Under the pieces are notes generated by a model that ran no database searches, was not told the DNA's origin, and saw only the letters and a list, made by a program, of their open reading frames with translations. From the NCBI GenBank assembly GCA_025358575.1, contig JANYJA010000070.1, forward strand, positions 1 to 64,000: 64,000 nucleotides of DNA. Reading direction: 5' to 3'. Made by a program: the position numbers and the translations under genes. Below are positions 1 to 64,000 of the stretch, in pieces (the stretch's first letter is position 1; each line of letters opens with the position of its first letter). This DNA comes from Terriglobia bacterium (GTDB lineage: Bacteria; Acidobacteriota; Terriglobia; Bryobacterales; Bryobacteraceae).

Positions 1-61
1 GAAGAAAGCCTACGTCAAGCTGCGCGAAGGAGAGAAGATTCCCGAGTTCGCCGAGATTTAA
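1..61 (+). CDS. rplW: 50S ribosomal protein L23, C-terminal end (partial)
   Basis: Only the last 19 codons and the TAA (59-61) are in the window; the gene begins upstream. The visible end, KKAYVKLREGEKIPEFAEI, matches the conserved C-terminus of bacterial L23, a protein near the peptide exit tunnel where trigger factor and SRP dock. Its place directly before L2 is the standard S10-operon order. L2 begins 22 bases downstream, so the two are surely co-transcribed. The short stretch limits the call, but order and ending agree. Confidence 0.9.
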   Translation, partial: KKAYVKLREGEKIPEFAEI

Positions 62-83
62 GGCGCATACGAGATAGACAGCC

Positions 84-914
84 ATGCCAGTTAAATCATT
101 CAGACCCTTCACTCCGAGCCGCCGTTACATGACGGTGGTGACGCGCGATGAGATCACCAAACAAACTCCCGAGAAGTCGCTGGTTGAGCCCAAGCACGGC
201 AGCGGCGGACGCAACAGCACCGGCCGCGTGACTTCGCGCTTCATTGGCGGCGGCCACAAGCAGGCCTATCGTGTGATCGATTTCAAGCGCGACAAGACCG
301 GTGTTCCCGCCGTGGTCGCGTCCATTGAATACGATCCGAATCGCTCGGCCCGCATTGCTCTTTTGAATTACAGTGACGGCGAGAAGCGCTACATCCTTCA
401 GCCCGAAGGCCTGAAGGTTGGCCAAAAACTCTCCTCCGGTCCTAACGCCGATATTCTGATTGGCAACGCGCTTCCGCTGCGCAACATTCCGCCCGGCACC
501 ATAGTCCACAACATTGAGCTTCGGCCCGGCAAAGGCGCGCAGATGGCGCGTTCGGCGGGCACGCAGGCGCAACTGGTTTCGCGCGAGGCCGACCTAGCGC
601 TGCTCAAACTTCCTTCCGGCGAAATTCGCCGCGTCTCTTCCGACTGCATGGCAACAATTGGGGTGGTTGGGAATTCGGACCACGAAAACATAGCTTTGGG
701 TAAAGCCGGACGCTCGCGCTGGCTGGGCAAGATGCCGCACAATCGCGGTGTTTCGATGAACCCGGTCGATCACCCGCATGGCGGCGGCGAAGGCAAGACT
801 TCGGGCGGTCGTCATCCAGTCACACCCTGGGGACAGCCGACGCGTGGTTTTAAAACGCGCAACAACAAACGCACCGACCGGTTCATTGTGAGCCGGAAAG
901 CCAAGAAGCGATAG
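84..914 (+). CDS. rplB: 50S ribosomal protein L2
   Basis: L2 is a primary 23S rRNA binder needed for subunit association and the peptidyl-transferase centre. The 276-residue length is normal. The near-invariant [11 protein letters not shown] loop, which carries the histidine close to the active site, is present near residue 230, and the basic tail ([14 protein letters not shown]) is typical. It starts at ATG 84 and lies between L23 and S19 in the S10 operon, 15 bases before S19. A long antisense open frame lies opposite and is a coding shadow. Confidence 0.98.
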
Positions 915-929
915 GCAAAGAGAGAACCG

Positions 930-1220
930 ATGGGACGATCCGTTAAAAAAGGGCCTTTTACCGACGGCCACCTTGAGAAGAAGGTGGAGAAACTGAACGC
1001 GGCGAGCGAAAAGAAAGTAGTGCGCACCTGGTCGCGCCGTTCCACCGTTCTGCCCGAGTTTGTGGGCCATACCATTGCGGTGCACAACGGCCGGAAGTTT
1101 ATTCCGGTATATGTCACCGAGAATATGGTCGGCCACAAGCTGGGCGAGTTTTCGCCTACACGCACATTCAAAGGGCATTCGGTGAAGGCGGCGACAGAGA
1201 AATCGTCGCGGCCATCCTAA
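930..1220 (+). CDS. rpsS: 30S ribosomal protein S19
   Basis: S19 pairs with S13 in the head of the small subunit near the A-site tRNA. The start [15 protein letters not shown] and the segment [20 protein letters not shown] are diagnostic. At 96 residues it has the family length. It follows L2 by 15 bases and precedes L22 by 13, so it is part of one long transcript. Nothing unusual is seen. Confidence 0.98.
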
Positions 1221-1233
1221 AGGGGCACGAATC

Positions 1234-1572
1234 ATGACAGCCAGAGCAGAAGCCAGATACATGAAGGTCTCGCCGCAGAAGGTCCGCCTCGTGGTGGATT
1301 TGATTCGCGGCAAGAATGCGGGTCAGGCGATTTCGACCTTGCAGACCATCAACAAGCGCATTGCCCCCAGCGTGGAGAAGGTGTTAAAAAGTGCCATCGC
1401 CAACGCGCAGAATCTGTCGGAAGACGTGGATGTGGATCGCCTCATCATCTCGGAGGCGTATGTGAATGAAGGGCCGCGCATGAAGCGGATTCGTCCCGCC
1501 CCCATGGGCCGGGCCTATCGCTATCAGCGGCGCATGTCGCACATCGTAATCACAGTGGCGGAAAAGGTCTAA
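1234..1572 (+). CDS. rplV: 50S ribosomal protein L22
   Basis: L22 lines the nascent-peptide exit tunnel with an extended hairpin. The sequence opens with [20 protein letters not shown] and carries the hairpin motif [17 protein letters not shown] followed by RMSHIVITV, all family hallmarks. The length of 112 residues is normal. Only 5 bases separate its TAA from the S3 start, so translational coupling is likely. Confidence 0.98.
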
Positions 1573-1577
1573 CAAGA

Positions 1578-2582
1578 ATGGGACAGAAAGTTCATCCATA
1601 CGGCTTCCGGCTCGGCTTCAACAAACCGTGGCGATCCCGCTGGTTCGCGGGGCATGGGTATGCCAAGCTGCTGCAGGAAGATCTGGAGTTAAAGGAAGGC
1701 CTGCGCAGCCGCTTGAAATCGGCGGGCGTGAGCTCGATTGAAGTCGACCGCCCCGGCAATAAGCTGCGCGTCACTATTCGCACTTCGCGCCCGGGCATCA
1801 TTATCGGGCGCAAGGGCGCCGAGATCGAGAAGCTTAAGAGCGACCTGGCCAAGAAAACCAAACGCGAAGTGTTCATCGACATTCAGGAAGTGCATAAGCC
1901 GGAGCTGGATGCTCAACTGGTCTCGGAATCCATTGCGCTGCAGCTCGAAAAGCGCGTGGCTTTCCGGCGCGCCATGCGCAAAGCGGTCGATTCGGCACTG
2001 CGGTTCGGCTGCAAAGGAATCAAAGTTCGTGTGTCCGGCCGTTTGAATGGCGCTGAAATCGCCCGCAGCGAATGGTATCTACAAGGGCAGCTTCCGCTGC
2101 ACACTTTGCGTGCCGACATCGATTACGGATTTACCGAAGCGCATACCACTTACGGCGTGATCGGGATCAAGGCATGGTTGTACAAGGGCGAGATTCTCGA
2201 ACAGCGCTCGGGACGCAAACCGTTTTCGCTAGAACCGGAACCGCGCCGTGAGCCGCGCCGCGACAATCGCGAGCGTGGCGGCGACCGCGGGCCGGAACGG
2301 TTCGATCGTGGCGGGGAGCGACCCCGTCGTGACCCGGCTTCATCGCCGGCCCCCATGGCGACTTCGCATGAAGCTTCGGGTCCAGCCACGCAGGCCGCAC
2401 CCGGCGAGATGGCGCGCCCGGCGCGCACTGGCGGCCCGTTAATGCCGCCGCTGATGCCGCCATCGCCATCCTGGAAACAGGAAAGCCCGGAAGCGCATAC
2501 GCCAGAACCGGCAGCGGCTCCTCCCGCAGCGGAAACACACCCCGCTCCGGAGACGGCTCCCGCCAGCGAGACGGAAAAATAA
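1578..2582 (+). CDS. rpsC: 30S ribosomal protein S3 with long Pro/Arg/Ala-rich C-terminal tail
   Basis: S3 sits at the mRNA entry channel and helps unwind mRNA. The first ~215 residues are canonical: [13 protein letters not shown], a KH domain with [13 protein letters not shown], and the C-terminal [15 protein letters not shown] region. The protein continues to 334 residues, well beyond the usual 210-235. The extra ~115 residues are low in complexity: first Arg/Glu/Asp-rich ([16 protein letters not shown]), then Pro/Ala-rich with no fold I recognise. The frame is uninterrupted and ends just before L16, so the tail is part of the gene. It is probably disordered. Confidence 0.97.
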
Positions 2583-2603
2583 GGCAAAAGGAATCGATTC
2601 AGC

Positions 2604-3023
2604 ATGTTGATGCCAAAGAAGGTCAAATACCGCAAGCAACAGCGCGGCCGGATGACAGGGAAAGCCTGGCGCGGTTCGACGATCGCATTTGGCGATTTCG
2701 GTTTGAAGGTTATGGTTTGCGGATGGCTTACGGACCGCCAGATTGAAGCCGCCCGTATCGCCATGACGCGCTCTATCAAGCGCGGCGGCAAGGTCTGGGT
2801 GCGGGTGTTCCCCGATAAGCCCATCACCAAGAAGCCGGCTGAAACGCGTATGGGTAAGGGTAAGGGCGCGCCCGAGCAGTGGGTTGCCGTGGTCCGTCCC
2901 GGCAAGATTTTGTTCGAAATGGAAGGCGTCACGCAAGAAATCGCCGAACAGGCGTTTCGTCTGGCGGCGCACAAGATTCCGATGAAGACGCGTTTCGTGG
3001 CTCGCGAGAAGCAGGCGGAGTAA
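2604..3023 (+). CDS. rplP: 50S ribosomal protein L16
   Basis: L16 contacts the A-site tRNA elbow and is needed for late 50S assembly. The [20 protein letters not shown] start and the segment [24 protein letters not shown] are diagnostic, and 139 residues is the normal length. ATG 2604 is chosen because family members often begin MLxPKRVKYRK; a second ATG at 2610 is possible. L29 follows within 4 bases. Confidence 0.98.
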
Positions 3024-3027
3024 GCAG

Positions 3028-3234
3028 ATGAAAAAGAAGCAGAATGTGCGGGATCTGGATAATCGCGAGTTGCACACCAGTTTGCGCGATATGGAAGACA
3101 GGCTTTTCCGGATCAAGTTCCAGATGTCGATGGGCCAGCTCGAAGGTTTGAAGAAAGCCCGCGCCATGAAGAAAGACAAGGCGCGGATGCTGACCATCCT
3201 GCGCGAGCGTGAATTGCAAGGGAAACAGGCGTAA
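3028..3234 (+). CDS. rpmC: 50S ribosomal protein L29
   Basis: A small two-helix protein at the exit tunnel rim beside L23. The sequence is 68 residues, Lys/Arg-rich, with the conserved helix [20 protein letters not shown] and the C-terminal [11 protein letters not shown]. It has the standard position between L16 and S17. S17 starts 4 bases after its stop, so coupled translation is likely. Confidence 0.97.
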
Positions 3235-3238
3235 GCGT

Positions 3239-3544
3239 ATGGCAGATCCAGTTAAAGTGGGGCATAAGAACGAAAAGGTCGGCGAGGTGGTGTCGACTAA
3301 AATGACCAAGACCATTGTGGTCGCGGTGAGCCGCCGCGTGCCGCATCCGCTGTATAAGCGGATTATGACCAAGCGCAAGAAGTTCTATGCGCACGATGAA
3401 GAGGGCACCGCCAAGATGGGCGACGTGGTGCGGATTATCGAATGCCGGCCGCTAAGCAAGTTGAAGCATTGGAAGCTGGGCGATGTGATACGCCGCGCGC
3501 CGCAGGTAGGCGTGCAGCCGAAGGATCTGGACGTTAAAGTCTAG
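3239..3544 (+). CDS. rpsQ: 30S ribosomal protein S17
   Basis: A primary 16S rRNA binding protein. The KVGEVVSTKMTKTIVVAVSRRVPHPLYKR segment, with a long basic loop then YAHDEE and GDVVRIIECRPLSKLKHW, is typical of S17. I place the start at ATG 3239, four bases after the L29 stop, giving 101 residues. An upstream in-frame start would overlap L29 and adds no conserved residues. It has a short extra C-terminal tail (RRAPQVGVQPKDLDVKV). Confidence 0.97.
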   Translation: MADPVKVGHKNEKVGEVVSTKMTKTIVVAVSRRVPHPLYKRIMTKRKKFYAHDEEGTAKMGDVVRIIECRPLSKLKHWKLGDVIRRAPQVGVQPKDLDVKV

Positions 3545-3595
3545 TTCCGGGCAGTGGAGCCCGCATGCGGGTTTAGGGAAATTGGGAGCGCTTTT

Positions 3596-3964
3596 ATGAT
3601 TGGAATGAGAACATGGCTGGACGTCGCTGATAACAGCGGCGCGCGCAGGCTGATGTGTATCCTGCCCCGCGGCGGCGACCTTGGGCTTCGAGCCGGACTC
3701 GGAGATGTGGTAACCGCCAGCGTCAAAGAGGCGGCGCCGGATTCGGCCATCAAAAAAGGAAAAGTGGTGCGCTGCGTGATTGTTCGCATGCGCAAGGAAA
3801 CGCGCCGCCGCGACGGCAGCTACATCCGTTTTGATACCAATGCCGCCGTGCTTATTAACGAAGTAGGGGAGCCGGTTGGCACGCGTGTGTTCGGGCCGGT
3901 TGCCCGCGAGCTGCGCGATAAGAAGTTTATGAAGATCGTTTCGCTCGCTCCGGAGGTGATCTAA
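3596..3964 (+). CDS. rplN: 50S ribosomal protein L14
   Basis: L14 forms intersubunit bridges with 16S rRNA and is a docking site for silencing factor RsfS. The start at ATG 3596 gives exactly 122 residues, the family length, and is preceded by GGGAG at a suitable distance; an upstream GTG would add residues no L14 has. The protein opens [20 protein letters not shown] and contains [20 protein letters not shown] and [13 protein letters not shown]. Its TAA overlaps the L24 ATG by one base (TAATG). The 51-base gap before it is longer than the neighbouring gaps. Confidence 0.98.
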
Positions 3965-4353
3965 TGGCAGTGGCACAGAAGAAAACTACCGGACGGCGCA
4001 AGAAGGCTCTCGATCCGGTTCGTATCCAGCTTAAGAAAGACGACACCGTCAAAGTGATCTCCGGCCGCGACAATGGCAAGACCGGTCGCGTTCTCGATAT
4101 CGATTCGGCGCGCGGGCGCATTTTGGTGGAGCATGTCGGCATGGTCAAGCGTCATACGCGGCCGAACCCCGCTAAGCAGATCAAAGGCGGTATCGCCGAG
4201 CGCGAGAGCTCGATTGCGGTTTCAAATGTAATGATCATGTGCTCCAAGTGCGGTCCGGTGCGGATTGCGCATCATATGGAGCCGGTCGCCGGCGGCAAGA
4301 CGCGCCGGACGCGGGTGTGCCGCAAATGCGGCCAGGCGCTGGACAACAAGTAA
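3964..4353 (+). CDS. rplX: 50S ribosomal protein L24, zinc-ribbon form
   Basis: L24 starts 50S assembly by binding the 5' part of 23S rRNA. The KOW motif is visible (KDDTVKVISGRDNGKTGRVLDID), followed by VEHVGMVKRHTRPN. The C-terminal third holds two CxxC pairs (MCSKCG and VCRKCG), a zinc ribbon found in many but not all L24 proteins. An N-terminal basic stretch of about 18 residues precedes the KOW domain, giving 129 residues against about 105 usually. The start overlaps the L14 stop. Confidence 0.97.
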   Translation: MAVAQKKTTGRRKKALDPVRIQLKKDDTVKVISGRDNGKTGRVLDIDSARGRILVEHVGMVKRHTRPNPAKQIKGGIAERESSIAVSNVMIMCSKCGPVRIAHHMEPVAGGKTRRTRVCRKCGQALDNK

Positions 4354-4368
4354 GCAGGAAAATTTTAA

Positions 4369-4614
4369 ATGGCCGCAAGACTTAAAGAAACTTACACCAA
4401 AACCGTGGTTCCGGCGCTTACCAAAGAGTTCGGATACAAGAACATCATGGCCGTGCCGCGTCTCGAAAAGATCTCGATCAATATCGGGATGGGCGAAGCC
4501 ACACAGAATGCCAAGGTCATGGATGCCGCGGTTAATGAGCTTACCGCCATTGTGGGCCAGAAGCCGGTGATCACCAAGGCCCGCAAGTCCATCGCCGCTT
4601 TTAAGCTTCGCTAA
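4369..4614 (+). CDS. rplE: 50S ribosomal protein L5, N-terminal half (gene cut by in-frame TAA)
   Basis: L5 binds 5S rRNA in the central protuberance and is essential. This frame encodes residues 1-81 of a canonical L5: [20 protein letters not shown], then [14 protein letters not shown] and [12 protein letters not shown]. It then stops at TAA 4612-4614. Intact L5 proteins read FKLREGM here, so the TAA replaces a Glu codon (GAA to TAA is one base). The rest continues in the same frame from 4615 (next entry). Start ATG 4369 follows AGGAAAA. The most economical explanations are a sequencing or assembly error or a genuinely split gene. TAA is the normal stop of neighbouring genes, so general recoding is excluded. 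Confidence 0.9.
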
Positions 4615-4617
4615 GGC

Positions 4618-4911
4618 ATGGCGATCGGCACCATGGTGACTCTGCGCGGCGACCGCATGTACGAGTTTCTGGACCGGCTGCTCAACGTCGCGCTGCCTCG
4701 CGTGCGCGATTTCCGCGGCGTTTCGAGCAAGAGTTTCGATGGCCGGGGGAATTACACCATGGGCGTGAAAGACCAGCTGATTTTCCCCGAGATCGATTAT
4801 GCCAAGGTCGACAAAGCGCGGGGCATGAATATTTCCATCACCACCACGGCGCGCACGGATGCCGAGGGCCTATCATTGTTAAAAAATTTGGGAATGCCGT
4901 TCCGGCAGTAG
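4618..4911 (+). CDS. rplE: 50S ribosomal protein L5, C-terminal half (same frame as N-terminal half)
   Basis: This is the remaining ~97 residues of L5: [21 protein letters not shown], then [24 protein letters not shown] cut here to its key parts ([19 protein letters not shown]) and the ending [11 protein letters not shown]. The ATG at 4618 is three bases after the interrupting TAA and in the same frame; together the halves span 181 codons, the normal L5 length. TAAGG sits directly before the ATG but too close to act as a usual ribosome binding site. If translated at all it would need termination-reinitiation, read-through, or a corrected base. Confidence 0.9.
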
Positions 4912-4933
4912 AAGGATTAGGGAACCGAAAATA

Positions 4934-5119
4934 ATGGCCACTACCGCCAAAATCGCAAAAGATTTAAAGAAGCCGAAGTTCAAGTGCCGGCACCGCAACC
5001 GCTGCTGGCGTTGCGGACGGCCGCGCGGCTTTCTGAGCAAGTTTGGTATCTGCCGTCTGTGCTTCCGCCAACTCGCCTTGAATGGCGAGATTCCGGGCGT
5101 GATTAAGGCTAGCTGGTAA
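4934..5119 (+). CDS. rpsN: 30S ribosomal protein S14, type Z (zinc-binding)
   Basis: A 61-residue S14 of the short zinc-binding class. Four cysteines form the site: C..C in CWRC and C..C in CRLC, as in [16 protein letters not shown] and [12 protein letters not shown]. It helps assemble the 30S head. The start at ATG 4934 gives the standard length. No zinc-free paralog is present in this window. Confidence 0.97.
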
Positions 5120-5146
5120 CGTGCAAAGGAAACGGGAGAAACAATC

Positions 5147-5542
5147 ATGACCAGTGATCCGATCGCGGACATGCTGACACGGGTGCGCAACGCCATGCAG
5201 GCGCGCCATCCCAAAGTCGATGTGCCAGCTTCGAAGCTGAAGACCGAAATCGCGCGCATCTTAAAAGAAGAAGGCTATATTGCCAACTTCAAAGTGGCCG
5301 AGGAAGGCGTGAAGAAGGTCATCAAGATCTACTTGAAGTATTCCGCCGACGCCTCGCCGGTCATCACCAAGATTGAGCGCGTCTCGCGGCCGGGGTGCCG
5401 CGTTTATGTCGGCCAGTCCGATATTCCGCGCGTCCAAGGCGGACTCGGGATCAATATTTTAACCACGCCTCGCGGTGTAATGACCGGACGTCATGCGCGC
5501 AAGGAAAAGGTCGGCGGAGAATTACTCTGCCGTATCTGGTAG
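5147..5542 (+). CDS. rpsH: 30S ribosomal protein S8
   Basis: S8 binds the central domain of 16S rRNA and, in enterobacteria, the spc mRNA to repress translation. The MTSDPIADMLTRVRNA start and the C-terminal ILTTPRGVMTGRHARKEKVGGE are hallmarks. 131 residues is standard. It follows S14 by 27 bases and has a GGGAGAA sequence upstream of the ATG. Confidence 0.98.
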   Translation: MTSDPIADMLTRVRNAMQARHPKVDVPASKLKTEIARILKEEGYIANFKVAEEGVKKVIKIYLKYSADASPVITKIERVSRPGCRVYVGQSDIPRVQGGLGINILTTPRGVMTGRHARKEKVGGELLCRIW

Positions 5543-5563
5543 AAGGGTTTAGGCAAATAGATC

Positions 5564-6100
5564 ATGTCGAGAGTAGGAAAAAAGCCCATTCCGCTGCCGC
5601 AGGGCGTGAAAGTTCAGATTGGAGATCGGCTGGAAGTTCAGGGTCCCAAAGGCAAGTTATCCGTGCCCATCCCGCAAGGCGTCAAGATTCTGCAGAAAGG
5701 CACTAACCTGGAGCTGGAGCGCGATGGTGAACAGTTTGCCGCGCTGCACGGCTTAACGCGCGCCCTTGCGGCCAACGCGATTCAAGGGGTTTCAGGCGGA
5801 TTCACGCGCGAACTCGATATCGTCGGTATTGGATTTCGCGCCGACGTGAAGGGAAAGATCGCGACCTTCACTCTCGGTTACTCGCACCCCATCGAGCTGC
5901 TGCTGCCCGAAGGAATCGATCTCAAGATCGACAAGCAAACCCATCTCGTTCTCAGCGGCCAGGATAAGCAGGCGATCGGGCAGGTAGCGGCCAATATCCG
6001 CGCTCTCCGTAAACCCGATCCATATAAGAACAAGGGAATTCGATACACTGGCGAAGTGCTGCGCAAGAAGGTCGGCAAGACCGGGGCCAGCGCCAAGTAG
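5564..6100 (+). CDS. rplF: 50S ribosomal protein L6
   Basis: L6 lies near the sarcin-ricin loop and is made of two related alpha/beta domains. [15 protein letters not shown] at the start and the C-terminal signature [20 protein letters not shown] are diagnostic. The length of 178 residues is normal. It is followed after 8 bases by L18. Confidence 0.98.
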
Positions 6101-6108
6101 GCAACACC

Positions 6109-6459
6109 ATGATCAATAAGACTTCTAACAACATCATTCGGACCCGGATTCACGATCGCATCCGCAAAAAGCTGCGCGGCACCACCGAGCGCCCGCGCCT
6201 CGTTGTCTTTCGCAGCGTGTCGCATATCTATGCGCAAGTAATCGACGATACGAAAGGCCACACTTTGGCCTCGGCGGGCTCAGTCGGAACTAAATCCGGG
6301 GGCAACGTGGCGGCGGCTAAGGATATTGGCAAGCAGGTGGCTGAGCGCGCCAAGGAAAAAGGCATTCTTAAAGTAGTGTTCGACCGCGGCGGCTATATTT
6401 ATCACGGGCGCGTTAAGGCTCTGGCCGATGCGGCGCGCGAAGCCGGACTGGAGTTTTAA
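6109..6459 (+). CDS. rplR: 50S ribosomal protein L18
   Basis: L18 binds 5S rRNA together with L5 and L25. The segment [20 protein letters not shown], the YAQVIDD motif and the ending [20 protein letters not shown] are characteristic. 116 residues is normal. S5 begins two bases after its stop. Confidence 0.98.
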
Positions 6460-6461
6460 AA

Positions 6462-6971
6462 ATGGCAGTTCAAGCAAAACGGATCGATCCGAACACGCTG
6501 AACCTCAAAGAGCAAGTGGTGTCGATCAACCGCGTGACGAAGGTTGTCAAAGGCGGTAAGAACATGAGCTTTTCGGCCTTGATCGTGGTCGGCGATTCGT
6601 CGGCCAAAGTTGTCGGCTATGGCGTCGGCAAGGCCAAAGAAGTGCCTTCCGCGATCCGCAAGGGCATCGAAGCGGCCAAGAAAAATCTGCGCAAGATTCA
6701 CATGCTCGAATCCACCATCCCGCATCAGGTACTGGGTAAGTTTGGCGCGGGCATCGTTCTTCTGAAGCCTGCCCGCGAAGGCACCGGCGTGATTGCCGGG
6801 GGCCCGGTGCGCGCTGTTATTCAAGCCGCGGGAATCCCCAACGTTCTTACCAAATCAATTGGCACGCATAACCCGCATAACGTCGTCAAAGCGACCATCA
6901 ATGCCCTCGAGCAGTTGCGCGACAAGAAGAAAGTCGCCGAGGCTCGCGGCCTGGCACCGGAGAGTTTCTAG
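6462..6971 (+). CDS. rpsE: 30S ribosomal protein S5
   Basis: S5 is at the mRNA entry site and influences decoding accuracy. The signature [18 protein letters not shown] begins the domain; [24 protein letters not shown] and the C-terminal [19 protein letters not shown] cut to GTHNPHNVV follow as expected. 169 residues is normal. It overlaps nothing; L30 starts one base after its TAG. Confidence 0.98.
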
Positions 6972-6972
6972 C

Positions 6973-7152
6973 ATGGAGGGCACAATTAAAATAAAATTAG
7001 TGCGCAGCCCCATCTGCACGCCGGAAAAGCATAAAGTCATTGTGCGCAGCCTGGGACTTAAGAAAATCAACCAGATCGTGATTCGGCCCGACACGGCTGG
7101 CTTTCGCGGCATGGTCAAAAAGATCCCGCATCTGCTTGCGGTAGTGGAGTAA
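6973..7152 (+). CDS. rpmD: 50S ribosomal protein L30
   Basis: A 59-residue L30: [20 protein letters not shown] then [10 protein letters not shown] and the terminal [14 protein letters not shown], typical of the bacterial short form. I place the start at ATG 6973, one base after the S5 stop. Longer reading from inside S5 is not supported. Standard position between S5 and L15. Confidence 0.96.
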
Positions 7153-7159
7153 CTCGAAT

Positions 7160-7621
7160 ATGAATCTCAGCAACCTCAAGCCCCCGGTGGGCCAAGTTCA
7201 CAAAAAGAAGCGCATCGGTCGCGGTATGGGATCGGGCACCGGCAAGACATCGGGACGCGGCAGCAAAGGCGCCCGGTCCATCTCCGGGTATTCCATCATG
7301 CGCGGTTTTGAAGGCGGTCAGATGCCGCTGCATCGCCGACTGCCTAAGCGCGGGTTCACGAATATTTTTAAGAAGCAGTACGCCATCGTCAATCTAGGTA
7401 CACTCGATCAGCTGCAGGGCGATTCCTTCACGGCCGATTCTTTGATGGCGATTGGGATCGTCAAGAAGCTCGGCGACGGGCTTAAAGTTTTAGCCGCGGG
7501 CGAGTTGAAGCGTAAGATTACGGTCGAGGCGCACATTTTTTCGAAATCGGCCAAAGAGAAAATTGAAGCCGCCGGCGGCACTGCGTCGGTCGTCGGCGCG
7601 GCGGCCCCGGACGCCGCCTAA
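7160..7621 (+). CDS. rplO: 50S ribosomal protein L15
   Basis: L15 is a late assembly protein of the 50S core. Its N-terminus is the usual glycine- and basic-rich extension ([27 protein letters not shown]-like) and it carries [17 protein letters not shown]. 153 residues is normal. The C-terminus ends in a short Ala-rich tail. It is followed by secY after 25 bases. Confidence 0.98.
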
Positions 7622-7646
7622 TAAGTTCCGGAGAGCCTAGCCTACT

Positions 7647-9044
7647 GTGAAGTTATTCGAAGCCATCGCGAACGTCTTTCGGATTCCGGACCTCCGGAAA
7701 CGCCTGCTGTTCACCCTTTCCATGCTGGCCGTGTACCGCTTGGGCGGCCACATCCCCACGCCTGGAATTAACCTGCAACGGTGGACCGAGTTCTTTGCAA
7801 GCCACTCGGGCAGTATTTTTGGGTTCTTCGATCTCTTCGCCGGCGGAAATATTCGCCGCCTCACTATCTTCGCCCTGGGCATCATGCCCTACATCACGGC
7901 GTCGATTATCTTACAACTTCTCACCGTCGTCGTACCCACTCTTGAAAAACTTCAAAAGGAGGGCGAGCTCGGGCGCCGCAAAATTACTCAGTGGACCCGC
8001 TATCTCACAGTCGGCCTGGCCTTAATGCAGTCCTTCGGTATCGCCACCGGACTTCAGGCGATGGAAGGCAACATCGTCATCCATCCGGGCTTTGGCTTTA
8101 CCATCCTGACCATGGTGTCGCTTACCACCGGTACGGCATTTATCATGTGGCTCGGTGAGCAGATTACCGAGCGCGGCATCGGCAACGGCATGTCGCTGAT
8201 TATCTTCGCCGGAATTGTGGTCGGACTTCCGAACGCCATCTCGAACATCTATTCCAACGTTTTCTTCACGCATCAATGGAGCGCACTCACCCTGGTTGTG
8301 ATCCTGGTGATGATGATCGCCGTTGTCGCCTTCATCGTGTTGGTGGAACGCGGTGAGCGCCGCATCCCGGTGCAATACGCCAAGCGCGTCGTCGGACGCC
8401 GTGTAATGGGCGGGCAATCGACCCACATGCCGCTCAAAGTGAATGCGGGCGGTGTTATTCCCGTCATCTTTGCTTCCTCGATTTTGGCCTTTCCTCAGAC
8501 CATTGCGGGCTTCCCGTTCGTCAAGAACAGCACTTGGCTGTCCTCCATCCTGAGGAGCATCGGTCACAGTGAACCGCTCTACTTCTTACTGTTCGTCGCG
8601 GGCATCATCTTTTTCTGCTTCTTCTACGTTTCCATCATCTTCAATCCCAACGAAGCGGCAGACAATATGCGAAAGTATGGAGGCTTTATTCCCGGTATTC
8701 GTCCCGGACGCAACACCGCCGACTACATGAACAATATCCTCACCAAGATCACGGTGGTGGGCGGTCTCTATCTCAGTATTCTCTGCCTGATTCCAGACAT
8801 CATGATTTCTGGTATCCATTTGCAGCATCTGCCCGGAATTGGCAATTGGATCGATACCTATTTCCCCCGCTTCCTGCTCGAAGGACTGGGTGTAAATTTC
8901 TATTTTGGCGGCACCTCGCTTTTGATCGTCGTCGGCGTTGCCATGGACACGGTTAACCAGATCGAAGCCCAGCTGATTATGCGCCACTATGAAGGATTCA
9001 CGCCTCGATCGGGCCGGATCCGCGGCCGCCGGAGCTCCTTCTAA
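7647..9044 (+). CDS. secY: Preprotein translocase channel subunit SecY
   Basis: SecY is the ten-helix channel of the Sec translocon in the cytoplasmic membrane. The protein (465 residues) opens MKLFEAIANVFRIPDLRKR and has the helix 1/plug region YRLGGHIPTPGI, the LGIMPYITASIILQLL motif and the basic cytoplasmic loop RRIPVQYAKRVVGRR that contacts SecA or ribosome. GTG 7647 is chosen as start; GGAGAG lies about 12 bases upstream. It sits in the spc operon between L15 and adk, as in most bacteria. Confidence 0.98.
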   Translation: MKLFEAIANVFRIPDLRKRLLFTLSMLAVYRLGGHIPTPGINLQRWTEFFASHSGSIFGFFDLFAGGNIRRLTIFALGIMPYITASIILQLLTVVVPTLEKLQKEGELGRRKITQWTRYLTVGLALMQSFGIATGLQAMEGNIVIHPGFGFTILTMVSLTTGTAFIMWLGEQITERGIGNGMSLIIFAGIVVGLPNAISNIYSNVFFTHQWSALTLVVILVMMIAVVAFIVLVERGERRIPVQYAKRVVGRRVMGGQSTHMPLKVNAGGVIPVIFASSILAFPQTIAGFPFVKNSTWLSSILRSIGHSEPLYFLLFVAGIIFFCFFYVSIIFNPNEAADNMRKYGGFIPGIRPGRNTADYMNNILTKITVVGGLYLSILCLIPDIMISGIHLQHLPGIGNWIDTYFPRFLLEGLGVNFYFGGTSLLIVVGVAMDTVNQIEAQLIMRHYEGFTPRSGRIRGRRSSF

Positions 9045-9052
9045 GGATCGGA

Positions 9053-9775
9053 ATGAGTGTTGGCGTATCGAAAGAGGGGGAGTTGACGAGCGCCTCAGGG
9101 AAAAACGGGGGCAAAACGCCGGCCGCTGGCTTGGCTCTAGTTCTCTTCGGTTCGCCGGGTTCGGGCAAGGGTACTCAATCCAAGCTACTGATGGAACGCC
9201 TGGGCATTCCGCAGATTTCTACCGGCGACATGCTGCGCGACCATATCCGTCGTGGCGATGAAGTCGGAAAGGCTATTTCCGGTCTGATGAGTGCCGGGTT
9301 GCTCGTGCCCGATGAATTAGTCAATACGCTGGTGGCCGAGCGGCTCGCCGAACCGGACTCACGCAACGGATTTATTCTTGACGGATACCCGCGAACCCGC
9401 CAGCAAGCTGAAGTTCTGGTCGGACTTCTGAAGAGGCTGGGGATGGAAGAGGTGGTGATTCACCTCGTGGTCGATTACAATGTGATTAGTGCCCGTTTGA
9501 CGCAGCGCAGAGTTTGCCCGAAATGCGGCACACTTTATAACTCAGCGTCCCGGCCATCACGTATCCCTGGAATCTGCGACTCGGATGGGGAAACTTTGGA
9601 AATCCGCGATGACGATCGTGAGTCGGTCGTGCGTGAACGGTTGGATTCGTACGAGCGCCAGACCCGGCCTCTGATCGAATATTTTCGGGAAACCGGAAGG
9701 CGTTTGTATGAAATTGAGGCCAGCTTCGATCGGCCTGCAGTTGTGTTTGAAAAGATTACGAAGTTGTTGCAATGA
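9053..9775 (+). CDS. adk: Adenylate kinase with lid zinc-finger and N-terminal extension
   Basis: Catalyses AMP + ATP to 2 ADP in the cytosol. The P-loop GSPGSGKGTQ is at about residues 32-41, preceded by about 26 residues that most adenylate kinases lack. RISTGDMLRDHIRRG-type AMP-binding sequence follows (ISTGDMLRDHI), then FILDGYPRTRQQ. The lid is the long form with a C-P-K-C pair and a later C-D-S-D, a C,C,C,D metal site. AAGGA seven bases before ATG 9053 supports this start; a TTG at 9131 would give a conventional N-terminus but has no ribosome binding site. The stop overlaps map (ATGA). Confidence 0.96.
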   Translation: MSVGVSKEGELTSASGKNGGKTPAAGLALVLFGSPGSGKGTQSKLLMERLGIPQISTGDMLRDHIRRGDEVGKAISGLMSAGLLVPDELVNTLVAERLAEPDSRNGFILDGYPRTRQQAEVLVGLLKRLGMEEVVIHLVVDYNVISARLTQRRVCPKCGTLYNSASRPSRIPGICDSDGETLEIRDDDRESVVRERLDSYERQTRPLIEYFRETGRRLYEIEASFDRPAVVFEKITKLLQ

Positions 9776-10542
9776 TTATCCGGAAGACGCCCGAAGAGCT
9801 GGAGAAAATGCGCCGCAGTGGTCTGCTCGTGTACCAGATCCTGCAGAAATTGGGCGAAATGGCCGTTGAGGGTGTCACCACTCAGGAGCTCGAACTTACA
9901 GCTGAAAAAATGATCTCCGATGCCGGCGCGAAACCCGCCTTTAAGGGGTATTATGTTCCGGCGGCGGGCGAAAAGTATAAGTACGTGTTGTGCGTTTCGA
10001 TCAACGACGAGATTGTGCACGGGATGCCGTCTCCGAAGCGCATCCTGAAATCCGGGGATGTGGTTTCCATCGATACCGGAGTTTCACTCAACGGATTTTA
10101 CGGCGATTCCGCCCTGACTGTGGCTGTCGGTGAAATTAGCGAACAGGCTAAGCGTCTGATGAAAGTTACCGAAGAATCGCTTGAGCTGGCCATCGACAAG
10201 GTTCGTGAAGGTAACCGGCTTTTCGATGTGTGCAGCACCGTCGAAGAGCATGTGAAGAAGAATGGATTTTCCATCGTCCGCGAGTATGTGGGGCACGGGA
10301 TTGGGACGCAGTTGCACGAAGAGCCGCAGATTCCCAATTACGTCGACCGCAAGAACGACAATCCGCGACTGCGCGAAGGCATGGTGCTTGCCATCGAGCC
10401 CATGGTGAATTCGGGTAAAGCCGATACCAAGGTTTTGAAGGACAAGTGGACAGCCGTCACCAAAGACGGATCGTATTCGGCCCACTTTGAGCATTGCGTG
10501 GCAGTGACTAACAACGGACCTTGGGTCTTGACGCGGCCGTGA
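9772..10542 (+). CDS. map: Methionine aminopeptidase, type I
   Basis: Removes the initiator methionine from new proteins. The five metal ligands are visible in context: the Asp of SIDTGVS, the Asp of GFYGDSA, the His of YVGHGIG, the Glu of LAIEPM and the Glu of HFEHCV. 256 residues matches the short type-Ia enzyme without the N-terminal zinc domain. It overlaps adk by four bases (ATGA) and infA by four bases (GTGA), indicating translational coupling across adk-map-infA. Confidence 0.97.
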   Translation: MIIRKTPEELEKMRRSGLLVYQILQKLGEMAVEGVTTQELELTAEKMISDAGAKPAFKGYYVPAAGEKYKYVLCVSINDEIVHGMPSPKRILKSGDVVSIDTGVSLNGFYGDSALTVAVGEISEQAKRLMKVTEESLELAIDKVREGNRLFDVCSTVEEHVKKNGFSIVREYVGHGIGTQLHEEPQIPNYVDRKNDNPRLREGMVLAIEPMVNSGKADTKVLKDKWTAVTKDGSYSAHFEHCVAVTNNGPWVLTRP

Positions 10543-10742
10543 CGTTAGTGGACGCCAAAGTTTTGGAAGAATTACCCAGTCTGCTGTTTCGGCTGGAGTT
10601 GAACAACCAGCAGAGTGTGCTGGCTCATGCCGCCGGAGCGGCTGGCAAAAATTTTGTCCGGTTGTTGCCGGGCGACCGGGTGGAGGTCGAGCTCAGCGCG
10701 ACAGATCCGACCCGGGGGCGAATCGTTAAGAAGATTGGTTAA
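10539..10742 (+). CDS. infA: Translation initiation factor IF-1
   Basis: A single OB-fold protein that binds the 30S A-site during initiation. The sequence FRLELNNQQSVLAHAAGAAG followed by KNFVRLLPGDRVEVELSATD and RGRIVKK matches IF-1 closely. I choose GTG 10539, which overlaps the map stop as GTGA and gives 67 residues. The N-terminus is slightly shorter than the usual MAKEDxIExEG start and diverges there. Position between map and L36 is standard. Confidence 0.93.
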   Translation: MTLVDAKVLEELPSLLFRLELNNQQSVLAHAAGAAGKNFVRLLPGDRVEVELSATDPTRGRIVKKIG

Positions 10743-10757
10743 GTGCGTGAGGGCATC

Positions 10758-10871
10758 ATGAAAGTACGAGCAAGCGTGAAGAAGATGTGCGACAAATGCA
10801 AGGTAATCAACCGCGAAGGCGTGGTGCGTGTTATCTGCGTTAATCCCAAGCACAAACAGCGTCAAGGATAA
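10758..10871 (+). CDS. rpmJ: 50S ribosomal protein L36
   Basis: A 37-residue zinc-binding protein, too short for many gene finders. Translation gives [20 protein letters not shown] then [17 protein letters not shown]. The metal ligands Cys11, Cys14, Cys27 and His32 are all present, so this is the zinc form. It lies 15 bases after infA and 5 bases before S13, its normal place. Confidence 0.97.
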
Positions 10872-10876
10872 CGAAT

Positions 10877-11263
10877 ATGGCACGTATCGCCGGCGTCGAC
10901 CTGCCTCCAAAGAAACGAGCCGAAATTGGCTTAACTTACATTTACGGGATCGGCCGTACCCGCGCCAAGAGCCTGCTCTTTCGCTGCGGAATCGACTTCG
11001 ATAAGAAGATCGGGGATCTCACCGAAGACGAAGTCAACCACGTTCGGAACATCCTCGAAGAAGAGGGTTCGGTCGAAGGCGACCTTCGTAAAGAAATCTC
11101 GATGAACATTAAGCGTCACATCGAGATGGGGTCGTATCGCGGTCTTCGTCACCGTCGCGGCCTGCCCGTGCGCGGCCAGCGCAGCCACACTAACGCGCGC
11201 ACCCGCAAGGGTCCTCGTCGCGGCACCGTGACGAATAAGAAGAAAGCAACAGGAAAGACTTAA
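10877..11263 (+). CDS. rpsM: 30S ribosomal protein S13
   Basis: S13 contacts P-site tRNA and forms head bridges to the large subunit. [20 protein letters not shown] and the C-terminal basic block [20 protein letters not shown] are diagnostic. 128 residues is normal. The TAA overlaps the ATG of S11 by one base. Confidence 0.98.
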
Positions 11264-11673
11264 TGGCCAAACCAGCAGCCAAGCCCGCTACCAAGAAGAA
11301 GACCTTCAAGAAAAAAGAGCGAAAGAACGTTCACTCTGGAATCGTGCATATCCAGGCAACGTTCAACAACACCATCGTTACCATTGCCGATCAGGAAGGC
11401 AACACCATCTCCTGGTCGAGCGCCGGGTCGCTCGGGTTCCGCGGGTCGCGCAAAGGCACCCCGTTTGCCGCCCAGCAGGCCGCGCTCACGGCTGCCGGTA
11501 AAGCTAAGGAATCGGGTCTCCGGACGGTCGAAGTTCGCATCAGCGGTCCCGGCTCCGGCCGCGAATCCGCTGTTCGCGCGCTCACCACCGTAGGTATCGA
11601 TGTTCGCACCATCAAAGACAGCACGCCGATGCCGCATAACGGCTGTCGTCCGCCTAAGAAGCGTCGAGTTTAA
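11263..11673 (+). CDS. rpsK: 30S ribosomal protein S11
   Basis: S11 lines the mRNA exit channel on the 30S platform. It has a Lys/Ala-rich N-terminus and the conserved [15 protein letters not shown] motif, [14 protein letters not shown] and the ending [15 protein letters not shown]. 136 residues is within the family range. The gene starts inside the S13 stop (TAATG). Confidence 0.98.
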
Positions 11674-11773
11674 GTTATTGAAAACGTAGTAGAATAAAAA
11701 GTACCCACCGAAGCAGGACGAAGATCCTTCGGGATCGTAAACTGCACGTGACAACCCCAGAAGGAGAACTAAT
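11674..11773 (+). promoter_or_regulatory. 100-base leader between S11 and S4 with a UUCG hairpin
   Basis: The longest gap inside the ribosomal cluster. It holds a small perfect hairpin GATCC-TTCG-GGATC at 11723-11736 with a stable tetraloop, an A-rich patch (AATAAAAAG) near 11693, and a strong AAGGAG at 11761-11766 before the S4 start. Seen directly. That it is a leader for S4 autoregulation or an internal promoter is inference from known S4 regulation in other phyla. Confidence 0.35.
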
Positions 11774-12409
11774 TTGGCACGTTACCGAGGCCCTGTGTGC
11801 CGGCTTTGCCGCCGCGAGGGCATGAAACTATTTCTTAAAGGCGAGCGGTGTCATACCGAGAAGTGCGCCATTGAAAAGCGCAACTTCGTTCCCGGTCAGC
11901 ATGGCCAGTCGCGCAAAACCAAGAAGACCGTCGGCTATGGCCTGCAACTGCGCGAAAAGCAGAAGACCAAACGCGTCTATGGCCTGCTCGAAACCCAGTT
12001 CCGCAATAACTTCGAAAAAGCCGCGCACATGAAGGGCATCACCGGCGAAAATTTGCTCGGTTTGCTCGAACGCCGGCTGGACAGCGTGATTTACCGCATG
12101 GGCTTCGGCACCAGCCGCGCCCAGTCCCGCCAAATCGTTCGCCACGGCCACGTGCAGGTCAACGGGCGCAAGGTCAATATTCCCTCCTTCACCGTCAAGC
12201 CCGGCGAAGAAATTTCCATTCGTGAAAGCAGCAAGAACCACCCCACCATTTTGGCCGCCCGTGACGCCACCGCGCACGCGCCCGCGCCAAGCTGGATGGA
12301 AGTGGATCGCGATAACCTCAAAGCAAAAATCGGCGGCATGCCCAAGCGCGACGAGCTTGTGCAAATCCCCATCAACGAACAATTGATCGTCGAACTGTAC
12401 TCCAAGTAG
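11774..12409 (+). CDS. rpsD: 30S ribosomal protein S4
   Basis: S4 nucleates 30S assembly and regulates the alpha operon in enterobacteria. The start is TTG 11774 with AAGGAG eight bases upstream, giving [20 protein letters not shown]. The protein has the two cysteines of CRLCRREG and later C..C (RCHTEKCAI), a zinc-type N-terminus, and the S4 RNA-binding domain ESRLDSV-like segment [14 protein letters not shown] with [20 protein letters not shown]. 211 residues is normal. Confidence 0.97.
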
Positions 12410-12458
12410 TGTGTGGAGGGCGCGCCCATCGCGCCCTGAACGCGAGGAAATTAAAATT

Positions 12459-13502
12459 ATGTTCAAGGGCTTTCAAAAACCTAAACGCCTGGTCGCCAAT
12501 ACCGAAACACTTACCGAACGGTTTGGCTCATTTACCGCGCAGCCTTTCCAGCGCGGCTTTGGTACCACCATCGGCAACGCGCTCCGCCGCGTGCTCCTCA
12601 GCTCCATCGAAGGAGCCGCCATCACCGCGGTTCGCATCGAAGGTGCCGATCATGAATTTAGCCCGATCCCGGGCGTGGTTGAAGACGCCACCGATATCAT
12701 CCTCAACTTGAAGCAGATTCCTTTCAAGATCATGAGCGAGGGTGTCAAAACCGTTCGCCTAGTTGCAGATTCGGCGGGCGAAATTTTCTCCGGTCAAATC
12801 CTAACCGATCCCGACGTCGAAGTTCTAGATCGCAATCTGCACGTCGCCACCGTCAGCGAAGGCGGCAAGCTTAATATCGAGATGCGCCTGAAGAGCGGAC
12901 GCGGCTATGTCAGCGCCGATAAGAACTATGACGAAGATCTCGCCATTGGCTTCATCCCCATTGATTCGGTTCACTCGCCCGTGCGCAAGGTCAATTTCGT
13001 CATCGAAGCAGCCCGCCTTGGCCAGATGACCGACTATGACAAGCTCACGCTGGAAGTTTGGACCAACGGCGCCGTTTCGCCGCAGGATTCCATCGGCTTC
13101 GCCGCGAAGCTGCTGAAAGATCACATGTCGATCTTCATCAACTTCGAAGAGCTTCCCGAAGCTTCCGAAGACACCTCCGAGCGCGGCATGGATAAGATGG
13201 GCGATCAGCTTAACCGTTCCGTCGAAGAGCTAGAGCTTTCAGTTCGTTCCTACAATTGCCTGAAGAACGCCAACATACAGACCATCGCGGAACTGGTTCA
13301 GAAGACTGAATCCGAGATGCTGCGCACTAAGAATTTCGGTCGCAAGTCGCTCAACGAAATCAAGGAAATTTTGATGAGCATGGGCCTATCGCTCGGCATG
13401 AAACCCGACGCGCATGGGCGCCTTATCGCTCCTCCCCCGCCGCCCCCGGGTTCAGTGCCGGAATATATTGAAGGAGAAGAAGAAGGCCAGCAGTTCGAGT
13501 AG
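12459..13502 (+). CDS. rpoA: DNA-directed RNA polymerase subunit alpha
   Basis: The alpha dimer scaffolds RNA polymerase and its C-terminal domain contacts UP elements and activators. The start is ATG 12459 after GAGGAAAT, giving 347 residues; an earlier GTG has no support. The N-terminal domain shows [17 protein letters not shown]-type sequence ([18 protein letters not shown]) and the C-terminal domain [20 protein letters not shown]. The protein ends in an Ala/Pro- and acid-rich tail (PPPPPPG then [10 protein letters not shown]). It lies between S4 and L17 as usual. Confidence 0.98.
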
Positions 13503-13530
13503 TCGGGCTTCTTCACGCGAGATACTTCCC

Positions 13531-13971
13531 ATGAGACACAGAGTCGGCACTTCAAAACTAAAGCGCGATGTTGGCGCCCGCAATTCGCTTCTCAAGAATC
13601 TGGTGACCAGCGTGATACTCGAAGAGCGCGTGGTCACCACCGTTCCCAAGGCCAAGGCCGTCAAACCTCTGGTCGAAAAGATGATCACCCTTGGCAAGCG
13701 CGATACCCTTCATGCGCGCCGCCAGGCGGCAGCTTTTCTCGAAACACCCGCATCGGTCAAGAAGCTTTTCGACACGCTAGGCACCCGTTTTGGTCAGCGG
13801 CCCGGCGGCTATACCAGAATCGTTCGCATTGGATATCGTAAGGGCGATGGCGCCGAACAGTGCATGCTCGAACTGGTCGGTTCGGAGCTCGTCAAGCGAG
13901 CCGCCGATCGGGCCAAGCGCCGCGAAGAGCGCCTCAAAGCCCAACGCGAGGGCGGCGAACCCGAAGCCTAA
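13531..13971 (+). CDS. rplQ: 50S ribosomal protein L17
   Basis: L17 sits beside the exit tunnel. The start at ATG 13531 gives [20 protein letters not shown], the family N-terminus; an earlier in-frame start would overlap rpoA. Conserved [20 protein letters not shown] is present. With 146 residues it is longer than the common 116-130 because of a charged C-terminal tail. It ends the ribosomal cluster. Confidence 0.97.
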
Positions 13972-13974
13972 GCC

Positions 13975-14235
13975 ATGGCCCGCGGTTGGGAAAGCAAATC
14001 CGTCGAAGATCAAATCGAAGCTGCCGAGCGCCGGGTTTTCAAACCCGGCGCTCCTGCGTTGACCGCCGCGCAAATTGAAATCGTGAAGAAGCGTGAGTCA
14101 ATCGAACTCACCCGCAAGCGCGTTGTGCGAGAGCTTGACGCCACGCTCAATCCCCGTTACCAGCAACAACTGCGTAAATCGCTGGCACATCTCGATGAGC
14201 AGTTGCGCCTGCTGAGCGACGGCCCCGCGGCCTAA
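13975..14235 (+). CDS. Uncharacterised small helical protein after L17
   Basis: An 86-residue protein starting four bases after the L17 stop, so it is probably co-transcribed with the ribosomal cluster. It opens MARGWESKSVEDQIEAAERR and is rich in Glu, Arg and Ala with the segment IELTRKRVVRELDATLNPRY and LAHLDEQLRLLS; mostly alpha-helical, possibly a coiled coil, with no cysteines or membrane segment. I do not recognise the family well enough to name it. It ends 6 bases before the convergent beta-propeller gene. Confidence 0.7.
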   Translation: MARGWESKSVEDQIEAAERRVFKPGAPALTAAQIEIVKKRESIELTRKRVVRELDATLNPRYQQQLRKSLAHLDEQLRLLSDGPAA

Positions 14236-14241
14236 ACGGAT

Positions 14242-16182
14242 CTAAGGCGCTATCACGATTGCCGACGGCGTCCCTGGCAGCCGCACTGGACCGCTTACCA
14301 CGCCGGAGGCTAGATTCACAATGTCCAGACCTGCCGCCGTGACTGTCCACGCCTCAGACCCGTCCGGCGTAATGGCCAGCATCGAAGGGCTCGATCCCAC
14401 CGGGAAGCTGGCGACTTGAGTATGCGTGGCGAGATTCGCCGCGAACAGCAGGTTGTTCCCCGAGTCGGTGACGTACGCCTTCGATCCATCGGGGGAAACC
14501 GCCACACCCACCAGCGAACCGTTCGCCGGCGTAAATTTGATGGTTGCCGTGATCGCACCGGTTGCCGTGGCGATCAAATGAACGTGCCCAAAATTTGAAG
14601 TGCACAGTAGAGTCGATCCGTCTGGAGTCAAACCAATCGCCCCGACCCCATCCGGAATGTTAATGATCCCGACCGGCTTGTAAGTGGAAGTATCCACTAC
14701 CACAATTTCGCCCTGCGACAGAAGCGACACGGTGGGCGCGTGCGGTCCGGCTCCCGAAACGAAGTTCACCGACACATAGAGACGTTTGCCATCCGGTGAC
14801 GGAACTGCCTGGCCGATATTCTGCAAGTTTCCGGCTGGGATAACCGCAATTTGACTCAGCGATGTCGCATTCAGAATACTCACTTGCGCGGGGCCCGCCG
14901 CATACAGAACCGTCCCGCTGGGGCTGAAGCTAAGGTTGCCCGCTGGGCCGACGTCAAACCCCAGCCTATTCGTCGCGAGATTCAAAATTAGAATGCTTCC
15001 GCTTGGCGAAAACGCATACGATGACGCCCAAACAGACTTTGCGCCAGGCTCAATAGCCACGGTATTGATTCCCGAGCCGCCCAGAGCCGTATGAGTCACC
15101 TGGCGGGAAGCGACGTCCACTGAGCTAATCGCGCTGATGTCGGCGTTCACCACATAAAGCGCGGAGCCGTCTTTCGATAAGGCAAGGGCGCTCAAAGGAC
15201 CAAGTTGGGGAGTGGTCTTCACGGTGGTTTGCGTTTGAATCTGAAATTCAGATACACCCGCCGCCCCGTTTGTCGATAAATCGAGAGAGTAGAGTTCTTT
15301 TCCATCGGGCGAGATCGCGAATTGGATCGGGCGATAGTTAACCGGAGCGTCGAATAGAGTCGCGCCCGTGGAGATATTCAGAGCCAGTATAGAAGGATCG
15401 CCGAAGGCGATGTAAGCCGCAGAGCCGTCCGGCGAAGAGATGACCGCCGCCGGCCGCGCACTGCCCGCCGGAAGAGGAAACCGGTTCACAATCGCCGACA
15501 CGCGCGGGTCAATCACCAACAGTTCGTTGCTGCTGTCCGTCATCAGGATCAGTCCGCTCGGCGTCACGGCAAGCCCCGACGGACTCTGGTTCACCGGGAT
15601 CTGTCCCGTCAGGGCGAGCGTGGCCGCGTCAATCACTTGAATGTATTGATTCACGAATCCGATTTCGAAATAAAGATGCTTACCGTCCGGCGATGCCAGC
15701 AGCGGCCCCAGGCTTCCGCTAAATGCGATGCTTTGCGATGCCGTGACTTGATAAGTTGTCGTATCCATGGCGAGCAGCAGGGAATTGGGGACGACTTGCG
15801 GAGCAAAAACATAAATATGCGCTCCATCCGGATTCATGACAACTTCCAAAGGCGGCGTACCCGACACTCCGATCGGGATCGGTATCGTGGCCAGGATTGC
15901 GCCGGTGGATGTGTCGATCGCTTGTAACTGGCGCTTGGTGTCGACGGTAACGAACATCTTTTTGCCATCGGGGCTGAGAGCGATGCCGTCACCTCCCGAA
16001 CCGGTTACAATCGAGCGCGACGGAGCCAGTGTCGCTGCGTTGAAGACACTGATGGTGGAAGGCGCGTTACAGCAGATGGTCACGTATGCGGTAGATGACG
16101 ACGATGCCTGAAGATGAGCAACTGTGTAGAAAATAGCCGCCTGCAGAACAACTCGCGCGACGATGCGTGCGCACTGAAACAT
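14242..16182 (-). CDS. Secreted YVTN-type beta-propeller protein
   Basis: A 646-residue exported protein. After a signal peptide of about 26 residues (hydrophobic VVLQAAIFYTVAHLQA) come many repeats of about 40 residues with the pattern SPDGKxLYV/AYVT (for example ALSPDGKKMFVTVD, VSPDGSKAYVTDSGNN, TPDGSEAWTV), the signature of YVTN/lactonase-like seven-bladed propellers. ATG 16182 is preferred because AGAGAGG precedes it by seven bases; a TTG further up has no such site. Such proteins in acidobacteria are usually of unknown ligand. It follows rlmI after 101 bases, with a perfect palindrome in the gap. Confidence 0.85.
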   Translation of the reverse strand: MFQCARIVARVVLQAAIFYTVAHLQASSSSTAYVTICCNAPSTISVFNAATLAPSRSIVTGSGGDGIALSPDGKKMFVTVDTKRQLQAIDTSTGAILATIPIPIGVSGTPPLEVVMNPDGAHIYVFAPQVVPNSLLLAMDTTTYQVTASQSIAFSGSLGPLLASPDGKHLYFEIGFVNQYIQVIDAATLALTGQIPVNQSPSGLAVTPSGLILMTDSSNELLVIDPRVSAIVNRFPLPAGSARPAAVISSPDGSAAYIAFGDPSILALNISTGATLFDAPVNYRPIQFAISPDGKELYSLDLSTNGAAGVSEFQIQTQTTVKTTPQLGPLSALALSKDGSALYVVNADISAISSVDVASRQVTHTALGGSGINTVAIEPGAKSVWASSYAFSPSGSILILNLATNRLGFDVGPAGNLSFSPSGTVLYAAGPAQVSILNATSLSQIAVIPAGNLQNIGQAVPSPDGKRLYVSVNFVSGAGPHAPTVSLLSQGEIVVVDTSTYKPVGIINIPDGVGAIGLTPDGSTLLCTSNFGHVHLIATATGAITATIKFTPANGSLVGVAVSPDGSKAYVTDSGNNLLFAANLATHTQVASFPVGSSPSMLAITPDGSEAWTVTAAGLDIVNLASGVVSGPVRLPGTPSAIVIAP

Positions 16183-16243
16183 AAGTAATACCTCTCTATC
16201 CGCCAATAGATCGGATTCGGCAGTGGTATGAGTCTATCGAAGT

Positions 16244-16255
16244 TTTCCCGGGAAA
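16244..16255. promoter_or_regulatory. 12-bp perfect palindrome upstream of the beta-propeller gene
   Basis: TTTCCCGGGAAA is self-complementary over 12 bases and lies about 62 bases upstream of the beta-propeller start, in the gap after rlmI. It could be an operator for a dimeric regulator. A short TAAACTTAAT stretch beside it on the minus strand may be part of a promoter. Function is inferred only from symmetry and position. Confidence 0.35.
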
Positions 16256-16283
16256 TTAAGTTTAATGGCGCAGTTGCCTTTAC

Positions 16284-17450
16284 TCACAAAACCTGCAGCA
16301 CCAAGCACTTCAAATAGAGCGTCTCAGGGACCGTCAACAGCACCGGATGATCCTGCGCCTGCATCCGCCGCTCCAACACCCGTACCGTTCGCCCGGCATC
16401 GAGCGACGCCTCCGCCACCAGCTCCAGGAATTGTCCCTCGGACACATGATGCGAGCAGGAACACGTCACCAGCAATCCGCCTGGACGCAAGAGCCGCATC
16501 GCCCGCAGATTGATGTCCTTATATCCGCGCACCGCGCCTTCGATTTGCTTACGCGATTTGGCGAATGCCGGCGGATCCAGAATCACCGTATCGAATTGCC
16601 GCCGCGCCGACGCATAGCTCGACAGCAGTTCGAACACGTCGGCTTCTCTAAACTCCATGTTGCCGATTCCGTTCGCCTCGGCATTGCGGCGCGCCATCGC
16701 GAGCGCGCTCACGCTGCTATCCACCGCTTCCACGCGCTCGCAACGCGCCGCCAAGTGCAGCGCGAATCCGCCTGTCGATGTAAAACAGTCGAGAGCCTGC
16801 CCTCGCGCCAGCCGCGCCGCAGCGGCGTAGTTTTCGCGCTGATCCAGATAAATGCCCGTCTTCTGCCCGTGCGCCAAATCCGCGTGCAGTTTCAAGCCGT
16901 TCATCTTCACGTGAATGGACTCCGGAATCTCGCCGTGCAACACCGAGACTTCGCGTGGAAGAAATTCCTGCGCCCGCACGGCCGCATCATTCCGTGCCAA
17001 AATTCCCAGAGGCGCGCACAACTCCACCAGCGCGCTCACAATCTCCGGCATAGCCCGGTTCATTCCTTGATCCAGCGCCTGCAACACTAGATACTCGCCG
17101 TAGCGATCGACAATCAATCCGGGAAGAAAGTCGCCCTCTGCGTGCACCAGCCGATAGGCTTCGGAATCCCGCACCACCAGCTTGCGCAGTTCCGCCGCAG
17201 CGATCAGCCGCCGCAGATAGAACGCGCCATCCACATCCTCGGCGGCTTGACGCGACAAAAATCGCAGCGTGATCTGCGATGTGCTGCTGTAATGCGCCGT
17301 GCCCAGCGGCTTAGACGCATGGTCCATCACGCGCACCACGTCACCCGCGCACGCGTCGCCCGCGTCCACAATATCGCTTTGAAATATCCACGGATGCCCG
17401 CTCTGCACCCGCAGCGCGGCTTTTCTGTTGACGCGAACGGTCGCCGTCAA
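16284..17450 (-). CDS. rlmI: 23S rRNA (cytosine-5) methyltransferase, RlmI type
   Basis: A 388-residue SAM-dependent methyltransferase with an N-terminal PUA-like domain (residues ~1-75, HPWIFQSDIVDAGDACAGDV) and a Rossmann domain. The SAM site is ALDCFTSTGGFALHLAARC, and the catalytic region reads VILDPPAFAKSRK with the later TCSCSHHV holding the catalytic cysteine. This is the COG1092/RlmI arrangement, which modifies C1962 in E. coli. The start overlaps the end of htpX by four bases, so it is translated with it. The specific target in this organism is inferred. Confidence 0.88.
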   Translation of the reverse strand: MTATVRVNRKAALRVQSGHPWIFQSDIVDAGDACAGDVVRVMDHASKPLGTAHYSSTSQITLRFLSRQAAEDVDGAFYLRRLIAAAELRKLVVRDSEAYRLVHAEGDFLPGLIVDRYGEYLVLQALDQGMNRAMPEIVSALVELCAPLGILARNDAAVRAQEFLPREVSVLHGEIPESIHVKMNGLKLHADLAHGQKTGIYLDQRENYAAAARLARGQALDCFTSTGGFALHLAARCERVEAVDSSVSALAMARRNAEANGIGNMEFREADVFELLSSYASARRQFDTVILDPPAFAKSRKQIEGAVRGYKDINLRAMRLLRPGGLLVTCSCSHHVSEGQFLELVAEASLDAGRTVRVLERRMQAQDHPVLLTVPETLYLKCLVLQVL

Positions 17451-18295
17451 CGCATCGCCTGCAATCGCGCAATGCGGTCTTCCGTGCTCGGATGCGTCGA
17501 AAATAACTTCAACAGCCCTCCGCCGAGCGGCTTCATGATGTACAAATGCGAAGTCGCCGGGTTCGCCTCCATTGGAATCTGCTTCGATGCGGTGTCCAAC
17601 TTCTGCAGCGCTGATATCAGCGGATACGGTGTCCCCGTAAACTGCGCCGACGCCGCATCCGCGTCGTTCTCGCGCGTTCGTGAAATAGCCATCTGTATCA
17701 TCATCGCCGCAATCGGCGCCAGAATCATCATCAATATTCCGACCACCGGACTTCCGCCCTCATCGTCATCGCGACGGCCGCCGAAGAAGAACGCGAGGCG
17801 CGCCGCGCCGGTAATCGCCGCCGCAATTGTCGCCGCCACCGAGCTGATCAGAATGTCGCGATGCAGCACGTGCCCCATCTCATGCGCCACCACGCCTTCC
17901 AATTCCCGCGGAGTCATCAAGCGCAAAATGCCGCTCGTGAACGCTACCGACGCGTGCTGCGGATTTCGCCCCGTCGCGAAAGCATTCGGCGATTCTTCCG
18001 GCGTGACATACAGCTTAGGCATCGGCAGTCCCATGCGCCGCGCCAAATTCTCCACCATTGGAGCGACCTGAGCGTAAGTGCGCGGGTCCGTCTCCGCCGT
18101 CAGCGGCTGCGCGCCGGACATCGAAAGCGCTAGCTTGTCCGAAAAGAAATAGCTGGCGAAATTAGCCGTCACCGCGAACGCCAGCCCCATATAAATGCCT
18201 TGCCGCCCAGCGATAAGCTGTCCGCCCCAAATCAGGAGCGCGCTCAATGCGCCGAGCAGCAGGACCGTCTTCAGCATGTTCGTGCTGTTGTGCAT
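17447..18295 (-). CDS. htpX: Membrane zinc metalloprotease HtpX (M48 family)
   Basis: An inner-membrane protease that removes damaged membrane proteins. The zinc site HEMGH is at residues 138-142 in VVAHEMGHVLH, with a later conserved RENDAD supplying the third ligand. Two hydrophobic segments come before the catalytic domain (residues ~10-28 and ~34-52) and two after it, separated by a short glycine- and acid-rich loop (GGRRDDDEGG). 282 residues is the family length. It lies 13 bases after clpB, which supports a heat-shock operon, and overlaps rlmI. Confidence 0.94.
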   Translation of the reverse strand: MHNSTNMLKTVLLLGALSALLIWGGQLIAGRQGIYMGLAFAVTANFASYFFSDKLALSMSGAQPLTAETDPRTYAQVAPMVENLARRMGLPMPKLYVTPEESPNAFATGRNPQHASVAFTSGILRLMTPRELEGVVAHEMGHVLHRDILISSVAATIAAAITGAARLAFFFGGRRDDDEGGSPVVGILMMILAPIAAMMIQMAISRTRENDADAASAQFTGTPYPLISALQKLDTASKQIPMEANPATSHLYIMKPLGGGLLKLFSTHPSTEDRIARLQAMR

Positions 18296-18308
18296 TTACG
18301 TGCCGCCG

Positions 18309-20945
18309 TCAGGCTGCAACCGGCGCAGCCTGTTTCGCGAAAGTCAGCTTCTTATCGCTGTCCGCGTCCACCAACACCGTGTCGCCGAGCGTGTACTCGC
18401 CTTCAAGCAGCTTCAGCGCCAGCGGATCCTGGATCAACCTTTGAATTGTCCGTCGCAGGGGCCGCGCTCCGTACTGCGGATCGAATCCGTCGGCGATTAG
18501 AGCTTCCTTCGCCGCTTCCGTGATCTCCATTTTCAGCCCGCGATCCCCCAGCATCGAGCGCAACCGGCTCAGTTGGATTTCAATAATCAGCGAAAGATGT
18601 TCGCGCGATAGTCCGTTGAATACGATAATGTCGTCCACCCGATTCAGAAACTCGGGTTTGAACATCTGCTTCAACGCATCCAGCAGCCGCGTCCGCACCT
18701 GGTCGTGCCCGTGATTCTTGGCGTTCACCGAGAATCCGATGGGACCCGTTTCGTGAATGATGCCCGAACCCACATTCGACGTCATGATGATCACGGTGTT
18801 CTTGAAGTTCACCGTGCGTCCCTGACCATCGGTCAGCCGCCCGTCGTCCAGTATCTGCAGCAATGCGTTGAAAACATCCGGATGGGCCTTCTCGATCTCG
18901 TCGAAGAGCACCACCGAGAACGGCTTCCGCCGCACGTGTTCCGTTAACTGCCCGCCTTCGTCATAACCGACGTAGCCAGGAGGCGCGCCGATCATTCGAG
19001 ACACGGCATGCTTCTCCATGTACTCCGACATGTCGACCCGAACCATGGCCTTCTCGTCATCGAAGAGAAACTCCGCCAGGGCGCGCGCGACTTCCGTTTT
19101 TCCAACACCCGTGGGACCCAGGAAAATAAAGCTGCCAATCGGACGGTTGGGATCGCTTAACCCCGCGCGGTTGCGCCGGATCGCATTCGCCACCAGACGC
19201 ACCGCTTCGTCCTGACCCACCACGCGCTCATGCAGACGCGTCTCCATGGTGATCAGTTTGCGCACTTCGCCTTCGAGCATCCGCGACACCGGAATTCCCG
19301 TCGCCTTGGCCACGATCTTCGCGACGTCCTCTTCGTCGATCTCTTCCTTCAGAAGCGCCGAGCCGGATTTGATTGTTTCCAAGTCGCGGTCCGCTTCGGC
19401 CAGTTCCTTCTCGATTTCCGAAAGTCGCCCGTAACGCAGCTTGGCCGCTGTTTCCCACTCGCCCAAGCGCGTGGCCTTCTCTTCGTCCAGACGCACCTGC
19501 TCTTGCTCCTCTTTCAGTTTGCGAACGCGCCCAATCGCTTCCTTCTCGCGATCCCAGCGCTCCCGCAAACCGGCCGATTCTCCGCGCAACCGTTCCAACT
19601 CGTTCTCGACATGCCGCAGCCGTTCGCGCGACGCCGTGTCCTTTTCCCGATTCAACGCCTGCCGCTCGATCTCCAAGTGCGAAACCCGCCGGTTGAGGTT
19701 GTCGATTTCTATTGGTACGCTCCCAATCTGAATGCGCAGCGCCGAACCCGCTTCATCGATAATGTCTATCGCCTTGTCCGGCAGAAACCGGTCGCTAATA
19801 TAACGATTGGAAAGCACTGCCGCCGCCACGATCGCCGCATCCTTAATGCGCACGCCGTGATGAATCTCGTATTTCTCCTTGAGCCCGCGCAGGATCGCAA
19901 TGGTGTCATCCACCGTCGGCTCTCCCACGATCACGGTCTGGAAACGCCGAGCCAGCGCCGCGTCCTTTTCCACGTATTTGCGATACTCGCTCAAAGTGGT
20001 TGCGCCGATGCAGCGCAAATCGCCCCTAGCCAGTGCGGGTTTCAGCATGTTCGCGGCGTCGATCGCGCCTTCCGCTCCGCCCGCACCCACTAACGTGTGC
20101 AGTTCGTCGATAAAGCAGATGATTTCGCCGTTCGATTCGGTGATCTCTTTCAACACCGCCTTCAAACGGTCTTCGAATTCGCCGCGAAACTTCGTCCCCG
20201 CCACCATCGACCCCAGGTCAATCGCCACCAGCTTCTTATTCTTCAACTGCTCCGGAACGTCGCCATTCACAATGCGTTGCGCAAGCCCTTCCACAATGGC
20301 GGTCTTACCCACGCCAGGCTCACCTATCAGCACCGGGTTGTTTTTGGTCCTGCGGCTCAACACCTGCATTACGCGCCGGATCTCTTCGTCGCGCCCAATC
20401 ACCGGGTCGAGCTTCCCCTTGCGCGATTGATCGGTCAAATCCACCGCATACCGCTCGAGCGCCTGGTATTTGGACTCCGGATTCTGATCCGTTATACGCT
20501 GCGTCCCGCGCACCGCCACCAGCGCTTTCAAAATCGCGTCGTGGGTGGCACCGGCTTTCTGGAGCAGATTTCCCGCTGGATCGTACTTTTGATCCGCAAT
20601 GGAGAGAAGAAGGTGCTCGGTTGAGACAAACTCATCCTTGAACCGCTCCGCTTCCTTGAACGCAGATTCCAAAACTTGATTCAACGGCGGCGAAATCATC
20701 ATGCCGCTCTGTCCGCCCGTTACTTTCGGGATCGACGGCAATAGCCGCTCGCTTTCCGCTAAAATGGCGTCCGGCTGAACATCGCACTTTTCCAGCACGG
20801 GCCGGACAATGCCTTCTCGCTCCCCTGCCAAGGCAATCAACAAATGAACCGGATGAACTGCCTGATTTTGGCTCTTCTCCGCCACCTCTTGCGCGTGCTG
20901 CACCGCCTCTTGCGCCTTCTGGGTTAACTTATCAAAGCGAAACAT
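18309..20945 (-). CDS. clpB: Disaggregase chaperone ClpB
   Basis: A hexameric AAA+ chaperone that rescues aggregated proteins with DnaK. With ATG 20945 it has 878 residues. The N-terminal double Clp domain begins [20 protein letters not shown]. The first ATPase domain has GEPGVGKT, the long middle coiled coil runs roughly 400-540, and the second has [18 protein letters not shown] lies eight bases before this ATG, and upstream in-frame codons do not match the family. It is 72 bases downstream of hsp20, in the same direction. Confidence 0.97.
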
Positions 20946-21017
20946 TATTTTCCTCTCTTGCAAAAACGGGACGCCGGACCACCCCGGCGTCCCCACCCCG
21001 TTTCGATGTCCTCAAAT

Positions 21018-21440
21018 TTAGGTTTGTTGCACTTGAACCTTGACCTGCCTCGGCTTGGCAGTTTCTTTCTTCGGAAGGCTAATGGTCAACACTCCGTTTT
21101 TGTAGTCGGCACCGACCTTCTCCGTATCCACCGTCGAAGGGACGCTGAAGCTCCGCACAAAGGAACCATACTGCCGCTCAATCCGGTGGTAACCTTTCTC
21201 GCCGCCGTCCCGCTCGAACTTCCGGTGACCTTTCAAAGTCAATGTCTGATTTTCAACCTGCACGTCGATGTCCTCCAGACGAACGTCGGGGAGGTCGGCC
21301 TTAACCACCAATTCGTTTTCGGTTTCGATGATATCCACGGCAGGGGACCACGGACGCCCCGTGCGCGGCTCGCTCATCATGCGTGTCAAAGCGTCTTCAA
21401 ACTGACGAAGCCCATTAAATGGATCATGTGTGATGCTCAT
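21018..21440 (-). CDS. Small heat-shock protein (Hsp20/alpha-crystallin)
   Basis: A 140-residue holdase chaperone that binds unfolding proteins for later refolding, often handed to ClpB. The alpha-crystallin domain spans about residues 32-130, with VDIIETENELVVKADLPDV and the signature YKNGVLTISLPK. N- and C-terminal arms are short; the C-terminal IxI-like motif is not obvious (QVKVQVQQT). The ATG at 21440 has AGAGAGGA 12 bases upstream. Its own strong promoter and structured leader lie at 21448-21534, so it probably drives the clpB-htpX genes behind it. Confidence 0.95.
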   Translation of the reverse strand: MSITHDPFNGLRQFEDALTRMMSEPRTGRPWSPAVDIIETENELVVKADLPDVRLEDIDVQVENQTLTLKGHRKFERDGGEKGYHRIERQYGSFVRSFSVPSTVDTEKVGADYKNGVLTISLPKKETAKPRQVKVQVQQT

Positions 21441-21447
21441 ATGCTCT

Positions 21448-21492
21448 TAGATTCCTCTCTGATCTAGTTGGATTCAGCGATGTCACTGAATC
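21448..21492 (-). promoter_or_regulatory. hsp20 5' leader with two stem-loops
   Basis: Two inverted repeats lie between promoter and start. GATTCAG-N8-CTGAATC (21471-21492) is a perfect 7-bp pair at the expected transcript start. TAGAT-N9-ATCTA (21448-21466) holds the ribosome binding site AGAGAGGA in its loop. The first could be a repressor operator or an mRNA hairpin; the second could affect translation with temperature. It is not CIRCE (TTAGCACTC-N9-GAGTGCTAA). Pairings are seen in sequence; the regulatory role is inference. Confidence 0.5.
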
Positions 21493-21505
21493 TCCGTTCG
21501 CTATC

Positions 21506-21534
21506 AGCATAAAATATGAGTCTTATGATGTCAA
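21506..21534 (-). promoter_or_regulatory. Sigma-70-type promoter of hsp20-clpB operon
   Basis: On the minus strand TTGACA (21534-21529) is followed after exactly 17 bases by TATGCT (21511-21506). The -35 is perfect and the -10 matches four of six. The expected transcript start is near 21499, giving a leader of about 59 bases. A heat-shock sigma-32 promoter is not seen, so induction may rely on the inverted repeat just downstream. Confidence 0.6.
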
Positions 21535-21638
21535 GTGTTTGGATGTGACGTTGTGCCCATTCAACTGCTGTGGTTCGCCCGACGCCCTAGTAACCTTAAT
21601 AATGGCTGGCGCGCCTTTCAGTTTGCCGGCAAATTTAA

Positions 21639-22229
21639 ATGCTGGTTGACTTCGTTCTAATTCAGCGCGCGCAAAGTGGTGACTCCGGGGCGTTTAACGA
21701 AGTTGTACTGGCGTATAGAAGGCGCATTCTGGGGATCATTTCCCGTCTTATTGGTCGGCCCGATGACGTGGAAGACGTTTCGCAAGAGGTGTTCTTGCGC
21801 TTGTTCTTCTCTCTCGACCAGTTGCGCAGCGCTGAAGTTTTCGAGCCATGGCTTTATCGATTAACCGTCAACGCGGCTTACGACTACCTGCGAAAGCAGC
21901 GCCGCCGCCACGAATCCCGCATGGCGGACTTGTCCGAGCAGCAGGTCATGCTGGCCGACGCGTTGGCCAGTACCAAAGCCAATTCGGACGAGAATCAGCG
22001 CAAACTGATTCGCGAAACGGTCGCCAACCTTCTTTCACACGTGTCCGAAGAGGACAGGATACTTCTTACCTTGAAAGAAGTGGAAGGCCTTTCATTGAGA
22101 GAAATGGAAAAGATTTATCATGTAAACGAGAACGCCCTAAAGGTGCGTCTCTTTCGTGCCCGACAGAGAATTATCAAGGCCGTGGGAGCTGCGCCAAGCA
22201 AATCGGCGAAGGCTGGCGTTTCGGGTTGA
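21639..22229 (+). CDS. ECF-type RNA polymerase sigma factor
   Basis: A 196-residue group-4 sigma factor with region 2 (DVEDVSQEVFLRLFFSLDQL, then FEPWLYRLTVNAAYDYLRKQ) and region 4 (LTLKEVEGLSLREMEKIYHV, VRLFRARQRI, a helix-turn-helix). No region 1 or 3 is present. It would direct transcription of a stress or envelope regulon. It is followed after 15 bases by a short protein with one membrane segment, the arrangement of an ECF sigma and its anti-sigma factor. It diverges from hsp20, with about 200 bases between. Confidence 0.93.
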   Translation: MLVDFVLIQRAQSGDSGAFNEVVLAYRRRILGIISRLIGRPDDVEDVSQEVFLRLFFSLDQLRSAEVFEPWLYRLTVNAAYDYLRKQRRRHESRMADLSEQQVMLADALASTKANSDENQRKLIRETVANLLSHVSEEDRILLTLKEVEGLSLREMEKIYHVNENALKVRLFRARQRIIKAVGAAPSKSAKAGVSG

Positions 22230-22244
22230 GTGTGTGAGGGAAGC

Positions 22245-22583
22245 ATGAATCGTGAGTTTGAAAGCGAGTCAAATCGTCGTCTGCAAATCCTCTTGGAAGC
22301 TTATCGTGAAGCCTGCGACGTTCCGGAACCCGGACCCAATTTTATGCCGGACGTGTGGCGCAAAATAGACGCGCGCCAAGCGGTGAGCCTCTTCTTCAAC
22401 CGGTTGGCGCGGGGCTTTGTCGCGACGGCCTTCGCTCTGAGTTTGATTCTCGGCGCTTTCGTCATCCTACCCAGTCAGCAGAATTCGGCTTTCTTTAGCG
22501 GCAGCTACGTGGAAGCTCTCGCAGACGAACCGCCGCCCAGTGGAGACGTGTTCGTCGAGCCGGTTCATCTCGAGCAGAAGTGA
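22245..22583 (+). CDS. Probable membrane-anchored anti-sigma factor
   Basis: A 112-residue protein with a soluble N-terminal part (residues ~1-62), one membrane segment (about 63-85, FVATAFALSLILGAFVILP) and a short acidic periplasmic tail. It starts at ATG 22245, 15 bases after the sigma gene, and its stop shares a base with the next gene. No zinc-finger HxxxCxxC anti-sigma motif is visible. The role is inferred from topology and context; the sequence itself is not a family I recognise. Confidence 0.6.
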   Translation: MNREFESESNRRLQILLEAYREACDVPEPGPNFMPDVWRKIDARQAVSLFFNRLARGFVATAFALSLILGAFVILPSQQNSAFFSGSYVEALADEPPPSGDVFVEPVHLEQK

Positions 22584-22957
22584 TGAAAAAAAGTCACCTT
22601 TCCACATGGGGCTATCTGCTCCTGGTATTTGTCAGCGGAGCCGTGGTCGGCGGATTCGCCCACCGACTTTACATGGTGAGCCCAGTAAGCTCGAATTCGA
22701 GCCCGCGTTCCCCTGAGCAGTACAAGCGGAAGTATATGGATGAGATGCACACCCGCTTAAACCTGGCTCCCGATCAGTTGAAGAAACTGGACGCAATCCT
22801 CGAAATTACTCGTCACGAGTACGAAGCTCTTAAGCCCCAGATGACCGCGATTCAGGACGAACAAGCTTCCAAAGTGCGCGCCATGCTGAACGACACCCAA
22901 CGCGCCGAATACGAAAAGATGCGCGCCGAGCGTGAGAAGCGCCATAGAAATCGCTGA
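22583..22957 (+). CDS. CpxP/Spy-like periplasmic protein
   Basis: A 124-residue protein with an N-terminal membrane anchor or signal (WGYLLLVFVSGAVVGGFAHR) and a helical, charged periplasmic domain. The pattern LNLAPDQLKKLDAIL then LNDTQRAEYEKMRAEREKR repeats the L-x-x-x-Q motif of the Spy/CpxP/CnrX superfamily, whose members sense misfolding or metals and act as chaperones. The N-terminus keeps a hydrophobic anchor, as CnrX- and ZraP-like sensors do. Its ATG overlaps the previous TGA, so the sigma, anti-sigma and this protein form one unit. Confidence 0.65.
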   Translation: MKKSHLSTWGYLLLVFVSGAVVGGFAHRLYMVSPVSSNSSPRSPEQYKRKYMDEMHTRLNLAPDQLKKLDAILEITRHEYEALKPQMTAIQDEQASKVRAMLNDTQRAEYEKMRAEREKRHRNR

Positions 22958-23009
22958 AAAACGAACCACTGCCTTCAGGCCGGCTCAATTTTCAGACGGT
23001 AGTGGTTCG
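22957..23009 (-). terminator. Rho-independent terminator of the DUF2971 gene
   Basis: An inverted repeat pairs CGAACCACTGCC (22962-22973) with GGTAGTGGTTCG (22998-23009), 11 of 12 bases complementary, loop 24. On the minus strand the hairpin is followed by TTTTT (22961-22957). Its distal arm overlaps the last codons of the gene. On the plus strand there is no T-run, so it serves mainly the minus strand. Confidence 0.65.
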
Positions 23010-23769
23010 GAGTGCGTACCGCCCGGCGCACTGGCAAGCCGGGTGCTTTTTTGGCAACTAAAATACTGATGGCTTCAAAATCGCCTTGACAGCCTATAAT
23101 CACTGATCGAAGCGCGCCCGCGGGAAGTGCAAGATAGTGCTCGCCAGGCAAAGTCGGTAGTTCAGCATTAACAGTAGAAGCGCGGGCAACGATCCGGAAT
23201 TCTTTCTCATACTTCCAGTCATCGGACTTGGTTAGAAGAACTTCAATCATCCCCTCATCGGGAGGATCATGTGGGAGCCAGCACGGATATTCAGATCGAT
23301 ATGCGACTTCGCGTGCATTGCCGAAGATTTCGTTGTCCACGGCAAACTCAAGGCAAATGCCGCGATGGTTCTCGGCGTAATGCGACCACATGAGCGTCGA
23401 GTCTGGAAGCGGCGTCAAGCAATAAATCCGCCACCGCTTCGATGTCTCTTTAAAATTCTCCGACATACCGACCACTACCTGTCTCAGGAACTCTAAATCG
23501 TTATGCAGCATAAACGACCTCTGCGCCTCTTGATGTTGAAGCATCGGAACTGCAGGCGGGAGCCCGTCCAACCAAGCAATCAGGCTCGCGCGCTTTGCCG
23601 GGTCGTCTACCGTGTTCGCGTCAAACCATGGCTTACAATCCCAAGGGTCGTTTAAATTCCTTAGATCAGAGCAACGAATACTTTGCCGACTCAGTGTCGT
23701 AGCCAAGTAATCAGGGTTGAATTTCTCATAGTGGTAAAGCCTCTGGATGCCACACTCAATCGCTTTCAT
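22975..23769 (-). CDS. DUF2971 domain protein
   Basis: A 264-residue cytosolic protein. The pattern LYHYEKF near the N-terminus, LRNLNDPWDC, MWSHYAENHRGICLEF, and DDWKYEKEFRIV is that of DUF2971 proteins, whose function is not established. A ribosome binding site AAGGA lies six bases before ATG 23769. It stands alone, with terminators on both sides, and faces the CpxP-like gene. No signal peptide or membrane segment is visible. Codon use looks like its neighbours. Confidence 0.85.
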   Translation of the reverse strand: MKAIECGIQRLYHYEKFNPDYLATTLSRQSIRCSDLRNLNDPWDCKPWFDANTVDDPAKRASLIAWLDGLPPAVPMLQHQEAQRSFMLHNDLEFLRQVVVGMSENFKETSKRWRIYCLTPLPDSTLMWSHYAENHRGICLEFAVDNEIFGNAREVAYRSEYPCWLPHDPPDEGMIEVLLTKSDDWKYEKEFRIVARASTVNAELPTLPGEHYLALPAGALRSVIIGCQGDFEAISILVAKKAPGLPVRRAVRTPNHYRLKIEPA

Positions 23770-23830
23770 GTGAATCCTTATTGTTTACTGAACAGGGTCG
23801 GCATAGAGGAGATGCCCATAAATTTGCTCC

Positions 23831-23866
23831 AAAATAAAAAAGGGCCGGATCTCGAAGATCCGGCCC
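23831..23866 (-). terminator. Rho-independent terminator of rpmE
   Basis: A perfect 11-bp stem GGGCCGGATCT / AGATCCGGCCC (23842-23852 and 23856-23866) with a CGA loop. On the minus strand it is followed by TTTTTTATTTT (23841-23831), a textbook intrinsic terminator for rpmE, whose stop lies 24 bases before the stem. It also insulates the downstream DUF2971 gene. Confidence 0.9.
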
Positions 23867-23890
23867 CTCTTAAAACCTCAAAGCATTTAA

Positions 23891-24124
23891 CTACTGAGCA
23901 GTCGGTACCGGCCGATTCCCGCGCAGCTTCGCGTATTTTCTTTCGAACTTATCTACGCGGCCCGCAGTATCGATGAGTTTCTGTTTCCCGGTGAAGAACG
24001 GGTGGCAGCTCGAACAAATTTCAACGCGGATAGCGCCCTTGTGGGTCGACCGCGTCACAAAAGTATGCCCACAAGCGCACTTCACGTTGAGCTCGTTATA
24101 AGCAGGGTGAATTCCAGGTTTCAT
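23891..24124 (-). CDS. rpmE: 50S ribosomal protein L31, zinc form
   Basis: L31 joins the 50S central protuberance and the 30S head. The start at ATG 24124 gives [20 protein letters not shown], the usual N-terminus; an earlier start adds unrelated residues. The zinc cysteines CxC/CxxC are present (KCACGHTF and [14 protein letters not shown]), so this is the C+ form. 77 residues is normal. On the minus strand a TATACT (24157-24152) may be its -10 box. Followed by a strong terminator. Confidence 0.96.
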
Positions 24125-24171
24125 TTTGCAGATTGCCTTTCGGAAACTTAAAGTATACAACAACGAACAAA

Positions 24172-24392
24172 CCCCCGCGAGCTCTCACAAGCGCGCGGGG
24201 GTAAGTAGCCTACTGGTAAAACCTGAGGCAGGGTACTGCTTCAACTCGACGAAGCGACCGGTCCGCAGGAACATGACTCCGTCTACTGAAGAACGGAATC
24301 GGCAACGTTAGAACAGTCGACCTAGCGGTCGGCCACCTCGTCGGGTCTACAACCATTTATCATTATTCTGGACCACCTCCTTCTTCAGTGAT
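24172..24392 (-). ncRNA. Unidentified structured small transcript (about 220 nt)
   Basis: The transcript has all the parts of an independent unit: a strong promoter (24399-24427), a predicted start near 24392, and a hairpin terminator. Within it ACTGAAGAA (24389-24381) can pair perfectly with TTCTTCAGT (24293-24285), CGACC-GCTA-GGTCG forms a hairpin near 24330, and GCTTC-N8-GAAGC forms another near 24250. The end is CCCCCGCG / CGCGGGGG (24201-24172). AAGGAGGTGG at 24382-24373 is almost a full match to the anti-Shine-Dalgarno, so it may also carry a small reading frame. I do not recognise the family; it is not tmRNA, RNase P or SRP RNA. Confidence 0.6.
24210..24356 (-). CDS. Possible 48-residue small protein within the small transcript
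   Basis: From ATG 24356 to TAG 24210 the minus strand encodes 48 residues beginning MVVDPTRWPTARSTVLTLPI and ending VEAVPCLRFYQ. A strong AAGGAGG lies upstream but about 19 bases from this ATG, and 12 bases from an earlier ATG (24363) that gives only 13 residues. There is no family I can name and no membrane segment. The RNA structure could equally explain the conservation, so this is a weak call. Confidence 0.25.
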   Translation of the reverse strand: MVVDPTRWPTARSTVLTLPIPFFSRRSHVPADRSLRRVEAVPCLRFYQ

Positions 24393-24398
24393 GATTTC

Positions 24399-24427
24399 AA
24401 AATACGCCCGAGTAGCAGTTTTGTCAA
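24399..24427 (-). promoter_or_regulatory. Strong sigma-70 promoter of the small transcript
   Basis: On the minus strand TTGACA (24427-24422) and TATTTT (24404-24399) are separated by exactly 17 bases. The -35 is perfect and the -10 matches four or five positions. It points away from the MFS transporter and toward the structured transcript, starting at about 24392. Confidence 0.75.
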
Positions 24428-24537
24428 GACCCACACCCAAGATTTTTCATCCGTCCCACTACATAGAGTCGCGCTTCGCGGAGAAACCACAAGATGCACC
24501 ATTCACCTGGGCCGCTTGTTCCCGCTATGATAACCGC

Positions 24538-25713
24538 GTGGTAGACCTTCGCAGCCTTTTCGCCGTCCCGCTGCTCGCCCGGGCACTAGCCGGGTTCCTC
24601 GTTTCCGGCTATCTTTTTGGCCTTCTCGGTGCCTTGCTTCCCTCCTGGGGATACCATATCTCCGCCGACTACTTCACCGTCGGCGCGTATTTCATTTCCG
24701 TGACCGCGGGCATGATTCTGTTCGCCGAAGCGGCCCGCCGTCTTGCAGCCAACACTCTCATCCACCGCATCCTCACCTTCGGTTGCGCGCTGGCCACTGC
24801 CGCACTTCTTTATCTTGCACTTCTCCCCGCCATTAACGTTAGCGGTTGGCGCATGGCTGGCCTATTCCTGGTCGGAGGCGCAGCTGGACTCCTAAATACC
24901 GGTCTTTTCCGCGCCATCGCCCCCGGTTTCGAACATGACCGCGCGGCAACCATCACCCTTGGTGGCATCTTCTTTGGTATCGGCTGCCTCGCTTCGGCTC
25001 TTTTGATCGCTCAAACTTTCTACACTTGGAGCCTCACGGCCATTTTGCTTTTCCTGGCCGCAATACCCGCCGGTTTCGCTTTCCTCTATTCCCGCCAACC
25101 GTTCCCCGCATTGCCCCTACCCGAACCTACTTTCCGGCAGGCACTCGATGATTTTCGCAGCCCCGGCGCCATCCTCTTCGCGCTGCTGCTCTTCTTCCAG
25201 TTCGGCAACGAATGGTCTATTGCCGGATGGCTCCCCATCTATCTTGTCCACCAAATCGGCATCAGTCCGGAAGACGCGCTGCTCCTCCTCGCGCTTTTCT
25301 GGTTGGCACTCCTGATCGGCCGGCTGATCGTCCTGTCCCTACTGCCGCGCTCAGGCCGCGCGAAACTGTTGCTCGCCAGTTCGGGGGCCGCCATCCTCGG
25401 CTGCGTCATCCTGTTACTCACGAATAAAGCCTTCGGCGCATCGATCGGCATCTTGCTGGTGGGCGGCGGCTTCGCGGCCATCTACCCGCTTGTCGCCGAA
25501 AAAATCGGCAGCCGGTTCCCCTACTACCACCCCGGTTTCTTCAACGGAATTTTCTCGTTCGCTCTGGTCGGCGGCCTCCTCGCTCCAGGGATTCTGGGGT
25601 TCTTTGCCGCCCAATGGGGAATCGGAATCGTAATGACGCTCCCGCTTCTTGGCACCGTGATGGTCTTCGCGCTTCTTCTTTTACTCTGGCTCGAACAAAA
25701 GGTCACCGGATGA
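24538..25713 (+). CDS. Major facilitator superfamily transporter
   Basis: A 391-residue membrane transporter with about twelve hydrophobic segments, for example LLARALAGFLVSGYLFGLLG near the start and LVGGGFAAIYPLVAEKIGSRF later. Substrate is unknown. I place the start at GTG 24538 because upstream codons overlap the promoter of the small transcript and lack a transporter-like N-terminus; no clear ribosome binding site is seen, so the start is uncertain. Its stop overlaps the start of the carboxypeptidase (ATGA), suggesting coupling. It may handle a sugar or cell-wall compound, but this is a guess. Confidence 0.85.
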   Translation: MVDLRSLFAVPLLARALAGFLVSGYLFGLLGALLPSWGYHISADYFTVGAYFISVTAGMILFAEAARRLAANTLIHRILTFGCALATAALLYLALLPAINVSGWRMAGLFLVGGAAGLLNTGLFRAIAPGFEHDRAATITLGGIFFGIGCLASALLIAQTFYTWSLTAILLFLAAIPAGFAFLYSRQPFPALPLPEPTFRQALDDFRSPGAILFALLLFFQFGNEWSIAGWLPIYLVHQIGISPEDALLLLALFWLALLIGRLIVLSLLPRSGRAKLLLASSGAAILGCVILLLTNKAFGASIGILLVGGGFAAIYPLVAEKIGSRFPYYHPGFFNGIFSFALVGGLLAPGILGFFAAQWGIGIVMTLPLLGTVMVFALLLLLWLEQKVTG

Positions 25714-27122
25714 TTCTCCCGCTTTTTCTAATGGCGATGCAGGCGGCCGCCCCCGCCCCCACCCGTTTGGCCTCGCGAATCCGCGCCGCTATCGCCTCGT
25801 CACCCGTCCCCCGCACGGCCTTCTGGGGCATTGAGATCGCCGATGCCGAAACCGGCCGCGTCCTCTACGCCTCCAATGCCGACCACTTCTTCGTCCCCGC
25901 GTCCAACGCGAAGCTCTTCACCACCGCTCTGGGACTCATCCGCCTCGGCCCCGACTTCCGCGTCCGCACCCAAGTCACCGTCGAAGCTGGCAACCTTGTC
26001 ATTCGTGGTGCCGGCGACCCCAACCTCTCCGGCCGCGAAATCCCCTACCGCGTTGGCTCTCCCCCCGGCGACCCGCTCGCCGCCATCGAAGATCTCGCCT
26101 CGCAAATCCAAGCCTCTGGCCTGCGCGAAGTCCCCGGCGACGTCATCGGCGACGACACCGCCTTCCCCTACCAGCCCTTCCCTGAAGGCTGGCAAATTGA
26201 CGATTCCGCGCTCGATGATGCCGCCCCCGTCAGCGCCCTCGCCCTCAACGACAACGAGATCGACCTCCTCATCACGGGCGGCGTCGAAGAAGCCGATCCC
26301 GCCGTCGTAAAATGGAACCCCGCCATCCCCGTCTTCGACCTTTCCAACGAAGTCCTCACCGATAGCCGCGTAGAGCGCGATCTCCATTTCGAACGGCTCC
26401 CCGGATCCACACGAGCCCGCGTCTGGGGCACCATTCCGCGCGGCGATCCCGGCCAAACGTTCACGCTCGCCGTCGACGATCCCGCGCGCTACGCCGCCCT
26501 GGCCCTTCGCGGTTCCCTTGTCCGCCGTGGCATCTCTGTCAAAGGCGAAGCCCGTGCGCGCCATCGCCTGCCTGGTTCGCCCCCCTACAGGTTGAAGAAG
26601 AACGCGCCGCCGATCGCCACCCGCGTATCACCCCCGCTGCTCGAAGACCTCCGCGTCATCGACAAAGTCAGCCAGAATCTCCATGCTGAAATGATCCTTC
26701 GACTCGCCTCCCCGGACAACGCCGAACCCCTCCACGACTTCCTTACTGAGGCTGGCGTTCCCGACAATCAATACACCTTCACCGATGGTTCCGGCTTGTC
26801 CCGCCTCGACATGGTCACGCCCCACGCCGTCACCACCCTCTTGCGCTATATGGCTGCCTCGCCGCAGCGCGAGAACTGGCTGTCTCTCCTCCCCATTTCC
26901 GGCGTCGATGGCACCCTCAGCTCCCGCTTCGCCGCCCGCATTTCCAAAGGCCATATCCGCGCTAAAACCGGCAGCCTTACCCACGTCGCAACCCTCTCCG
27001 GATACATCGAACGCCGCGATGGACGCCTGCTCGCCTTCTCCATCCTGGTAAATAACTTCAACGGCCCCGCTTCCGATATCCGCGCCATCATTGATAGAAT
27101 CTGTACTATCAGTCTGGAGTAA
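25710..27122 (+). CDS. dacB: D-alanyl-D-alanine carboxypeptidase/endopeptidase, PBP4 type
   Basis: A 470-residue periplasmic serine enzyme that trims or opens peptidoglycan cross-links. The N-terminus is a signal peptide ([16 protein letters not shown]). The SxxK motif is in [15 protein letters not shown] (about residue 65), the second motif in DGSGLSRLD, and KTG in [17 protein letters not shown] family-specific insert with [12 protein letters not shown] lies between the first two motifs. The gene starts inside the MFS stop (ATGA) and is followed 4 bases later by FmdB. Codon third positions are notably C-rich compared with neighbours. Confidence 0.93.
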
Positions 27123-27126
27123 TCGA

Positions 27127-27357
27127 ATGCCAATTTACGAATATAAGTGCGAGTCCTGCGGGTCGAAATTTGAGAAGCTGGTGCGCCGCACCGAAGACGC
27201 CGCCGCCCTGGGTTGCCCCTCCTGCGGTGAGAAGCACCTCAGCCAGGAATATTCAACTTTCGCCGCGCGCGCCGGCAACGGAAGCTCTTCGGCGCAGGAG
27301 ATGCCGAGCTGCCCCAGTGGTATGTGCAGCAGCCCTGGGATGTGCGGCCGCAACTAG
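27127..27357 (+). CDS. FmdB-family zinc-ribbon protein
   Basis: A 76-residue protein. It opens [20 protein letters not shown] and has a second CxxC (CPSCGEKHL), the FmdB regulatory-type zinc ribbon. The C-terminus is unusually rich in Ser, Cys and Met: [13 protein letters not shown] adds three more cysteines, which could bind another metal. FmdB was linked to formamidase and amidase regulation, but most relatives have no known role. It starts four bases after dacB and overlaps the malate synthase start. Confidence 0.88.
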
Positions 27358-28877
27358 TGTCTGACGCGGAAATTCTGACCCCGCCCGCGCTGGCGTTCCT
27401 GGAGGAGCTTGCCCGGCGCTTTGAGCTTTCCCGACGCCAGTTTCTTGATCGCCGCAAAGCCCGCCAGCTCCAAATCGATTCCGGCATTCTCCCCCACTTC
27501 CTTCCCGAGACCGCCCACATCCGCAACTCCGATTGGAAGGTCGCCCCCATCCCGCTGGACCTCAACGACCGTCGCGTCGAAATCACCGGCCCGGTCGACC
27601 GCAAGATGATCATCAACGCCCTCAACTGCGGCGCCAACGTCTTCATGGCCGATTTTGAAGACGCCAACTCCCCCACTTGGTCCAACAGCATTGATGGTCA
27701 GATCAATCTCCGCGACGCCATCCGCCGCACGATCGCGTTTACCGGTTCCGAAGGCAAGAGTTATCGGCTCAACGACCACCCGGCAACGTTAATGGTCCGT
27801 CCGCGCGGCTGGCACTTAGTCGAAAAGCATCACCTGGTTGACGGGCGGCCCATCTCCGCATCCCTCTTCGATTTCGGACTCTACTTCTTCCACAACGCCA
27901 AAGCCCTGCTCGATTCCGCCTCCGGCCCTTACTTCTATCTCCCGAAGTTGGAAAGCCATCTCGAAGCGCGTTTGTGGAACGAAGTGTTCGTCTTCGCGCA
28001 GGATTATTGCGGGATCCCGCAAGGCTCCATCCGCGCCACGGTCCTGATCGAAACCATTCTCGGCTCGTTCGAGATGGACGAAATTCTCTACGAGTTGCGC
28101 GACCACTCCGCCGGCCTCAACTGCGGGCGCTGGGATTACATTTTCAGTTACATCAAGAAGCTGCGGAACCGCCCCGATTCCATGCTGCCGAATCGCGCGC
28201 TAGTCACCATGGAGCGGCACTTCCTGAAGTCGTACGTCGATCTTCTGATCCAGACCTGTCACAAGCGCGGCATCCATGCCATGGGCGGAATGGCCGCGCA
28301 GATCCCGATCAAGAACGATCCCGAAGCGAATGATCGCGCGCTCGAAAAAGTGCGTACGGATAAGCTCCGCGAAGTGCGTGCGGGTCATGACGGCACGTGG
28401 GTGGCGCATCCCGCGCTGGTCGCCGTCGCGAAACAGGTGTTTGACGAGCACATGCCCGGCCCGAATCAGCTCGGCGTGATGCGTGCGGAAGTGCGCGTCA
28501 CCGCCGAAGATCTGCTGCAAGCCCCCGATGGTGAAATCACGGAAGCGGGCCTGCGCCTCAATGTCGACGTCGGCATTCAGTATCTGGAAGCCTGGCTGCG
28601 GGGCAGCGGCGCGGTGCCGATCTATAACCTGATGGAAGATGCCGCCACCGCCGAAATTTCCCGCGCGCAAGTCTGGCAGTGGGCGCGCCATGGCGCTAAG
28701 CTCACCGACGGCCGCAAGGTCGATGCCGCGCTGATCGCGCAAACCATCGCCCAGGAAGTCGCGCGGCACGATCACTCCGGCAAGTTCGACTTAGCCGCCA
28801 AGCTATTCGAAGAGATGATGACCGCCGAGGAGTTCCCCGAATTCCTGACGTTGATTGCTTACGATTACATCGACTGA
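27324..28877 (+). CDS. aceB: Malate synthase A
   Basis: Condenses glyoxylate and acetyl-CoA to malate in the glyoxylate shunt. The protein (517 residues from ATG 27324) carries the family blocks [89 protein letters not shown] and [12 protein letters not shown]. Start is uncertain: ATG 27324 overlaps fmdB by 34 bases; GTG 27357 overlaps its stop by one base (TAGTG) and gives 506 residues. Isocitrate lyase is not in the window. The gene ends before a hairpin at 28911. Confidence 0.95.
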
Positions 28878-28910
28878 AATATTGATTTCATTTTTATCGG
28901 GAAAAGAAAT

Positions 28911-28949
28911 GCGGGCGCGATTTGGGTGATAGGGGGTGATCGCGCCCGC
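28911..28949. terminator. Stem-loop between malate synthase and cysK, likely shared terminator
   Basis: GCGGGCGCGAT (28911-28921) pairs perfectly with ATCGCGCCCGC (28939-28949), loop 17. It lies between two convergent genes. On the minus strand the hairpin is followed by ATTTCTTTTCC, somewhat T-rich; on the plus strand by no T-run. A bidirectional terminator is likely, stronger for cysK. Confidence 0.6.
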
Positions 28950-29026
28950 TGTCGTAACGGGGATTGTGCAGATAAGACGCACCCTCGAATCCAGAAGGTT
29001 ACGCCCATTTCTGAAAATTCTTTCAG

Positions 29027-29983
29027 CTAATCGAACATTCCCTCAAACAGCGCGCTGCTCAAATAGCGTTCGCCGGAGTCAGGCAAGATAACGACTATCG
29101 TTTTCCCTGACATCTCCGGTTCGTTGGCCAGCCGTACGGCCACCGCCGCAGCGGCCCCGCAGGAAATTCCGCAAAGTATTCCTTCTTCGCGCGCCAGCCG
29201 CCTCGCCATCTCGATCGATTCCTCGTTGCTCACCTGTTCCACCCGATCCACCATCGAAAGGTCCAGATTGTCAGGAACAAAACCCGCCCCAATGCCCTGA
29301 ATCTTGTGTGGTCCCGGCTTCACGGCGTCGTGATGCATTGTCTGGGTGATCACAGGACTGTTTGTCGGCTCCACCGCAACGCTCACAATGGCCTTCCCTT
29401 TCGCTTGCTTGATATAGCGCGAAATGCCGGTAATGGTTCCGCCCGTGCCTACCCCGCATACGAGGACATCCACCCCGCCGTCCGTGTCATCCCAAATTTC
29501 CGGCCCGGTTGTTTTGAAGTGAAGTTCCGGGTTCGCCGGATTCTTGAACTGCTGCAGGAGCACATAGCGATCCTGATCTTCCATCACCATCTTCTCCGCC
29601 GCCGCGATCGATCCGTTCATCCCTTTCGCGCCTTCGGTCAGAATCAGCTTCGCCCCAAATGTCTTCAGCACCTTGCGGCGCTCCATCGACATGGTCTCGG
29701 GCATCGTGAGCGTGATCGGATAACCGCGTGCCGCCGCCACGAAAGCCAGCGCGATTCCGGTGTTCCCGCTAGTCGGCTCGATGATCTCCTTGCCCGGCCC
29801 CAGCACCCCGCGCTTCTCCGCATCCCAAATCATCGAAGCGCCAATCCGGCACTTCACCGAATAAGCCGGATTGCGCCCTTCAATCTTGGCCAGGACCGTA
29901 GCCTCCGCGCCCCCAGTCACCCGGTTTAGGCGTACCAACGGCGTTTTTCCAATGCTCAATGAATTATCAGCGTATACAGGCAC
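29027..29983 (-). CDS. cysK: Cysteine synthase A (O-acetylserine sulfhydrylase)
   Basis: Makes L-cysteine from O-acetylserine and sulfide using PLP. The 318-residue protein shows the [15 protein letters not shown] start, the PLP lysine at K44 (YSVKCRIG), the [10 protein letters not shown] asparagine loop and [10 protein letters not shown] phosphate loop. GTG 29983 is chosen as start because the family begins a few residues before the NSLSIG motif; no ribosome binding site precedes it. A promoter with an overlapping inverted repeat lies just upstream. It faces malate synthase and shares a hairpin with it. Confidence 0.95.
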
Positions 29984-29986
29984 AAG

Positions 29987-30018
29987 TAGAGGTTATGAGA
30001 ATTGCCTCTAGGTGTCAA
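29987..30018 (-). promoter_or_regulatory. cysK promoter with overlapping inverted repeat
   Basis: On the minus strand TTGACA (30018-30013) is a perfect -35; after 15-17 bases comes CATAAC/TAACCT, a weak -10, which places the start within a few bases of the GTG. An inverted repeat TAGAGG-N12-CCTCTA (29987-30010) fills the spacer and -10. This is the layout of a repressible promoter for a leaderless or near-leaderless message. Which regulator binds is unknown. Confidence 0.45.
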
Positions 30019-30062
30019 CGCGTCTCGACGGTGTGTGCCGACGTTGTGTACCGCGAACGCGA

Positions 30063-31223
30063 TCAGTGCGCTCCCGGATCGATTTCTTGCGGGGTCACTT
30101 CACGGGCCGGCGGTTGGTTCGTTTTTCGATTGCGCAGCCGCTGAAACTCACCGAGTGCCTTCCGCTGCTCGTCGGCATTGCCCATCGCGCGATAAACCTG
30201 CGAAAGTTGATAATAAGTTACCTCGTTATTCGGGTTCAGCGAAACCGCATTTCTCAGGTGTGGTAGCGCCAAATCCGGCTTTTCGAGCAACAGCAGGGTT
30301 CGGCCCAATCCGATCTCGGCCTCTTCAAACTTGGCGTCATACTTCACCGCAGCCTCAAAGTAACCGCGCGCTTTAGCGAACTGCTCCGACTTACGATTGA
30401 TCTCGCCAAGTTCGTAAGCGGCATTGGCATTGGTAGCATCAAGGAGTAGTTCCTGTTCGAATTCGCGCGCCGCCTCCTGAGCACCCTCCGCGCGCTCACT
30501 CAGTTTGGCCGCACGTGCCAGAAGCGATTTACCGAGCCGGTAGTGGATTCCCGCTCGGGATGGATCACTCGTTAGCACCGCTTTATACTCCATAATCGCA
30601 ATGTCGTAGTCGCCCTGGCTCTCGTTAGCTTCTCCAGCGGCTAAGTGCCGCCAGACCGACTCCGGCGCAACCTCTCCCAATCGCTTCAAGTTGAGATACG
30701 CGAAATTACCGAATAGTTTGGCCCCGTGATACAAAACCTCTGGATCGTCGGGATAAGCTTTGGCGAGATCCATCGCCACTTCCACGGCTTTCGTGTCTCT
30801 CCGCAGACCGGTGTAGGCGCGCTCGAGCTCGAGCCCGCTCATCCGCTTTAATACTGGATCGGAGGACTTTCGGAACCCCTTTTCCAAGCCGGGTAGCGCT
30901 TCACTGAAATGATCCAATTCCGATAACGACATGGCCAACAGAATATCCGTGTTCGGCAGTGTTGGTTTCAGTTTCATTGCCTGTCGCAGCTCTGGCACGG
31001 CCTGCACGAATTTCTTCTGCTGGAAGTAAATCAGACCCAGGCGCGCATGAACCTCGGCCATGCCGGGGCTCGACTGCTTCAGCGTTTGGTATGCGGTTTC
31101 GGCATCGGCATAACGGCCTTCCGCGAGAGCTTTTTCGCCTTGTTCGAAAGCCTGTTGTTGCGCTGGGGTTTGAGACAGCCCAGCGCCCCATGTAAAAAAC
31201 AACAATACGAAGATTCGTGCCAC
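30063..31223 (-). CDS. Secreted TPR-repeat protein
   Basis: A 386-residue exported protein with several tetratricopeptide repeats. I set the start at GTG 31223, preceded by GGAGG about 11 bases upstream; it gives a signal peptide (ARIFVLLFFTWGAGLSQ). Repeats include FEQGEKALAEGRYADAETAY, LGLIYFQQKKFVQAVPELR, and PDLALPHLRNAVSLNPNN with YQLSQVYRAMGNADEQRKAL. TPR domains mediate protein binding; the partner is unknown. It ends 79 bases before the cysK region and probably has its own promoter. Confidence 0.8.
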   Translation of the reverse strand: MARIFVLLFFTWGAGLSQTPAQQQAFEQGEKALAEGRYADAETAYQTLKQSSPGMAEVHARLGLIYFQQKKFVQAVPELRQAMKLKPTLPNTDILLAMSLSELDHFSEALPGLEKGFRKSSDPVLKRMSGLELERAYTGLRRDTKAVEVAMDLAKAYPDDPEVLYHGAKLFGNFAYLNLKRLGEVAPESVWRHLAAGEANESQGDYDIAIMEYKAVLTSDPSRAGIHYRLGKSLLARAAKLSERAEGAQEAAREFEQELLLDATNANAAYELGEINRKSEQFAKARGYFEAAVKYDAKFEEAEIGLGRTLLLLEKPDLALPHLRNAVSLNPNNEVTYYQLSQVYRAMGNADEQRKALGEFQRLRNRKTNQPPAREVTPQEIDPGAH

Positions 31224-31293
31224 AGCTATATTTTCCTCCGTCGCAAAAAAAAAGACCCGCCTGAAGCTTTGGGCCTCGGCGCGCGCGGGAAAT

Positions 31294-31767
31294 GTGCCCC
31301 GCACCCGCCTCACCGCAATGTTGGCCGGTATTCATGAGATCCTGCCGAATCTGGATTCGTGCCCGGTGAGTTATCTGGACGGCGACGGTCGGTTCCAATC
31401 GAGCTGGAAGATAGTGCGCAAACACCTCCGTCAAACGGCTGCAAAGAGAACGCTGATCGGCGGAATTAACGACCCCACCGTTCTTGGCGCATTGCGCGCC
31501 TTTGAGGAGGTTGGCCGAGCGGAGGGTTGCGCGGCCATGGGTCAGAACGCATCGGCCGAGGCTCGGGATGAGCTTCGGCGTCCGTCGCGTCTAATCGGTT
31601 CGGTTGCCTACTTTCCTGAGAAGTACGGGGAGCGTGTGTTGAAACTGGCCCTCGATATACTCACGTTTCGAGCGACGCCTCCGGCGGTGTTCACCAATCA
31701 TCAACTAGTGACGGCCAAGAACGTGGACAGTCTATACTCGAACGATCTGCTACTGCGCCACGTTTAG
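31294..31767 (+). pseudogene. Remnant of a LacI/periplasmic sugar-binding protein (C-terminal part)
   Basis: The frame encodes about 157 residues, of which roughly residues 24-157 look like the C-terminal lobe of a periplasmic-binding/LacI-type ligand domain: YLDGDGRFQSSWKIVRKHLR, GGINDPTVLGALRAFEEVGR, AMGQNASAEARDELRRPSRL, GSVAYFPEKYGERVLKLALD and AVFTNHQLVTAKNVDSLYSND. The N-terminal lobe, signal or DNA-binding part is missing, as is any transporter next to it. The ORF start is not family-like. Most likely a decayed gene. The rest of the 628-base gap between TPR and cupredoxin genes holds only an AT-rich patch near 31790, which may contain the promoter of the gene at 31852. Confidence 0.65.
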
Positions 31768-31851
31768 TTTTTAGAGCTGTCACTGTTTTACAAGATTTTT
31801 ACAAATTTTGCACGCTTGCCGACTTGCACGCAGATAAGGTTAATAGCAGGT

Positions 31852-33969
31852 ATGCAAACACGAAACGTTCCCACATCTTTCAAAACTCCGCGCCGATTTT
31901 CCCGCCTCCAACCGCGGGCGTGTCTTCGCGTCGGAGTTCTGTGCATGGCCCTTGCCGGCTCGCTAGGAGCCGCCAATAGCTATCTAGTGCACAACTTAGT
32001 TTCCGACCTTCCCAACACGGCGGACTACGTGGATCCGAATCTAGTAAATCCGTGGGGCATTGCCGAAAGTGCCACTGGCCCGTTTTGGCTAGGAAACAAT
32101 CACTCCGGCACGTCGACGCTTTATTCAGGTTCCGGTGCGCCAATCCCGCTCGTTGTGGCAGTTCCCCCTCCCGCCGGGGCAACGCCAGGTGCGGTTACAG
32201 GTGTGATCTACAACGGAAGCACTTCTTTTGCGGTAACGACCGGCAACCCCTCGGTTTTCATCTTCTGCACCGAAGATGGCACCATTTCCGGCTGGAATGC
32301 GACGGTGGATCGGACGCATGCCAAAATTGTAGTGGATAACTCGGCTTCAGGCTCTGTGTACAAAGGCTGTGCGCTAGGGGGCCCTACAGGGGCTCCGCAA
32401 ATCTACGTCGCTAATTTTCATGCGGGCACCATTGAAATTTTCGACGCGAATTTTAAACCCGTGGCATTGGCCTCTGGCGCATTCGCCGACCCTACGGTTC
32501 CCGCTGGATTTGCGCCATTTAATATCGAGAACATAGGCGGGAAGTTTTACGTAACGTACGGCAAGCAGGATAGCGCTAAGCACTATGATGTTGGCGGTGC
32601 GGGCAATGGGTATGTCACGGTGTTTGACGCGTCGGGCACCCTTGTCACCCATCTGATTGCAGCAGGGCCTCTGAATTCGCCCTGGGGAATGGCCATTGCG
32701 CCGGCTAACTTTGGCGATTTCGCGGGCGATCTGCTGGTCAGCAATTTCGGCGACGGCATGATTCACGCCTTCAACCCAACCACCGGGCAGTTGATTGGCA
32801 CTTTGAACGATACAACTGGAAAGCCGATAGTAGTTCGCGGAATCTGGGCGCTGCTCTTTGGCAACGGCGGCCGCGGCGGCGATGCGGGCACTCTCTATTT
32901 CACTGCCGGCTCACCCGGACCGAATGGAGAGCCGCTGGAAAGCCACGGGCTGTTCGGCAGTATTCAAGCCGCGCCATTCTTCACGATCAGCAGCTTGATT
33001 AATGCGGCCAGTTCTTCCAGCGTCCTGGCGGCAAATACGTGGGCTTCCGTTTTCGGCCAAGGCCTGTCTGCCTCTACTCACGCCTGGCAGGGGAGCGACT
33101 TCGTTAATGGTCAATTGCCAACACAGCTTACCGGCGTCGCTGTCTCTCTGAATGGCCAACCCGCGTACGTCAGCTATGTCAGTCCCGCGCAAATCAACTT
33201 TCTGGTTCCAGCCGACTTGCCCGCGGGCCCGGTGCAGGTTGTGACCACGAATAACGGTTTGACCAGCACCTCGGTAGCGGCCACATTTCAGACCACGGCA
33301 CCCTCCTTCTTCATGTTTCCGGGCAACAAGTATATTGCCGCCACGCATTCCGACGGCTTTTCGCTAACCGGGCCTCCCAGCTTAATTCCAGGCGCAACCA
33401 CCACGCCCGTGCTCCCAGGCGAAACGGTTGTCCTCTACGGCAACGGGTTCGGCGCGACCACTCCTGGGACGCCTAACGGGCAGATTATCAGCACGCCTTT
33501 GCCCTTGGCGACGCCCCCGACCTTGACTATCGGCGGGCTGCCTGCAACCATCACCTTCGCCGGACTTAGTGGAACCGGTCTCTATCAAATCAACGCGATT
33601 GTGCCCGCGGTGCCCACCAACGGCGCTATTCCGGTTGATGCAGCGGTTGTGGCGCAACTCCCGGGGGGTACTTCGCAGGCGAACGCGTTCCTGTCCGTAG
33701 TGTCACCTTCGGCGCCTCCAGCGGCTACCGCCGTGGACATCATAAATTTCTCGTTCGTGCCGACACCAGTCACCATAACTGCTGGCTCGTCGATCACGTG
33801 GACCAATCGAGATGGTGTGCAGCACACCGTCGTGGAGGATACCAACAAGTTCGCCTCCGATGGGTTAGATACAAGCGCGAAATTCACCCAAACGCTAAAT
33901 ACCCCGGGAACCTACACGTATCACTGCTCCATTCACCCCAATATGAAGGCGACGGTCATTGTGAAGTAG
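31852..33969 (+). CDS. Secreted beta-propeller, Soli_cterm and cupredoxin fusion
   Basis: A 705-residue exported protein in three parts. After a signal peptide (VGVLCMALAGSLGAA) comes a TIGR03118-type propeller-like domain (YLVHNLVSDLPNTADYVDPN, VNPWGIAESATGPFWLGNN). The middle third matches the Solibacter C-terminal domain TIGR03437 (NAASSSSVLAANTWASVFGQ, QPAYVSYVSPAQINFLVPAD). The last ~82 residues are a type-1 copper domain with ligands His658, Cys692, His695 and Met698 in QHTVVED and YHCSIHPNM, the amicyanin-like CxxHxxM loop. ATG 31852 has AAGG upstream. It precedes the decaheme cytochrome by 38 bases, so it could donate or take electrons from it. Confidence 0.85.
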   Translation: MQTRNVPTSFKTPRRFSRLQPRACLRVGVLCMALAGSLGAANSYLVHNLVSDLPNTADYVDPNLVNPWGIAESATGPFWLGNNHSGTSTLYSGSGAPIPLVVAVPPPAGATPGAVTGVIYNGSTSFAVTTGNPSVFIFCTEDGTISGWNATVDRTHAKIVVDNSASGSVYKGCALGGPTGAPQIYVANFHAGTIEIFDANFKPVALASGAFADPTVPAGFAPFNIENIGGKFYVTYGKQDSAKHYDVGGAGNGYVTVFDASGTLVTHLIAAGPLNSPWGMAIAPANFGDFAGDLLVSNFGDGMIHAFNPTTGQLIGTLNDTTGKPIVVRGIWALLFGNGGRGGDAGTLYFTAGSPGPNGEPLESHGLFGSIQAAPFFTISSLINAASSSSVLAANTWASVFGQGLSASTHAWQGSDFVNGQLPTQLTGVAVSLNGQPAYVSYVSPAQINFLVPADLPAGPVQVVTTNNGLTSTSVAATFQTTAPSFFMFPGNKYIAATHSDGFSLTGPPSLIPGATTTPVLPGETVVLYGNGFGATTPGTPNGQIISTPLPLATPPTLTIGGLPATITFAGLSGTGLYQINAIVPAVPTNGAIPVDAAVVAQLPGGTSQANAFLSVVSPSAPPAATAVDIINFSFVPTPVTITAGSSITWTNRDGVQHTVVEDTNKFASDGLDTSAKFTQTLNTPGTYTYHCSIHPNMKATVIVK

Positions 33970-34007
33970 CGCAAACGCGTTGACGTAAAATCGGGTTCGG
34001 ACTAAAA

Positions 34008-34916
34008 ATGAATCCGGCAATTCGGTTAAGCCTGATGCTGGTGGTTGTGACCTCGCTTGCGAGCGCACAATCACCAGCGCCCGATAAAGCGCCACCCAAA
34101 TTCGTCGGAAACACGGTGTGTAAGACCTGCCATCCCGATGTCTCCCTCAATTTCTACAAGAATCCGCATTACAAAAATAGCGCCGGATGCGAAGGCTGTC
34201 ACGGGCCGGGTGGCGCGCATGTGGAGTCACATGGGAACAAGACGCTCATCCGGGCTTATTCGCTGATGTCCCCGCCGCAGGTTCTTAATGCCTGCCTCAC
34301 TTGCCACTCGCGCGACATGCCCCGCGCGAACATCCGCCGGTCTTCTCACACCGAAGCCGACGTAGTCTGCACTTCGTGCCACTCGATCCACAAATCAGCC
34401 GTCCCGAAATTCTTACTTGCCAAGGTGCAACGAGACCTCTGTTATACCTGCCACACTACGGTGCGAGCCCAATTCGAAATGCCTTCCAAGCACCGGGTGA
34501 ATGAGGGCACCATCCAGTGCACCGACTGCCATAACCCCCACGGAACGTTCGCCGCCACCTGGCGAATGGGATCAAGGCCAATGGTAAATCAAGCGCTCAA
34601 TAATGAAGAGCCGTGCCTGGGCTGCCACTCCGACAAGCGCGGTCCGTTCACGTTTGAGCATGCCTCGGTGCGCGTCGATGGCTGCGAAACCTGTCACAGC
34701 GCGCATGGCTCCCCGAACGCCCGGCTGCTGCGGCGTCCCGTAGTGTTTACGCTGTGCCTGGAATGCCATAACGGCGCCGGAACTTTTGGGCGGCGGAATG
34801 ACGGCGTCCCGCTGCAGACGCCCAGCCATAACCTTCTCGATCCCCGCTACCAGCGCTGCACCGTCTGCCATGTCCGCATTCATGGCTCGAACAGCAATCA
34901 GTACTTTCTGAGATAG
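34008..34916 (+). CDS. Periplasmic decaheme c-type cytochrome, MtrA/DmsE type
   Basis: A 302-residue exported cytochrome. After the signal peptide (LSLMLVVVTSLASAQ) there are exactly ten CXXCH haem-binding motifs, at about residues 38, 61, 96, 121, 145, 171, 203, 226, 250 and 284. Number, spacing and length match the DmsE/MtrA family, which carries electrons through a barrel across the outer membrane. The next gene, two bases downstream, encodes such a barrel. A domain with HGPGGAHVESHG near residue 65-75 is typical of the family. Direction of electron flow and the substrate cannot be read from sequence. Confidence 0.88.
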   Translation: MNPAIRLSLMLVVVTSLASAQSPAPDKAPPKFVGNTVCKTCHPDVSLNFYKNPHYKNSAGCEGCHGPGGAHVESHGNKTLIRAYSLMSPPQVLNACLTCHSRDMPRANIRRSSHTEADVVCTSCHSIHKSAVPKFLLAKVQRDLCYTCHTTVRAQFEMPSKHRVNEGTIQCTDCHNPHGTFAATWRMGSRPMVNQALNNEEPCLGCHSDKRGPFTFEHASVRVDGCETCHSAHGSPNARLLRRPVVFTLCLECHNGAGTFGRRNDGVPLQTPSHNLLDPRYQRCTVCHVRIHGSNSNQYFLR

Positions 34917-34918
34917 CG

Positions 34919-36898
34919 ATGCGCGCGCTTATCTTAATTTGTGTCTCACTTTCTAGCGCGATGGCGCAACAAGTGGTCGCGCCTACTTCCGCCGACGTCG
35001 GCCCCCGTCGCGGCGAAAATATGGGTGACTACAACGTCGTGAATTCCTTCGAATTTGGCTACCGCTATAGCCTGATTGGCGGCGACCTTGGAAAATATCG
35101 AAGCGACGTCAACTACGGCAACGGCGTGCGGCTTTTAGCGAGCAGTCTCACCGTTAACTCGCGCGATGGCAAGGGCCGCATCTTCGATGAAATTGTTCTC
35201 ACTACCCTCGGCCTCGGCAATGACCCTTATCAATCCGCCGTACTTCGCGTCCAGAAGAATCGCCTCTACCGTTACGATCTGCTCTGGCGTTTGAATGAAT
35301 TCTACAATCCAGGGCTGACCATCGCCGCCGGACAGCACCTTATGGACACTCGCCGCCGGTGGCAGGATCACGACCTCACTTTGTTTCCTCAAAGCAAAGT
35401 CCGCCTGCGCGCGGGTTACAGCCGTAACACCGAAACCGGCCCAGCGCTTTCCACCATCCAGCTATTTGATGACCGCAGTGACGAGTTTCCTCTGTTCACA
35501 AATGTCCGCCGCGAGTTCAACGAGTACCGCGTCGGGGCCGATGTGGAGTTGCACCACTTCAAGCTCACGGTTCTGCGACGATGGGAGTTTTTCAAAGAGG
35601 ACACGCCCGTCAGCATCAACGGCGCGGAATCCGGCAACAATCCAAATGATCTCACCGTGCTGACCCAATTCCATCGCTCCGAGCCTTATCACGGCGAAAC
35701 TCCCAGCTGGCTCGTCAATCTATATACCGGTCGCCGCTACCTCGCCGTCAATGGACGTTTCACTTACTCCGGCGGACGCCGCAATTTCATCCAGGATGAA
35801 ACTGCCTTCGGCATCACGCGTCTGGGTGTGGCGGACAACCGGCAAACGCTGGTCTTTGGGGATGCGCGGCGGCCCGTCGTTACTGGCGATCTTGCGTTTT
35901 CAGTCCTCGCGACGGACAAGCTCACCATCACCAATAACACGTCGTTTCACAACACTAGGATTGACGGTAACTCCTCGTTCCAGCAGTTTGACAACTTCAC
36001 GCAAACTCGACACTTCATCAATTTTCAGTTTCTCGGCATTCGGCTGATTACTAATTCCACCGATGCGCAGTTGCGGCTGTCTCGCGGCCTGAGTCTGTTC
36101 GCGGGTTACCACTATTCCACGCGGCTGATTCGCTCGATCGAATTTGCCGGCCTGCCCCTGGCAAGCCAGACGAACCATCTCCACTCCGGCGTTGCGGGAG
36201 TGAACTGGAACCCCGTCAAGCCGCTTCGCGTTCATCTGGAGGGGGAGGTTGGCCGCAACGACCAGCCATTTACGCCAATTGCCGAACGCAATTACCACGC
36301 GTTATCAACCCGGGTGCAATATCGCGTTTCGAAGCTTCAGTTGTCGACGGGCTATCAGCAGCGCTACAACAACAATTCGATTTCGCTCACGGCGTTTGGC
36401 TCATGCGCGCGAAACTACTTTGCCGACGCGTCCTGGGCGCCCAACGGATGGTTTTCTTTTGACGCCGCTTACTCGCGGCTGCATCTCGACACGCTTGGGG
36501 GCATCGCGTTTTTCGCCGGGTTCGGTCGCGCTAATTTAGTCGGCAATCAACAATCGCTCTACCTCAGCAATATACATTCGACACACCTTGGCGCTCGCTT
36601 TGCACTTGGCAAACTCGCCGACTTGTATTTAGGATTCAGCCTGACTCGCGACACCGGCGATGGCCGTGCCACGGCGAGCCAGTCACCGAACCCGATTCAA
36701 AACGTGCTTACCGGTGTCCAGACTTTCCCGCTGAGTTTTGGAACGCCACTAGCGCGGCTGTCAGTTCGAATTAACGAGAAGCTTCGATGGAATGCCGGAT
36801 ACCAATTCTATCGATACCACGAATATTTTCATCTATTCAATTTCGACCAAAACTACCGGGCCAACACAGGATACACAAGTTTACTGTGGTCGTTCTGA
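34919..36898 (+). CDS. Outer-membrane beta-barrel, MtrB/PioB-like partner of the decaheme cytochrome
   Basis: A 659-residue protein with a signal peptide (LILICVSLSSAMAQ), long alternating hydrophobic/polar strands, many aromatic residues, and a C-terminal aromatic end (TSLLWSF), as in outer-membrane barrels. It starts two bases after the cytochrome stop, so both are made together. By analogy with MtrAB/PioAB it should sheath the decaheme. It lacks the N-terminal CxxC seen in Shewanella MtrB; the only mature-part cysteine I see is in GSCARN. The family call rests on context and general architecture, so it is less sure than the cytochrome. Confidence 0.68.
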   Translation: MRALILICVSLSSAMAQQVVAPTSADVGPRRGENMGDYNVVNSFEFGYRYSLIGGDLGKYRSDVNYGNGVRLLASSLTVNSRDGKGRIFDEIVLTTLGLGNDPYQSAVLRVQKNRLYRYDLLWRLNEFYNPGLTIAAGQHLMDTRRRWQDHDLTLFPQSKVRLRAGYSRNTETGPALSTIQLFDDRSDEFPLFTNVRREFNEYRVGADVELHHFKLTVLRRWEFFKEDTPVSINGAESGNNPNDLTVLTQFHRSEPYHGETPSWLVNLYTGRRYLAVNGRFTYSGGRRNFIQDETAFGITRLGVADNRQTLVFGDARRPVVTGDLAFSVLATDKLTITNNTSFHNTRIDGNSSFQQFDNFTQTRHFINFQFLGIRLITNSTDAQLRLSRGLSLFAGYHYSTRLIRSIEFAGLPLASQTNHLHSGVAGVNWNPVKPLRVHLEGEVGRNDQPFTPIAERNYHALSTRVQYRVSKLQLSTGYQQRYNNNSISLTAFGSCARNYFADASWAPNGWFSFDAAYSRLHLDTLGGIAFFAGFGRANLVGNQQSLYLSNIHSTHLGARFALGKLADLYLGFSLTRDTGDGRATASQSPNPIQNVLTGVQTFPLSFGTPLARLSVRINEKLRWNAGYQFYRYHEYFHLFNFDQNYRANTGYTSLLWSF

Positions 36899-36902
36899 AA
36901 CG

Positions 36903-38327
36903 CTAAGCAGCGTCCTTGCCGTACTCTTTCAGCTTGTTGTGCAGCGTCTTGAGACTGATACCCAAAATTTCCGCCGCACGGGTTTTATTATTCTTCGTAT
37001 GCTCCAGCGTCCTGAGAATCAGCCCTTTTTCAGCTTCTTCTACAGTCGTTCCAATGGGGACGTTCAAACTTTCTGGCGCACCCCCTGAACTCGGCATCGG
37101 CGATTCTGAACCCGCTGCCACTCCAACCGCCAACAGAGGGGCGGGCCTGGTTTGAAAATTAACTGGAAGTGCCGATATCGGCACCGTTCCCTCACCCGTA
37201 ATGATTACCGCGCGCTCCAGGGCGTTTCGAAGTTCGCGAATATTTCCCGGCCAACTGTGCCGCTGAAACGCCTCGACCACTTGCGGCGAAAGATCGCTCA
37301 CGCGCGTGTCGTGCTTCTTGTTTAAGTCTGATATCAGCGACTCGCAGATCGCCACAATGTCGTCTTTGCGATCCCGAAGGGGCGGCAAGTGAATGTGAAA
37401 TACGTTCAGCCGGTAGTACAAATCTTCGCGAAGACTCCCGCCTCGCACGGCGTCGTCCGGTACCTTATTCGTGGCCGCAACGACTCGCACATCGACTTCG
37501 AACTCGGTTTTCCCTCCCAGCCTTCGGACTTTGGAATCTTCCAGAATCCGCAACAGTTTCGCCTGCGTCAGCGCGGGCATTTCACCGATCTCATCCAGCA
37601 GCAGCGTTCCGTGCTGCGCCACCTCGAAACACCCAGCTCGCCGCTCCGAAGCGCCGGTGAAAGATCCCTTCTCATGCCCGAACAGTTCGCTTTCGATCAG
37701 CGTTTCCGGCAGCGCGGCGCAGTTGATCGCGACAAATGGTCCATTGTGACGCGGGCTCAACATGTGCAAAGTCCGCGCGACTAACTCCTTGCCGGTTCCG
37801 CTCTCGCCCGAAATTAGCACACACGCCTTGCTGGGCCCCGCTTGCTGCAGCAGTGCAAAAATCTCCTGCATGCGCGCGGAATTTCCCACCATCTCGCCCA
37901 AAGATCCCTTATAGGAGAGCTGCCGCTCAAGCGTCCGTTTTTCGCGTCCGAGCACGTTGTGAACAGCCGCGCGCCGCAGCAGCGCCTGCATCATCGCCGG
38001 CTGAACGGGTTTCTCGACGAACCAGTACGCGCCCATCTCATGCACCGCGCGGATGCCGGTCTCGACGCTGCCAAAACCGGTGACTACGATGGTCGGCGGC
38101 ATATCCCCGCGGTCGCGCAGGTTGCGAAGCAGCTCGTAACCGTCCATACGCGGCATGTTCAGGTCCGTTACGACCACGTCTGCGGGGTAGTGCTCCAGCT
38201 TCTCAAGCGCTTCTTCCCCGTTGCACGCGGTCTCGGCATTCATGCCCCAGGCCTTCACCATGCCAGCCAGACCAGTGCGCGATCCGCTTTCATCATCGAC
38301 AATTAGAATATTCAAAAGTTTGGCCAT
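36903..38327 (-). CDS. NtrC-family sigma-54-dependent response regulator
   Basis: A 474-residue regulator. The receiver domain (residues ~1-125) has the phospho-acceptor Asp55 (VVTDLNMPRMDG) and Lys in FVEKPV. The AAA+ domain has Walker A GESGTGKE (174-181) and the sigma-54 contact loop GSFTGA (221-226; the usual loop is GAFTGA, so A is replaced by S). A Fis-type helix-turn-helix ends it (NKTRAAEILGISLKTLHNKL). ATG 38327 is preferred. It is convergent with the barrel gene and no partner kinase is adjacent. Could control the neighbouring redox genes, but no sigma-54 promoter was seen there. Confidence 0.94.
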   Translation of the reverse strand: MAKLLNILIVDDESGSRTGLAGMVKAWGMNAETACNGEEALEKLEHYPADVVVTDLNMPRMDGYELLRNLRDRGDMPPTIVVTGFGSVETGIRAVHEMGAYWFVEKPVQPAMMQALLRRAAVHNVLGREKRTLERQLSYKGSLGEMVGNSARMQEIFALLQQAGPSKACVLISGESGTGKELVARTLHMLSPRHNGPFVAINCAALPETLIESELFGHEKGSFTGASERRAGCFEVAQHGTLLLDEIGEMPALTQAKLLRILEDSKVRRLGGKTEFEVDVRVVAATNKVPDDAVRGGSLREDLYYRLNVFHIHLPPLRDRKDDIVAICESLISDLNKKHDTRVSDLSPQVVEAFQRHSWPGNIRELRNALERAVIITGEGTVPISALPVNFQTRPAPLLAVGVAAGSESPMPSSGGAPESLNVPIGTTVEEAEKGLILRTLEHTKNNKTRAAEILGISLKTLHNKLKEYGKDAA

Positions 38328-38419
38328 GCGGAGCGATTCATCTCTTACAATCATATAAGCACCGAAGCAACCTGTCTCGCCTTCATCCCAGAGCTGTGAG
38401 ATTTTGCACCAGAAGCCTA

Positions 38420-39928
38420 ATGATTTTCCACTACATCAAGGAAGCGCGCCGACGCGTGGTGTGGAACGAAATGATGGCGCAGTTTGCCTTGGCAGCTTCC
38501 ATCATGATGGGCGGACTGGTGCTGCTTCTCGTCTTCGGCACGCAAATTCTCAACTGGCGAATGCCGGTGGTACTGGGCATAATCGCGCTAGCGGGCGGCA
38601 GCTATCGGGTGGCGACTCGTTTCCCCTCGCTCTATCAAGTGGCCATCGCCGTCGATCGGCGTGCGAGCTTACAAGATGTTCTCTCCACCGCAGTCCATTT
38701 TGCCGATTTGCCGGACGCCAATCCGACCCACATGGCGCAATTGCTTCAAGCGGAAAATGCCGCGGCGCGCCTGCCCCTCGCCGATGCCGTCCCGTTCACC
38801 CCGCCGCGTGCTCTTTACGCCATGGCCGGTCTGGGACTCGTCGCATCCAGCCTATTTGCCCTGCGATACGGGATTGAGCATCGTCTTGACCTTCAGCCTC
38901 CGCTTTCTCGCGTGTTACTGGACACGTTTGGCATGAGTTCGAAGGACGCCACGACGCCTAAATCCGTCCAGAAGCGGCGGGGTGCGGCAAAACGCGCGGA
39001 AGATTTTCTGAGCAAACTCGGCATCACTCTTCCCGAAGCGCAGGACCAGAAAGCCGGCGCGCTCGATGCGGCCCCCAGTTCCGCTCTCTATTCCGTGGGA
39101 GTTCCCAACACGGAGCTCGATAGGAGTCAATCGCTTTCCGCCAAAGGAAGGGACCCCAAAGGCGACGGTTCTGAAAAAGGCAAGGCCGAAAGCGGCGGCC
39201 AGGAATCGGGCGAAAAGGGCGACTCGGCATCCACCGGCAAGACTCCGGCCGATAGTCCAACAGGCAGCCGCGAAGGCCCGCAACAGGGCGAACAGGCGGC
39301 CACCAAACCGGGCAATGCCAGCGACAGTTCAAGCCTGATGTCGAAGCTTCGCGATGCCATGGCAAATATGTTATCGAAGGCTAAACCTCAGCCGAACGGC
39401 GCCGGCCAGAAACCCAGCACTTCTCAAGGCAAGCCTGCCGGGGCTCAGACCCAAAGTGCCGAGAAGAACGCCGCGGCGGGCAAGGGCCAGCAATCTCCCG
39501 GACAGCAAACGCAGGACGCACAGGATGGCGAACAACAAGGGAATTCCGAAGACGCCCAAAATGCCACTGGAAAGGGTGCGGGCAAGAGTGCCGATTCGCA
39601 GCCCGCGTCGCAACCGGGCAGCGGGGCGGGGAAGCAGGACGGGCTCAAGGATTTGAAGGCGGCCGAACAACTCGCCGCCATGGGCAAGCTGAGCCAGATC
39701 ATCGGCAAGCGATCAGCTAACGTCACCGGCGACATAACCATCGAAGTACAGTCGAGCTCGCAGCAACTGCGCACGCCGTACTCGCAGCGACAAGCCCAAC
39801 ACAGCCAAACCTCGGGAGATATCAGCCGCGACGAAGTCCCAGTCACTTTGCAACCCTATATTCAGCAGTATTTCGAAGAAGTGCGCAAGCAGGGCGCGCC
39901 AATGAAATCCAATAACGCTAAGCCCTGA
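38420..39928 (+). CDS. Uncharacterised membrane protein with long Gln/Gly/Ser/Lys-rich region
   Basis: A 502-residue protein. Two hydrophobic segments lie near the N-terminus (MMAQFALAASIMMGGLVLLL and about residues 56-70), another near 130-150 (YAMAGLGLVASSLFALRYG). The folded segment AIAVDRRASLQDVLSTAVHF follows the first pair. From about residue 240 to 430 it is low in complexity (KAESGGQESGEKGDSAS, QQTQDAQDGEQQGNSEDAQ) and probably disordered. I do not recognise a function. The start ATG 38420 is preferred to an earlier one. It is divergent from the NtrC-type regulator, 92 bases away. Confidence 0.7.
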   Translation: MIFHYIKEARRRVVWNEMMAQFALAASIMMGGLVLLLVFGTQILNWRMPVVLGIIALAGGSYRVATRFPSLYQVAIAVDRRASLQDVLSTAVHFADLPDANPTHMAQLLQAENAAARLPLADAVPFTPPRALYAMAGLGLVASSLFALRYGIEHRLDLQPPLSRVLLDTFGMSSKDATTPKSVQKRRGAAKRAEDFLSKLGITLPEAQDQKAGALDAAPSSALYSVGVPNTELDRSQSLSAKGRDPKGDGSEKGKAESGGQESGEKGDSASTGKTPADSPTGSREGPQQGEQAATKPGNASDSSSLMSKLRDAMANMLSKAKPQPNGAGQKPSTSQGKPAGAQTQSAEKNAAAGKGQQSPGQQTQDAQDGEQQGNSEDAQNATGKGAGKSADSQPASQPGSGAGKQDGLKDLKAAEQLAAMGKLSQIIGKRSANVTGDITIEVQSSSQQLRTPYSQRQAQHSQTSGDISRDEVPVTLQPYIQQYFEEVRKQGAPMKSNNAKP

Positions 39929-39937
39929 ACGCCGCCT

Positions 39938-40384
39938 TTACAGCTCCGTTTTCACGGTCCACGGATGCGTAATTCCGGCATCCCGGTCGTCAACTCGGTC
40001 ATACAGATAGAGATTTGAGACCGTACCTAGGGACTCATTGTAGAGGCTAGGAATCCCCAACGCCTCCCGGAGATCTTCTTGGAACTCATGCACGGCTTTC
40101 AATTCCGTTGCCTGCGCCGGCTTCCGCTTTCCCGAGGGCGTTTGAAAAAACTTCTGGAATCCACCATCCACAAGTGAAGCTATCTCCGGACCCATTTCCA
40201 GTCCGGCTCGCTCTGCCACCTTTGGATGTTGGCCGGGGACGTCTTCAAGAATGGCGGCCACACCACCGCGACTCACTTTGGCATGTCCCGCAATGGTCTT
40301 CTCGGTCACGAAGTGCTGTTTCTCAGCCTTAGTCAGGTAATCCTGAAACGTCAACTGCCTAGGCTTTTCGCGACGAAAAAACAT
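39938..40384 (-). CDS. Conserved-looking hypothetical protein
   Basis: About 148 residues from ATG 40384 (MFFRREKPRQLTFQDYLTKA); an earlier start is possible but gives an unlikely His/Asn-rich leader. The protein is soluble with no cysteines in the main part and contains VSRGGVAAILEDVPGQHPKV and FQEDLREALGIPSLYNESLG. I cannot assign a family. Convergent with the membrane protein gene (gap 9 bases), divergent from the next small gene by 99 bases. Start uncertain. Confidence 0.6.
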   Translation of the reverse strand: MFFRREKPRQLTFQDYLTKAEKQHFVTEKTIAGHAKVSRGGVAAILEDVPGQHPKVAERAGLEMGPEIASLVDGGFQKFFQTPSGKRKPAQATELKAVHEFQEDLREALGIPSLYNESLGTVSNLYLYDRVDDRDAGITHPWTVKTEL

Positions 40385-40483
40385 ATGTATATGATTATGG
40401 CCATTTGGGTTCGCATGAAGCAACCGGGACTTGTAGTACAACAAAGGCTGATTTCGTTTGTGCTCTATGGTACGATTTGGTCC

Positions 40484-40732
40484 ATGCAAGACCGGGGCCG
40501 GGTAGAATTGATCTTAAGAGCGGCGCTTGATCAGGCGCGAATGAACTATCGGATCAAGTCGATGGATTTTGAATCAAACAACAATACGGAGCAGACGAAG
40601 AACTCCGAGAGTGAGCGGGCGCACGCTCACGCGCAATTAGGCATCGCACTCCAACGCTTCAACGAATTCAACTCGGACGGCATCATTCCAAAAGACCTTC
40701 TCGATAAGAGCAAATCCGCGACTCAATCTTAA
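40484..40732 (+). CDS. Small hypothetical protein
   Basis: An 82-residue frame starting ATG 40484: MQDRGRVELILRAALDQARM, then an Asn/Gln/Glu-rich stretch (FESNNNTEQTKNSESE) and HAQLGIALQRFNEFNSDGII. Mostly helical, polar, no signal or cysteine. No convincing ribosome binding site precedes it. A short inverted repeat TTGTA-G-TACAA lies about 48 bases upstream, which may be regulatory. I do not recognise it; a coding call is moderate. Confidence 0.45.
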   Translation: MQDRGRVELILRAALDQARMNYRIKSMDFESNNNTEQTKNSESERAHAHAQLGIALQRFNEFNSDGIIPKDLLDKSKSATQS

Positions 40733-40755
40733 GTGGATACAGAAATTCCAGGCGC

Positions 40756-43380
40756 CTAGTGCTCCGCAATCTGATCGTTAATGAGCTGCGCTCTCAGAAA
40801 ATTCGTAATGTCGGTCTGCTGGGCGATGGTTAACAACTTGAACGCCTGAATCGACGCAACTGCTTCCGAAAATCCCGGATTGTCCTGAATCGCAAGGCCA
40901 TATTGCAGTGTCGCTGCCGCGGGATTGCTGAACGACAGCGTTACGGTGGCGGAAGCACCCGGAAAAATGCTGCTCGTGATCTTCCAATAAGCTCCCTGCC
41001 GGAATGTCCCGTCAGGTCCCGCAGTGGCTCCCAGTGTTGCCTGGATCCCTGTCGTCATCGCACCCGTGAGCACCACTCGGATGGGTGCGTTAGCAGTTCC
41101 AGTGATAGTTTTAGTCGAAAGATTCTTCACCGTTACCTTCTGCGTGCTCGTGCCGCTGGAGTTAGTCTGCGGCCCCAGAGTCACGTTGATGGACGAGGGA
41201 TATGTTCCCTCATGCGCCAGAATCGCCGCCAACAGGTTCGATCCGGCGGAGCCATCCCGCAGGAAAGGGTATACCGAACCGGCATCCCAAACTTCGGCAG
41301 TTTTGATGGTATCCGTGCCGCTGCTTTTGTCCAGCGCTCCGAGTTTGTGCAGCTTCACATCGCCGAACAGGCGTAGTCCAGGTTGACCCACCGTCTGCGC
41401 GAGTCCGTCAGAGACGTCCTGCGCGTCCGCCGTGTGGAAAGGAACCTGGATCGAGAGCGCTGAATTGGTCTGCGGGTTTTTCACTTGAAATGTCGTCCCT
41501 CCCGGAAATGCGTAAAAGACGCGATGGCAAGAATTGCAGTAGACCCCGCCGTTGTCTACTGAATTTCGGAAAAGCGTCTCCCCGTTTTGCACCGATTGCT
41601 GGGTGACACCTAGGGTATTCATCATGGCGGGCGAAGCTGGATTCGGTACTGCCAATGACATTAGAAAAACCGTCTCCGCCGTAGTCTCCCCCACGCTCTG
41701 CTCGTTCGCTACTCCGTCGTGGTCCGGGTCGTCCACCGCATCGTAGCCGCCCGGATTCCCAAGCAGATTAGCGACTTTTTCAGATGTCTGTATTCCGAAA
41801 TGATCGTCGGATGCCCCACTTATGGCGCCGCGGATAGTTGGAAAACTTCCCAGCGATCCATGCGGATTGGTCAGCCCGGGAACGCCCGCTGCCTTTAACT
41901 GAGTAACCATCAGTTCTTCGGCGCCGCCGCCCCACATGGACGCAGGGTGCAGTGTCGATTGCGAAAAAAGCGCCCTGGCGGCCCCTCCCGCATTCGGCTG
42001 CGAGTGGCACGACAGGCAGTTTGTCACCGATTTCTGATCCGCTCCCTCCTCCGGGTCCCATACCAGCTCGAAAAGCGCTCGCCCAACTAACGAGAGCCGG
42101 TCCTGATAGGAGTGTGTTCCAGTCGGCGCCCAGTCCGATGTCAGAAGTCCGGCTTTAATGAGGGATGTGAAGTTTGCCTCGATCGCCGAGGGCAGCAACG
42201 GCGGATTGTTGTTCAAGAACGAATTATCCAGGTCTTGTTGATCAATCCGCACAAACGGGCCGGTCGAATTCGGGCCCGAGGTCTTGACCTGGAATGGATT
42301 GGTCAGCAAAAGCGGGATTACGTTTCCTTGAGCGGTCGGCGTGACCAGAGGGAAATTCGTCGTATTCGGCGGCGGAGGCGGTGTTGTCCCTCCCGCCATT
42401 ATCGTGCTGATGAAAAACGAGCGTGCCGGCCGGAACGGTGTAGCCGCGACGTCAAAGGGAAACTTCTGCGTGTTGAACAACCCGCCAGAATCCGTGAGGT
42501 ACGTCATCACGCCTTCAATCGGCACCGACGCCCCGTTTACCGCCGTCACCGGCCCGCTAATGCGAATTCCCGATGACTTGATCGGAAAGCCGCTGCTTGC
42601 CACCTGCGCTACAGATTTAAACTGCGACACGTTCGTTCCCGTCGGCACATTCACAGACCAAATTTCCCAAATTGGACTGAAGAAGGTGGCCCCCGGGGCC
42701 GCTGCCGCCACTAACTGCGGCGCACCTTGCACCGCTCCGGTCGGGTCGACGAACTTGAACATGATTTGCGGGTTGAAAGGACCGTCGCCCACATCGAAAG
42801 GCACAATCGTCACTGTCTGGGCGTTGAAGAAAACCTGCATCGGAGCACTGCTCCCCGCCGGATTCGTGGAACCGCTGGCTACCACGGGCGCGTACAGGAA
42901 GATGTTCGTCCGGTAATCGTTTACCACCAGAGTCGAACTCGCCACCTTCGCCCCGGAATCGATACGGGTGCTCAAATTGTTGGGATCGTATGAGGGTGAA
43001 ACGGTAACGGCATGCACGGCCCAATTGGCGCTGAACTGTCGTGGCACCAACGCGGAAATTCCTGAAGCCACCCCGTTCGGTACTGCTTCGATTACGGCTG
43101 GCTGGTTTACGGGCTGGCCCGTGGCCGAATTGAATAGAATCCACATGTCCGCGTGGCGGTCGCCGTCTGACTCCACCTGACCGTTTACGCGAGCCGGGAA
43201 TCGCATGTTCATCGGATTGCCGTTATAATAGACCGTGAAATCGGCCAGATTCGTGGCCGCGCCCACCGATTCCAGGCGTGGATCGCCGATAGGAGGAGTA
43301 GCGACCTGCGGCACTCCGTTCTGAAGCTGGGCCTGCGTGAGCCCGCAAATCACAATGAACAGCCATCCAACGCGCTTCAT
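40756..43380 (-). CDS. Large secreted diheme c-type cytochrome, DUF1111/oxidoreductase-like
   Basis: An 874-residue exported protein. After the signal peptide (VGWLFIVICGLTQAQ) comes a ~400-residue N-terminal part rich in beta-strand-like sequence and proline (TTPPPPPN), then a haem domain with two CXXCH sites: CLSCH at 455-459 and CNSCH at 615-619. DPDHDGVANEQSVGETTA (551-568) resembles a calcium loop and the di-haem oxidoreductase family pattern. The last ~170 residues look like an Ig-like domain. Likely a periplasmic or surface electron carrier or peroxidase. Its TATACT at 43406-43401 may be a -10. Divergent from the RND operon. Confidence 0.72.
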   Translation of the reverse strand: MKRVGWLFIVICGLTQAQLQNGVPQVATPPIGDPRLESVGAATNLADFTVYYNGNPMNMRFPARVNGQVESDGDRHADMWILFNSATGQPVNQPAVIEAVPNGVASGISALVPRQFSANWAVHAVTVSPSYDPNNLSTRIDSGAKVASSTLVVNDYRTNIFLYAPVVASGSTNPAGSSAPMQVFFNAQTVTIVPFDVGDGPFNPQIMFKFVDPTGAVQGAPQLVAAAAPGATFFSPIWEIWSVNVPTGTNVSQFKSVAQVASSGFPIKSSGIRISGPVTAVNGASVPIEGVMTYLTDSGGLFNTQKFPFDVAATPFRPARSFFISTIMAGGTTPPPPPNTTNFPLVTPTAQGNVIPLLLTNPFQVKTSGPNSTGPFVRIDQQDLDNSFLNNNPPLLPSAIEANFTSLIKAGLLTSDWAPTGTHSYQDRLSLVGRALFELVWDPEEGADQKSVTNCLSCHSQPNAGGAARALFSQSTLHPASMWGGGAEELMVTQLKAAGVPGLTNPHGSLGSFPTIRGAISGASDDHFGIQTSEKVANLLGNPGGYDAVDDPDHDGVANEQSVGETTAETVFLMSLAVPNPASPAMMNTLGVTQQSVQNGETLFRNSVDNGGVYCNSCHRVFYAFPGGTTFQVKNPQTNSALSIQVPFHTADAQDVSDGLAQTVGQPGLRLFGDVKLHKLGALDKSSGTDTIKTAEVWDAGSVYPFLRDGSAGSNLLAAILAHEGTYPSSINVTLGPQTNSSGTSTQKVTVKNLSTKTITGTANAPIRVVLTGAMTTGIQATLGATAGPDGTFRQGAYWKITSSIFPGASATVTLSFSNPAAATLQYGLAIQDNPGFSEAVASIQAFKLLTIAQQTDITNFLRAQLINDQIAEH

Positions 43381-43580
43381 AGAGGCACCTCCGTGGCCAG
43401 AGTATACCCCAATGAAAGCGCCGTTCCGCTCATAAAGTTGTAAAACTTTATGCTGACCCGTTGCGGGTTATGCTGGATAATCGAATGAAGGCACGTTACG
43501 TCCCCGTCCGCCGGATCGTCCTGCGAGAGCCCGCTGGTCTTTAGAGCAGGAAAGCTGGGGGCGACTGACGTTATTTCAAT

Positions 43581-46500
43581 ATGTGGATTGTCCGCCTAGC
43601 GCTGCACCGCCCGTATACCTTCGTCGTAATGGCCGTCTTGATCGTTATTCTCGGAATCGGCGCGATTGTGACGATGCCTACGGACATTTTCCCGAATATA
43701 GACATCCCTATAGTCAGTGTCATCTGGGCGTACAACGGCATCTCGCCCGATGAAATGGCGCAGCGTATTGTCACCATCTCAGAACGCGCCATGACCACGA
43801 CGGTCAATGACATCGAACACATAGAGTCCACTTCATATAGCGGGGTCGCCGTGATCAAGGTGTTCTTCCAATCCAATGCTAAGGTCGAACTCGCTATTGC
43901 TCAAATCACCGCGATTAGTCAGACTGTCTTACGCGCGCTTCCACCCGGCATTTTTCCACCCGCCGTCATCAAATACAACGCCTCGAGCGTTCCAATACTG
44001 CAGCTCGCGGTCGATAGCCGCACGCTCACCGAGCAACAGCTCTTCGATTTCGGCCTCAACTTCATCCGTACGCAGCTGGCGACCGTGCAAGGCGCTTCAG
44101 TTCCACTTCCTTACGGAGGCAAGCAGCGTCAGATCATGGTCGATCTCAACCCCGAGGCACTGTACGCGAATCACCTCTCGGCGACCGACATTTCCAACGC
44201 AATCAACGCCCAGAATCTGATTCTGCCCGCCGGCACGGCTAAGATCGGCGACCGTGAGTATCTTGTGCGGCTTAACTCAAGCCCTTCGGTGGTGTCAGCC
44301 CTCAACGATTTCCCCGTCCACACCTCCAATGGCGTAACCGTCTACGTGAAAGACGTCGCTCAGGTCCGCGATGGTTTTTCGGTGCAAACCAACATCGTTC
44401 GCCAGAATGGCCGCCGCTCCACCCTGCTTACCATCCTCAAGAACGGCAGCGCCTCCACGCTCGATATCGTCAAAAAGGTTAAACAAGCTCTGCCGCGCAT
44501 TCTCGCCGGTCTTCCGACAAGCCTCAACATTCGTGAAGTAGTGGATCAGTCTGTCTTCGTGCGGGCCGCCATCTCCGGCGTATTGCGCGAAGGCATCACT
44601 GCCGCGGTCCTCACCGGCTTGATGATCTTGTTGTTCCTGGGAAGCTGGCGCAGCACTGTCATCGTGTGCGTCTCCATCCCGCTCTCGATCCTGACGTCCA
44701 TTATCATTCTCGATGCATGGGGTCAAACCATCAACGTGATGACCCTGGGCGGTCTGGCGCTCGCCGTTGGAATCCTGGTGGACGACGCCACTGTCGAAAT
44801 CGAGAACGTCCACCGAAATATGGGTCAGAAGAAGCCCATCACGCGCGCCATTCTGGATGGCGCGCAGCAGATCGCCGTTCCCGCCTTCGTGTCCACACTG
44901 GCAATCTGTATCGTTTTCGTCCCGGTGCTACTGCTCACCGGCGCCGCTAAGTATTTGTTTACGCCGCTTGCCATGGCCGTCGTGTTCGCCATGCTGACCT
45001 CTTATTTGCTCTCGCGAACTCTGGTTCCCACCATGGTTCATTACCTCTTAAAATCCGAGATCGCCCTCTATGCCGCCGGCGAGGACGGTCATGAAGCCCA
45101 AAGCAGCGGCATCATTTGGCACGTCCACCATTCGTTCAACCGCTATTTCGAGAAGGGCCGCAAACAGTATAAAGGCGCTCTGAAGTGGTCTTTGGATCAT
45201 CGCGGCGCGGTCGCCATTTTGTTCGGCGTTTTCTGCGCCGGCTCATTCTGCCTCACGTTTCTCATCGGCGAAGACTTCTTCCCTTATATCGACTCGGGCC
45301 AGATGCGTCTCCACGTCCGCACGCCCGAGGGCACGCGCATTGAGGAGACCGAGCGCATCTTCGGCCAAGTCGAGGATGAGATCCGCACGCTTATTCCGCC
45401 ACGGGAGATGGAAAACATCATCGACAACATCGGCCTTCCCGCAGGCGGCATCAATCTTGCCTTTAGCGATAGCGCCACCATTGGATCCGGCGATGGCGAG
45501 ATCCTTATTTCTCTTAATCAGGAAAAACATGGACCCACCCAGGCCTACCAGCGCAAGCTTCGCGGCGATTTGCGCGCCAAATTCCCCGATCTCACTTTCT
45601 TTTTCCAGCCGGCTAACATCACCAACCAGATCCTGAATTTCGGCCTCCCTGCCCCTATCGATATTCAGATTGTCGGCCGTGATGCCGTGGGCGGATTCCG
45701 CATGGCGCAGGAGATTGAGCGCCGCGTTTCTCTCATCCCCGGTGCCGCCGACGTCCACGTTCACCAACAGGTGGCTTATCCCGAGATCCGCGTTAACGTG
45801 GATCGGACCAAGGCCGGCCAAGTCGGCCTAACCCAGCGAGATGTCGCCAACAGCGTTCTCATCTCTCTGAGTTCCAGCGGGCAGACCGCGCCCAATCAGT
45901 GGCTAAATCCCACCAATGGCGTAAGCTATAACGTCGCCGTGCAAACCCCCCAGATCCGTATCGATTCCTTCGATGCTCTGCGGCACACACCTCTCACCTC
46001 ATCCGGCGGCGGCCCAACGCAGCTTTTGAGCAACCTGGCCTCCCTCTCGCGCGGCAGTTCCACGGTGATCGTCAATCACTACAACGTCCAACCCACTTTC
46101 GACGTTTACGCCAACATCGATGAGCGCGACCTGGGCGGAGTAGCCACCGAAGTCCGAAAGGTCATGAACGATATTGCGCCGCGGCTTCCCCGCGGGATGT
46201 CTCTGGAACTTCGCGGTCAGGTCGAAACCATGCGCGCCTCATTTGTTCGTCTCGGCATCGGGATGTTTTTCGCGATCGCACTGGTCTACTTGCTGATTGT
46301 TCTAAACTTCCAGTCGTGGCTGGATCCGTTCATCATCTTAATGGCCCTGCCGGGCGCTCTCTCTGGTATTCTTTGGATGCTGTTCATCACGCAGACCACG
46401 CTCAATGTGCCCTCCCTCATGGGGGCAATCATGTGTATCGGGGTCGCGACCGCCAACAGCATTCTAGTCGTCACCTTCGCCAACGATGAGCGCGCTTCCG

Positions 46501-46808
46501 GCATGGATTCCATCGAAGCCGCCCTCTCCGCCGGATACACCCGCATTCGCCCCGTGACCATGACTGCCCTCGCCATGATCATCGGCATGCTACCCATGGC
46601 TCTAGGCTTTGGCGAAGGCGGCGAGCAGAACGCTCCGCTGGGCCGCTCCGTTATCGGCGGCCTGCTGGTCGCCACTGTCACTACTCTCTTTTTCGTGCCC
46701 ATCATGTACAGTTACTTGCGCAAGAATCCTCCGCAAGATATGGATGTTCTGATCGAAGAGGAAGAACACGAGGGTCTGCCGCCTGACGCGTTACCGCAGC
46801 GCTCTTGA
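43581..46808 (+). CDS. RND efflux permease, first system
   Basis: A 1075-residue inner-membrane proton/drug antiporter subunit of the AcrB type. It opens RLALHRPYTFVVMAVLIVIL with FPNIDIPIVSVIW, and the fourth transmembrane helix carries the paired acid residues LVDDATVEIENVHRN. Two periplasmic domains and twelve helices are apparent from the repeated pattern (e.g. LMILLFLGSWRSTVIVCVSI, SLMGAIMCIGVATANSILVV). It heads an operon permease-adaptor-TolC. Promoter region 43381-43580 contains ACCCG-TTG-CGGGT and AAAGTT-N4-AACTTT repeats. Substrate unknown. Confidence 0.93.
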   Translation: MWIVRLALHRPYTFVVMAVLIVILGIGAIVTMPTDIFPNIDIPIVSVIWAYNGISPDEMAQRIVTISERAMTTTVNDIEHIESTSYSGVAVIKVFFQSNAKVELAIAQITAISQTVLRALPPGIFPPAVIKYNASSVPILQLAVDSRTLTEQQLFDFGLNFIRTQLATVQGASVPLPYGGKQRQIMVDLNPEALYANHLSATDISNAINAQNLILPAGTAKIGDREYLVRLNSSPSVVSALNDFPVHTSNGVTVYVKDVAQVRDGFSVQTNIVRQNGRRSTLLTILKNGSASTLDIVKKVKQALPRILAGLPTSLNIREVVDQSVFVRAAISGVLREGITAAVLTGLMILLFLGSWRSTVIVCVSIPLSILTSIIILDAWGQTINVMTLGGLALAVGILVDDATVEIENVHRNMGQKKPITRAILDGAQQIAVPAFVSTLAICIVFVPVLLLTGAAKYLFTPLAMAVVFAMLTSYLLSRTLVPTMVHYLLKSEIALYAAGEDGHEAQSSGIIWHVHHSFNRYFEKGRKQYKGALKWSLDHRGAVAILFGVFCAGSFCLTFLIGEDFFPYIDSGQMRLHVRTPEGTRIEETERIFGQVEDEIRTLIPPREMENIIDNIGLPAGGINLAFSDSATIGSGDGEILISLNQEKHGPTQAYQRKLRGDLRAKFPDLTFFFQPANITNQILNFGLPAPIDIQIVGRDAVGGFRMAQEIERRVSLIPGAADVHVHQQVAYPEIRVNVDRTKAGQVGLTQRDVANSVLISLSSSGQTAPNQWLNPTNGVSYNVAVQTPQIRIDSFDALRHTPLTSSGGGPTQLLSNLASLSRGSSTVIVNHYNVQPTFDVYANIDERDLGGVATEVRKVMNDIAPRLPRGMSLELRGQVETMRASFVRLGIGMFFAIALVYLLIVLNFQSWLDPFIILMALPGALSGILWMLFITQTTLNVPSLMGAIMCIGVATANSILVVTFANDERASGMDSIEAALSAGYTRIRPVTMTALAMIIGMLPMALGFGEGGEQNAPLGRSVIGGLLVATVTTLFFVPIMYSYLRKNPPQDMDVLIEEEEHEGLPPDALPQRS

Positions 46809-46827
46809 GGAAACCATCCCAATATCC

Positions 46828-48234
46828 ATGAACGAAACTCTCGGCGCTCCTGAAACGACCAAACTTCTGGCGGCGGGCCACGATCAAAAGCCGCTCGGCG
46901 ATCCCGCGCACGCGGCGCCCGTGCCACGCGGCCGTGTGGTGATCATCGGTATTCTGCTGTTGCTCGTGCTGGGAGCCATGTTTCTCGCGGGTTATTTGCC
47001 TCGCCTCAAGCGCCAGAGCGGAATCAATCGTGAGGCTCAGGACGAAGAAGCAAGCCTGCCGATCGTGAATGTGGTGACCGTGAAGCGCTCCGCTTCAAAT
47101 AGTGAGTTGCAGCTACCCGGCAACGTGACCCCCCTTACCGAAGCCTTTATTTACGCCCGCGCTTCTGGATATGTGAAGCGCCGCTATGTGGATATCGGCG
47201 ACCGCGTGACCGCAGGTCAGGTGCTTGCCGTCATTGAAGCTCCCGATCTGGATCAGCAGGTTTCGCAAGCACGCGCCAGCGTTGCTCAAGCGCGGGCAAG
47301 CGTAGGCCAGGCGCAAGCCGCGCTGGCGCAAACTCAATCCCAGTTGCGCCTCACGTCCATCACGCTAAAGCGCTGGCAGACACTTGTTTCCCGTGGCGTC
47401 CTCGCGCAACAGGAAGGCGATCAGAAGCAAGCCGACTACGATAACGCCCAGGCCAACGTTCACGCCAGCGAGGCTAACGTCAAAGCCTCTCAGGAAGCTG
47501 TTCGCGCTTCCGAAGCCAACGTCAATCGCTTGCTTGAACTCCAGAGCTTTAAGCAGATTCGGGCACCCTTCGCAGGTGTCATTACGGCGCGCAACGTGGA
47601 TGTGGGCGCACTCATTTCCGCCACCGGCACAAGCCAAGGCGGCAACACCGGGTCTTCCGCCGCGGGGTCACAGAGCGGCGAAATGTTTCGAATAGCGCAA
47701 ATCGCTATTTTGCGCGTGATGATTAACGTCCCGCAGAGCGATACAGCGGGCGTTCGCCTGGGCCAACCAGCCTACGCCACCGTCGCCGAGTACCCTGGCC
47801 GCAAGTTCCCTGGAAAGGTCACCCGAAGTTCCAATTCGTTCGACCCAGCATCGCGCACTTTGCTCACCGAAGTTCAGGTTGCGAATCCCAATCGAGTTCT
47901 GCTTCCGGGAATGTACGCGCAGGTGCTGTTCGACAACGCCCGCGCAAATCCTCCGCTGATCGTCCCGGGAGATAGTATTGTGGTTCACGCAAATGGGGCT
48001 CAGGCCGCCGTGCTCGCAGCTAGCAACAAGGTACATTTCCAGCCCGTCACTGTTGGCCGTGATTTCGGGACGGACACCGAGATTATTTCCGGTCTAAACA
48101 ACGGCGATGTCGTAATTGTGAATCCCAGTGACGACGTGCGTGAAGGCGCGCGGGTGAAGCCGGTACGTTCCGCTCCAATCAAAACCTCCCCGGGTTCCGC
48201 ACCCAACCCGCCCAGCCGAAAGGCCGCGAATTAG
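46828..48234 (+). CDS. RND periplasmic adaptor, first system
   Basis: A 468-residue membrane-fusion protein linking permease to outer-membrane channel. One N-terminal membrane segment (VVIIGILLLLVLGAMFLAGY), lipoyl halves (GYVKRRYVDIGDRVTAGQVL and FKQIRAPFAGVITARNVDVG), and a long alpha-hairpin with repeated heptads (SQARASVAQARASVGQAQAA, and a second set ANVHASEANVKASQEAV) are seen. It starts 19 bases after the permease and is followed two bases later by TolC. A Ser/Pro/Lys-rich tail ends it. Confidence 0.92.
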   Translation: MNETLGAPETTKLLAAGHDQKPLGDPAHAAPVPRGRVVIIGILLLLVLGAMFLAGYLPRLKRQSGINREAQDEEASLPIVNVVTVKRSASNSELQLPGNVTPLTEAFIYARASGYVKRRYVDIGDRVTAGQVLAVIEAPDLDQQVSQARASVAQARASVGQAQAALAQTQSQLRLTSITLKRWQTLVSRGVLAQQEGDQKQADYDNAQANVHASEANVKASQEAVRASEANVNRLLELQSFKQIRAPFAGVITARNVDVGALISATGTSQGGNTGSSAAGSQSGEMFRIAQIAILRVMINVPQSDTAGVRLGQPAYATVAEYPGRKFPGKVTRSSNSFDPASRTLLTEVQVANPNRVLLPGMYAQVLFDNARANPPLIVPGDSIVVHANGAQAAVLAASNKVHFQPVTVGRDFGTDTEIISGLNNGDVVIVNPSDDVREGARVKPVRSAPIKTSPGSAPNPPSRKAAN

Positions 48235-48236
48235 GA

Positions 48237-50180
48237 ATGCTTACTTTATGGGTGCGTTCCCTGCTCGCGCTCGGGACTGCCGCGCTCCTTTCGGCCCAGC
48301 AGATCCCCCACGCGCGCATCACGCAAATGCCGGAAGTTTCAAGCGCCCACGCAACCGGCTTCGATCGCTTCATTAATCCCTATCGCGCGCCTTTGGTCTC
48401 TCTGGTTGATTTCCGGAACTCCGATCGCATTTACAGTTTGATCCGCGGCGGACAACTTTATCTCACGCTACAAGACGCCATCGCCCTGGCTCTTGAAAAC
48501 AGTCTCGATGTTGAATTGCAGCGCTTTGGTCTTCGCATCGCTGAATCCGACCTGTTACGCGCCAGAGGAGGAGGCCTACTACGCGGTGTTCCGCTCACCG
48601 TTCGTGAGCTTCCCACCGGAGTCGGTGGCCCCGGCAGTCCGCTTCTAACGACAGTCGGCGGCATCACACCTGTTACGTCGATTCCCGCTGCCACGTCCGA
48701 CCTCGCGCCTATCACCGGTCAGACCACCGATCTCAGCATCCTTGGCGCAGCGCCCCTCGCGACAGGCCCGCGCATCCCGGGTTTCGATCCCGCCATCATC
48801 GGCCAGCTCAATGCGGGGCATACCAGCACACCTCAGACAAACCAAATCGTCTCCGGCACGAACCAGCTCAAAAATGGCAGTTTCTTTGGAAACGCCGGTT
48901 TGGTCCAGGGTTTCTCCACCGGTGCGTCCTACAACCTTGGCTTTAACGCCAATCGCCAGACCACCAACAGCACGCGCAGCAGTTATAACCCCTACACCAC
49001 CGGCAGCCTCGGCCTCAACGTGTCGCAGCCCCTGCTGCAGGGCTTCGGGACCGCGGTCAATCGCCGGTTTATCACCATCGCCGGCAACAACGTGCGCATC
49101 ACTGATTATGTTTTTCGGCAACAAATAATCGACACTCTGTCTTCAGTGATTCGGCTCTACTGGGATCTGGTCAGTCTCGAGGAAGACGTGAGTGTGAAGC
49201 GGCGCTCGTTCGCACTCGCTCAGAAACTTTACGAAGACAATAAGACGCAGGTAGAAGTTGGCACACTCGCGCCCATTGAAGTGAAGCGGGCCATGGCAGA
49301 GGTAGCGCGCGGACGTCAGGACATCGTCAATGCGGAAAGCCTGCTGCTGCAACAGGAGCTGATTCTGAAGAACGTGCTCACGCGACGTGGAACACTAGAT
49401 GCGCTTGTCAGCGACGCCCGCATTGTTCCAACGGATCACATTGCCATTCCCGCGCAGGAGGCCGTACGTCCGGTAGCGGACTTAGTCTCCGAGGCATTCC
49501 GAAATCGTCCCGACCTGAGCCAAGCCCATCTGCAAATCGAGAATTCGCGGATCAGCTTGAAAGGTTCGCGCAACGCCTTACTTCCAGAGCTTGACCTCGT
49601 CGGCAATCTGCAGAACAACGCGCTCGCGGGGCAAGCCACCGCGATCCCGGGTGTAACCCCCGACCCTGTGCTGATTGGCGGTCCGGGCACTTTTCTTTCA
49701 CAAATCGCCAGCCGAAGTTTTCCCAATTACTCGATTGGGCTTCAGCTCAATATCCCGATTCGCAATCGAACGGCGCAAGCCGACGTCATTCGCGATGAGT
49801 TGCAACTGCGCCAGAGCCAGGTGCGTGAGCAGCAACTTGAAAATCAGGTGCGCCTTGAAGTGGAAAATGCGCAACTCATCATGGCTCGTTCTCGTGCCGC
49901 CTACGATGCTGCCGTGGAAACGCGCCAGTTGCAGGAAGAAGCTCTGGACGCCGAACAGGAGCGCTTCGGCGTCGGCGCCTCGACGACTTACGTCGTAATC
50001 CAATATCAGCGCGACCTGGCGCAAGCGAGGTCCACCGAGGTGGTTACGGCCGGCAACTACGCAAAATCCAAAGCCGCGTTAGATCGCGCGACTGGCGAGA
50101 CACTCATCAACAACAACGTCGCCGTGGAAGAAGCTTACCAAGGCACCGTCGCTCGCCCCTCGGCGATTCCGGCTCACTGA
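48237..50180 (+). CDS. TolC-family outer-membrane channel, first system
   Basis: A 647-residue exported channel protein. The signal is at the start (LWVRSLLALGTAALLSAQ). LYLTLQDAIALALENSLDVE begins the outer-membrane efflux domain, and two repeated helical parts follow (AYQ-like FALAQKLYEDNKTQVEVGTL and VREQQLENQVRLEVENAQ). It is longer than usual because of an insertion of about 120 residues rich in Thr/Gly/Pro between residues 105 and 230 (GGPGSPLLTTVGGITPVTSI), probably a surface or periplasmic loop. Starts two bases after the adaptor stop. Confidence 0.9.
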   Translation: MLTLWVRSLLALGTAALLSAQQIPHARITQMPEVSSAHATGFDRFINPYRAPLVSLVDFRNSDRIYSLIRGGQLYLTLQDAIALALENSLDVELQRFGLRIAESDLLRARGGGLLRGVPLTVRELPTGVGGPGSPLLTTVGGITPVTSIPAATSDLAPITGQTTDLSILGAAPLATGPRIPGFDPAIIGQLNAGHTSTPQTNQIVSGTNQLKNGSFFGNAGLVQGFSTGASYNLGFNANRQTTNSTRSSYNPYTTGSLGLNVSQPLLQGFGTAVNRRFITIAGNNVRITDYVFRQQIIDTLSSVIRLYWDLVSLEEDVSVKRRSFALAQKLYEDNKTQVEVGTLAPIEVKRAMAEVARGRQDIVNAESLLLQQELILKNVLTRRGTLDALVSDARIVPTDHIAIPAQEAVRPVADLVSEAFRNRPDLSQAHLQIENSRISLKGSRNALLPELDLVGNLQNNALAGQATAIPGVTPDPVLIGGPGTFLSQIASRSFPNYSIGLQLNIPIRNRTAQADVIRDELQLRQSQVREQQLENQVRLEVENAQLIMARSRAAYDAAVETRQLQEEALDAEQERFGVGASTTYVVIQYQRDLAQARSTEVVTAGNYAKSKAALDRATGETLINNNVAVEEAYQGTVARPSAIPAH

Positions 50181-50255
50181 GGCCGGAGCGCAACTACATG
50201 CGTCCCTGGGCGCGTTGACATATCCAGGCTCCCTCCGCTACCGTTGAATTTGAAG

Positions 50256-50570
50256 ATGTCTCCCCGCTTGGCCCCTACTTGGCTTCGTCATGCTTTCATC
50301 GGAGTGTTGATGATCGCCGTGATTCTGTTGGGCGCTGCGGCAAAGCGAAGCCAATATTCGAGGGTCCTAGGCGCTACTAGTCACCTCTCCAAATTGGTGA
50401 AGATGAGCGAGTCCCGCATCGATTTTCACGGCGCCGAAATCGGCGTGCTCCATCGACCCGCCACCGTCCTCGAATTTGGCGTCGCATTTATTCCCGCAAC
50501 TCCACCGCGCTTCTTTTCACAGTCGGTCATCACCCCTGTCGCGCTGCTTTCCGCGCCGCTCCGCGTCTGA
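50256..50570 (+). CDS. Small hypothetical protein with one membrane segment
   Basis: A 104-residue frame from ATG 50256: MSPRLAPTWLRHAFIGVLMI with a hydrophobic stretch (FIGVLMIAVILLGAAA), then a polar part. A TTGACA at 50215-50220 with TACCGT 18 bases downstream may be a promoter for it and the second RND operon. No family is recognised and the last third looks like noise. It sits between two efflux operons. Confidence 0.4.
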   Translation: MSPRLAPTWLRHAFIGVLMIAVILLGAAAKRSQYSRVLGATSHLSKLVKMSESRIDFHGAEIGVLHRPATVLEFGVAFIPATPPRFFSQSVITPVALLSAPLRV

Positions 50571-50627
50571 TCCCTTATGCTTTCCGCTGAACATTGTCCT
50601 CAGTCTTGAAGAAGGAGTGTATCTATC

Positions 50628-51848
50628 TTGTCTCGTGCCCTTTTATATGCCGCTCTCGCCAGCGGTGTTTTGTTCATTTCAGCCTGCTCGCATTCGGAAA
50701 ACATAGAGGCCCGATCGGGTCCCCCCAGAGCTCAAATCGTCGCCGTCGTCAAAACCGAACCTGAATCTCTGGCGCGGCGCACCGTGCTCTCCGCTGAGTT
50801 TCGCCCCTATCAGGAAGTCGAGATCCACGCCAAGGTCGCCGGTTATGTAAAGCGCATCTACGTCGATATCGGGGATCGCGTGAAGCAGGGCCAAGTGCTG
50901 GCCACGCTCGAAATTCCAGAGATGACGAATGACTTAACGCGCGCCGCCGCCGCCCGCGAGCACAGCAGTTCCGAGGTCCAGCGTGCACGCGACGGCGTCT
51001 TGCGCGCCGAGTCCGCTCATGAAGCCGCCCACCTCTCCTATCAGCGCCTTTCGGCGGTAAGTAAACAGCGCCCCAATCTTGTCGCTCAGCAGGAACTGGA
51101 CGACGCCGAAGCCCGGGACCGAGTCTCCGAAGCTTCCGTCGCCGAAGCCAAGTCGGGTCTCGCTTCCGCGCAGCAGCAAGTGCAGGTGTCCACGGCCGAT
51201 GAAGACAAGACCAAAACGCTTTTCGATTACTCCCGCATCACGGCACCTTTCGCCGGAGTAATCAGCAAGCGTTTCGCGGACACCGGCTCTATGATTCAGG
51301 CCGGCACCGCTTCGCAAACCCAAGCCATGCCGGTCGTGCGACTCTCGCAAATCGACCGTCTTCGCCTCGTACTTCAGATTCCCGAATCCGTTGTCCCTCA
51401 CATCCGCATCGGAGAACCGGTCGATGTTCGCGTCCCCACGCTCAACCGCACCTTCACCGGAACCGTCAGCCGCTTTTCGGATCGCGTCGCCCCCGCAACG
51501 CGCACCATGGAAACCGAAGTTGACGTGTTCAATCCTGGATTCGTTCTCATTCCCGGCATGTATGCCGAAGCTGTCCTCACACTTGAAAAACATGACAATG
51601 CTCTCGCCGTCCCTGTCCAATCCATCGTGACGCGTGACGGGATCGCCACGGTCATGCTGGTCGGTTCGAATCACCGGTTGGAACAACGGTCGATCAAGAC
51701 CGGCATTGAAACCGCCGAGAAAGTGGAGGTTCTCTCTGGTCTGCATGCCGGCGATCAGGTGGTCATCGGCAATCGCAGCCAGTTGAAGAGCGGCGAAGAA
51801 GTGGAGACCAAGTTGGTCGCCACCCGCATGCCAGGAGGCGATCGGTAA
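50628..51848 (+). CDS. RND periplasmic adaptor lipoprotein, second system
   Basis: A 406-residue adaptor. Start TTG 50628 follows AAGGAG by about 14 bases. The signal ends in a lipobox (LFISAC), so it is likely lipid-anchored, unlike the first adaptor. Lipoyl motif GYVKRIYVDIGDRVKQGQVL, the hairpin region and APFAGVISKRFADTGSMIQ follow. Ends in a one-base overlap with the permease start (TAATG). Second tripartite efflux operon: adaptor-permease-TolC. Confidence 0.92.
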   Translation: MSRALLYAALASGVLFISACSHSENIEARSGPPRAQIVAVVKTEPESLARRTVLSAEFRPYQEVEIHAKVAGYVKRIYVDIGDRVKQGQVLATLEIPEMTNDLTRAAAAREHSSSEVQRARDGVLRAESAHEAAHLSYQRLSAVSKQRPNLVAQQELDDAEARDRVSEASVAEAKSGLASAQQQVQVSTADEDKTKTLFDYSRITAPFAGVISKRFADTGSMIQAGTASQTQAMPVVRLSQIDRLRLVLQIPESVVPHIRIGEPVDVRVPTLNRTFTGTVSRFSDRVAPATRTMETEVDVFNPGFVLIPGMYAEAVLTLEKHDNALAVPVQSIVTRDGIATVMLVGSNHRLEQRSIKTGIETAEKVEVLSGLHAGDQVVIGNRSQLKSGEEVETKLVATRMPGGDR

Positions 51849-54800
51849 TGTCGCGTTTCGCCATCCGCAATCCCTATCTGATTGTCGTGATCTGCCTGGT
51901 GATCGCGGTCGTCGGCATTTCCAGTCTGGCCCGCATGCCCGTCGATATGTTCCCCGCAATGAACATTCCTGTCGTGGTCGTCGCCACGTTTTATTCCGGA
52001 ATGCCGCCCGAGCAGATCGAAACCGATATCACCAGCCGGTTCGAACGGTTCTTCACTCTCGGCAGCGGCATTGAACACATCGAATCTCGCTCGCTGCCGG
52101 GGGTCAGCGTCATCAAGGTCTACTTCCAGCCTGGGACCAATCCAGATTCGGCCGTCACCACGATATCCAATCTCGCCATGGCCCAACTTCGCCGACTCCC
52201 GCCGGGCACTCTGCCCCCGGTGGTCCTGAAGTTCGATGCCTCCAGCCTTCCCGTCTGTCTGGTCACGTTGAAAGGCGAAGGGCTGACAGAGACGGCGCTT
52301 CGCGATCTCGCGCAGTTCAACATTCGCAACCAGATCGCCAGCGTCCCCGGCGCGTCCGTCCCGCAGCCGTTTGGCGGCCGCTACCGCCAGATTATGGTCT
52401 ACGTCGACCCTTACAAGCTGGAAGCGCATCAGCTTAGCCTCATGGACATCGTGCGTTCGGTTAATGATTCGAACCTGATTCTGCCAGCGGGCGACGTCCG
52501 CCTCGGCACTTACGACTACAACATCTACACCAACAGCCAGCTCAAAGACGTCGATGATATTAATAGCCTGCCCGTCAAAATGATCGGTGAAGCGCCCGTC
52601 ACCATCGCGGATATCGGCGTCGCCAAAGACGCGCAGCAGATCCAAACTAATATTGTCCGGGTCGATGGGCAGCCTTCCGTCTATCTCCCCGTCTTGAAAC
52701 AAGGCGGTGATACCAATACAATCGCCATCGTCGATGGAGTCAAAGAGGCAGTTTCGCACCTTCTTGACGTTCCGTCGCAACTAAAAACGCGCGTGGTCTT
52801 CGATCAATCCGCGTTCGTTAAGACCGCCATCGAAACGCTGCTTCACGAAGGCGCGATCGGCCTCTTCCTCACGTCGCTAATGATTCTGGTTTTCCTTGGA
52901 AGTATGCGCGCGACGGTTGCCGTTTTCTTTTCCATTCCGCTTTCGGCGCTCGCCACGTTCATCGCCCTTTCCATCGGAGGGAACTCGATTAATAGCATGG
53001 TCCTCGGCGGTCTCGCGCTCGCATTTTCCCGTCTCATCGATAACTCAGTGGTGGTGCTCGAAAACATTTACCGCCATTTAGAGCTCGGCGTGCCGCCAGT
53101 CGAAGCCGCTGAAATAGGCGGCCATGAAGTCGCGCTTCCGGTGCTCTCGGCGACGCTAACCACGGTCGTCGTCTTCTTTCCCGTGACCTTCCTGTATGGC
53201 GTCAGCAAATTCCTTTTCACTGCTTTAGCTCTGGCGGTCGTGCTCTCGCTATTCGCATCTTACGCGGTTGCGATGACGGTGGTCCCGCTCTTCTGCGCCC
53301 GTTTCATTAAGGCTCCTCACCACGTGTCCGGCGCCGCCAAGATGGGTTGGGGCGCACGTTTTAACGCCAGTTTCAATCGCGGCTTCGACCGAATGCTCGC
53401 GGGGTACGACCAGCTCCTCGATCGTTCGCTTCAACGACCCGCCATGGTTGTTGGCGCGCTCATAGGCATCTTCGTGATCAGCCTTGGTATCTATCCGTTT
53501 CTGGGTCTCTCTTTCTTCCCGCGAACGGATGCGGGTCAGTTTGTTGTGAACCTCAAAGCACCTTCGGGAACGCGCCTCGAAATCACCGAGGACGATGTCC
53601 GGCAAGTTGAAGACCTCATTCGGCAGACCGTTTCGCCCGAAGACCTCAGCATGATCGTCTCCAACATCGGAAGCACCCCCGGCTTCTCGTCCATTTACAC
53701 CTCCAACTCGGCGCAGCACACTGCCTTCGTCCAGGTCAGCCTCAAGGACGATCATAAAGTCGGCAGCTACGAATATATGTCGCGCGTGCACCGCCGGCTT
53801 GAGCGCGAGCTTCCGCAGATGAGTTACTTCTTTCAGTCGGGCGGCCTCGTTGACGCTGTCCTCAACATGGGTCTTCCCGCCCCTATCGATATTCAAGTCT
53901 CCGGTTCCAATCTCGATGCGAGCTACAAAACCGCCGTCCAACTAGCGGGCCAAATTCGAAAGGTCCCTAACATCAGCGATGTGTTCATCCCGCAGGACAT
54001 CGACAATCCGGCCCTCGAGCTCGATATCAACCGCTTGCGCGCCGGCGAGATGGGTCTAAGTCAACGCGAGGTCGTCTACAACGTCATTACCGCGCTTTCT
54101 TCCAATCAAATGATCGCGCCGAGCTACTGGATGGATCCAAAATCGGGAAACGATTACATGCTCACGGTCCAATATTCCGAGCAGCAAGTTAAGAACATGT
54201 CGGACCTGAAGGGCATCCCGCTGCGGGCTCCAGGTCAGCCCAATCCCACTCGCCTCGAAGAGGTCAGCAACATCTCACGTATTCAATCGCCAACCGAAGT
54301 AGATCACTACCAACTTCGCCGCATTATCGACCTTTACGTCAGCCCTACGTCTGAAGATTTAGGCCGCGCCGCGAATGCCATCGATGGCCTGATCCAGCAC
54401 CTCGACAAACCCACGGGAGTCATCGTGACCCTGCGCGGGATGGTGCAGGGGATGCGCGCATCTTTCAAGAGTTTCGGTCTTGGTCTCTGCCTTGCGGTCG
54501 TGCTTCTCTACCTGATTCTGGTGGCGCAGTTCCGGTCCTTCATCGATCCGTTCCTGATTCTCCTCGCGGTCCCGACCGGGCTCACCGGCGTCCTGCTTAC
54601 CCTCTATTTTTCCGACACCACTCTCAATGTCATGTCGCTCATGGGTATCGTTATGCTCGTCGGCATCGTGGTATCGAACAGCATCTTGATCGTCGAGTTC
54701 ACGCATCGTCTTCGCGAAGAAGGCATGGCCGTTCGGGAGGCCGTCGCTAAAGCGTGCCGGGTGCGTCTGCGGCCGGTTTTGATGACCTCGCTCGCTACCA

Positions 54801-54970
54801 TCATCGGGCTGCTCCCCATGGCCCTGAAACTTGGCGCGGGCAGCGAATCCTATGCGCCTCTGGCGCGCGCCATCGTCGGTGGTCTTACCGTTTCCGTGAT
54901 CCTCACCGTCTTCATTGTGCCCGCCGCATATTTGCTGGTTTACCGAAACCACGCGGTGGAGGCGCAATGA
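51848..54970 (+). CDS. RND efflux permease, second system
   Basis: A 1040-residue AcrB-type permease: FAIRNPYLIVVICLVIAVVG, FPAMNIPVVVVATFYSGMPP and DVFIPQDIDNPALELDINRL are family-like. The fourth transmembrane helix reads FSRLIDNSVVVLENIYRHLE: the first acid of the usual DD pair is kept and the second is Asn. A 608-bp part (52809-53416, residues about 321-523) has a diverged copy at 56328-56935. Start overlaps the adaptor stop by one base and the stop overlaps the TolC start by four (ATGA). Confidence 0.93.
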   Translation: MSRFAIRNPYLIVVICLVIAVVGISSLARMPVDMFPAMNIPVVVVATFYSGMPPEQIETDITSRFERFFTLGSGIEHIESRSLPGVSVIKVYFQPGTNPDSAVTTISNLAMAQLRRLPPGTLPPVVLKFDASSLPVCLVTLKGEGLTETALRDLAQFNIRNQIASVPGASVPQPFGGRYRQIMVYVDPYKLEAHQLSLMDIVRSVNDSNLILPAGDVRLGTYDYNIYTNSQLKDVDDINSLPVKMIGEAPVTIADIGVAKDAQQIQTNIVRVDGQPSVYLPVLKQGGDTNTIAIVDGVKEAVSHLLDVPSQLKTRVVFDQSAFVKTAIETLLHEGAIGLFLTSLMILVFLGSMRATVAVFFSIPLSALATFIALSIGGNSINSMVLGGLALAFSRLIDNSVVVLENIYRHLELGVPPVEAAEIGGHEVALPVLSATLTTVVVFFPVTFLYGVSKFLFTALALAVVLSLFASYAVAMTVVPLFCARFIKAPHHVSGAAKMGWGARFNASFNRGFDRMLAGYDQLLDRSLQRPAMVVGALIGIFVISLGIYPFLGLSFFPRTDAGQFVVNLKAPSGTRLEITEDDVRQVEDLIRQTVSPEDLSMIVSNIGSTPGFSSIYTSNSAQHTAFVQVSLKDDHKVGSYEYMSRVHRRLERELPQMSYFFQSGGLVDAVLNMGLPAPIDIQVSGSNLDASYKTAVQLAGQIRKVPNISDVFIPQDIDNPALELDINRLRAGEMGLSQREVVYNVITALSSNQMIAPSYWMDPKSGNDYMLTVQYSEQQVKNMSDLKGIPLRAPGQPNPTRLEEVSNISRIQSPTEVDHYQLRRIIDLYVSPTSEDLGRAANAIDGLIQHLDKPTGVIVTLRGMVQGMRASFKSFGLGLCLAVVLLYLILVAQFRSFIDPFLILLAVPTGLTGVLLTLYFSDTTLNVMSLMGIVMLVGIVVSNSILIVEFTHRLREEGMAVREAVAKACRVRLRPVLMTSLATIIGLLPMALKLGAGSESYAPLARAIVGGLTVSVILTVFIVPAAYLLVYRNHAVEAQ
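52809..53416 (+). repeat. Source half of a 608-bp direct repeat (inside RND permease 2)
   Basis: Aligns without gaps to 56328-56935, offset 3519 bases, same orientation. I count 39 mismatches by hand (about 94% identity). About 29 are synonymous and 10 bases change eight codons: T to M, P to L, G to D, H to R, P to R, V to L twice, Q to K. The segment encodes transmembrane helices 2-6 or so. Confidence 0.9.
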
Positions 54971-56232
54971 GAACTGCCCTTGCACTCCTGCTAACCGGCG
55001 CATCGCTTTGCGCCCAACAAACGTTGACGCTGGGTGACGCCGAAGCCATCGCGGCGAAAAATCACCCGCAGGTAAGTGCCGCTCTGCTCAACGCGGCCGC
55101 TGCCAACCAAGTCACGCTGGAAACTCACGCCGCCGCTCTTCCTTCGCTCATTGGAAGTGTCACCGGCGCCAGCGCGCTGAACAACTCGCGCCTTTCGGCG
55201 GGCAGCCTCAACAACCCGGTGATCTATGACCGCTTAGCCAGCGGCCTAACCTTCAGCCAGATCATCACCGACTTCGGCCGCATTCGCAACCTGACCGCGA
55301 GCGCCGCCCTGCGTGCTGAAGCCGTAGCTAGCAACGTCCAGGCCACTCGCGAAGATGTCCTCCTCCAGGTGGACCGCGCCTACTTCGCCGCGCTGCGCTC
55401 GCAGGCCATTCTCACCGTCGCAGGTCAGACTGTGGACGCCCGTAAACTCGTCGCCGACCAAGTCTCTGCCCTCGCCGCCAGCAAGCTCAAGTCTGGGCTC
55501 GATCTTAGTTTCGCCAACGTAAATCTCTCTGAAGCCAGACTCTTGTTTGTGGACGCTCAAAATCAACTTCGCGCTAGCTTCGCCGACTTGGCGCTCGCCA
55601 TGGGCTTGCCGTCCCAGCAATCCTTCACTCTGGTCGACCCGGCAAGTCCGCCCGCTCTGCCTGCTGACTCCTCTGCGTTGATTCAGCAGGCTCTCGACAC
55701 AAGGCCCGAATTGAAAGGCCTTCGCGCCGAGCATGAAGCGGCACTTCGTTTCGCCCAAGCCGAGCACGAATTAAAGTACCCAACCATCAGCGCCCTGGCC
55801 AGCGCGGGCGTCGTCCCCGCATACCAACAGCCTCTGCACGGCCGTTATGCCGCTGCCGGCGTCAACGTCAATATCCCAATATTCAACGGTCGCTTATTCA
55901 CGGCTCGCGCCACGGAAGCCGATCTGCGAGCCCAAGCCGCGGATCAAAATCTGCGCAACACCGCAAATCAAATCACGCGCGATGTCCAGGTGGGATGGCT
56001 CAATGCCAGCAACGCCTACCAGCGGCTTGCGTTAACCGCGGAATTGCTTACTCAGGCTACTTTGGCTCTCGATCTTGCGCGGACGCGCTATGATCTGGGT
56101 CTCAGTTCTATCGTTGAACTTAGCCAGGCGCAGCTCAACCAAACCAGCGCCCAGATCACCGACGCCAGCGCCCGCTATGACTATCAACTGCAGCGCAGTG
56201 TGCTCGATTATCAAGCCGGCTTACGACGATAA
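54967..56232 (+). CDS. TolC-family outer-membrane channel, second system
   Basis: A 421-residue exported protein with signal LALLLTGASLCAQ. LTLGDAEAIAAKNHPQVSAA begins the OEP domain, and a second copy of the helical motif is ASARYDYQLQRSVLDYQAGL at the end. It lacks the insertion of the first TolC. I take ATG 54967 (ATGA overlap with the permease); an earlier in-frame start is inside the permease. It ends the second operon; the region after it is rearranged. Confidence 0.92.
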   Translation: MRTALALLLTGASLCAQQTLTLGDAEAIAAKNHPQVSAALLNAAAANQVTLETHAAALPSLIGSVTGASALNNSRLSAGSLNNPVIYDRLASGLTFSQIITDFGRIRNLTASAALRAEAVASNVQATREDVLLQVDRAYFAALRSQAILTVAGQTVDARKLVADQVSALAASKLKSGLDLSFANVNLSEARLLFVDAQNQLRASFADLALAMGLPSQQSFTLVDPASPPALPADSSALIQQALDTRPELKGLRAEHEAALRFAQAEHELKYPTISALASAGVVPAYQQPLHGRYAAAGVNVNIPIFNGRLFTARATEADLRAQAADQNLRNTANQITRDVQVGWLNASNAYQRLALTAELLTQATLALDLARTRYDLGLSSIVELSQAQLNQTSAQITDASARYDYQLQRSVLDYQAGLRR

Positions 56233-56327
56233 ACCGAGTTTTAGGCCGTACTTGACGGATGCGCGCGGGATTTACGATCAGTGGCATGGACGCCTCCGTT
56301 TCAAGCCGTCCCACATGCAACTCGCGA

Positions 56328-56935
56328 CCGCGTTCGTTAAAACCGCCATTGAAATGCTGCTTCACGAAGGCGCGATCGGCCTCTTCCTAACGTCGCTGAT
56401 GATTCTAGTTTTCCTTGGAAGTATGCGCGCGACGGTTGCCGTTTTCTTTTCCATTCTCCTATCGGCGCTAGCCACGTTCATCGCCCTTTCCATCGGAGGA
56501 AACTCGATTAATAGCATGGTGCTCGACGGTCTCGCGCTCGCATTTTCACGCCTCATCGATAACTCGGTGGTGGTACTCGAAAACATTTATCGACATTTAG
56601 AGCTGGGCGTGCCGCCAGTTGAAGCCGCTGAAATAGGCGGCCGTGAAGTCGCGCTTCGAGTGCTCTCGGCGACGCTAACCACGGTCGTCGTCTTCTTTCC
56701 TGTGACCTTCCTTTATGGCGTCAGCAAATTCCTGTTCACCGCTTTAGCTCTGGCGGTCTTGCTCTCGCTATTCGCCTCTTACGCCGTTGCGATGACGGTG
56801 GTCCCGCTCTTCTGCGCCCGCTTCATTAAGGCTCCTCATCACTTGTCCGGCGCCGCCAAGATGGGTTGGGGCGCGCGCTTTAACGCTAGTTTCAATCGCG
56901 GCTTCGATCGAATGCTCGCGGGGTACGACAAGCTC
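56328..56935 (+). pseudogene. 608-bp diverged copy of an RND permease core, truncated at both ends
   Basis: Encodes helices 2-6 of an RND permease (AFVKTAIEMLLHEGAIGLFL to MLAGYDKL) and matches 52809-53416 at about 94% with no gap. The frame is open but has no N- or C-terminal parts and cannot form a transporter. Substitutions are mostly synonymous, so the copy seems to come from a related, formerly functional permease rather than from a decaying local duplicate. Non-synonymous changes hit usually conserved spots (Pro to Leu, Gly to Asp, Pro to Arg), fitting later relaxed selection. Preceded by 95 bases without a gene. Confidence 0.88.
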
Positions 56936-56936
56936 G

Positions 56937-57605
56937 CATGTTGGAACCGAAGACATCGGAGATATTCGGCTGGTGATGCGAGACGGCCCCTATATTTCGG
57001 GTACGGTTCGGATGGGGGATACACCGGCCTCGTCGCAGAACCCCATCGGCGTGGGTTTCAGCGACAATCTCCTCTCAATTTACGCCAATGCCTCCGGACC
57101 TTTCAAGCAGCAGGCTATGGAACCAGGCGACTATTCGCTAGCGGTTTTTCCGGCGGGCGGATGGGTTGTCCAGTCAATTACTCAAGGCGGCGTGGATGTG
57201 CGCGACCGCAAAATTTCGATCGGCGCGGATACTGAGCCGGCTCCAATAGAGATCGTGTTGACGCAGAGCGGCGGCACCATTGAGGTTTCGTTTCCCAGCG
57301 TTTTGGCGAAGGCGAACAGTTCAGTGAAGCTGACGCTGTTGAGGCAATCCCCGAGTGGCAGTGATTGGCTGGTGATCGGTCAGCCGATAGTCACCAACAC
57401 CAGAGGCACCCTGAATCTTGCGAACATCCCGCCGGGAGACTACGTTCTTTTCGCGTGGCCCACATCGACGGAAGTCGAATATCTCAATCCCGAGGTGATC
57501 CAAAAATATCGGTCGTCTGGGCAGCCCTTCGCAGCGCGCGAAGGAGAGACCACGCGCGTGACCGTTAAGCCCGTCCAAATTGTCACTGGCGCAGCAGAAC
57601 TTTGA
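56937..57605 (+). pseudogene. C-terminal fragment of a secreted carboxypeptidase-regulatory-like protein
   Basis: In a different frame from the copy before it, 56937-57605 reads HVGTEDIGDIRLVMRDGPYI, then TIEVSFPSVLAKANSSVKLT, IPPGDYVLFAWPTS and YLNPEVIQKYRSSGQPFAAR followed by EGETTRVTVK. This resembles the end of long acidobacterial carboxypeptidase-regulatory-like proteins. The upstream part is replaced by the RND fragment at 56935/56936. A short start at 56973 could still be used but would give an incomplete protein with no signal. Overlaps the end of the convergent dehydrogenase by 23 bases. Confidence 0.7.
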
Positions 57606-58536
57606 GGACGCCGGGTGACGCGGCACGCGCGAAGGCATTTGGCGAATCGGCTAAGCCGTAAGTTTCGGAAATCAGGGGTGTAACATCCACGGAACCAAGG
57701 CGCAACAGTTCAAGCGCCGGCTCGAAACGACCGCAGCGCGATCCCAGCAGCGTAATCTCATTCACAATCACCGCGGCTGTATCAATCTCGGCCATGCCAT
57801 GCATCGTCGATTTCATTACCACTGTCCCACGAGGCTGCACCATCCGCAGCGCAGCTGCCAAACCCCGCTGACGGCCCGTAGCTTCCACCACCCATTGATA
57901 CTCCGCTTGGGGAATTGTGTCGCTTACTATCTCCGTGGCTATTCCCGCACGCTCGGCAATTTTCAGTTTCTCGCGATGCCGCCCGAAGTGATGCACGCGA
58001 AATCCATACGCGTTCAGCACTAGCGCGATCAGCAAACCCAGCTTGCCATCCCCCAGCACTGCGATTTGCGCGCTGCAAGGCAGCGCCACCTGATCGAGAA
58101 TCTCACAAGCCGCGGCAAGTGGCTCGGTAAACACCGCGGCATCGGCGGAAATGGAATCTGGAACCACAAACAGATTGCGTTCCGGCAGCGTGAAGCACTC
58201 CTGAAACGCGCCCGGGTGCTTCACAATTCCGAGCACCGTGCGACGCGGACAGTGTCGGCCCAGTGCGCGCTTGCACCACTGGCAATCGCCGCAGTTCAGA
58301 TTGATCTCCCCAACCACGAGTTTGCCGACCAGCGCGCGATTGTCCGCGTCAATGACCTCGCCCACGAACTCATGCCCCGGCGTGCCGCTAAATCCGTAAT
58401 AGCCGCGCTGCAGTTCAAGATCGGTGTTGCAAATGCCGCCCCGCACGAGCCGAATGAGCGCAAAACCCGGCAGCCTTTTGGGCGCGGCAACGTCAATCAT
58501 CTCGATTTTTCCAGAATCGATGTGAACAGCCAGCAC
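57583..58536 (-). CDS. Zinc-dependent alcohol dehydrogenase family protein (MDR)
   Basis: A 317-residue medium-chain dehydrogenase. The catalytic zinc area reads GGICNTDLELQRGYYGFSGT, GHEFVGEV and FTEPLAAACEI. The structural zinc lobe is CGDCQWCKRALGRHC. The NAD(P) site is AVLGDGKLGLLIALVLNAYG. It starts at GTG 58536, leaving 28 bases before the divergent threonine synthase, with an AT-rich box shared by both. Substrate unknown; threonine or sorbitol-type dehydrogenases are close relatives. Confidence 0.88.
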   Translation of the reverse strand: MLAVHIDSGKIEMIDVAAPKRLPGFALIRLVRGGICNTDLELQRGYYGFSGTPGHEFVGEVIDADNRALVGKLVVGEINLNCGDCQWCKRALGRHCPRRTVLGIVKHPGAFQECFTLPERNLFVVPDSISADAAVFTEPLAAACEILDQVALPCSAQIAVLGDGKLGLLIALVLNAYGFRVHHFGRHREKLKIAERAGIATEIVSDTIPQAEYQWVVEATGRQRGLAAALRMVQPRGTVVMKSTMHGMAEIDTAAVIVNEITLLGSRCGRFEPALELLRLGSVDVTPLISETYGLADSPNAFARAASPGVLKVLLRQ

Positions 58537-58545
58537 GATCTTCTA

Positions 58546-58553
58546 TTTATAAT
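58546..58553. promoter_or_regulatory. Shared symmetrical -10 box for thrC and the alcohol dehydrogenase
   Basis: TATAAT (58548-58553) on the plus strand is a perfect -10 and overlaps TATAAA (58551-58546) on the minus strand. Expected starts fall about five bases before ATG 58565 on the plus strand and about three before GTG 58536 on the minus strand, so both messages could be leaderless. The -35 sequences are poor. Neither gene has a visible ribosome binding site. Confidence 0.45.
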
Positions 58554-58564
58554 CGAGTTTCCCC

Positions 58565-59866
58565 ATGCAAGCTGAGTTGATCTGCTTCAATCCCGCGTGC
58601 CGCACGCGTTTTAAGGTTACCGACCCTATCTATAACTGCAAAGTCTGCGGCTCGCTTCTCGAAGCCATCTACGAGCCCACGGCTGCCGACCCTACGGAAC
58701 TAAAGACTCGCTGGCGGGCGCGCCGCTGTTCAAATCTGCCTATCGATCAGAGTGGCGTTTGGCGCTACCGCGAGTTCATTCCGTTTTTGGAAGACTATAC
58801 CCAGGTCGTCACACTGCGCGAGGGCAACACGCCTCTGCTCGCGGCTCCGCGTGCCGCAAGTTACGCTGGTCTCGACGCCGTCGTATTCAAGCACCAGGGC
58901 TTCAATCCCACCGGCTCCTTCAAGGACAACGGGATGACTTGCGGAGTCGCGCAGGCAGTCCGGCTGAAGAAGCCGCGCGTGGCCTGTGTCTCAACCGGCA
59001 ACACGTCAGCGTCCATGGCGGCCTATGCCAGCGCCGCTGGACTAGAGCCCCTCATCTTCATCCCACACGGAAATATTTCATACGGCAAGCTAGCCCAGGC
59101 GCTGGAATACGGCGCGCGCACCTTTCAAGTGGACGCTAATTTCGATCAGATTCTGGCACTGGTACGCGCGCTCGCCGATAAGCTCGGAATTTATCTGCTG
59201 AACTCGATCAATCCCTTTCGCATCGAAGGCCAGAAGACCATCATTGCGGAGATGCTGGACCAGCGCGATTGGGCCGTGCCCGACTGGATCGTCCTTCCCG
59301 GCGGCAACCTCGGAAATACGTCGGCATTCGGCAAGGCGCTGCGGGAACTGCATGCGCTCGGTTTCATCGACAAGCTGCCGAAGCTGGCTGTGATTCAAGC
59401 CGAAGGCTCCGCGCCTTTTTACGATTTCATGAAGGCTGCCGATCACCGGAATTTCCATTCCATCGAACATCCTGAGACGCTCGCGACCGCCATAAAGATT
59501 GGCGATCCGGTGTCATGGCCCAAGGCGCTGCACGAGGTGGAGCATTCCGGCGGCATTGTCGAAAAAGTAACGGAGCAGGAGATCGCCGACGCGAAAGCCA
59601 TCATCGGACTCTGCGGCGTGGGCTGCGAGCCGGCATCCGCCGCAACCCTGGCGGGAATTCGCAAATTAGTTGCGGCGGGCACAATCCGCGCGGATGCCGA
59701 TATCGTCGCCGTGCTGACCGGCAACCTTTTAAAGGATCCAGACTACGTGTACAAGTACCACACCGGGCAGCTCGACGCGCCGGATGGCTCGCGGCTCGCG
59801 TCCACTTTCGGCAACCGCCCGATTGTGGTTCCAAACGATCCCGACCGCATCGCCGCGCTTATATGA
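58565..59866 (+). CDS. thrC: Threonine synthase
   Basis: Converts O-phosphohomoserine to threonine with PLP. The 433-residue protein has an N-terminal zinc-ribbon-like segment (cysteines 8, 12, 25 and 28), then HQGFNPTGSFKDNGM with the PLP lysine at about residue 120, STGNTSASMAAYASAAGLEP, and LPGGNLGNTSAFGKA. The overall layout matches bacterial threonine synthase. Starts at ATG 58565 with no ribosome binding site. Its stop overlaps the end of the convergent redoxin gene by 8 bases. Confidence 0.95.
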   Translation: MQAELICFNPACRTRFKVTDPIYNCKVCGSLLEAIYEPTAADPTELKTRWRARRCSNLPIDQSGVWRYREFIPFLEDYTQVVTLREGNTPLLAAPRAASYAGLDAVVFKHQGFNPTGSFKDNGMTCGVAQAVRLKKPRVACVSTGNTSASMAAYASAAGLEPLIFIPHGNISYGKLAQALEYGARTFQVDANFDQILALVRALADKLGIYLLNSINPFRIEGQKTIIAEMLDQRDWAVPDWIVLPGGNLGNTSAFGKALRELHALGFIDKLPKLAVIQAEGSAPFYDFMKAADHRNFHSIEHPETLATAIKIGDPVSWPKALHEVEHSGGIVEKVTEQEIADAKAIIGLCGVGCEPASAATLAGIRKLVAAGTIRADADIVAVLTGNLLKDPDYVYKYHTGQLDAPDGSRLASTFGNRPIVVPNDPDRIAALI

Positions 59867-60764
59867 TCGCCGCGACTCGTGCGGCCAGTTCCTCATAGCG
59901 TATCGCTCCCGGATGATACATGCGCACAATTCCGTGGCGATCGATCAGCACAAGTGTCGGCGTGGTGCTGGCGCCGTAGTTAGTGAAATTTTTCTCGCTG
60001 AGCGGGGCGGGCATTGCGGCCAGCGGCGAGTAATACTCTTTGCGAACTTGCTCGATATACGCGGTCTCCTGTTCGGGAGTCGCGTCCTCGCCCCCGGCAA
60101 CGTATCCGTAATGCTGGGTCGGACCCATCACCAGCAGCCCCTTGGGTCCGAACACACTGGCGATTTTCGCAATCACGGGGATGTCGGCTTTGCAGTCGCC
60201 GCACCAGTGTGCCCAGAAAAACAGCAGCACCGGATGGCCTGTAGTGGCAGTAGGTTGCGGGCCCAGCCAATGAGCTGTTTCAAGCACTGGCGCCGGGTGC
60301 CCTTCCAGGCTCAACAGCAGAATATTCTTCTGGATGCGCGCCGCGATTGACGTGCCGGCAAACCGCGTCCGCTCGCCCCGCAAAAACGCGAGCGCTTCCG
60401 CGCGTTCTCCGCGAGCCGCCAGTACCTGGCCATGCACTTCGATGGCGGCACCCAACGCCAGCGGCAGTTGTTTATCCGCATCCATCTTGCGCATTTCGAT
60501 CTCGGCGATAGCCAATTTGCGAGCTTCTAAAGCATGTGCATCGGCCTTGTCATATTGTTTAGAGGCAAGTTCACCGCGCGCGATCCAAGTGATCGCAACC
60601 ATCAGTTCAGGAGTGACGCCGCGAACCGAGCGATATGCCTTAATGGCCTTGTCCGCCGCCGCGAAATCCTGGCCATCCACATGTTCCCGTACATCATTGA
60701 CCAAGCTAGCCCCGGCCATTCCCGCCGTCAGTAAAGCCGACATCAGCACTGAAGATGCAGTCAT
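59859..60764 (-). CDS. Secreted TlpA/ResA-like thioredoxin-fold protein
   Basis: A 301-residue exported protein. A signal is at the start (LMSALLTAGMAGAS); residues ~20-150 form a helical, TPR-like region; the C-terminal thioredoxin fold has the redox motif WCGDC (187-191) in LLFFWAHWCGDCKADIPV, with the cis-proline context TTPTLVLID. Likely a periplasmic thiol oxidoreductase. Its ATG overlaps the SDR stop (ATGA). Last gene of galU-SDR-tlpA-like. Could serve cytochrome maturation for the many c-type cytochromes here. Confidence 0.85.
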   Translation of the reverse strand: MTASSVLMSALLTAGMAGASLVNDVREHVDGQDFAAADKAIKAYRSVRGVTPELMVAITWIARGELASKQYDKADAHALEARKLAIAEIEMRKMDADKQLPLALGAAIEVHGQVLAARGERAEALAFLRGERTRFAGTSIAARIQKNILLLSLEGHPAPVLETAHWLGPQPTATTGHPVLLFFWAHWCGDCKADIPVIAKIASVFGPKGLLVMGPTQHYGYVAGGEDATPEQETAYIEQVRKEYYSPLAAMPAPLSEKNFTNYGASTTPTLVLIDRHGIVRMYHPGAIRYEELAARVAAII

Positions 60765-61504
60765 CGCAGGGTGGCACCCCCATCCACCGTCACCACTTGA
60801 CCCGTCAGATAACTCGCCCGATCGCTCGCCAGGAGCAACGCGACTTCGGCAATCTCGCGCGGCTCGCCCAGATGCTTCAGCGGTTGGGTCTCCAAAAAAC
60901 CCGCCAGCCGCTGCGGGTCGCTCCAGTAATACTGACTAAGAACTGTCTTTACAAGCCCCGGCGCGATCGCATTCACGCGCACCCCTTTGGGTCCAAGTTC
61001 CAGCGCATAACTTTGCGTCATCATAATCAGCGCCGCTTTGGTCATGCTGTACATCAGCCCTTCAAACTGCGGCCTCAGCCCCGCGATACTCGCAATGTTG
61101 ATAATCGACCCCGCCCCCCGTTTGCACATTCCCGGAGCAATAAGCCGCACTAGTCGGAAAGCGCTCTTCAGGTTCACCTCAATCATCTTGTCGAATTGCA
61201 CGTCGTCCACGGAAAGACACGGCCCCTGCGCCACGTTCGTCGCCGCGTTGTTGACTAGCACGTCCACGCGCCCGAAACGCTGGTGCACGGTATTAACCAG
61301 CTTCTCAAGGTCGGCCATCCGGCCCACGTGACACGCCAATGGAACCACATCCGCAGCAATCTCCCGGGCCACTGCGTCCAGTGTTTCCTGCTTTCGCCCG
61401 CAAATCACCACTGTGGCGCCTTCTCGCGCAAACACTTCTGCGATCGCGCGCCCGATGCCGCGGCTGCCCCCGGTTACTAACGCGATCTTGTCCGCCAACT
61501 GCAT
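60761..61504 (-). CDS. Short-chain dehydrogenase/reductase
   Basis: A 247-residue NAD(P)-dependent oxidoreductase. The cofactor motif is ALVTGGSRGIGRAIAEVFAR, the NNAATN motif is present, and the catalytic residues are Asn111, Ser139, Tyr152 and Lys156 (YSMTK). The ending GQVVTVDGGATLR is typical. Belongs to the FabG-like or 3-oxoacyl reductase group, but the substrate is unknown. Translationally coupled to the redoxin gene behind it, and 11 bases after galU. Confidence 0.93.
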   Translation of the reverse strand: MQLADKIALVTGGSRGIGRAIAEVFAREGATVVICGRKQETLDAVAREIAADVVPLACHVGRMADLEKLVNTVHQRFGRVDVLVNNAATNVAQGPCLSVDDVQFDKMIEVNLKSAFRLVRLIAPGMCKRGAGSIINIASIAGLRPQFEGLMYSMTKAALIMMTQSYALELGPKGVRVNAIAPGLVKTVLSQYYWSDPQRLAGFLETQPLKHLGEPREIAEVALLLASDRASYLTGQVVTVDGGATLR

Positions 61505-61515
61505 TCGCGGCCTGT

Positions 61516-62400
61516 TTAAAGCTGGAGGCCCTTCAGATACTCACGAAATTGCGCTCCTAAATCATGGCGCCGCAGAGCGAACTCGACCGTCGCTTTCAGA
61601 AATCCAAGCTTGTCACCGGCGTCATAACGCGTCCCTTCAAATCGGTATGCATAGATAGGACGGCTGCGAAGCAGATGCTTAAGCGCATCGGTTAGCTGAA
61701 TTTCGGAACCCGCGCCAGGCTGAATACTTCCGATGGAATTAAAAATCTCAGGGGTCAAAATATACCGCCCGATAATCGCGAGATTCGATGGCGCTTCCGA
61801 AGCCTTCGGCTTCTCCACCAGATCGCGAATCCGGTACACGCGGTCCTTGCTGCCATTGTGCGAAATGGGGTCGGCATCCACCACTCCGTAGTGCGAAATC
61901 ATATCGTGCGGCACTTCCATCACCGCCAGCACGGGCGCGCAGAAGAATTCATAGATATCGATCAGCTGCCGCAGGCACGGAACTTCCGCTTCGATTACAT
62001 CGTCGGCAAGCACCACCGCGAACGGCTCCGGCCCAACCAGTTCACTCGCGCGGAGCACCGCGTGGCCCAGCCCCAGCGCCTCTTTCTGCCGGATATAAGA
62101 CACGTCAATCATGTCCGATACACCGCGCACAATCGACAGCAGTTCTTTCTTGCCGCGCGATTCCAGCATGTACTCCAGCTCAAAACTGACGTCGAAATGG
62201 TCTTCGATGGCCGACTTGCCGCGCCCCGTCACAATAATGATATTTTGAATTCCGGAGTGCATCGCCTCCTCGACCCCGTATTGAATAATTGGCTTATCCA
62301 CCAGAGGCAGCATCTCCTTCGGTTGCGCTTTGGTTGCCGGGAGAAATCGCGTGCCTAATCCGGCTGCGGGGAACACTGCTTTTCGCACTTTTGCGGGCAT
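61516..62400 (-). CDS. galU: UTP-glucose-1-phosphate uridylyltransferase
   Basis: Makes UDP-glucose for exopolysaccharide and cell-envelope glycans. The 294-residue enzyme shows AAGLGTRFLPATKAQPKEML, IQYGVEEAMHSGI, FAVVLADDVI and DLVEKPKASEAPSNLAI, all GalU landmarks. ATG 62400 begins 17 bases from the divergent gene. Probably in an operon with the SDR and redoxin genes. Confidence 0.95.
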   Translation of the reverse strand: MPAKVRKAVFPAAGLGTRFLPATKAQPKEMLPLVDKPIIQYGVEEAMHSGIQNIIIVTGRGKSAIEDHFDVSFELEYMLESRGKKELLSIVRGVSDMIDVSYIRQKEALGLGHAVLRASELVGPEPFAVVLADDVIEAEVPCLRQLIDIYEFFCAPVLAVMEVPHDMISHYGVVDADPISHNGSKDRVYRIRDLVEKPKASEAPSNLAIIGRYILTPEIFNSIGSIQPGAGSEIQLTDALKHLLRSRPIYAYRFEGTRYDAGDKLGFLKATVEFALRRHDLGAQFREYLKGLQL

Positions 62401-62404
62401 CAGC

Positions 62405-62410
62405 TATAGT
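62405..62410 (+). promoter_or_regulatory. -10 box of the glycosidase-like gene, possible leaderless start
   Basis: TATAGT at 62405-62410 lies about seven bases before ATG 62418. A transcript starting there would begin at or within a base of the start codon. The gap to galU is only 17 bases and contains CTATAG, a palindrome. No -35 or ribosome binding site is clear. Confidence 0.35.
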
Positions 62411-62417
62411 GTACGTG

Positions 62418-64000
62418 ATGCGAAAGCTGAAACTCCTCACGTTAATCGCACTGAGCGCTGGAGTTGTGTGGGCGCAGGTCAAAGCCCCCGTTCCGCCTGA
62501 ATTTCAGGACCTTTATTCGCTGTTGCAACGCAATCTCGATTACTTCGACGGCAAGCTTGCCGACCCTGGTAATTCGTCCGCCTATCCCGTCAATTTCGGT
62601 GCCGAGTTATACGCCGCGGACGCGGCTGGGCTAATGACAGGGCCCGGTTACTATGACACTTTCGTAACGGCCTATCTCGATCGGCTTCAGGCGCTCGGTG
62701 TGAAATCGGTGAAAGTGGCGATCGGCTTTCCCATGCTTTACCGGCCATTTCACGAAAATTTCCGGGGAAAACCGGGAGAATACGAAAAATATTTGGCGGT
62801 TTACAAACGCTTGGCCGATGACGTGCATCGGCGCGGACTCAAGCTGATCATGCACAGCCAATTAATCCATCCGATGAACGATCAACTCGGCGTCGGGCGA
62901 TATTTTGCTAGTTTGGATTTCAACCAATATCAGGCTGGACGAAGCTCCGTGATTCAGACTCTCGCGCGGGAATTAAAGCCCGACTATCTGATCATCCAAA
63001 CCGAGCCCAGCACCGAATTCGGCGATACCCAAAAGAAGGAAATCGGCGATTTGAAGGGCGATATGGCCATGCTCAACCGGATTCTGGGAGATCTGCGCGC
63101 CGCCAACTTGCACACCATGGTTGTGGGTGCGGGAATCGGCACGTGGCAGCCGAAATTCGCGGACTGGCTGGACGCGCTGGTCCACCTAAGCGAACTCGAC
63201 CTGCTCGATATTCATATTTATCCCATTGCGCACCGGGGTCCGGTCAGTCTGATGACACGCATCCTCGATATGGCCGACGCAGCTCGCGCCAACGGTAAAA
63301 AAGTGGGAATGAGTGAAGCCTGGGCCTACAAACAGAGAGACGAAGAGATGGTTCCCGGCCGTATGACTCCCACCGACATCTACGCGCGCGACGCCTACAG
63401 TTTTTGGGCTCCCGTTGACCAGGAGTTCATGCGCCTGATTGTTAAGTTCGCGCGGGTGAAGCAACTAGAGTACGTCTCCTTCTTCAATGACAAATATTTC
63501 TTCACGAATCTGGATTACGATCAGGTCAAGAATGACGGCTGCGGGAACGATCGCCACCCGTGCACGGGTGGTGAAATTGAGCAGCTCTCTAACCGAGCAC
63601 TTCAGCAGGCACTAAAGTCCCAGAAATTCACGGAAACGGGCCTTTACTATAAGCGGCTCATTTCGACGGCCGGTGGGCTTCCGGCGGAAACGCCAATGAG
63701 CGAGCCACGCACGGTTGGCAGCGCGTCGCCGGACGGCAAATGGGTATCCGACTTCCCGTTGCCGGGTGGGCGCAAAGGCACGGCGCACATGACCATGAAC
63801 CTGCGGGTCGACGGCAACCGCATAAGCGGCACCATCCGCACGGAGGCCGGGCGCTTCAAAGTGTCAAAAGAAATTCAGGACGGTAAAATCGACGGCAACC
63901 GGTTTACTTTCACCACCACCGAAAACAGCCGAAACGGCGGGATGACGCTTCAGTGGGAAGGAACCATAGACGGCGACACGATCAGCGGGACGCGCAAACC
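62418..64000 (+). CDS. Secreted glycosidase-like protein (partial, runs off the window)
   Basis: The open frame from ATG 62418 runs 527 codons to the end without a stop. A signal (LLTLIALSAGVVWAQ) is followed by a domain with the feel of a TIM barrel: VKSVKVAIGFPMLY, LKLIMHSQLIHPMN, LIIQTEPSTEFGDT (possible acid/base Glu), LLDIHIYPIAHRG and KVGMSEAWAY (possible nucleophile Glu), as in clan-A glycosidases. From about residue 430 a beta-rich domain follows (LRVDGNRISGTIRTEAG, repeated DGNRFTF). The family is inferred from these spots, not from a clear match. Neighbouring galU hints at glycan metabolism. Confidence 0.65.
   Translation, partial: MRKLKLLTLIALSAGVVWAQVKAPVPPEFQDLYSLLQRNLDYFDGKLADPGNSSAYPVNFGAELYAADAAGLMTGPGYYDTFVTAYLDRLQALGVKSVKVAIGFPMLYRPFHENFRGKPGEYEKYLAVYKRLADDVHRRGLKLIMHSQLIHPMNDQLGVGRYFASLDFNQYQAGRSSVIQTLARELKPDYLIIQTEPSTEFGDTQKKEIGDLKGDMAMLNRILGDLRAANLHTMVVGAGIGTWQPKFADWLDALVHLSELDLLDIHIYPIAHRGPVSLMTRILDMADAARANGKKVGMSEAWAYKQRDEEMVPGRMTPTDIYARDAYSFWAPVDQEFMRLIVKFARVKQLEYVSFFNDKYFFTNLDYDQVKNDGCGNDRHPCTGGEIEQLSNRALQQALKSQKFTETGLYYKRLISTAGGLPAETPMSEPRTVGSASPDGKWVSDFPLPGGRKGTAHMTMNLRVDGNRISGTIRTEAGRFKVSKEIQDGKIDGNRFTFTTTENSRNGGMTLQWEGTIDGDTISGTRK

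Follow-up and report, generated by a model that had tools for sequence, protein, structure and literature searches.

Described porin-cytochrome systems related to the locus

In the MtrAB crystal structure, the MtrB barrel has 26 strands, the first four shorter than the others, and a helix lying between strands 1 and 2 serves as a cap; haem 10 is exposed when MtrC is absent, and reduction of soluble Fe(III) chelates persists in MtrC mutants (PMC7198977). In Geobacter, GSU2203 (OmcK) and GSU2204 both rise with hematite and magnetite (PMC4070692). Among Acidobacteriota, the MtrCAB systems of Bryobacterales form Group 5 of Baker et al. 2022 (PMC8805035), and PioA/MtoA homologues were reported from Acidobacteriia in 2023 (PMC10654088). 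A 2013 study put forward the decahaem MtrA/DmsE cytochromes found in Solibacter and Terriglobus as indicators of Fe reduction; the portion of that work dealing with them treats the cytochromes only and describes no partner barrel, clade or neighbourhood (PMC3669403).

The gene pair analysed here shares with the Shewanella MtrAB core (PDB 6r2q) a decahaem MtrA homologue with all ligands and a predicted MtrB fold of 26 strands with a helix cap. Unlike Shewanella MtrCAB, it belongs to a genome without MtrC and without CymA/NapC, and its barrel lies outside TIGR03509 and PF11854 and has no CXXC. The Bryobacterales MtrCAB (system II below) comes from the same bacterial group and has a homologous barrel and cytochrome, but it carries MtrC upstream and usually a tetrahaem cytochrome downstream, and its cytochrome belongs to a separate clade. 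The likeness to GSU2203/GSU2204 consists of a decahaem gene and the neighbouring family: the sole library match of the barrel is a weak one to NF041027 (GSU2204 family, E=1.6e-4). Both proteins fall far below the curated cut-offs, however, with 20.6 against 350 bits for the barrel and 202 against 325 bits for the cytochrome (NF041028, GSU2203 family). PioAB and MtoAB of Fe(II) oxidisers are likewise MtrAB homologues without MtrC, but no HiPIP, MtoD or CymA is found beside the pair in the window; no HiPIP gene (pioC) was recognised among the ORFs of the 26-46 kb neighbourhood. In a limited search of the open-access literature, we found no description of an MtrC-less pair with a divergent barrel or of its prevalence. 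The type of machine is known; new is a divergent version that is missed by the standard barrel models and is present in most relatives examined.

Location and gene structure

The window, the whole stretch of 64,000 nucleotides that was analysed, is contig C29 of a 4.77-Mb draft genome (95.6% complete) whose nearest named relatives are Bryobacterales/Solibacteraceae MAGs. A neighbouring protein has the Solibacter C-terminal domain, and the host is accordingly read as belonging to this acidobacterial group, probably to the Bryobacteraceae. The pair and its downstream neighbour are as follows.

34008..34916, plus strand: mtrA-like gene, 302-aa periplasmic decahaem c-type cytochrome (DmsE/MtrA family) with signal peptide; stop codon at 34914-34916
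34919..36898, plus strand: mtrB-like gene, 659-aa predicted outer-membrane beta-barrel; ATG at 34919
36903..38354, minus strand: sigma-54-dependent response regulator (PF00158, PF00072, HTH_8), convergent with mtrB; any link to the pair would be putative

The ORF map of the window places two bases between the mtrA stop and the mtrB ATG, the spacing given in the preliminary description, and the N-termini of both products are signal-peptide-like in sequence. A promoter-like site (33980-34009) overlaps the mtrA start codon, and such sites are in only mild excess (6 vs 2.6 in shuffled sequence), too little to define the operon structure. Antisense ORFs drawn over mtrA in some ORF maps (cluster c11) were rejected as spurious.

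The decahaem cytochrome

Ten CXXCH motifs are present in the 302 residues of the mtrA-like product (residues 38, 61, 96, 121, 145, 171, 203, 226, 250 and 284). When the residues were shuffled 10,000 times, the mean was 0.08 motifs and ten were never reached, so the motif count first reported is confirmed as far beyond chance. The match to MtrA/DmsE proposed at the same time was borne out by an HMM search, in which TIGR03508 (DmsE family decahaem) scored 253.4 bits against a curated cut-off of 192.2 over model positions 1-257 of 258. The cytochrome also aligns to crystallised Shewanella MtrA (PDB 6r2q_A) with E=2e-33 by phmmer. Across 28 orthologues, the ten CXXCH motifs with their proximal His never vary, and precisely ten other His are likewise constant; judged from the alignment, these twenty His are predicted to supply complete bis-His ligation for ten haems. 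Nine of the ten distal His are also kept in four outgroups, the exception being H274. The AlphaFold model of the cytochrome has a poor second half (mean pLDDT 59) and is too weak to use, as might be expected when the haems are left out of the model.

The barrel

Profile evidence had been sought for both partners, and it was obtained for the cytochrome (TIGR03508, above its cut-off) and not for the barrel. A profile search of Pfam, including PF11854, gave no match to the barrel; TIGR03509 did not match it either and was negative in its own genome, while other barrels of relatives score above the TIGR03509 cut-off. A barrel profile built from 38 orthologues found nothing among the PDB sequences.

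An AlphaFold model of the barrel was obtained with the alignment of these 38 orthologues (pLDDT 78.5, pTM 0.71). We counted 26 strands in the model, with short strands near the N terminus. DSSP of the model assigns a helix at the site of the channel-capping helix of MtrB:

35087..35107, plus strand: predicted helix, residues 57-63, in the loop joining strand 1 to strand 2

Foldseek ranked Shewanella MtrB (6r2q_B) first (E=1e-15, TM 0.66/0.67); the runners-up among the matches listed are TonB receptors and OprC with TM of 0.46 or less. Structure prediction thus returned a 26-stranded barrel with MtrB as the best PDB match, where a missing barrel fold would have counted against the preliminary description. 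By predicted structure the protein has the MtrB fold, and by sequence it lies outside TIGR03509/PF11854. Its only Cys residues are C8, in the signal peptide, and C496; the N-terminal CXXC that is a feature of Shewanella MtrB is absent, as had been noted. The C-terminus (...LLWSF) ends in Phe, a residue that would be typical of outer-membrane barrels.

Pairing, distribution and ancestry

We examined 121 genomes, that of the window and 120 related Acidobacteriota. Strong barrel matches (down to E ~1e-76) were found in 75 of them (77 rows), and a TIGR03508 cytochrome lies directly upstream on the same strand in 73 of the 77 barrel rows, with a median gap of 48 bases. Among the four unpaired rows, one barrel begins at a contig end (G038) and one lies 562 bases from a contig end (G016); the other two (G003 and G005) are apparent contig splits, and a cytochrome adjoining a further barrel piece is found elsewhere in both genomes. 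Relatives thus keep the cytochrome and the barrel together, and the case of a cytochrome without a barrel, which had been named as an argument against the pair, did not appear. The pairing and the fold ranking largely rule out a TonB receptor or ordinary porin as the identity of the barrel. In a phylum-wide sample, the barrel profile matched 92 of 396 genomes, many only partly.

A tree of 70 cytochromes has three groups whose main splits are highly supported. The first group comprises the cytochrome of the window and its orthologues in further families of the class; the other groups contain the MtrC-linked cytochromes and the cytochromes of canonical TIGR03509-type systems. The cytochromes of two MtrC-bearing loci (L135 and L136) fall beside the window's group. 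Branching inside the latter broadly follows taxonomy, which suggests mainly vertical descent of the group. As best explained, the barrel is part of a divergent branch of the MtrAB family that has been passed on mainly by vertical descent in Acidobacteriota.

Three predicted conduits and the distribution of MtrC

The MtrC-less pair of the window, with its own cytochrome clade apart from that of MtrCAB (system II), is referred to as system I. No match to OmcA/MtrC (TIGR03507) was found anywhere in the window genome (95.6% complete); the surface decahaem protein described earlier as absent is therefore missing from the genome searched, not only from the locus. In the set of 121 genomes, MtrC scored above the TIGR03507 cut-off in 62, and for 48 of the 65 MtrC rows compared a same-strand MtrA lies no more than 600 bases away. 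The usual order of system II is MtrC-MtrA-MtrB-tetrahaem. Gene order and host, rather than identical accessions, match it to Group 5. Its barrel aligns with that of the window at 100% in hhalign (E=1.6e-58) at an identity of only ~25%; the window genome gave no barrel match other than its own system-I barrel. In system III, the barrel is detected by TIGR03509, often with a sensor and a sigma-54 regulator upstream, and its profile matches the window barrel weakly (57%, E=1e-4).

At least 42 of the 75 system-I genomes also carry MtrC and 33 are without it, among the matches listed. The occurrence of MtrC-less and MtrC-bearing conduits in the same genomes offers a natural test of what MtrC adds. 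Among the matches listed, only one system-I barrel has MtrC within 10 kb (L104, G066:C584). At positions 2858-8361 of that contig, a 10-haem MtrC (TIGR03507, 498 bits) lies directly downstream of the barrel; an MtrC beside a usually MtrC-less barrel type is a natural experiment on the outside partner. In two other genomes (L116 and L117; G099 and G107), a 5-haem MtrA-like cytochrome gene directly follows mtrB, and two membrane-protein-like ORFs (~540 and ~490 aa) are found farther on.

Neighbouring genes in relatives

The preliminary description had suggested looking in close genomes for a conserved third gene. Neighbourhoods were compared at 39 named loci with 8-kb flanks, some of them cut by contig ends. 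A propeller protein (c5) is present at 14 of the 39 loci, a small OmpA-like barrel (c3) at 17, a membrane protein of ~103 aa (c4) at 18 and the Tad pilus gene CpaF at 12; a frequent order is Tad-c5-c3-MtrA-MtrB-c4. In ten loci (L045, L046, L052, L055, L057, L064, L065, L071, L073 and L074), Tad pilus genes, a propeller gene (~1010 aa) and an OmpA-like barrel gene (~213 aa) precede MtrAB. Searched genome-wide, the c5 and c3 genes adjoin each other even well away from MtrAB and where system I is missing. Neither c3 nor a full c5 is present in the window genome, whose CpaF homologue sits on another contig. As candidates for the third gene, c3, c4, c5 and CpaF were rejected; none is invariant, and the c5/c3 module occurs independently of system I. 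Since c5, c3 and CpaF flank some loci, occur independently and are not found beside the window pair, the MtrA-MtrB pair is the only constant unit. A regulatory cassette is found near MtrAB in three genomes at differing position or orientation (L103, L111 and L112 in G006, G065 and G035); it is composed of an OmpR-type regulator, a receiver-only protein, a ~450-aa protein without Pfam match, a ~235-aa protein and a dCache histidine kinase.

In farther Acidobacteriota, pairs with a related barrel are accompanied by respiratory genes. One (L121) lies beside a monohaem cytochrome c and a NapC-type cytochrome, three (L147, L150 and L153) lie beside predicted Rieske-like and cytochrome b-like genes, and three more (L154, L156 and L159) have MtrC beside the pair. 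These neighbours support a role in electron transfer. At L150 (G407:C20, positions 4202-14915), two MtrA-MtrB pairs of different classes follow one another on one strand; a 5-haem gene lies upstream of them, and the genes downstream are monohaem, 6-haem, Rieske-like and cytochrome b-like.

The upstream propeller-cupredoxin gene

A gene in the same direction ends 38 bp before mtrA.

31891..33969, plus strand: propeller-cupredoxin gene, 692 aa with a putative start at 31891 (the longest ORF begins at 31816), secreted-looking product
33721..33966, plus strand: cupredoxin domain (PF00127 E=6e-8; TIGR02657 E=1.5e-9)

The product has a TIGR03118 propeller-like domain, a Solibacter C-terminal domain and a C-terminal cupredoxin. 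Read from the sequence, the type-1 copper ligands are complete (H645, C679, H682 and M685), with a CxxHxxM loop as in amicyanin. Homologues in relatives mostly match up to ~residue 608, without the copper domain, and are found on other contigs. The exception is G006, in which a homologue of the TIGR03118 gene lies ~5 kb from the pair; the cytochrome of this genome is the nearest tree neighbour of that of the window, with modest support. We consider the propeller-cupredoxin protein a candidate outside partner of low probability. In that improbable case, the outside half of the conduit in this lineage would be a secreted type-1 copper protein in place of a multihaem cytochrome; bound to the barrel, it would exchange electrons with the outermost haem in a haem-to-copper conduit.

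Proposed mechanism and direction of electron flow

The two genes very probably encode an MtrAB-type porin-cytochrome conduit. This reading, also that of the preliminary description, is supported by the TIGR03508 match, the conserved motifs and ligands, the predicted MtrB fold and the pairing in 73 of 77 rows, as well as by the hhalign match of the system-I barrel to a barrel that stands beside a true MtrC. The failure of PF11854 and TIGR03509 to detect the barrel, its lack of CXXC and the poor model of the cytochrome count against it. The decahaem cytochrome would be exported, acquire ten bis-histidine-ligated haems and sit within the 26-stranded barrel, so that the haem chain of the cytochrome would span the outer membrane. 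The probable source of the electrons is periplasmic c-type cytochromes that alternative complex III supplies. From the outermost haem they may pass to Fe(III) in soluble or chelated form, to humic quinones or to a secreted protein. No match to the NapC/NirT/CymA family (PF03264) was found in the window genome, which has an alternative complex III-like cluster (pentahaem, iron-sulphur and NrfD-type subunits) beside cytochrome oxidase genes. It also encodes at least four other multihaem proteins, each with 7-8 motifs. On these grounds, electrons could pass in either direction between MtrA and the periplasmic cytochromes. The cluster (L161, G000:C202) is a likely electron exchange partner of MtrA via periplasmic cytochromes, but an alternative complex III beside an oxidase also suits plain aerobic respiration.

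Cupredoxins are known from iron oxidisers, and the copper protein gene 38 bp upstream of mtrA recalls them. It is one of the observations that favour running the same conduit inward, in the manner of MtoAB/PioAB, with Fe(II), Mn(II) or reduced humics being oxidised outside the cell and electrons feeding periplasmic c-type cytochromes and the oxidase; the lack of CymA and the oxidase genes adjoining alternative complex III are others. The MtrC-less MtrAB homologues with an assigned function, PioAB and MtoAB, also run inward (PMC8805035, PMC10654088). The nearest characterised neighbours of the barrel in the same bacteria are MtrC-bearing, however, although MtrC alone does not fix direction, and neither HiPIP nor MtoD is encoded beside the pair. 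Inward flow is a real but less probable possibility, and outward flow is somewhat more likely.

Two further explanations would give the pair a different role. The cytochrome model TIGR03508 is named for the DmsE family, and a DmsEF-like conduit would act for an enzyme outside the cell or on its surface, the arrangement of extracellular DMSO respiration, and not for minerals or humics. No DMSO reductase genes were recognised among the translated ORFs near the pair, nor any molybdopterin reductase among the translated neighbours in the window (those of relatives are partly annotated), and we regard such a function as very unlikely. No more credible is a chance neighbourhood of a periplasmic multihaem cytochrome and an ordinary TonB-type or general porin. 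The barrel has no Pfam family and TonB receptors appear in its Foldseek list, but MtrB ranks first by a wide margin, the two genes stay paired in relatives, and the barrel has profile homology to that of MtrCAB.

Acidobacteriota, the Bryobacteraceae among them, are abundant in soils, where they mostly count as aerobic heterotrophs. Should the pair function as an MtrAB conduit, an extracellular electron route would be present in most of the examined family, one that surveys using MtrC, TIGR03509 or PF11854 would miss. Such genes could then matter for iron and humic redox cycling.

Other genes in the window

On the minus strand at 40756-43380, an 874-aa protein with two CXXCH motifs shows weak CCP_MauG similarity and is a possible dihaem oxidoreductase. 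Positions 43581-57235 hold two predicted RND-type efflux gene sets in tandem, with the putative large transporters at 43581-46808 and 51848-54970 and adaptor-like and outer-membrane-like genes around them.
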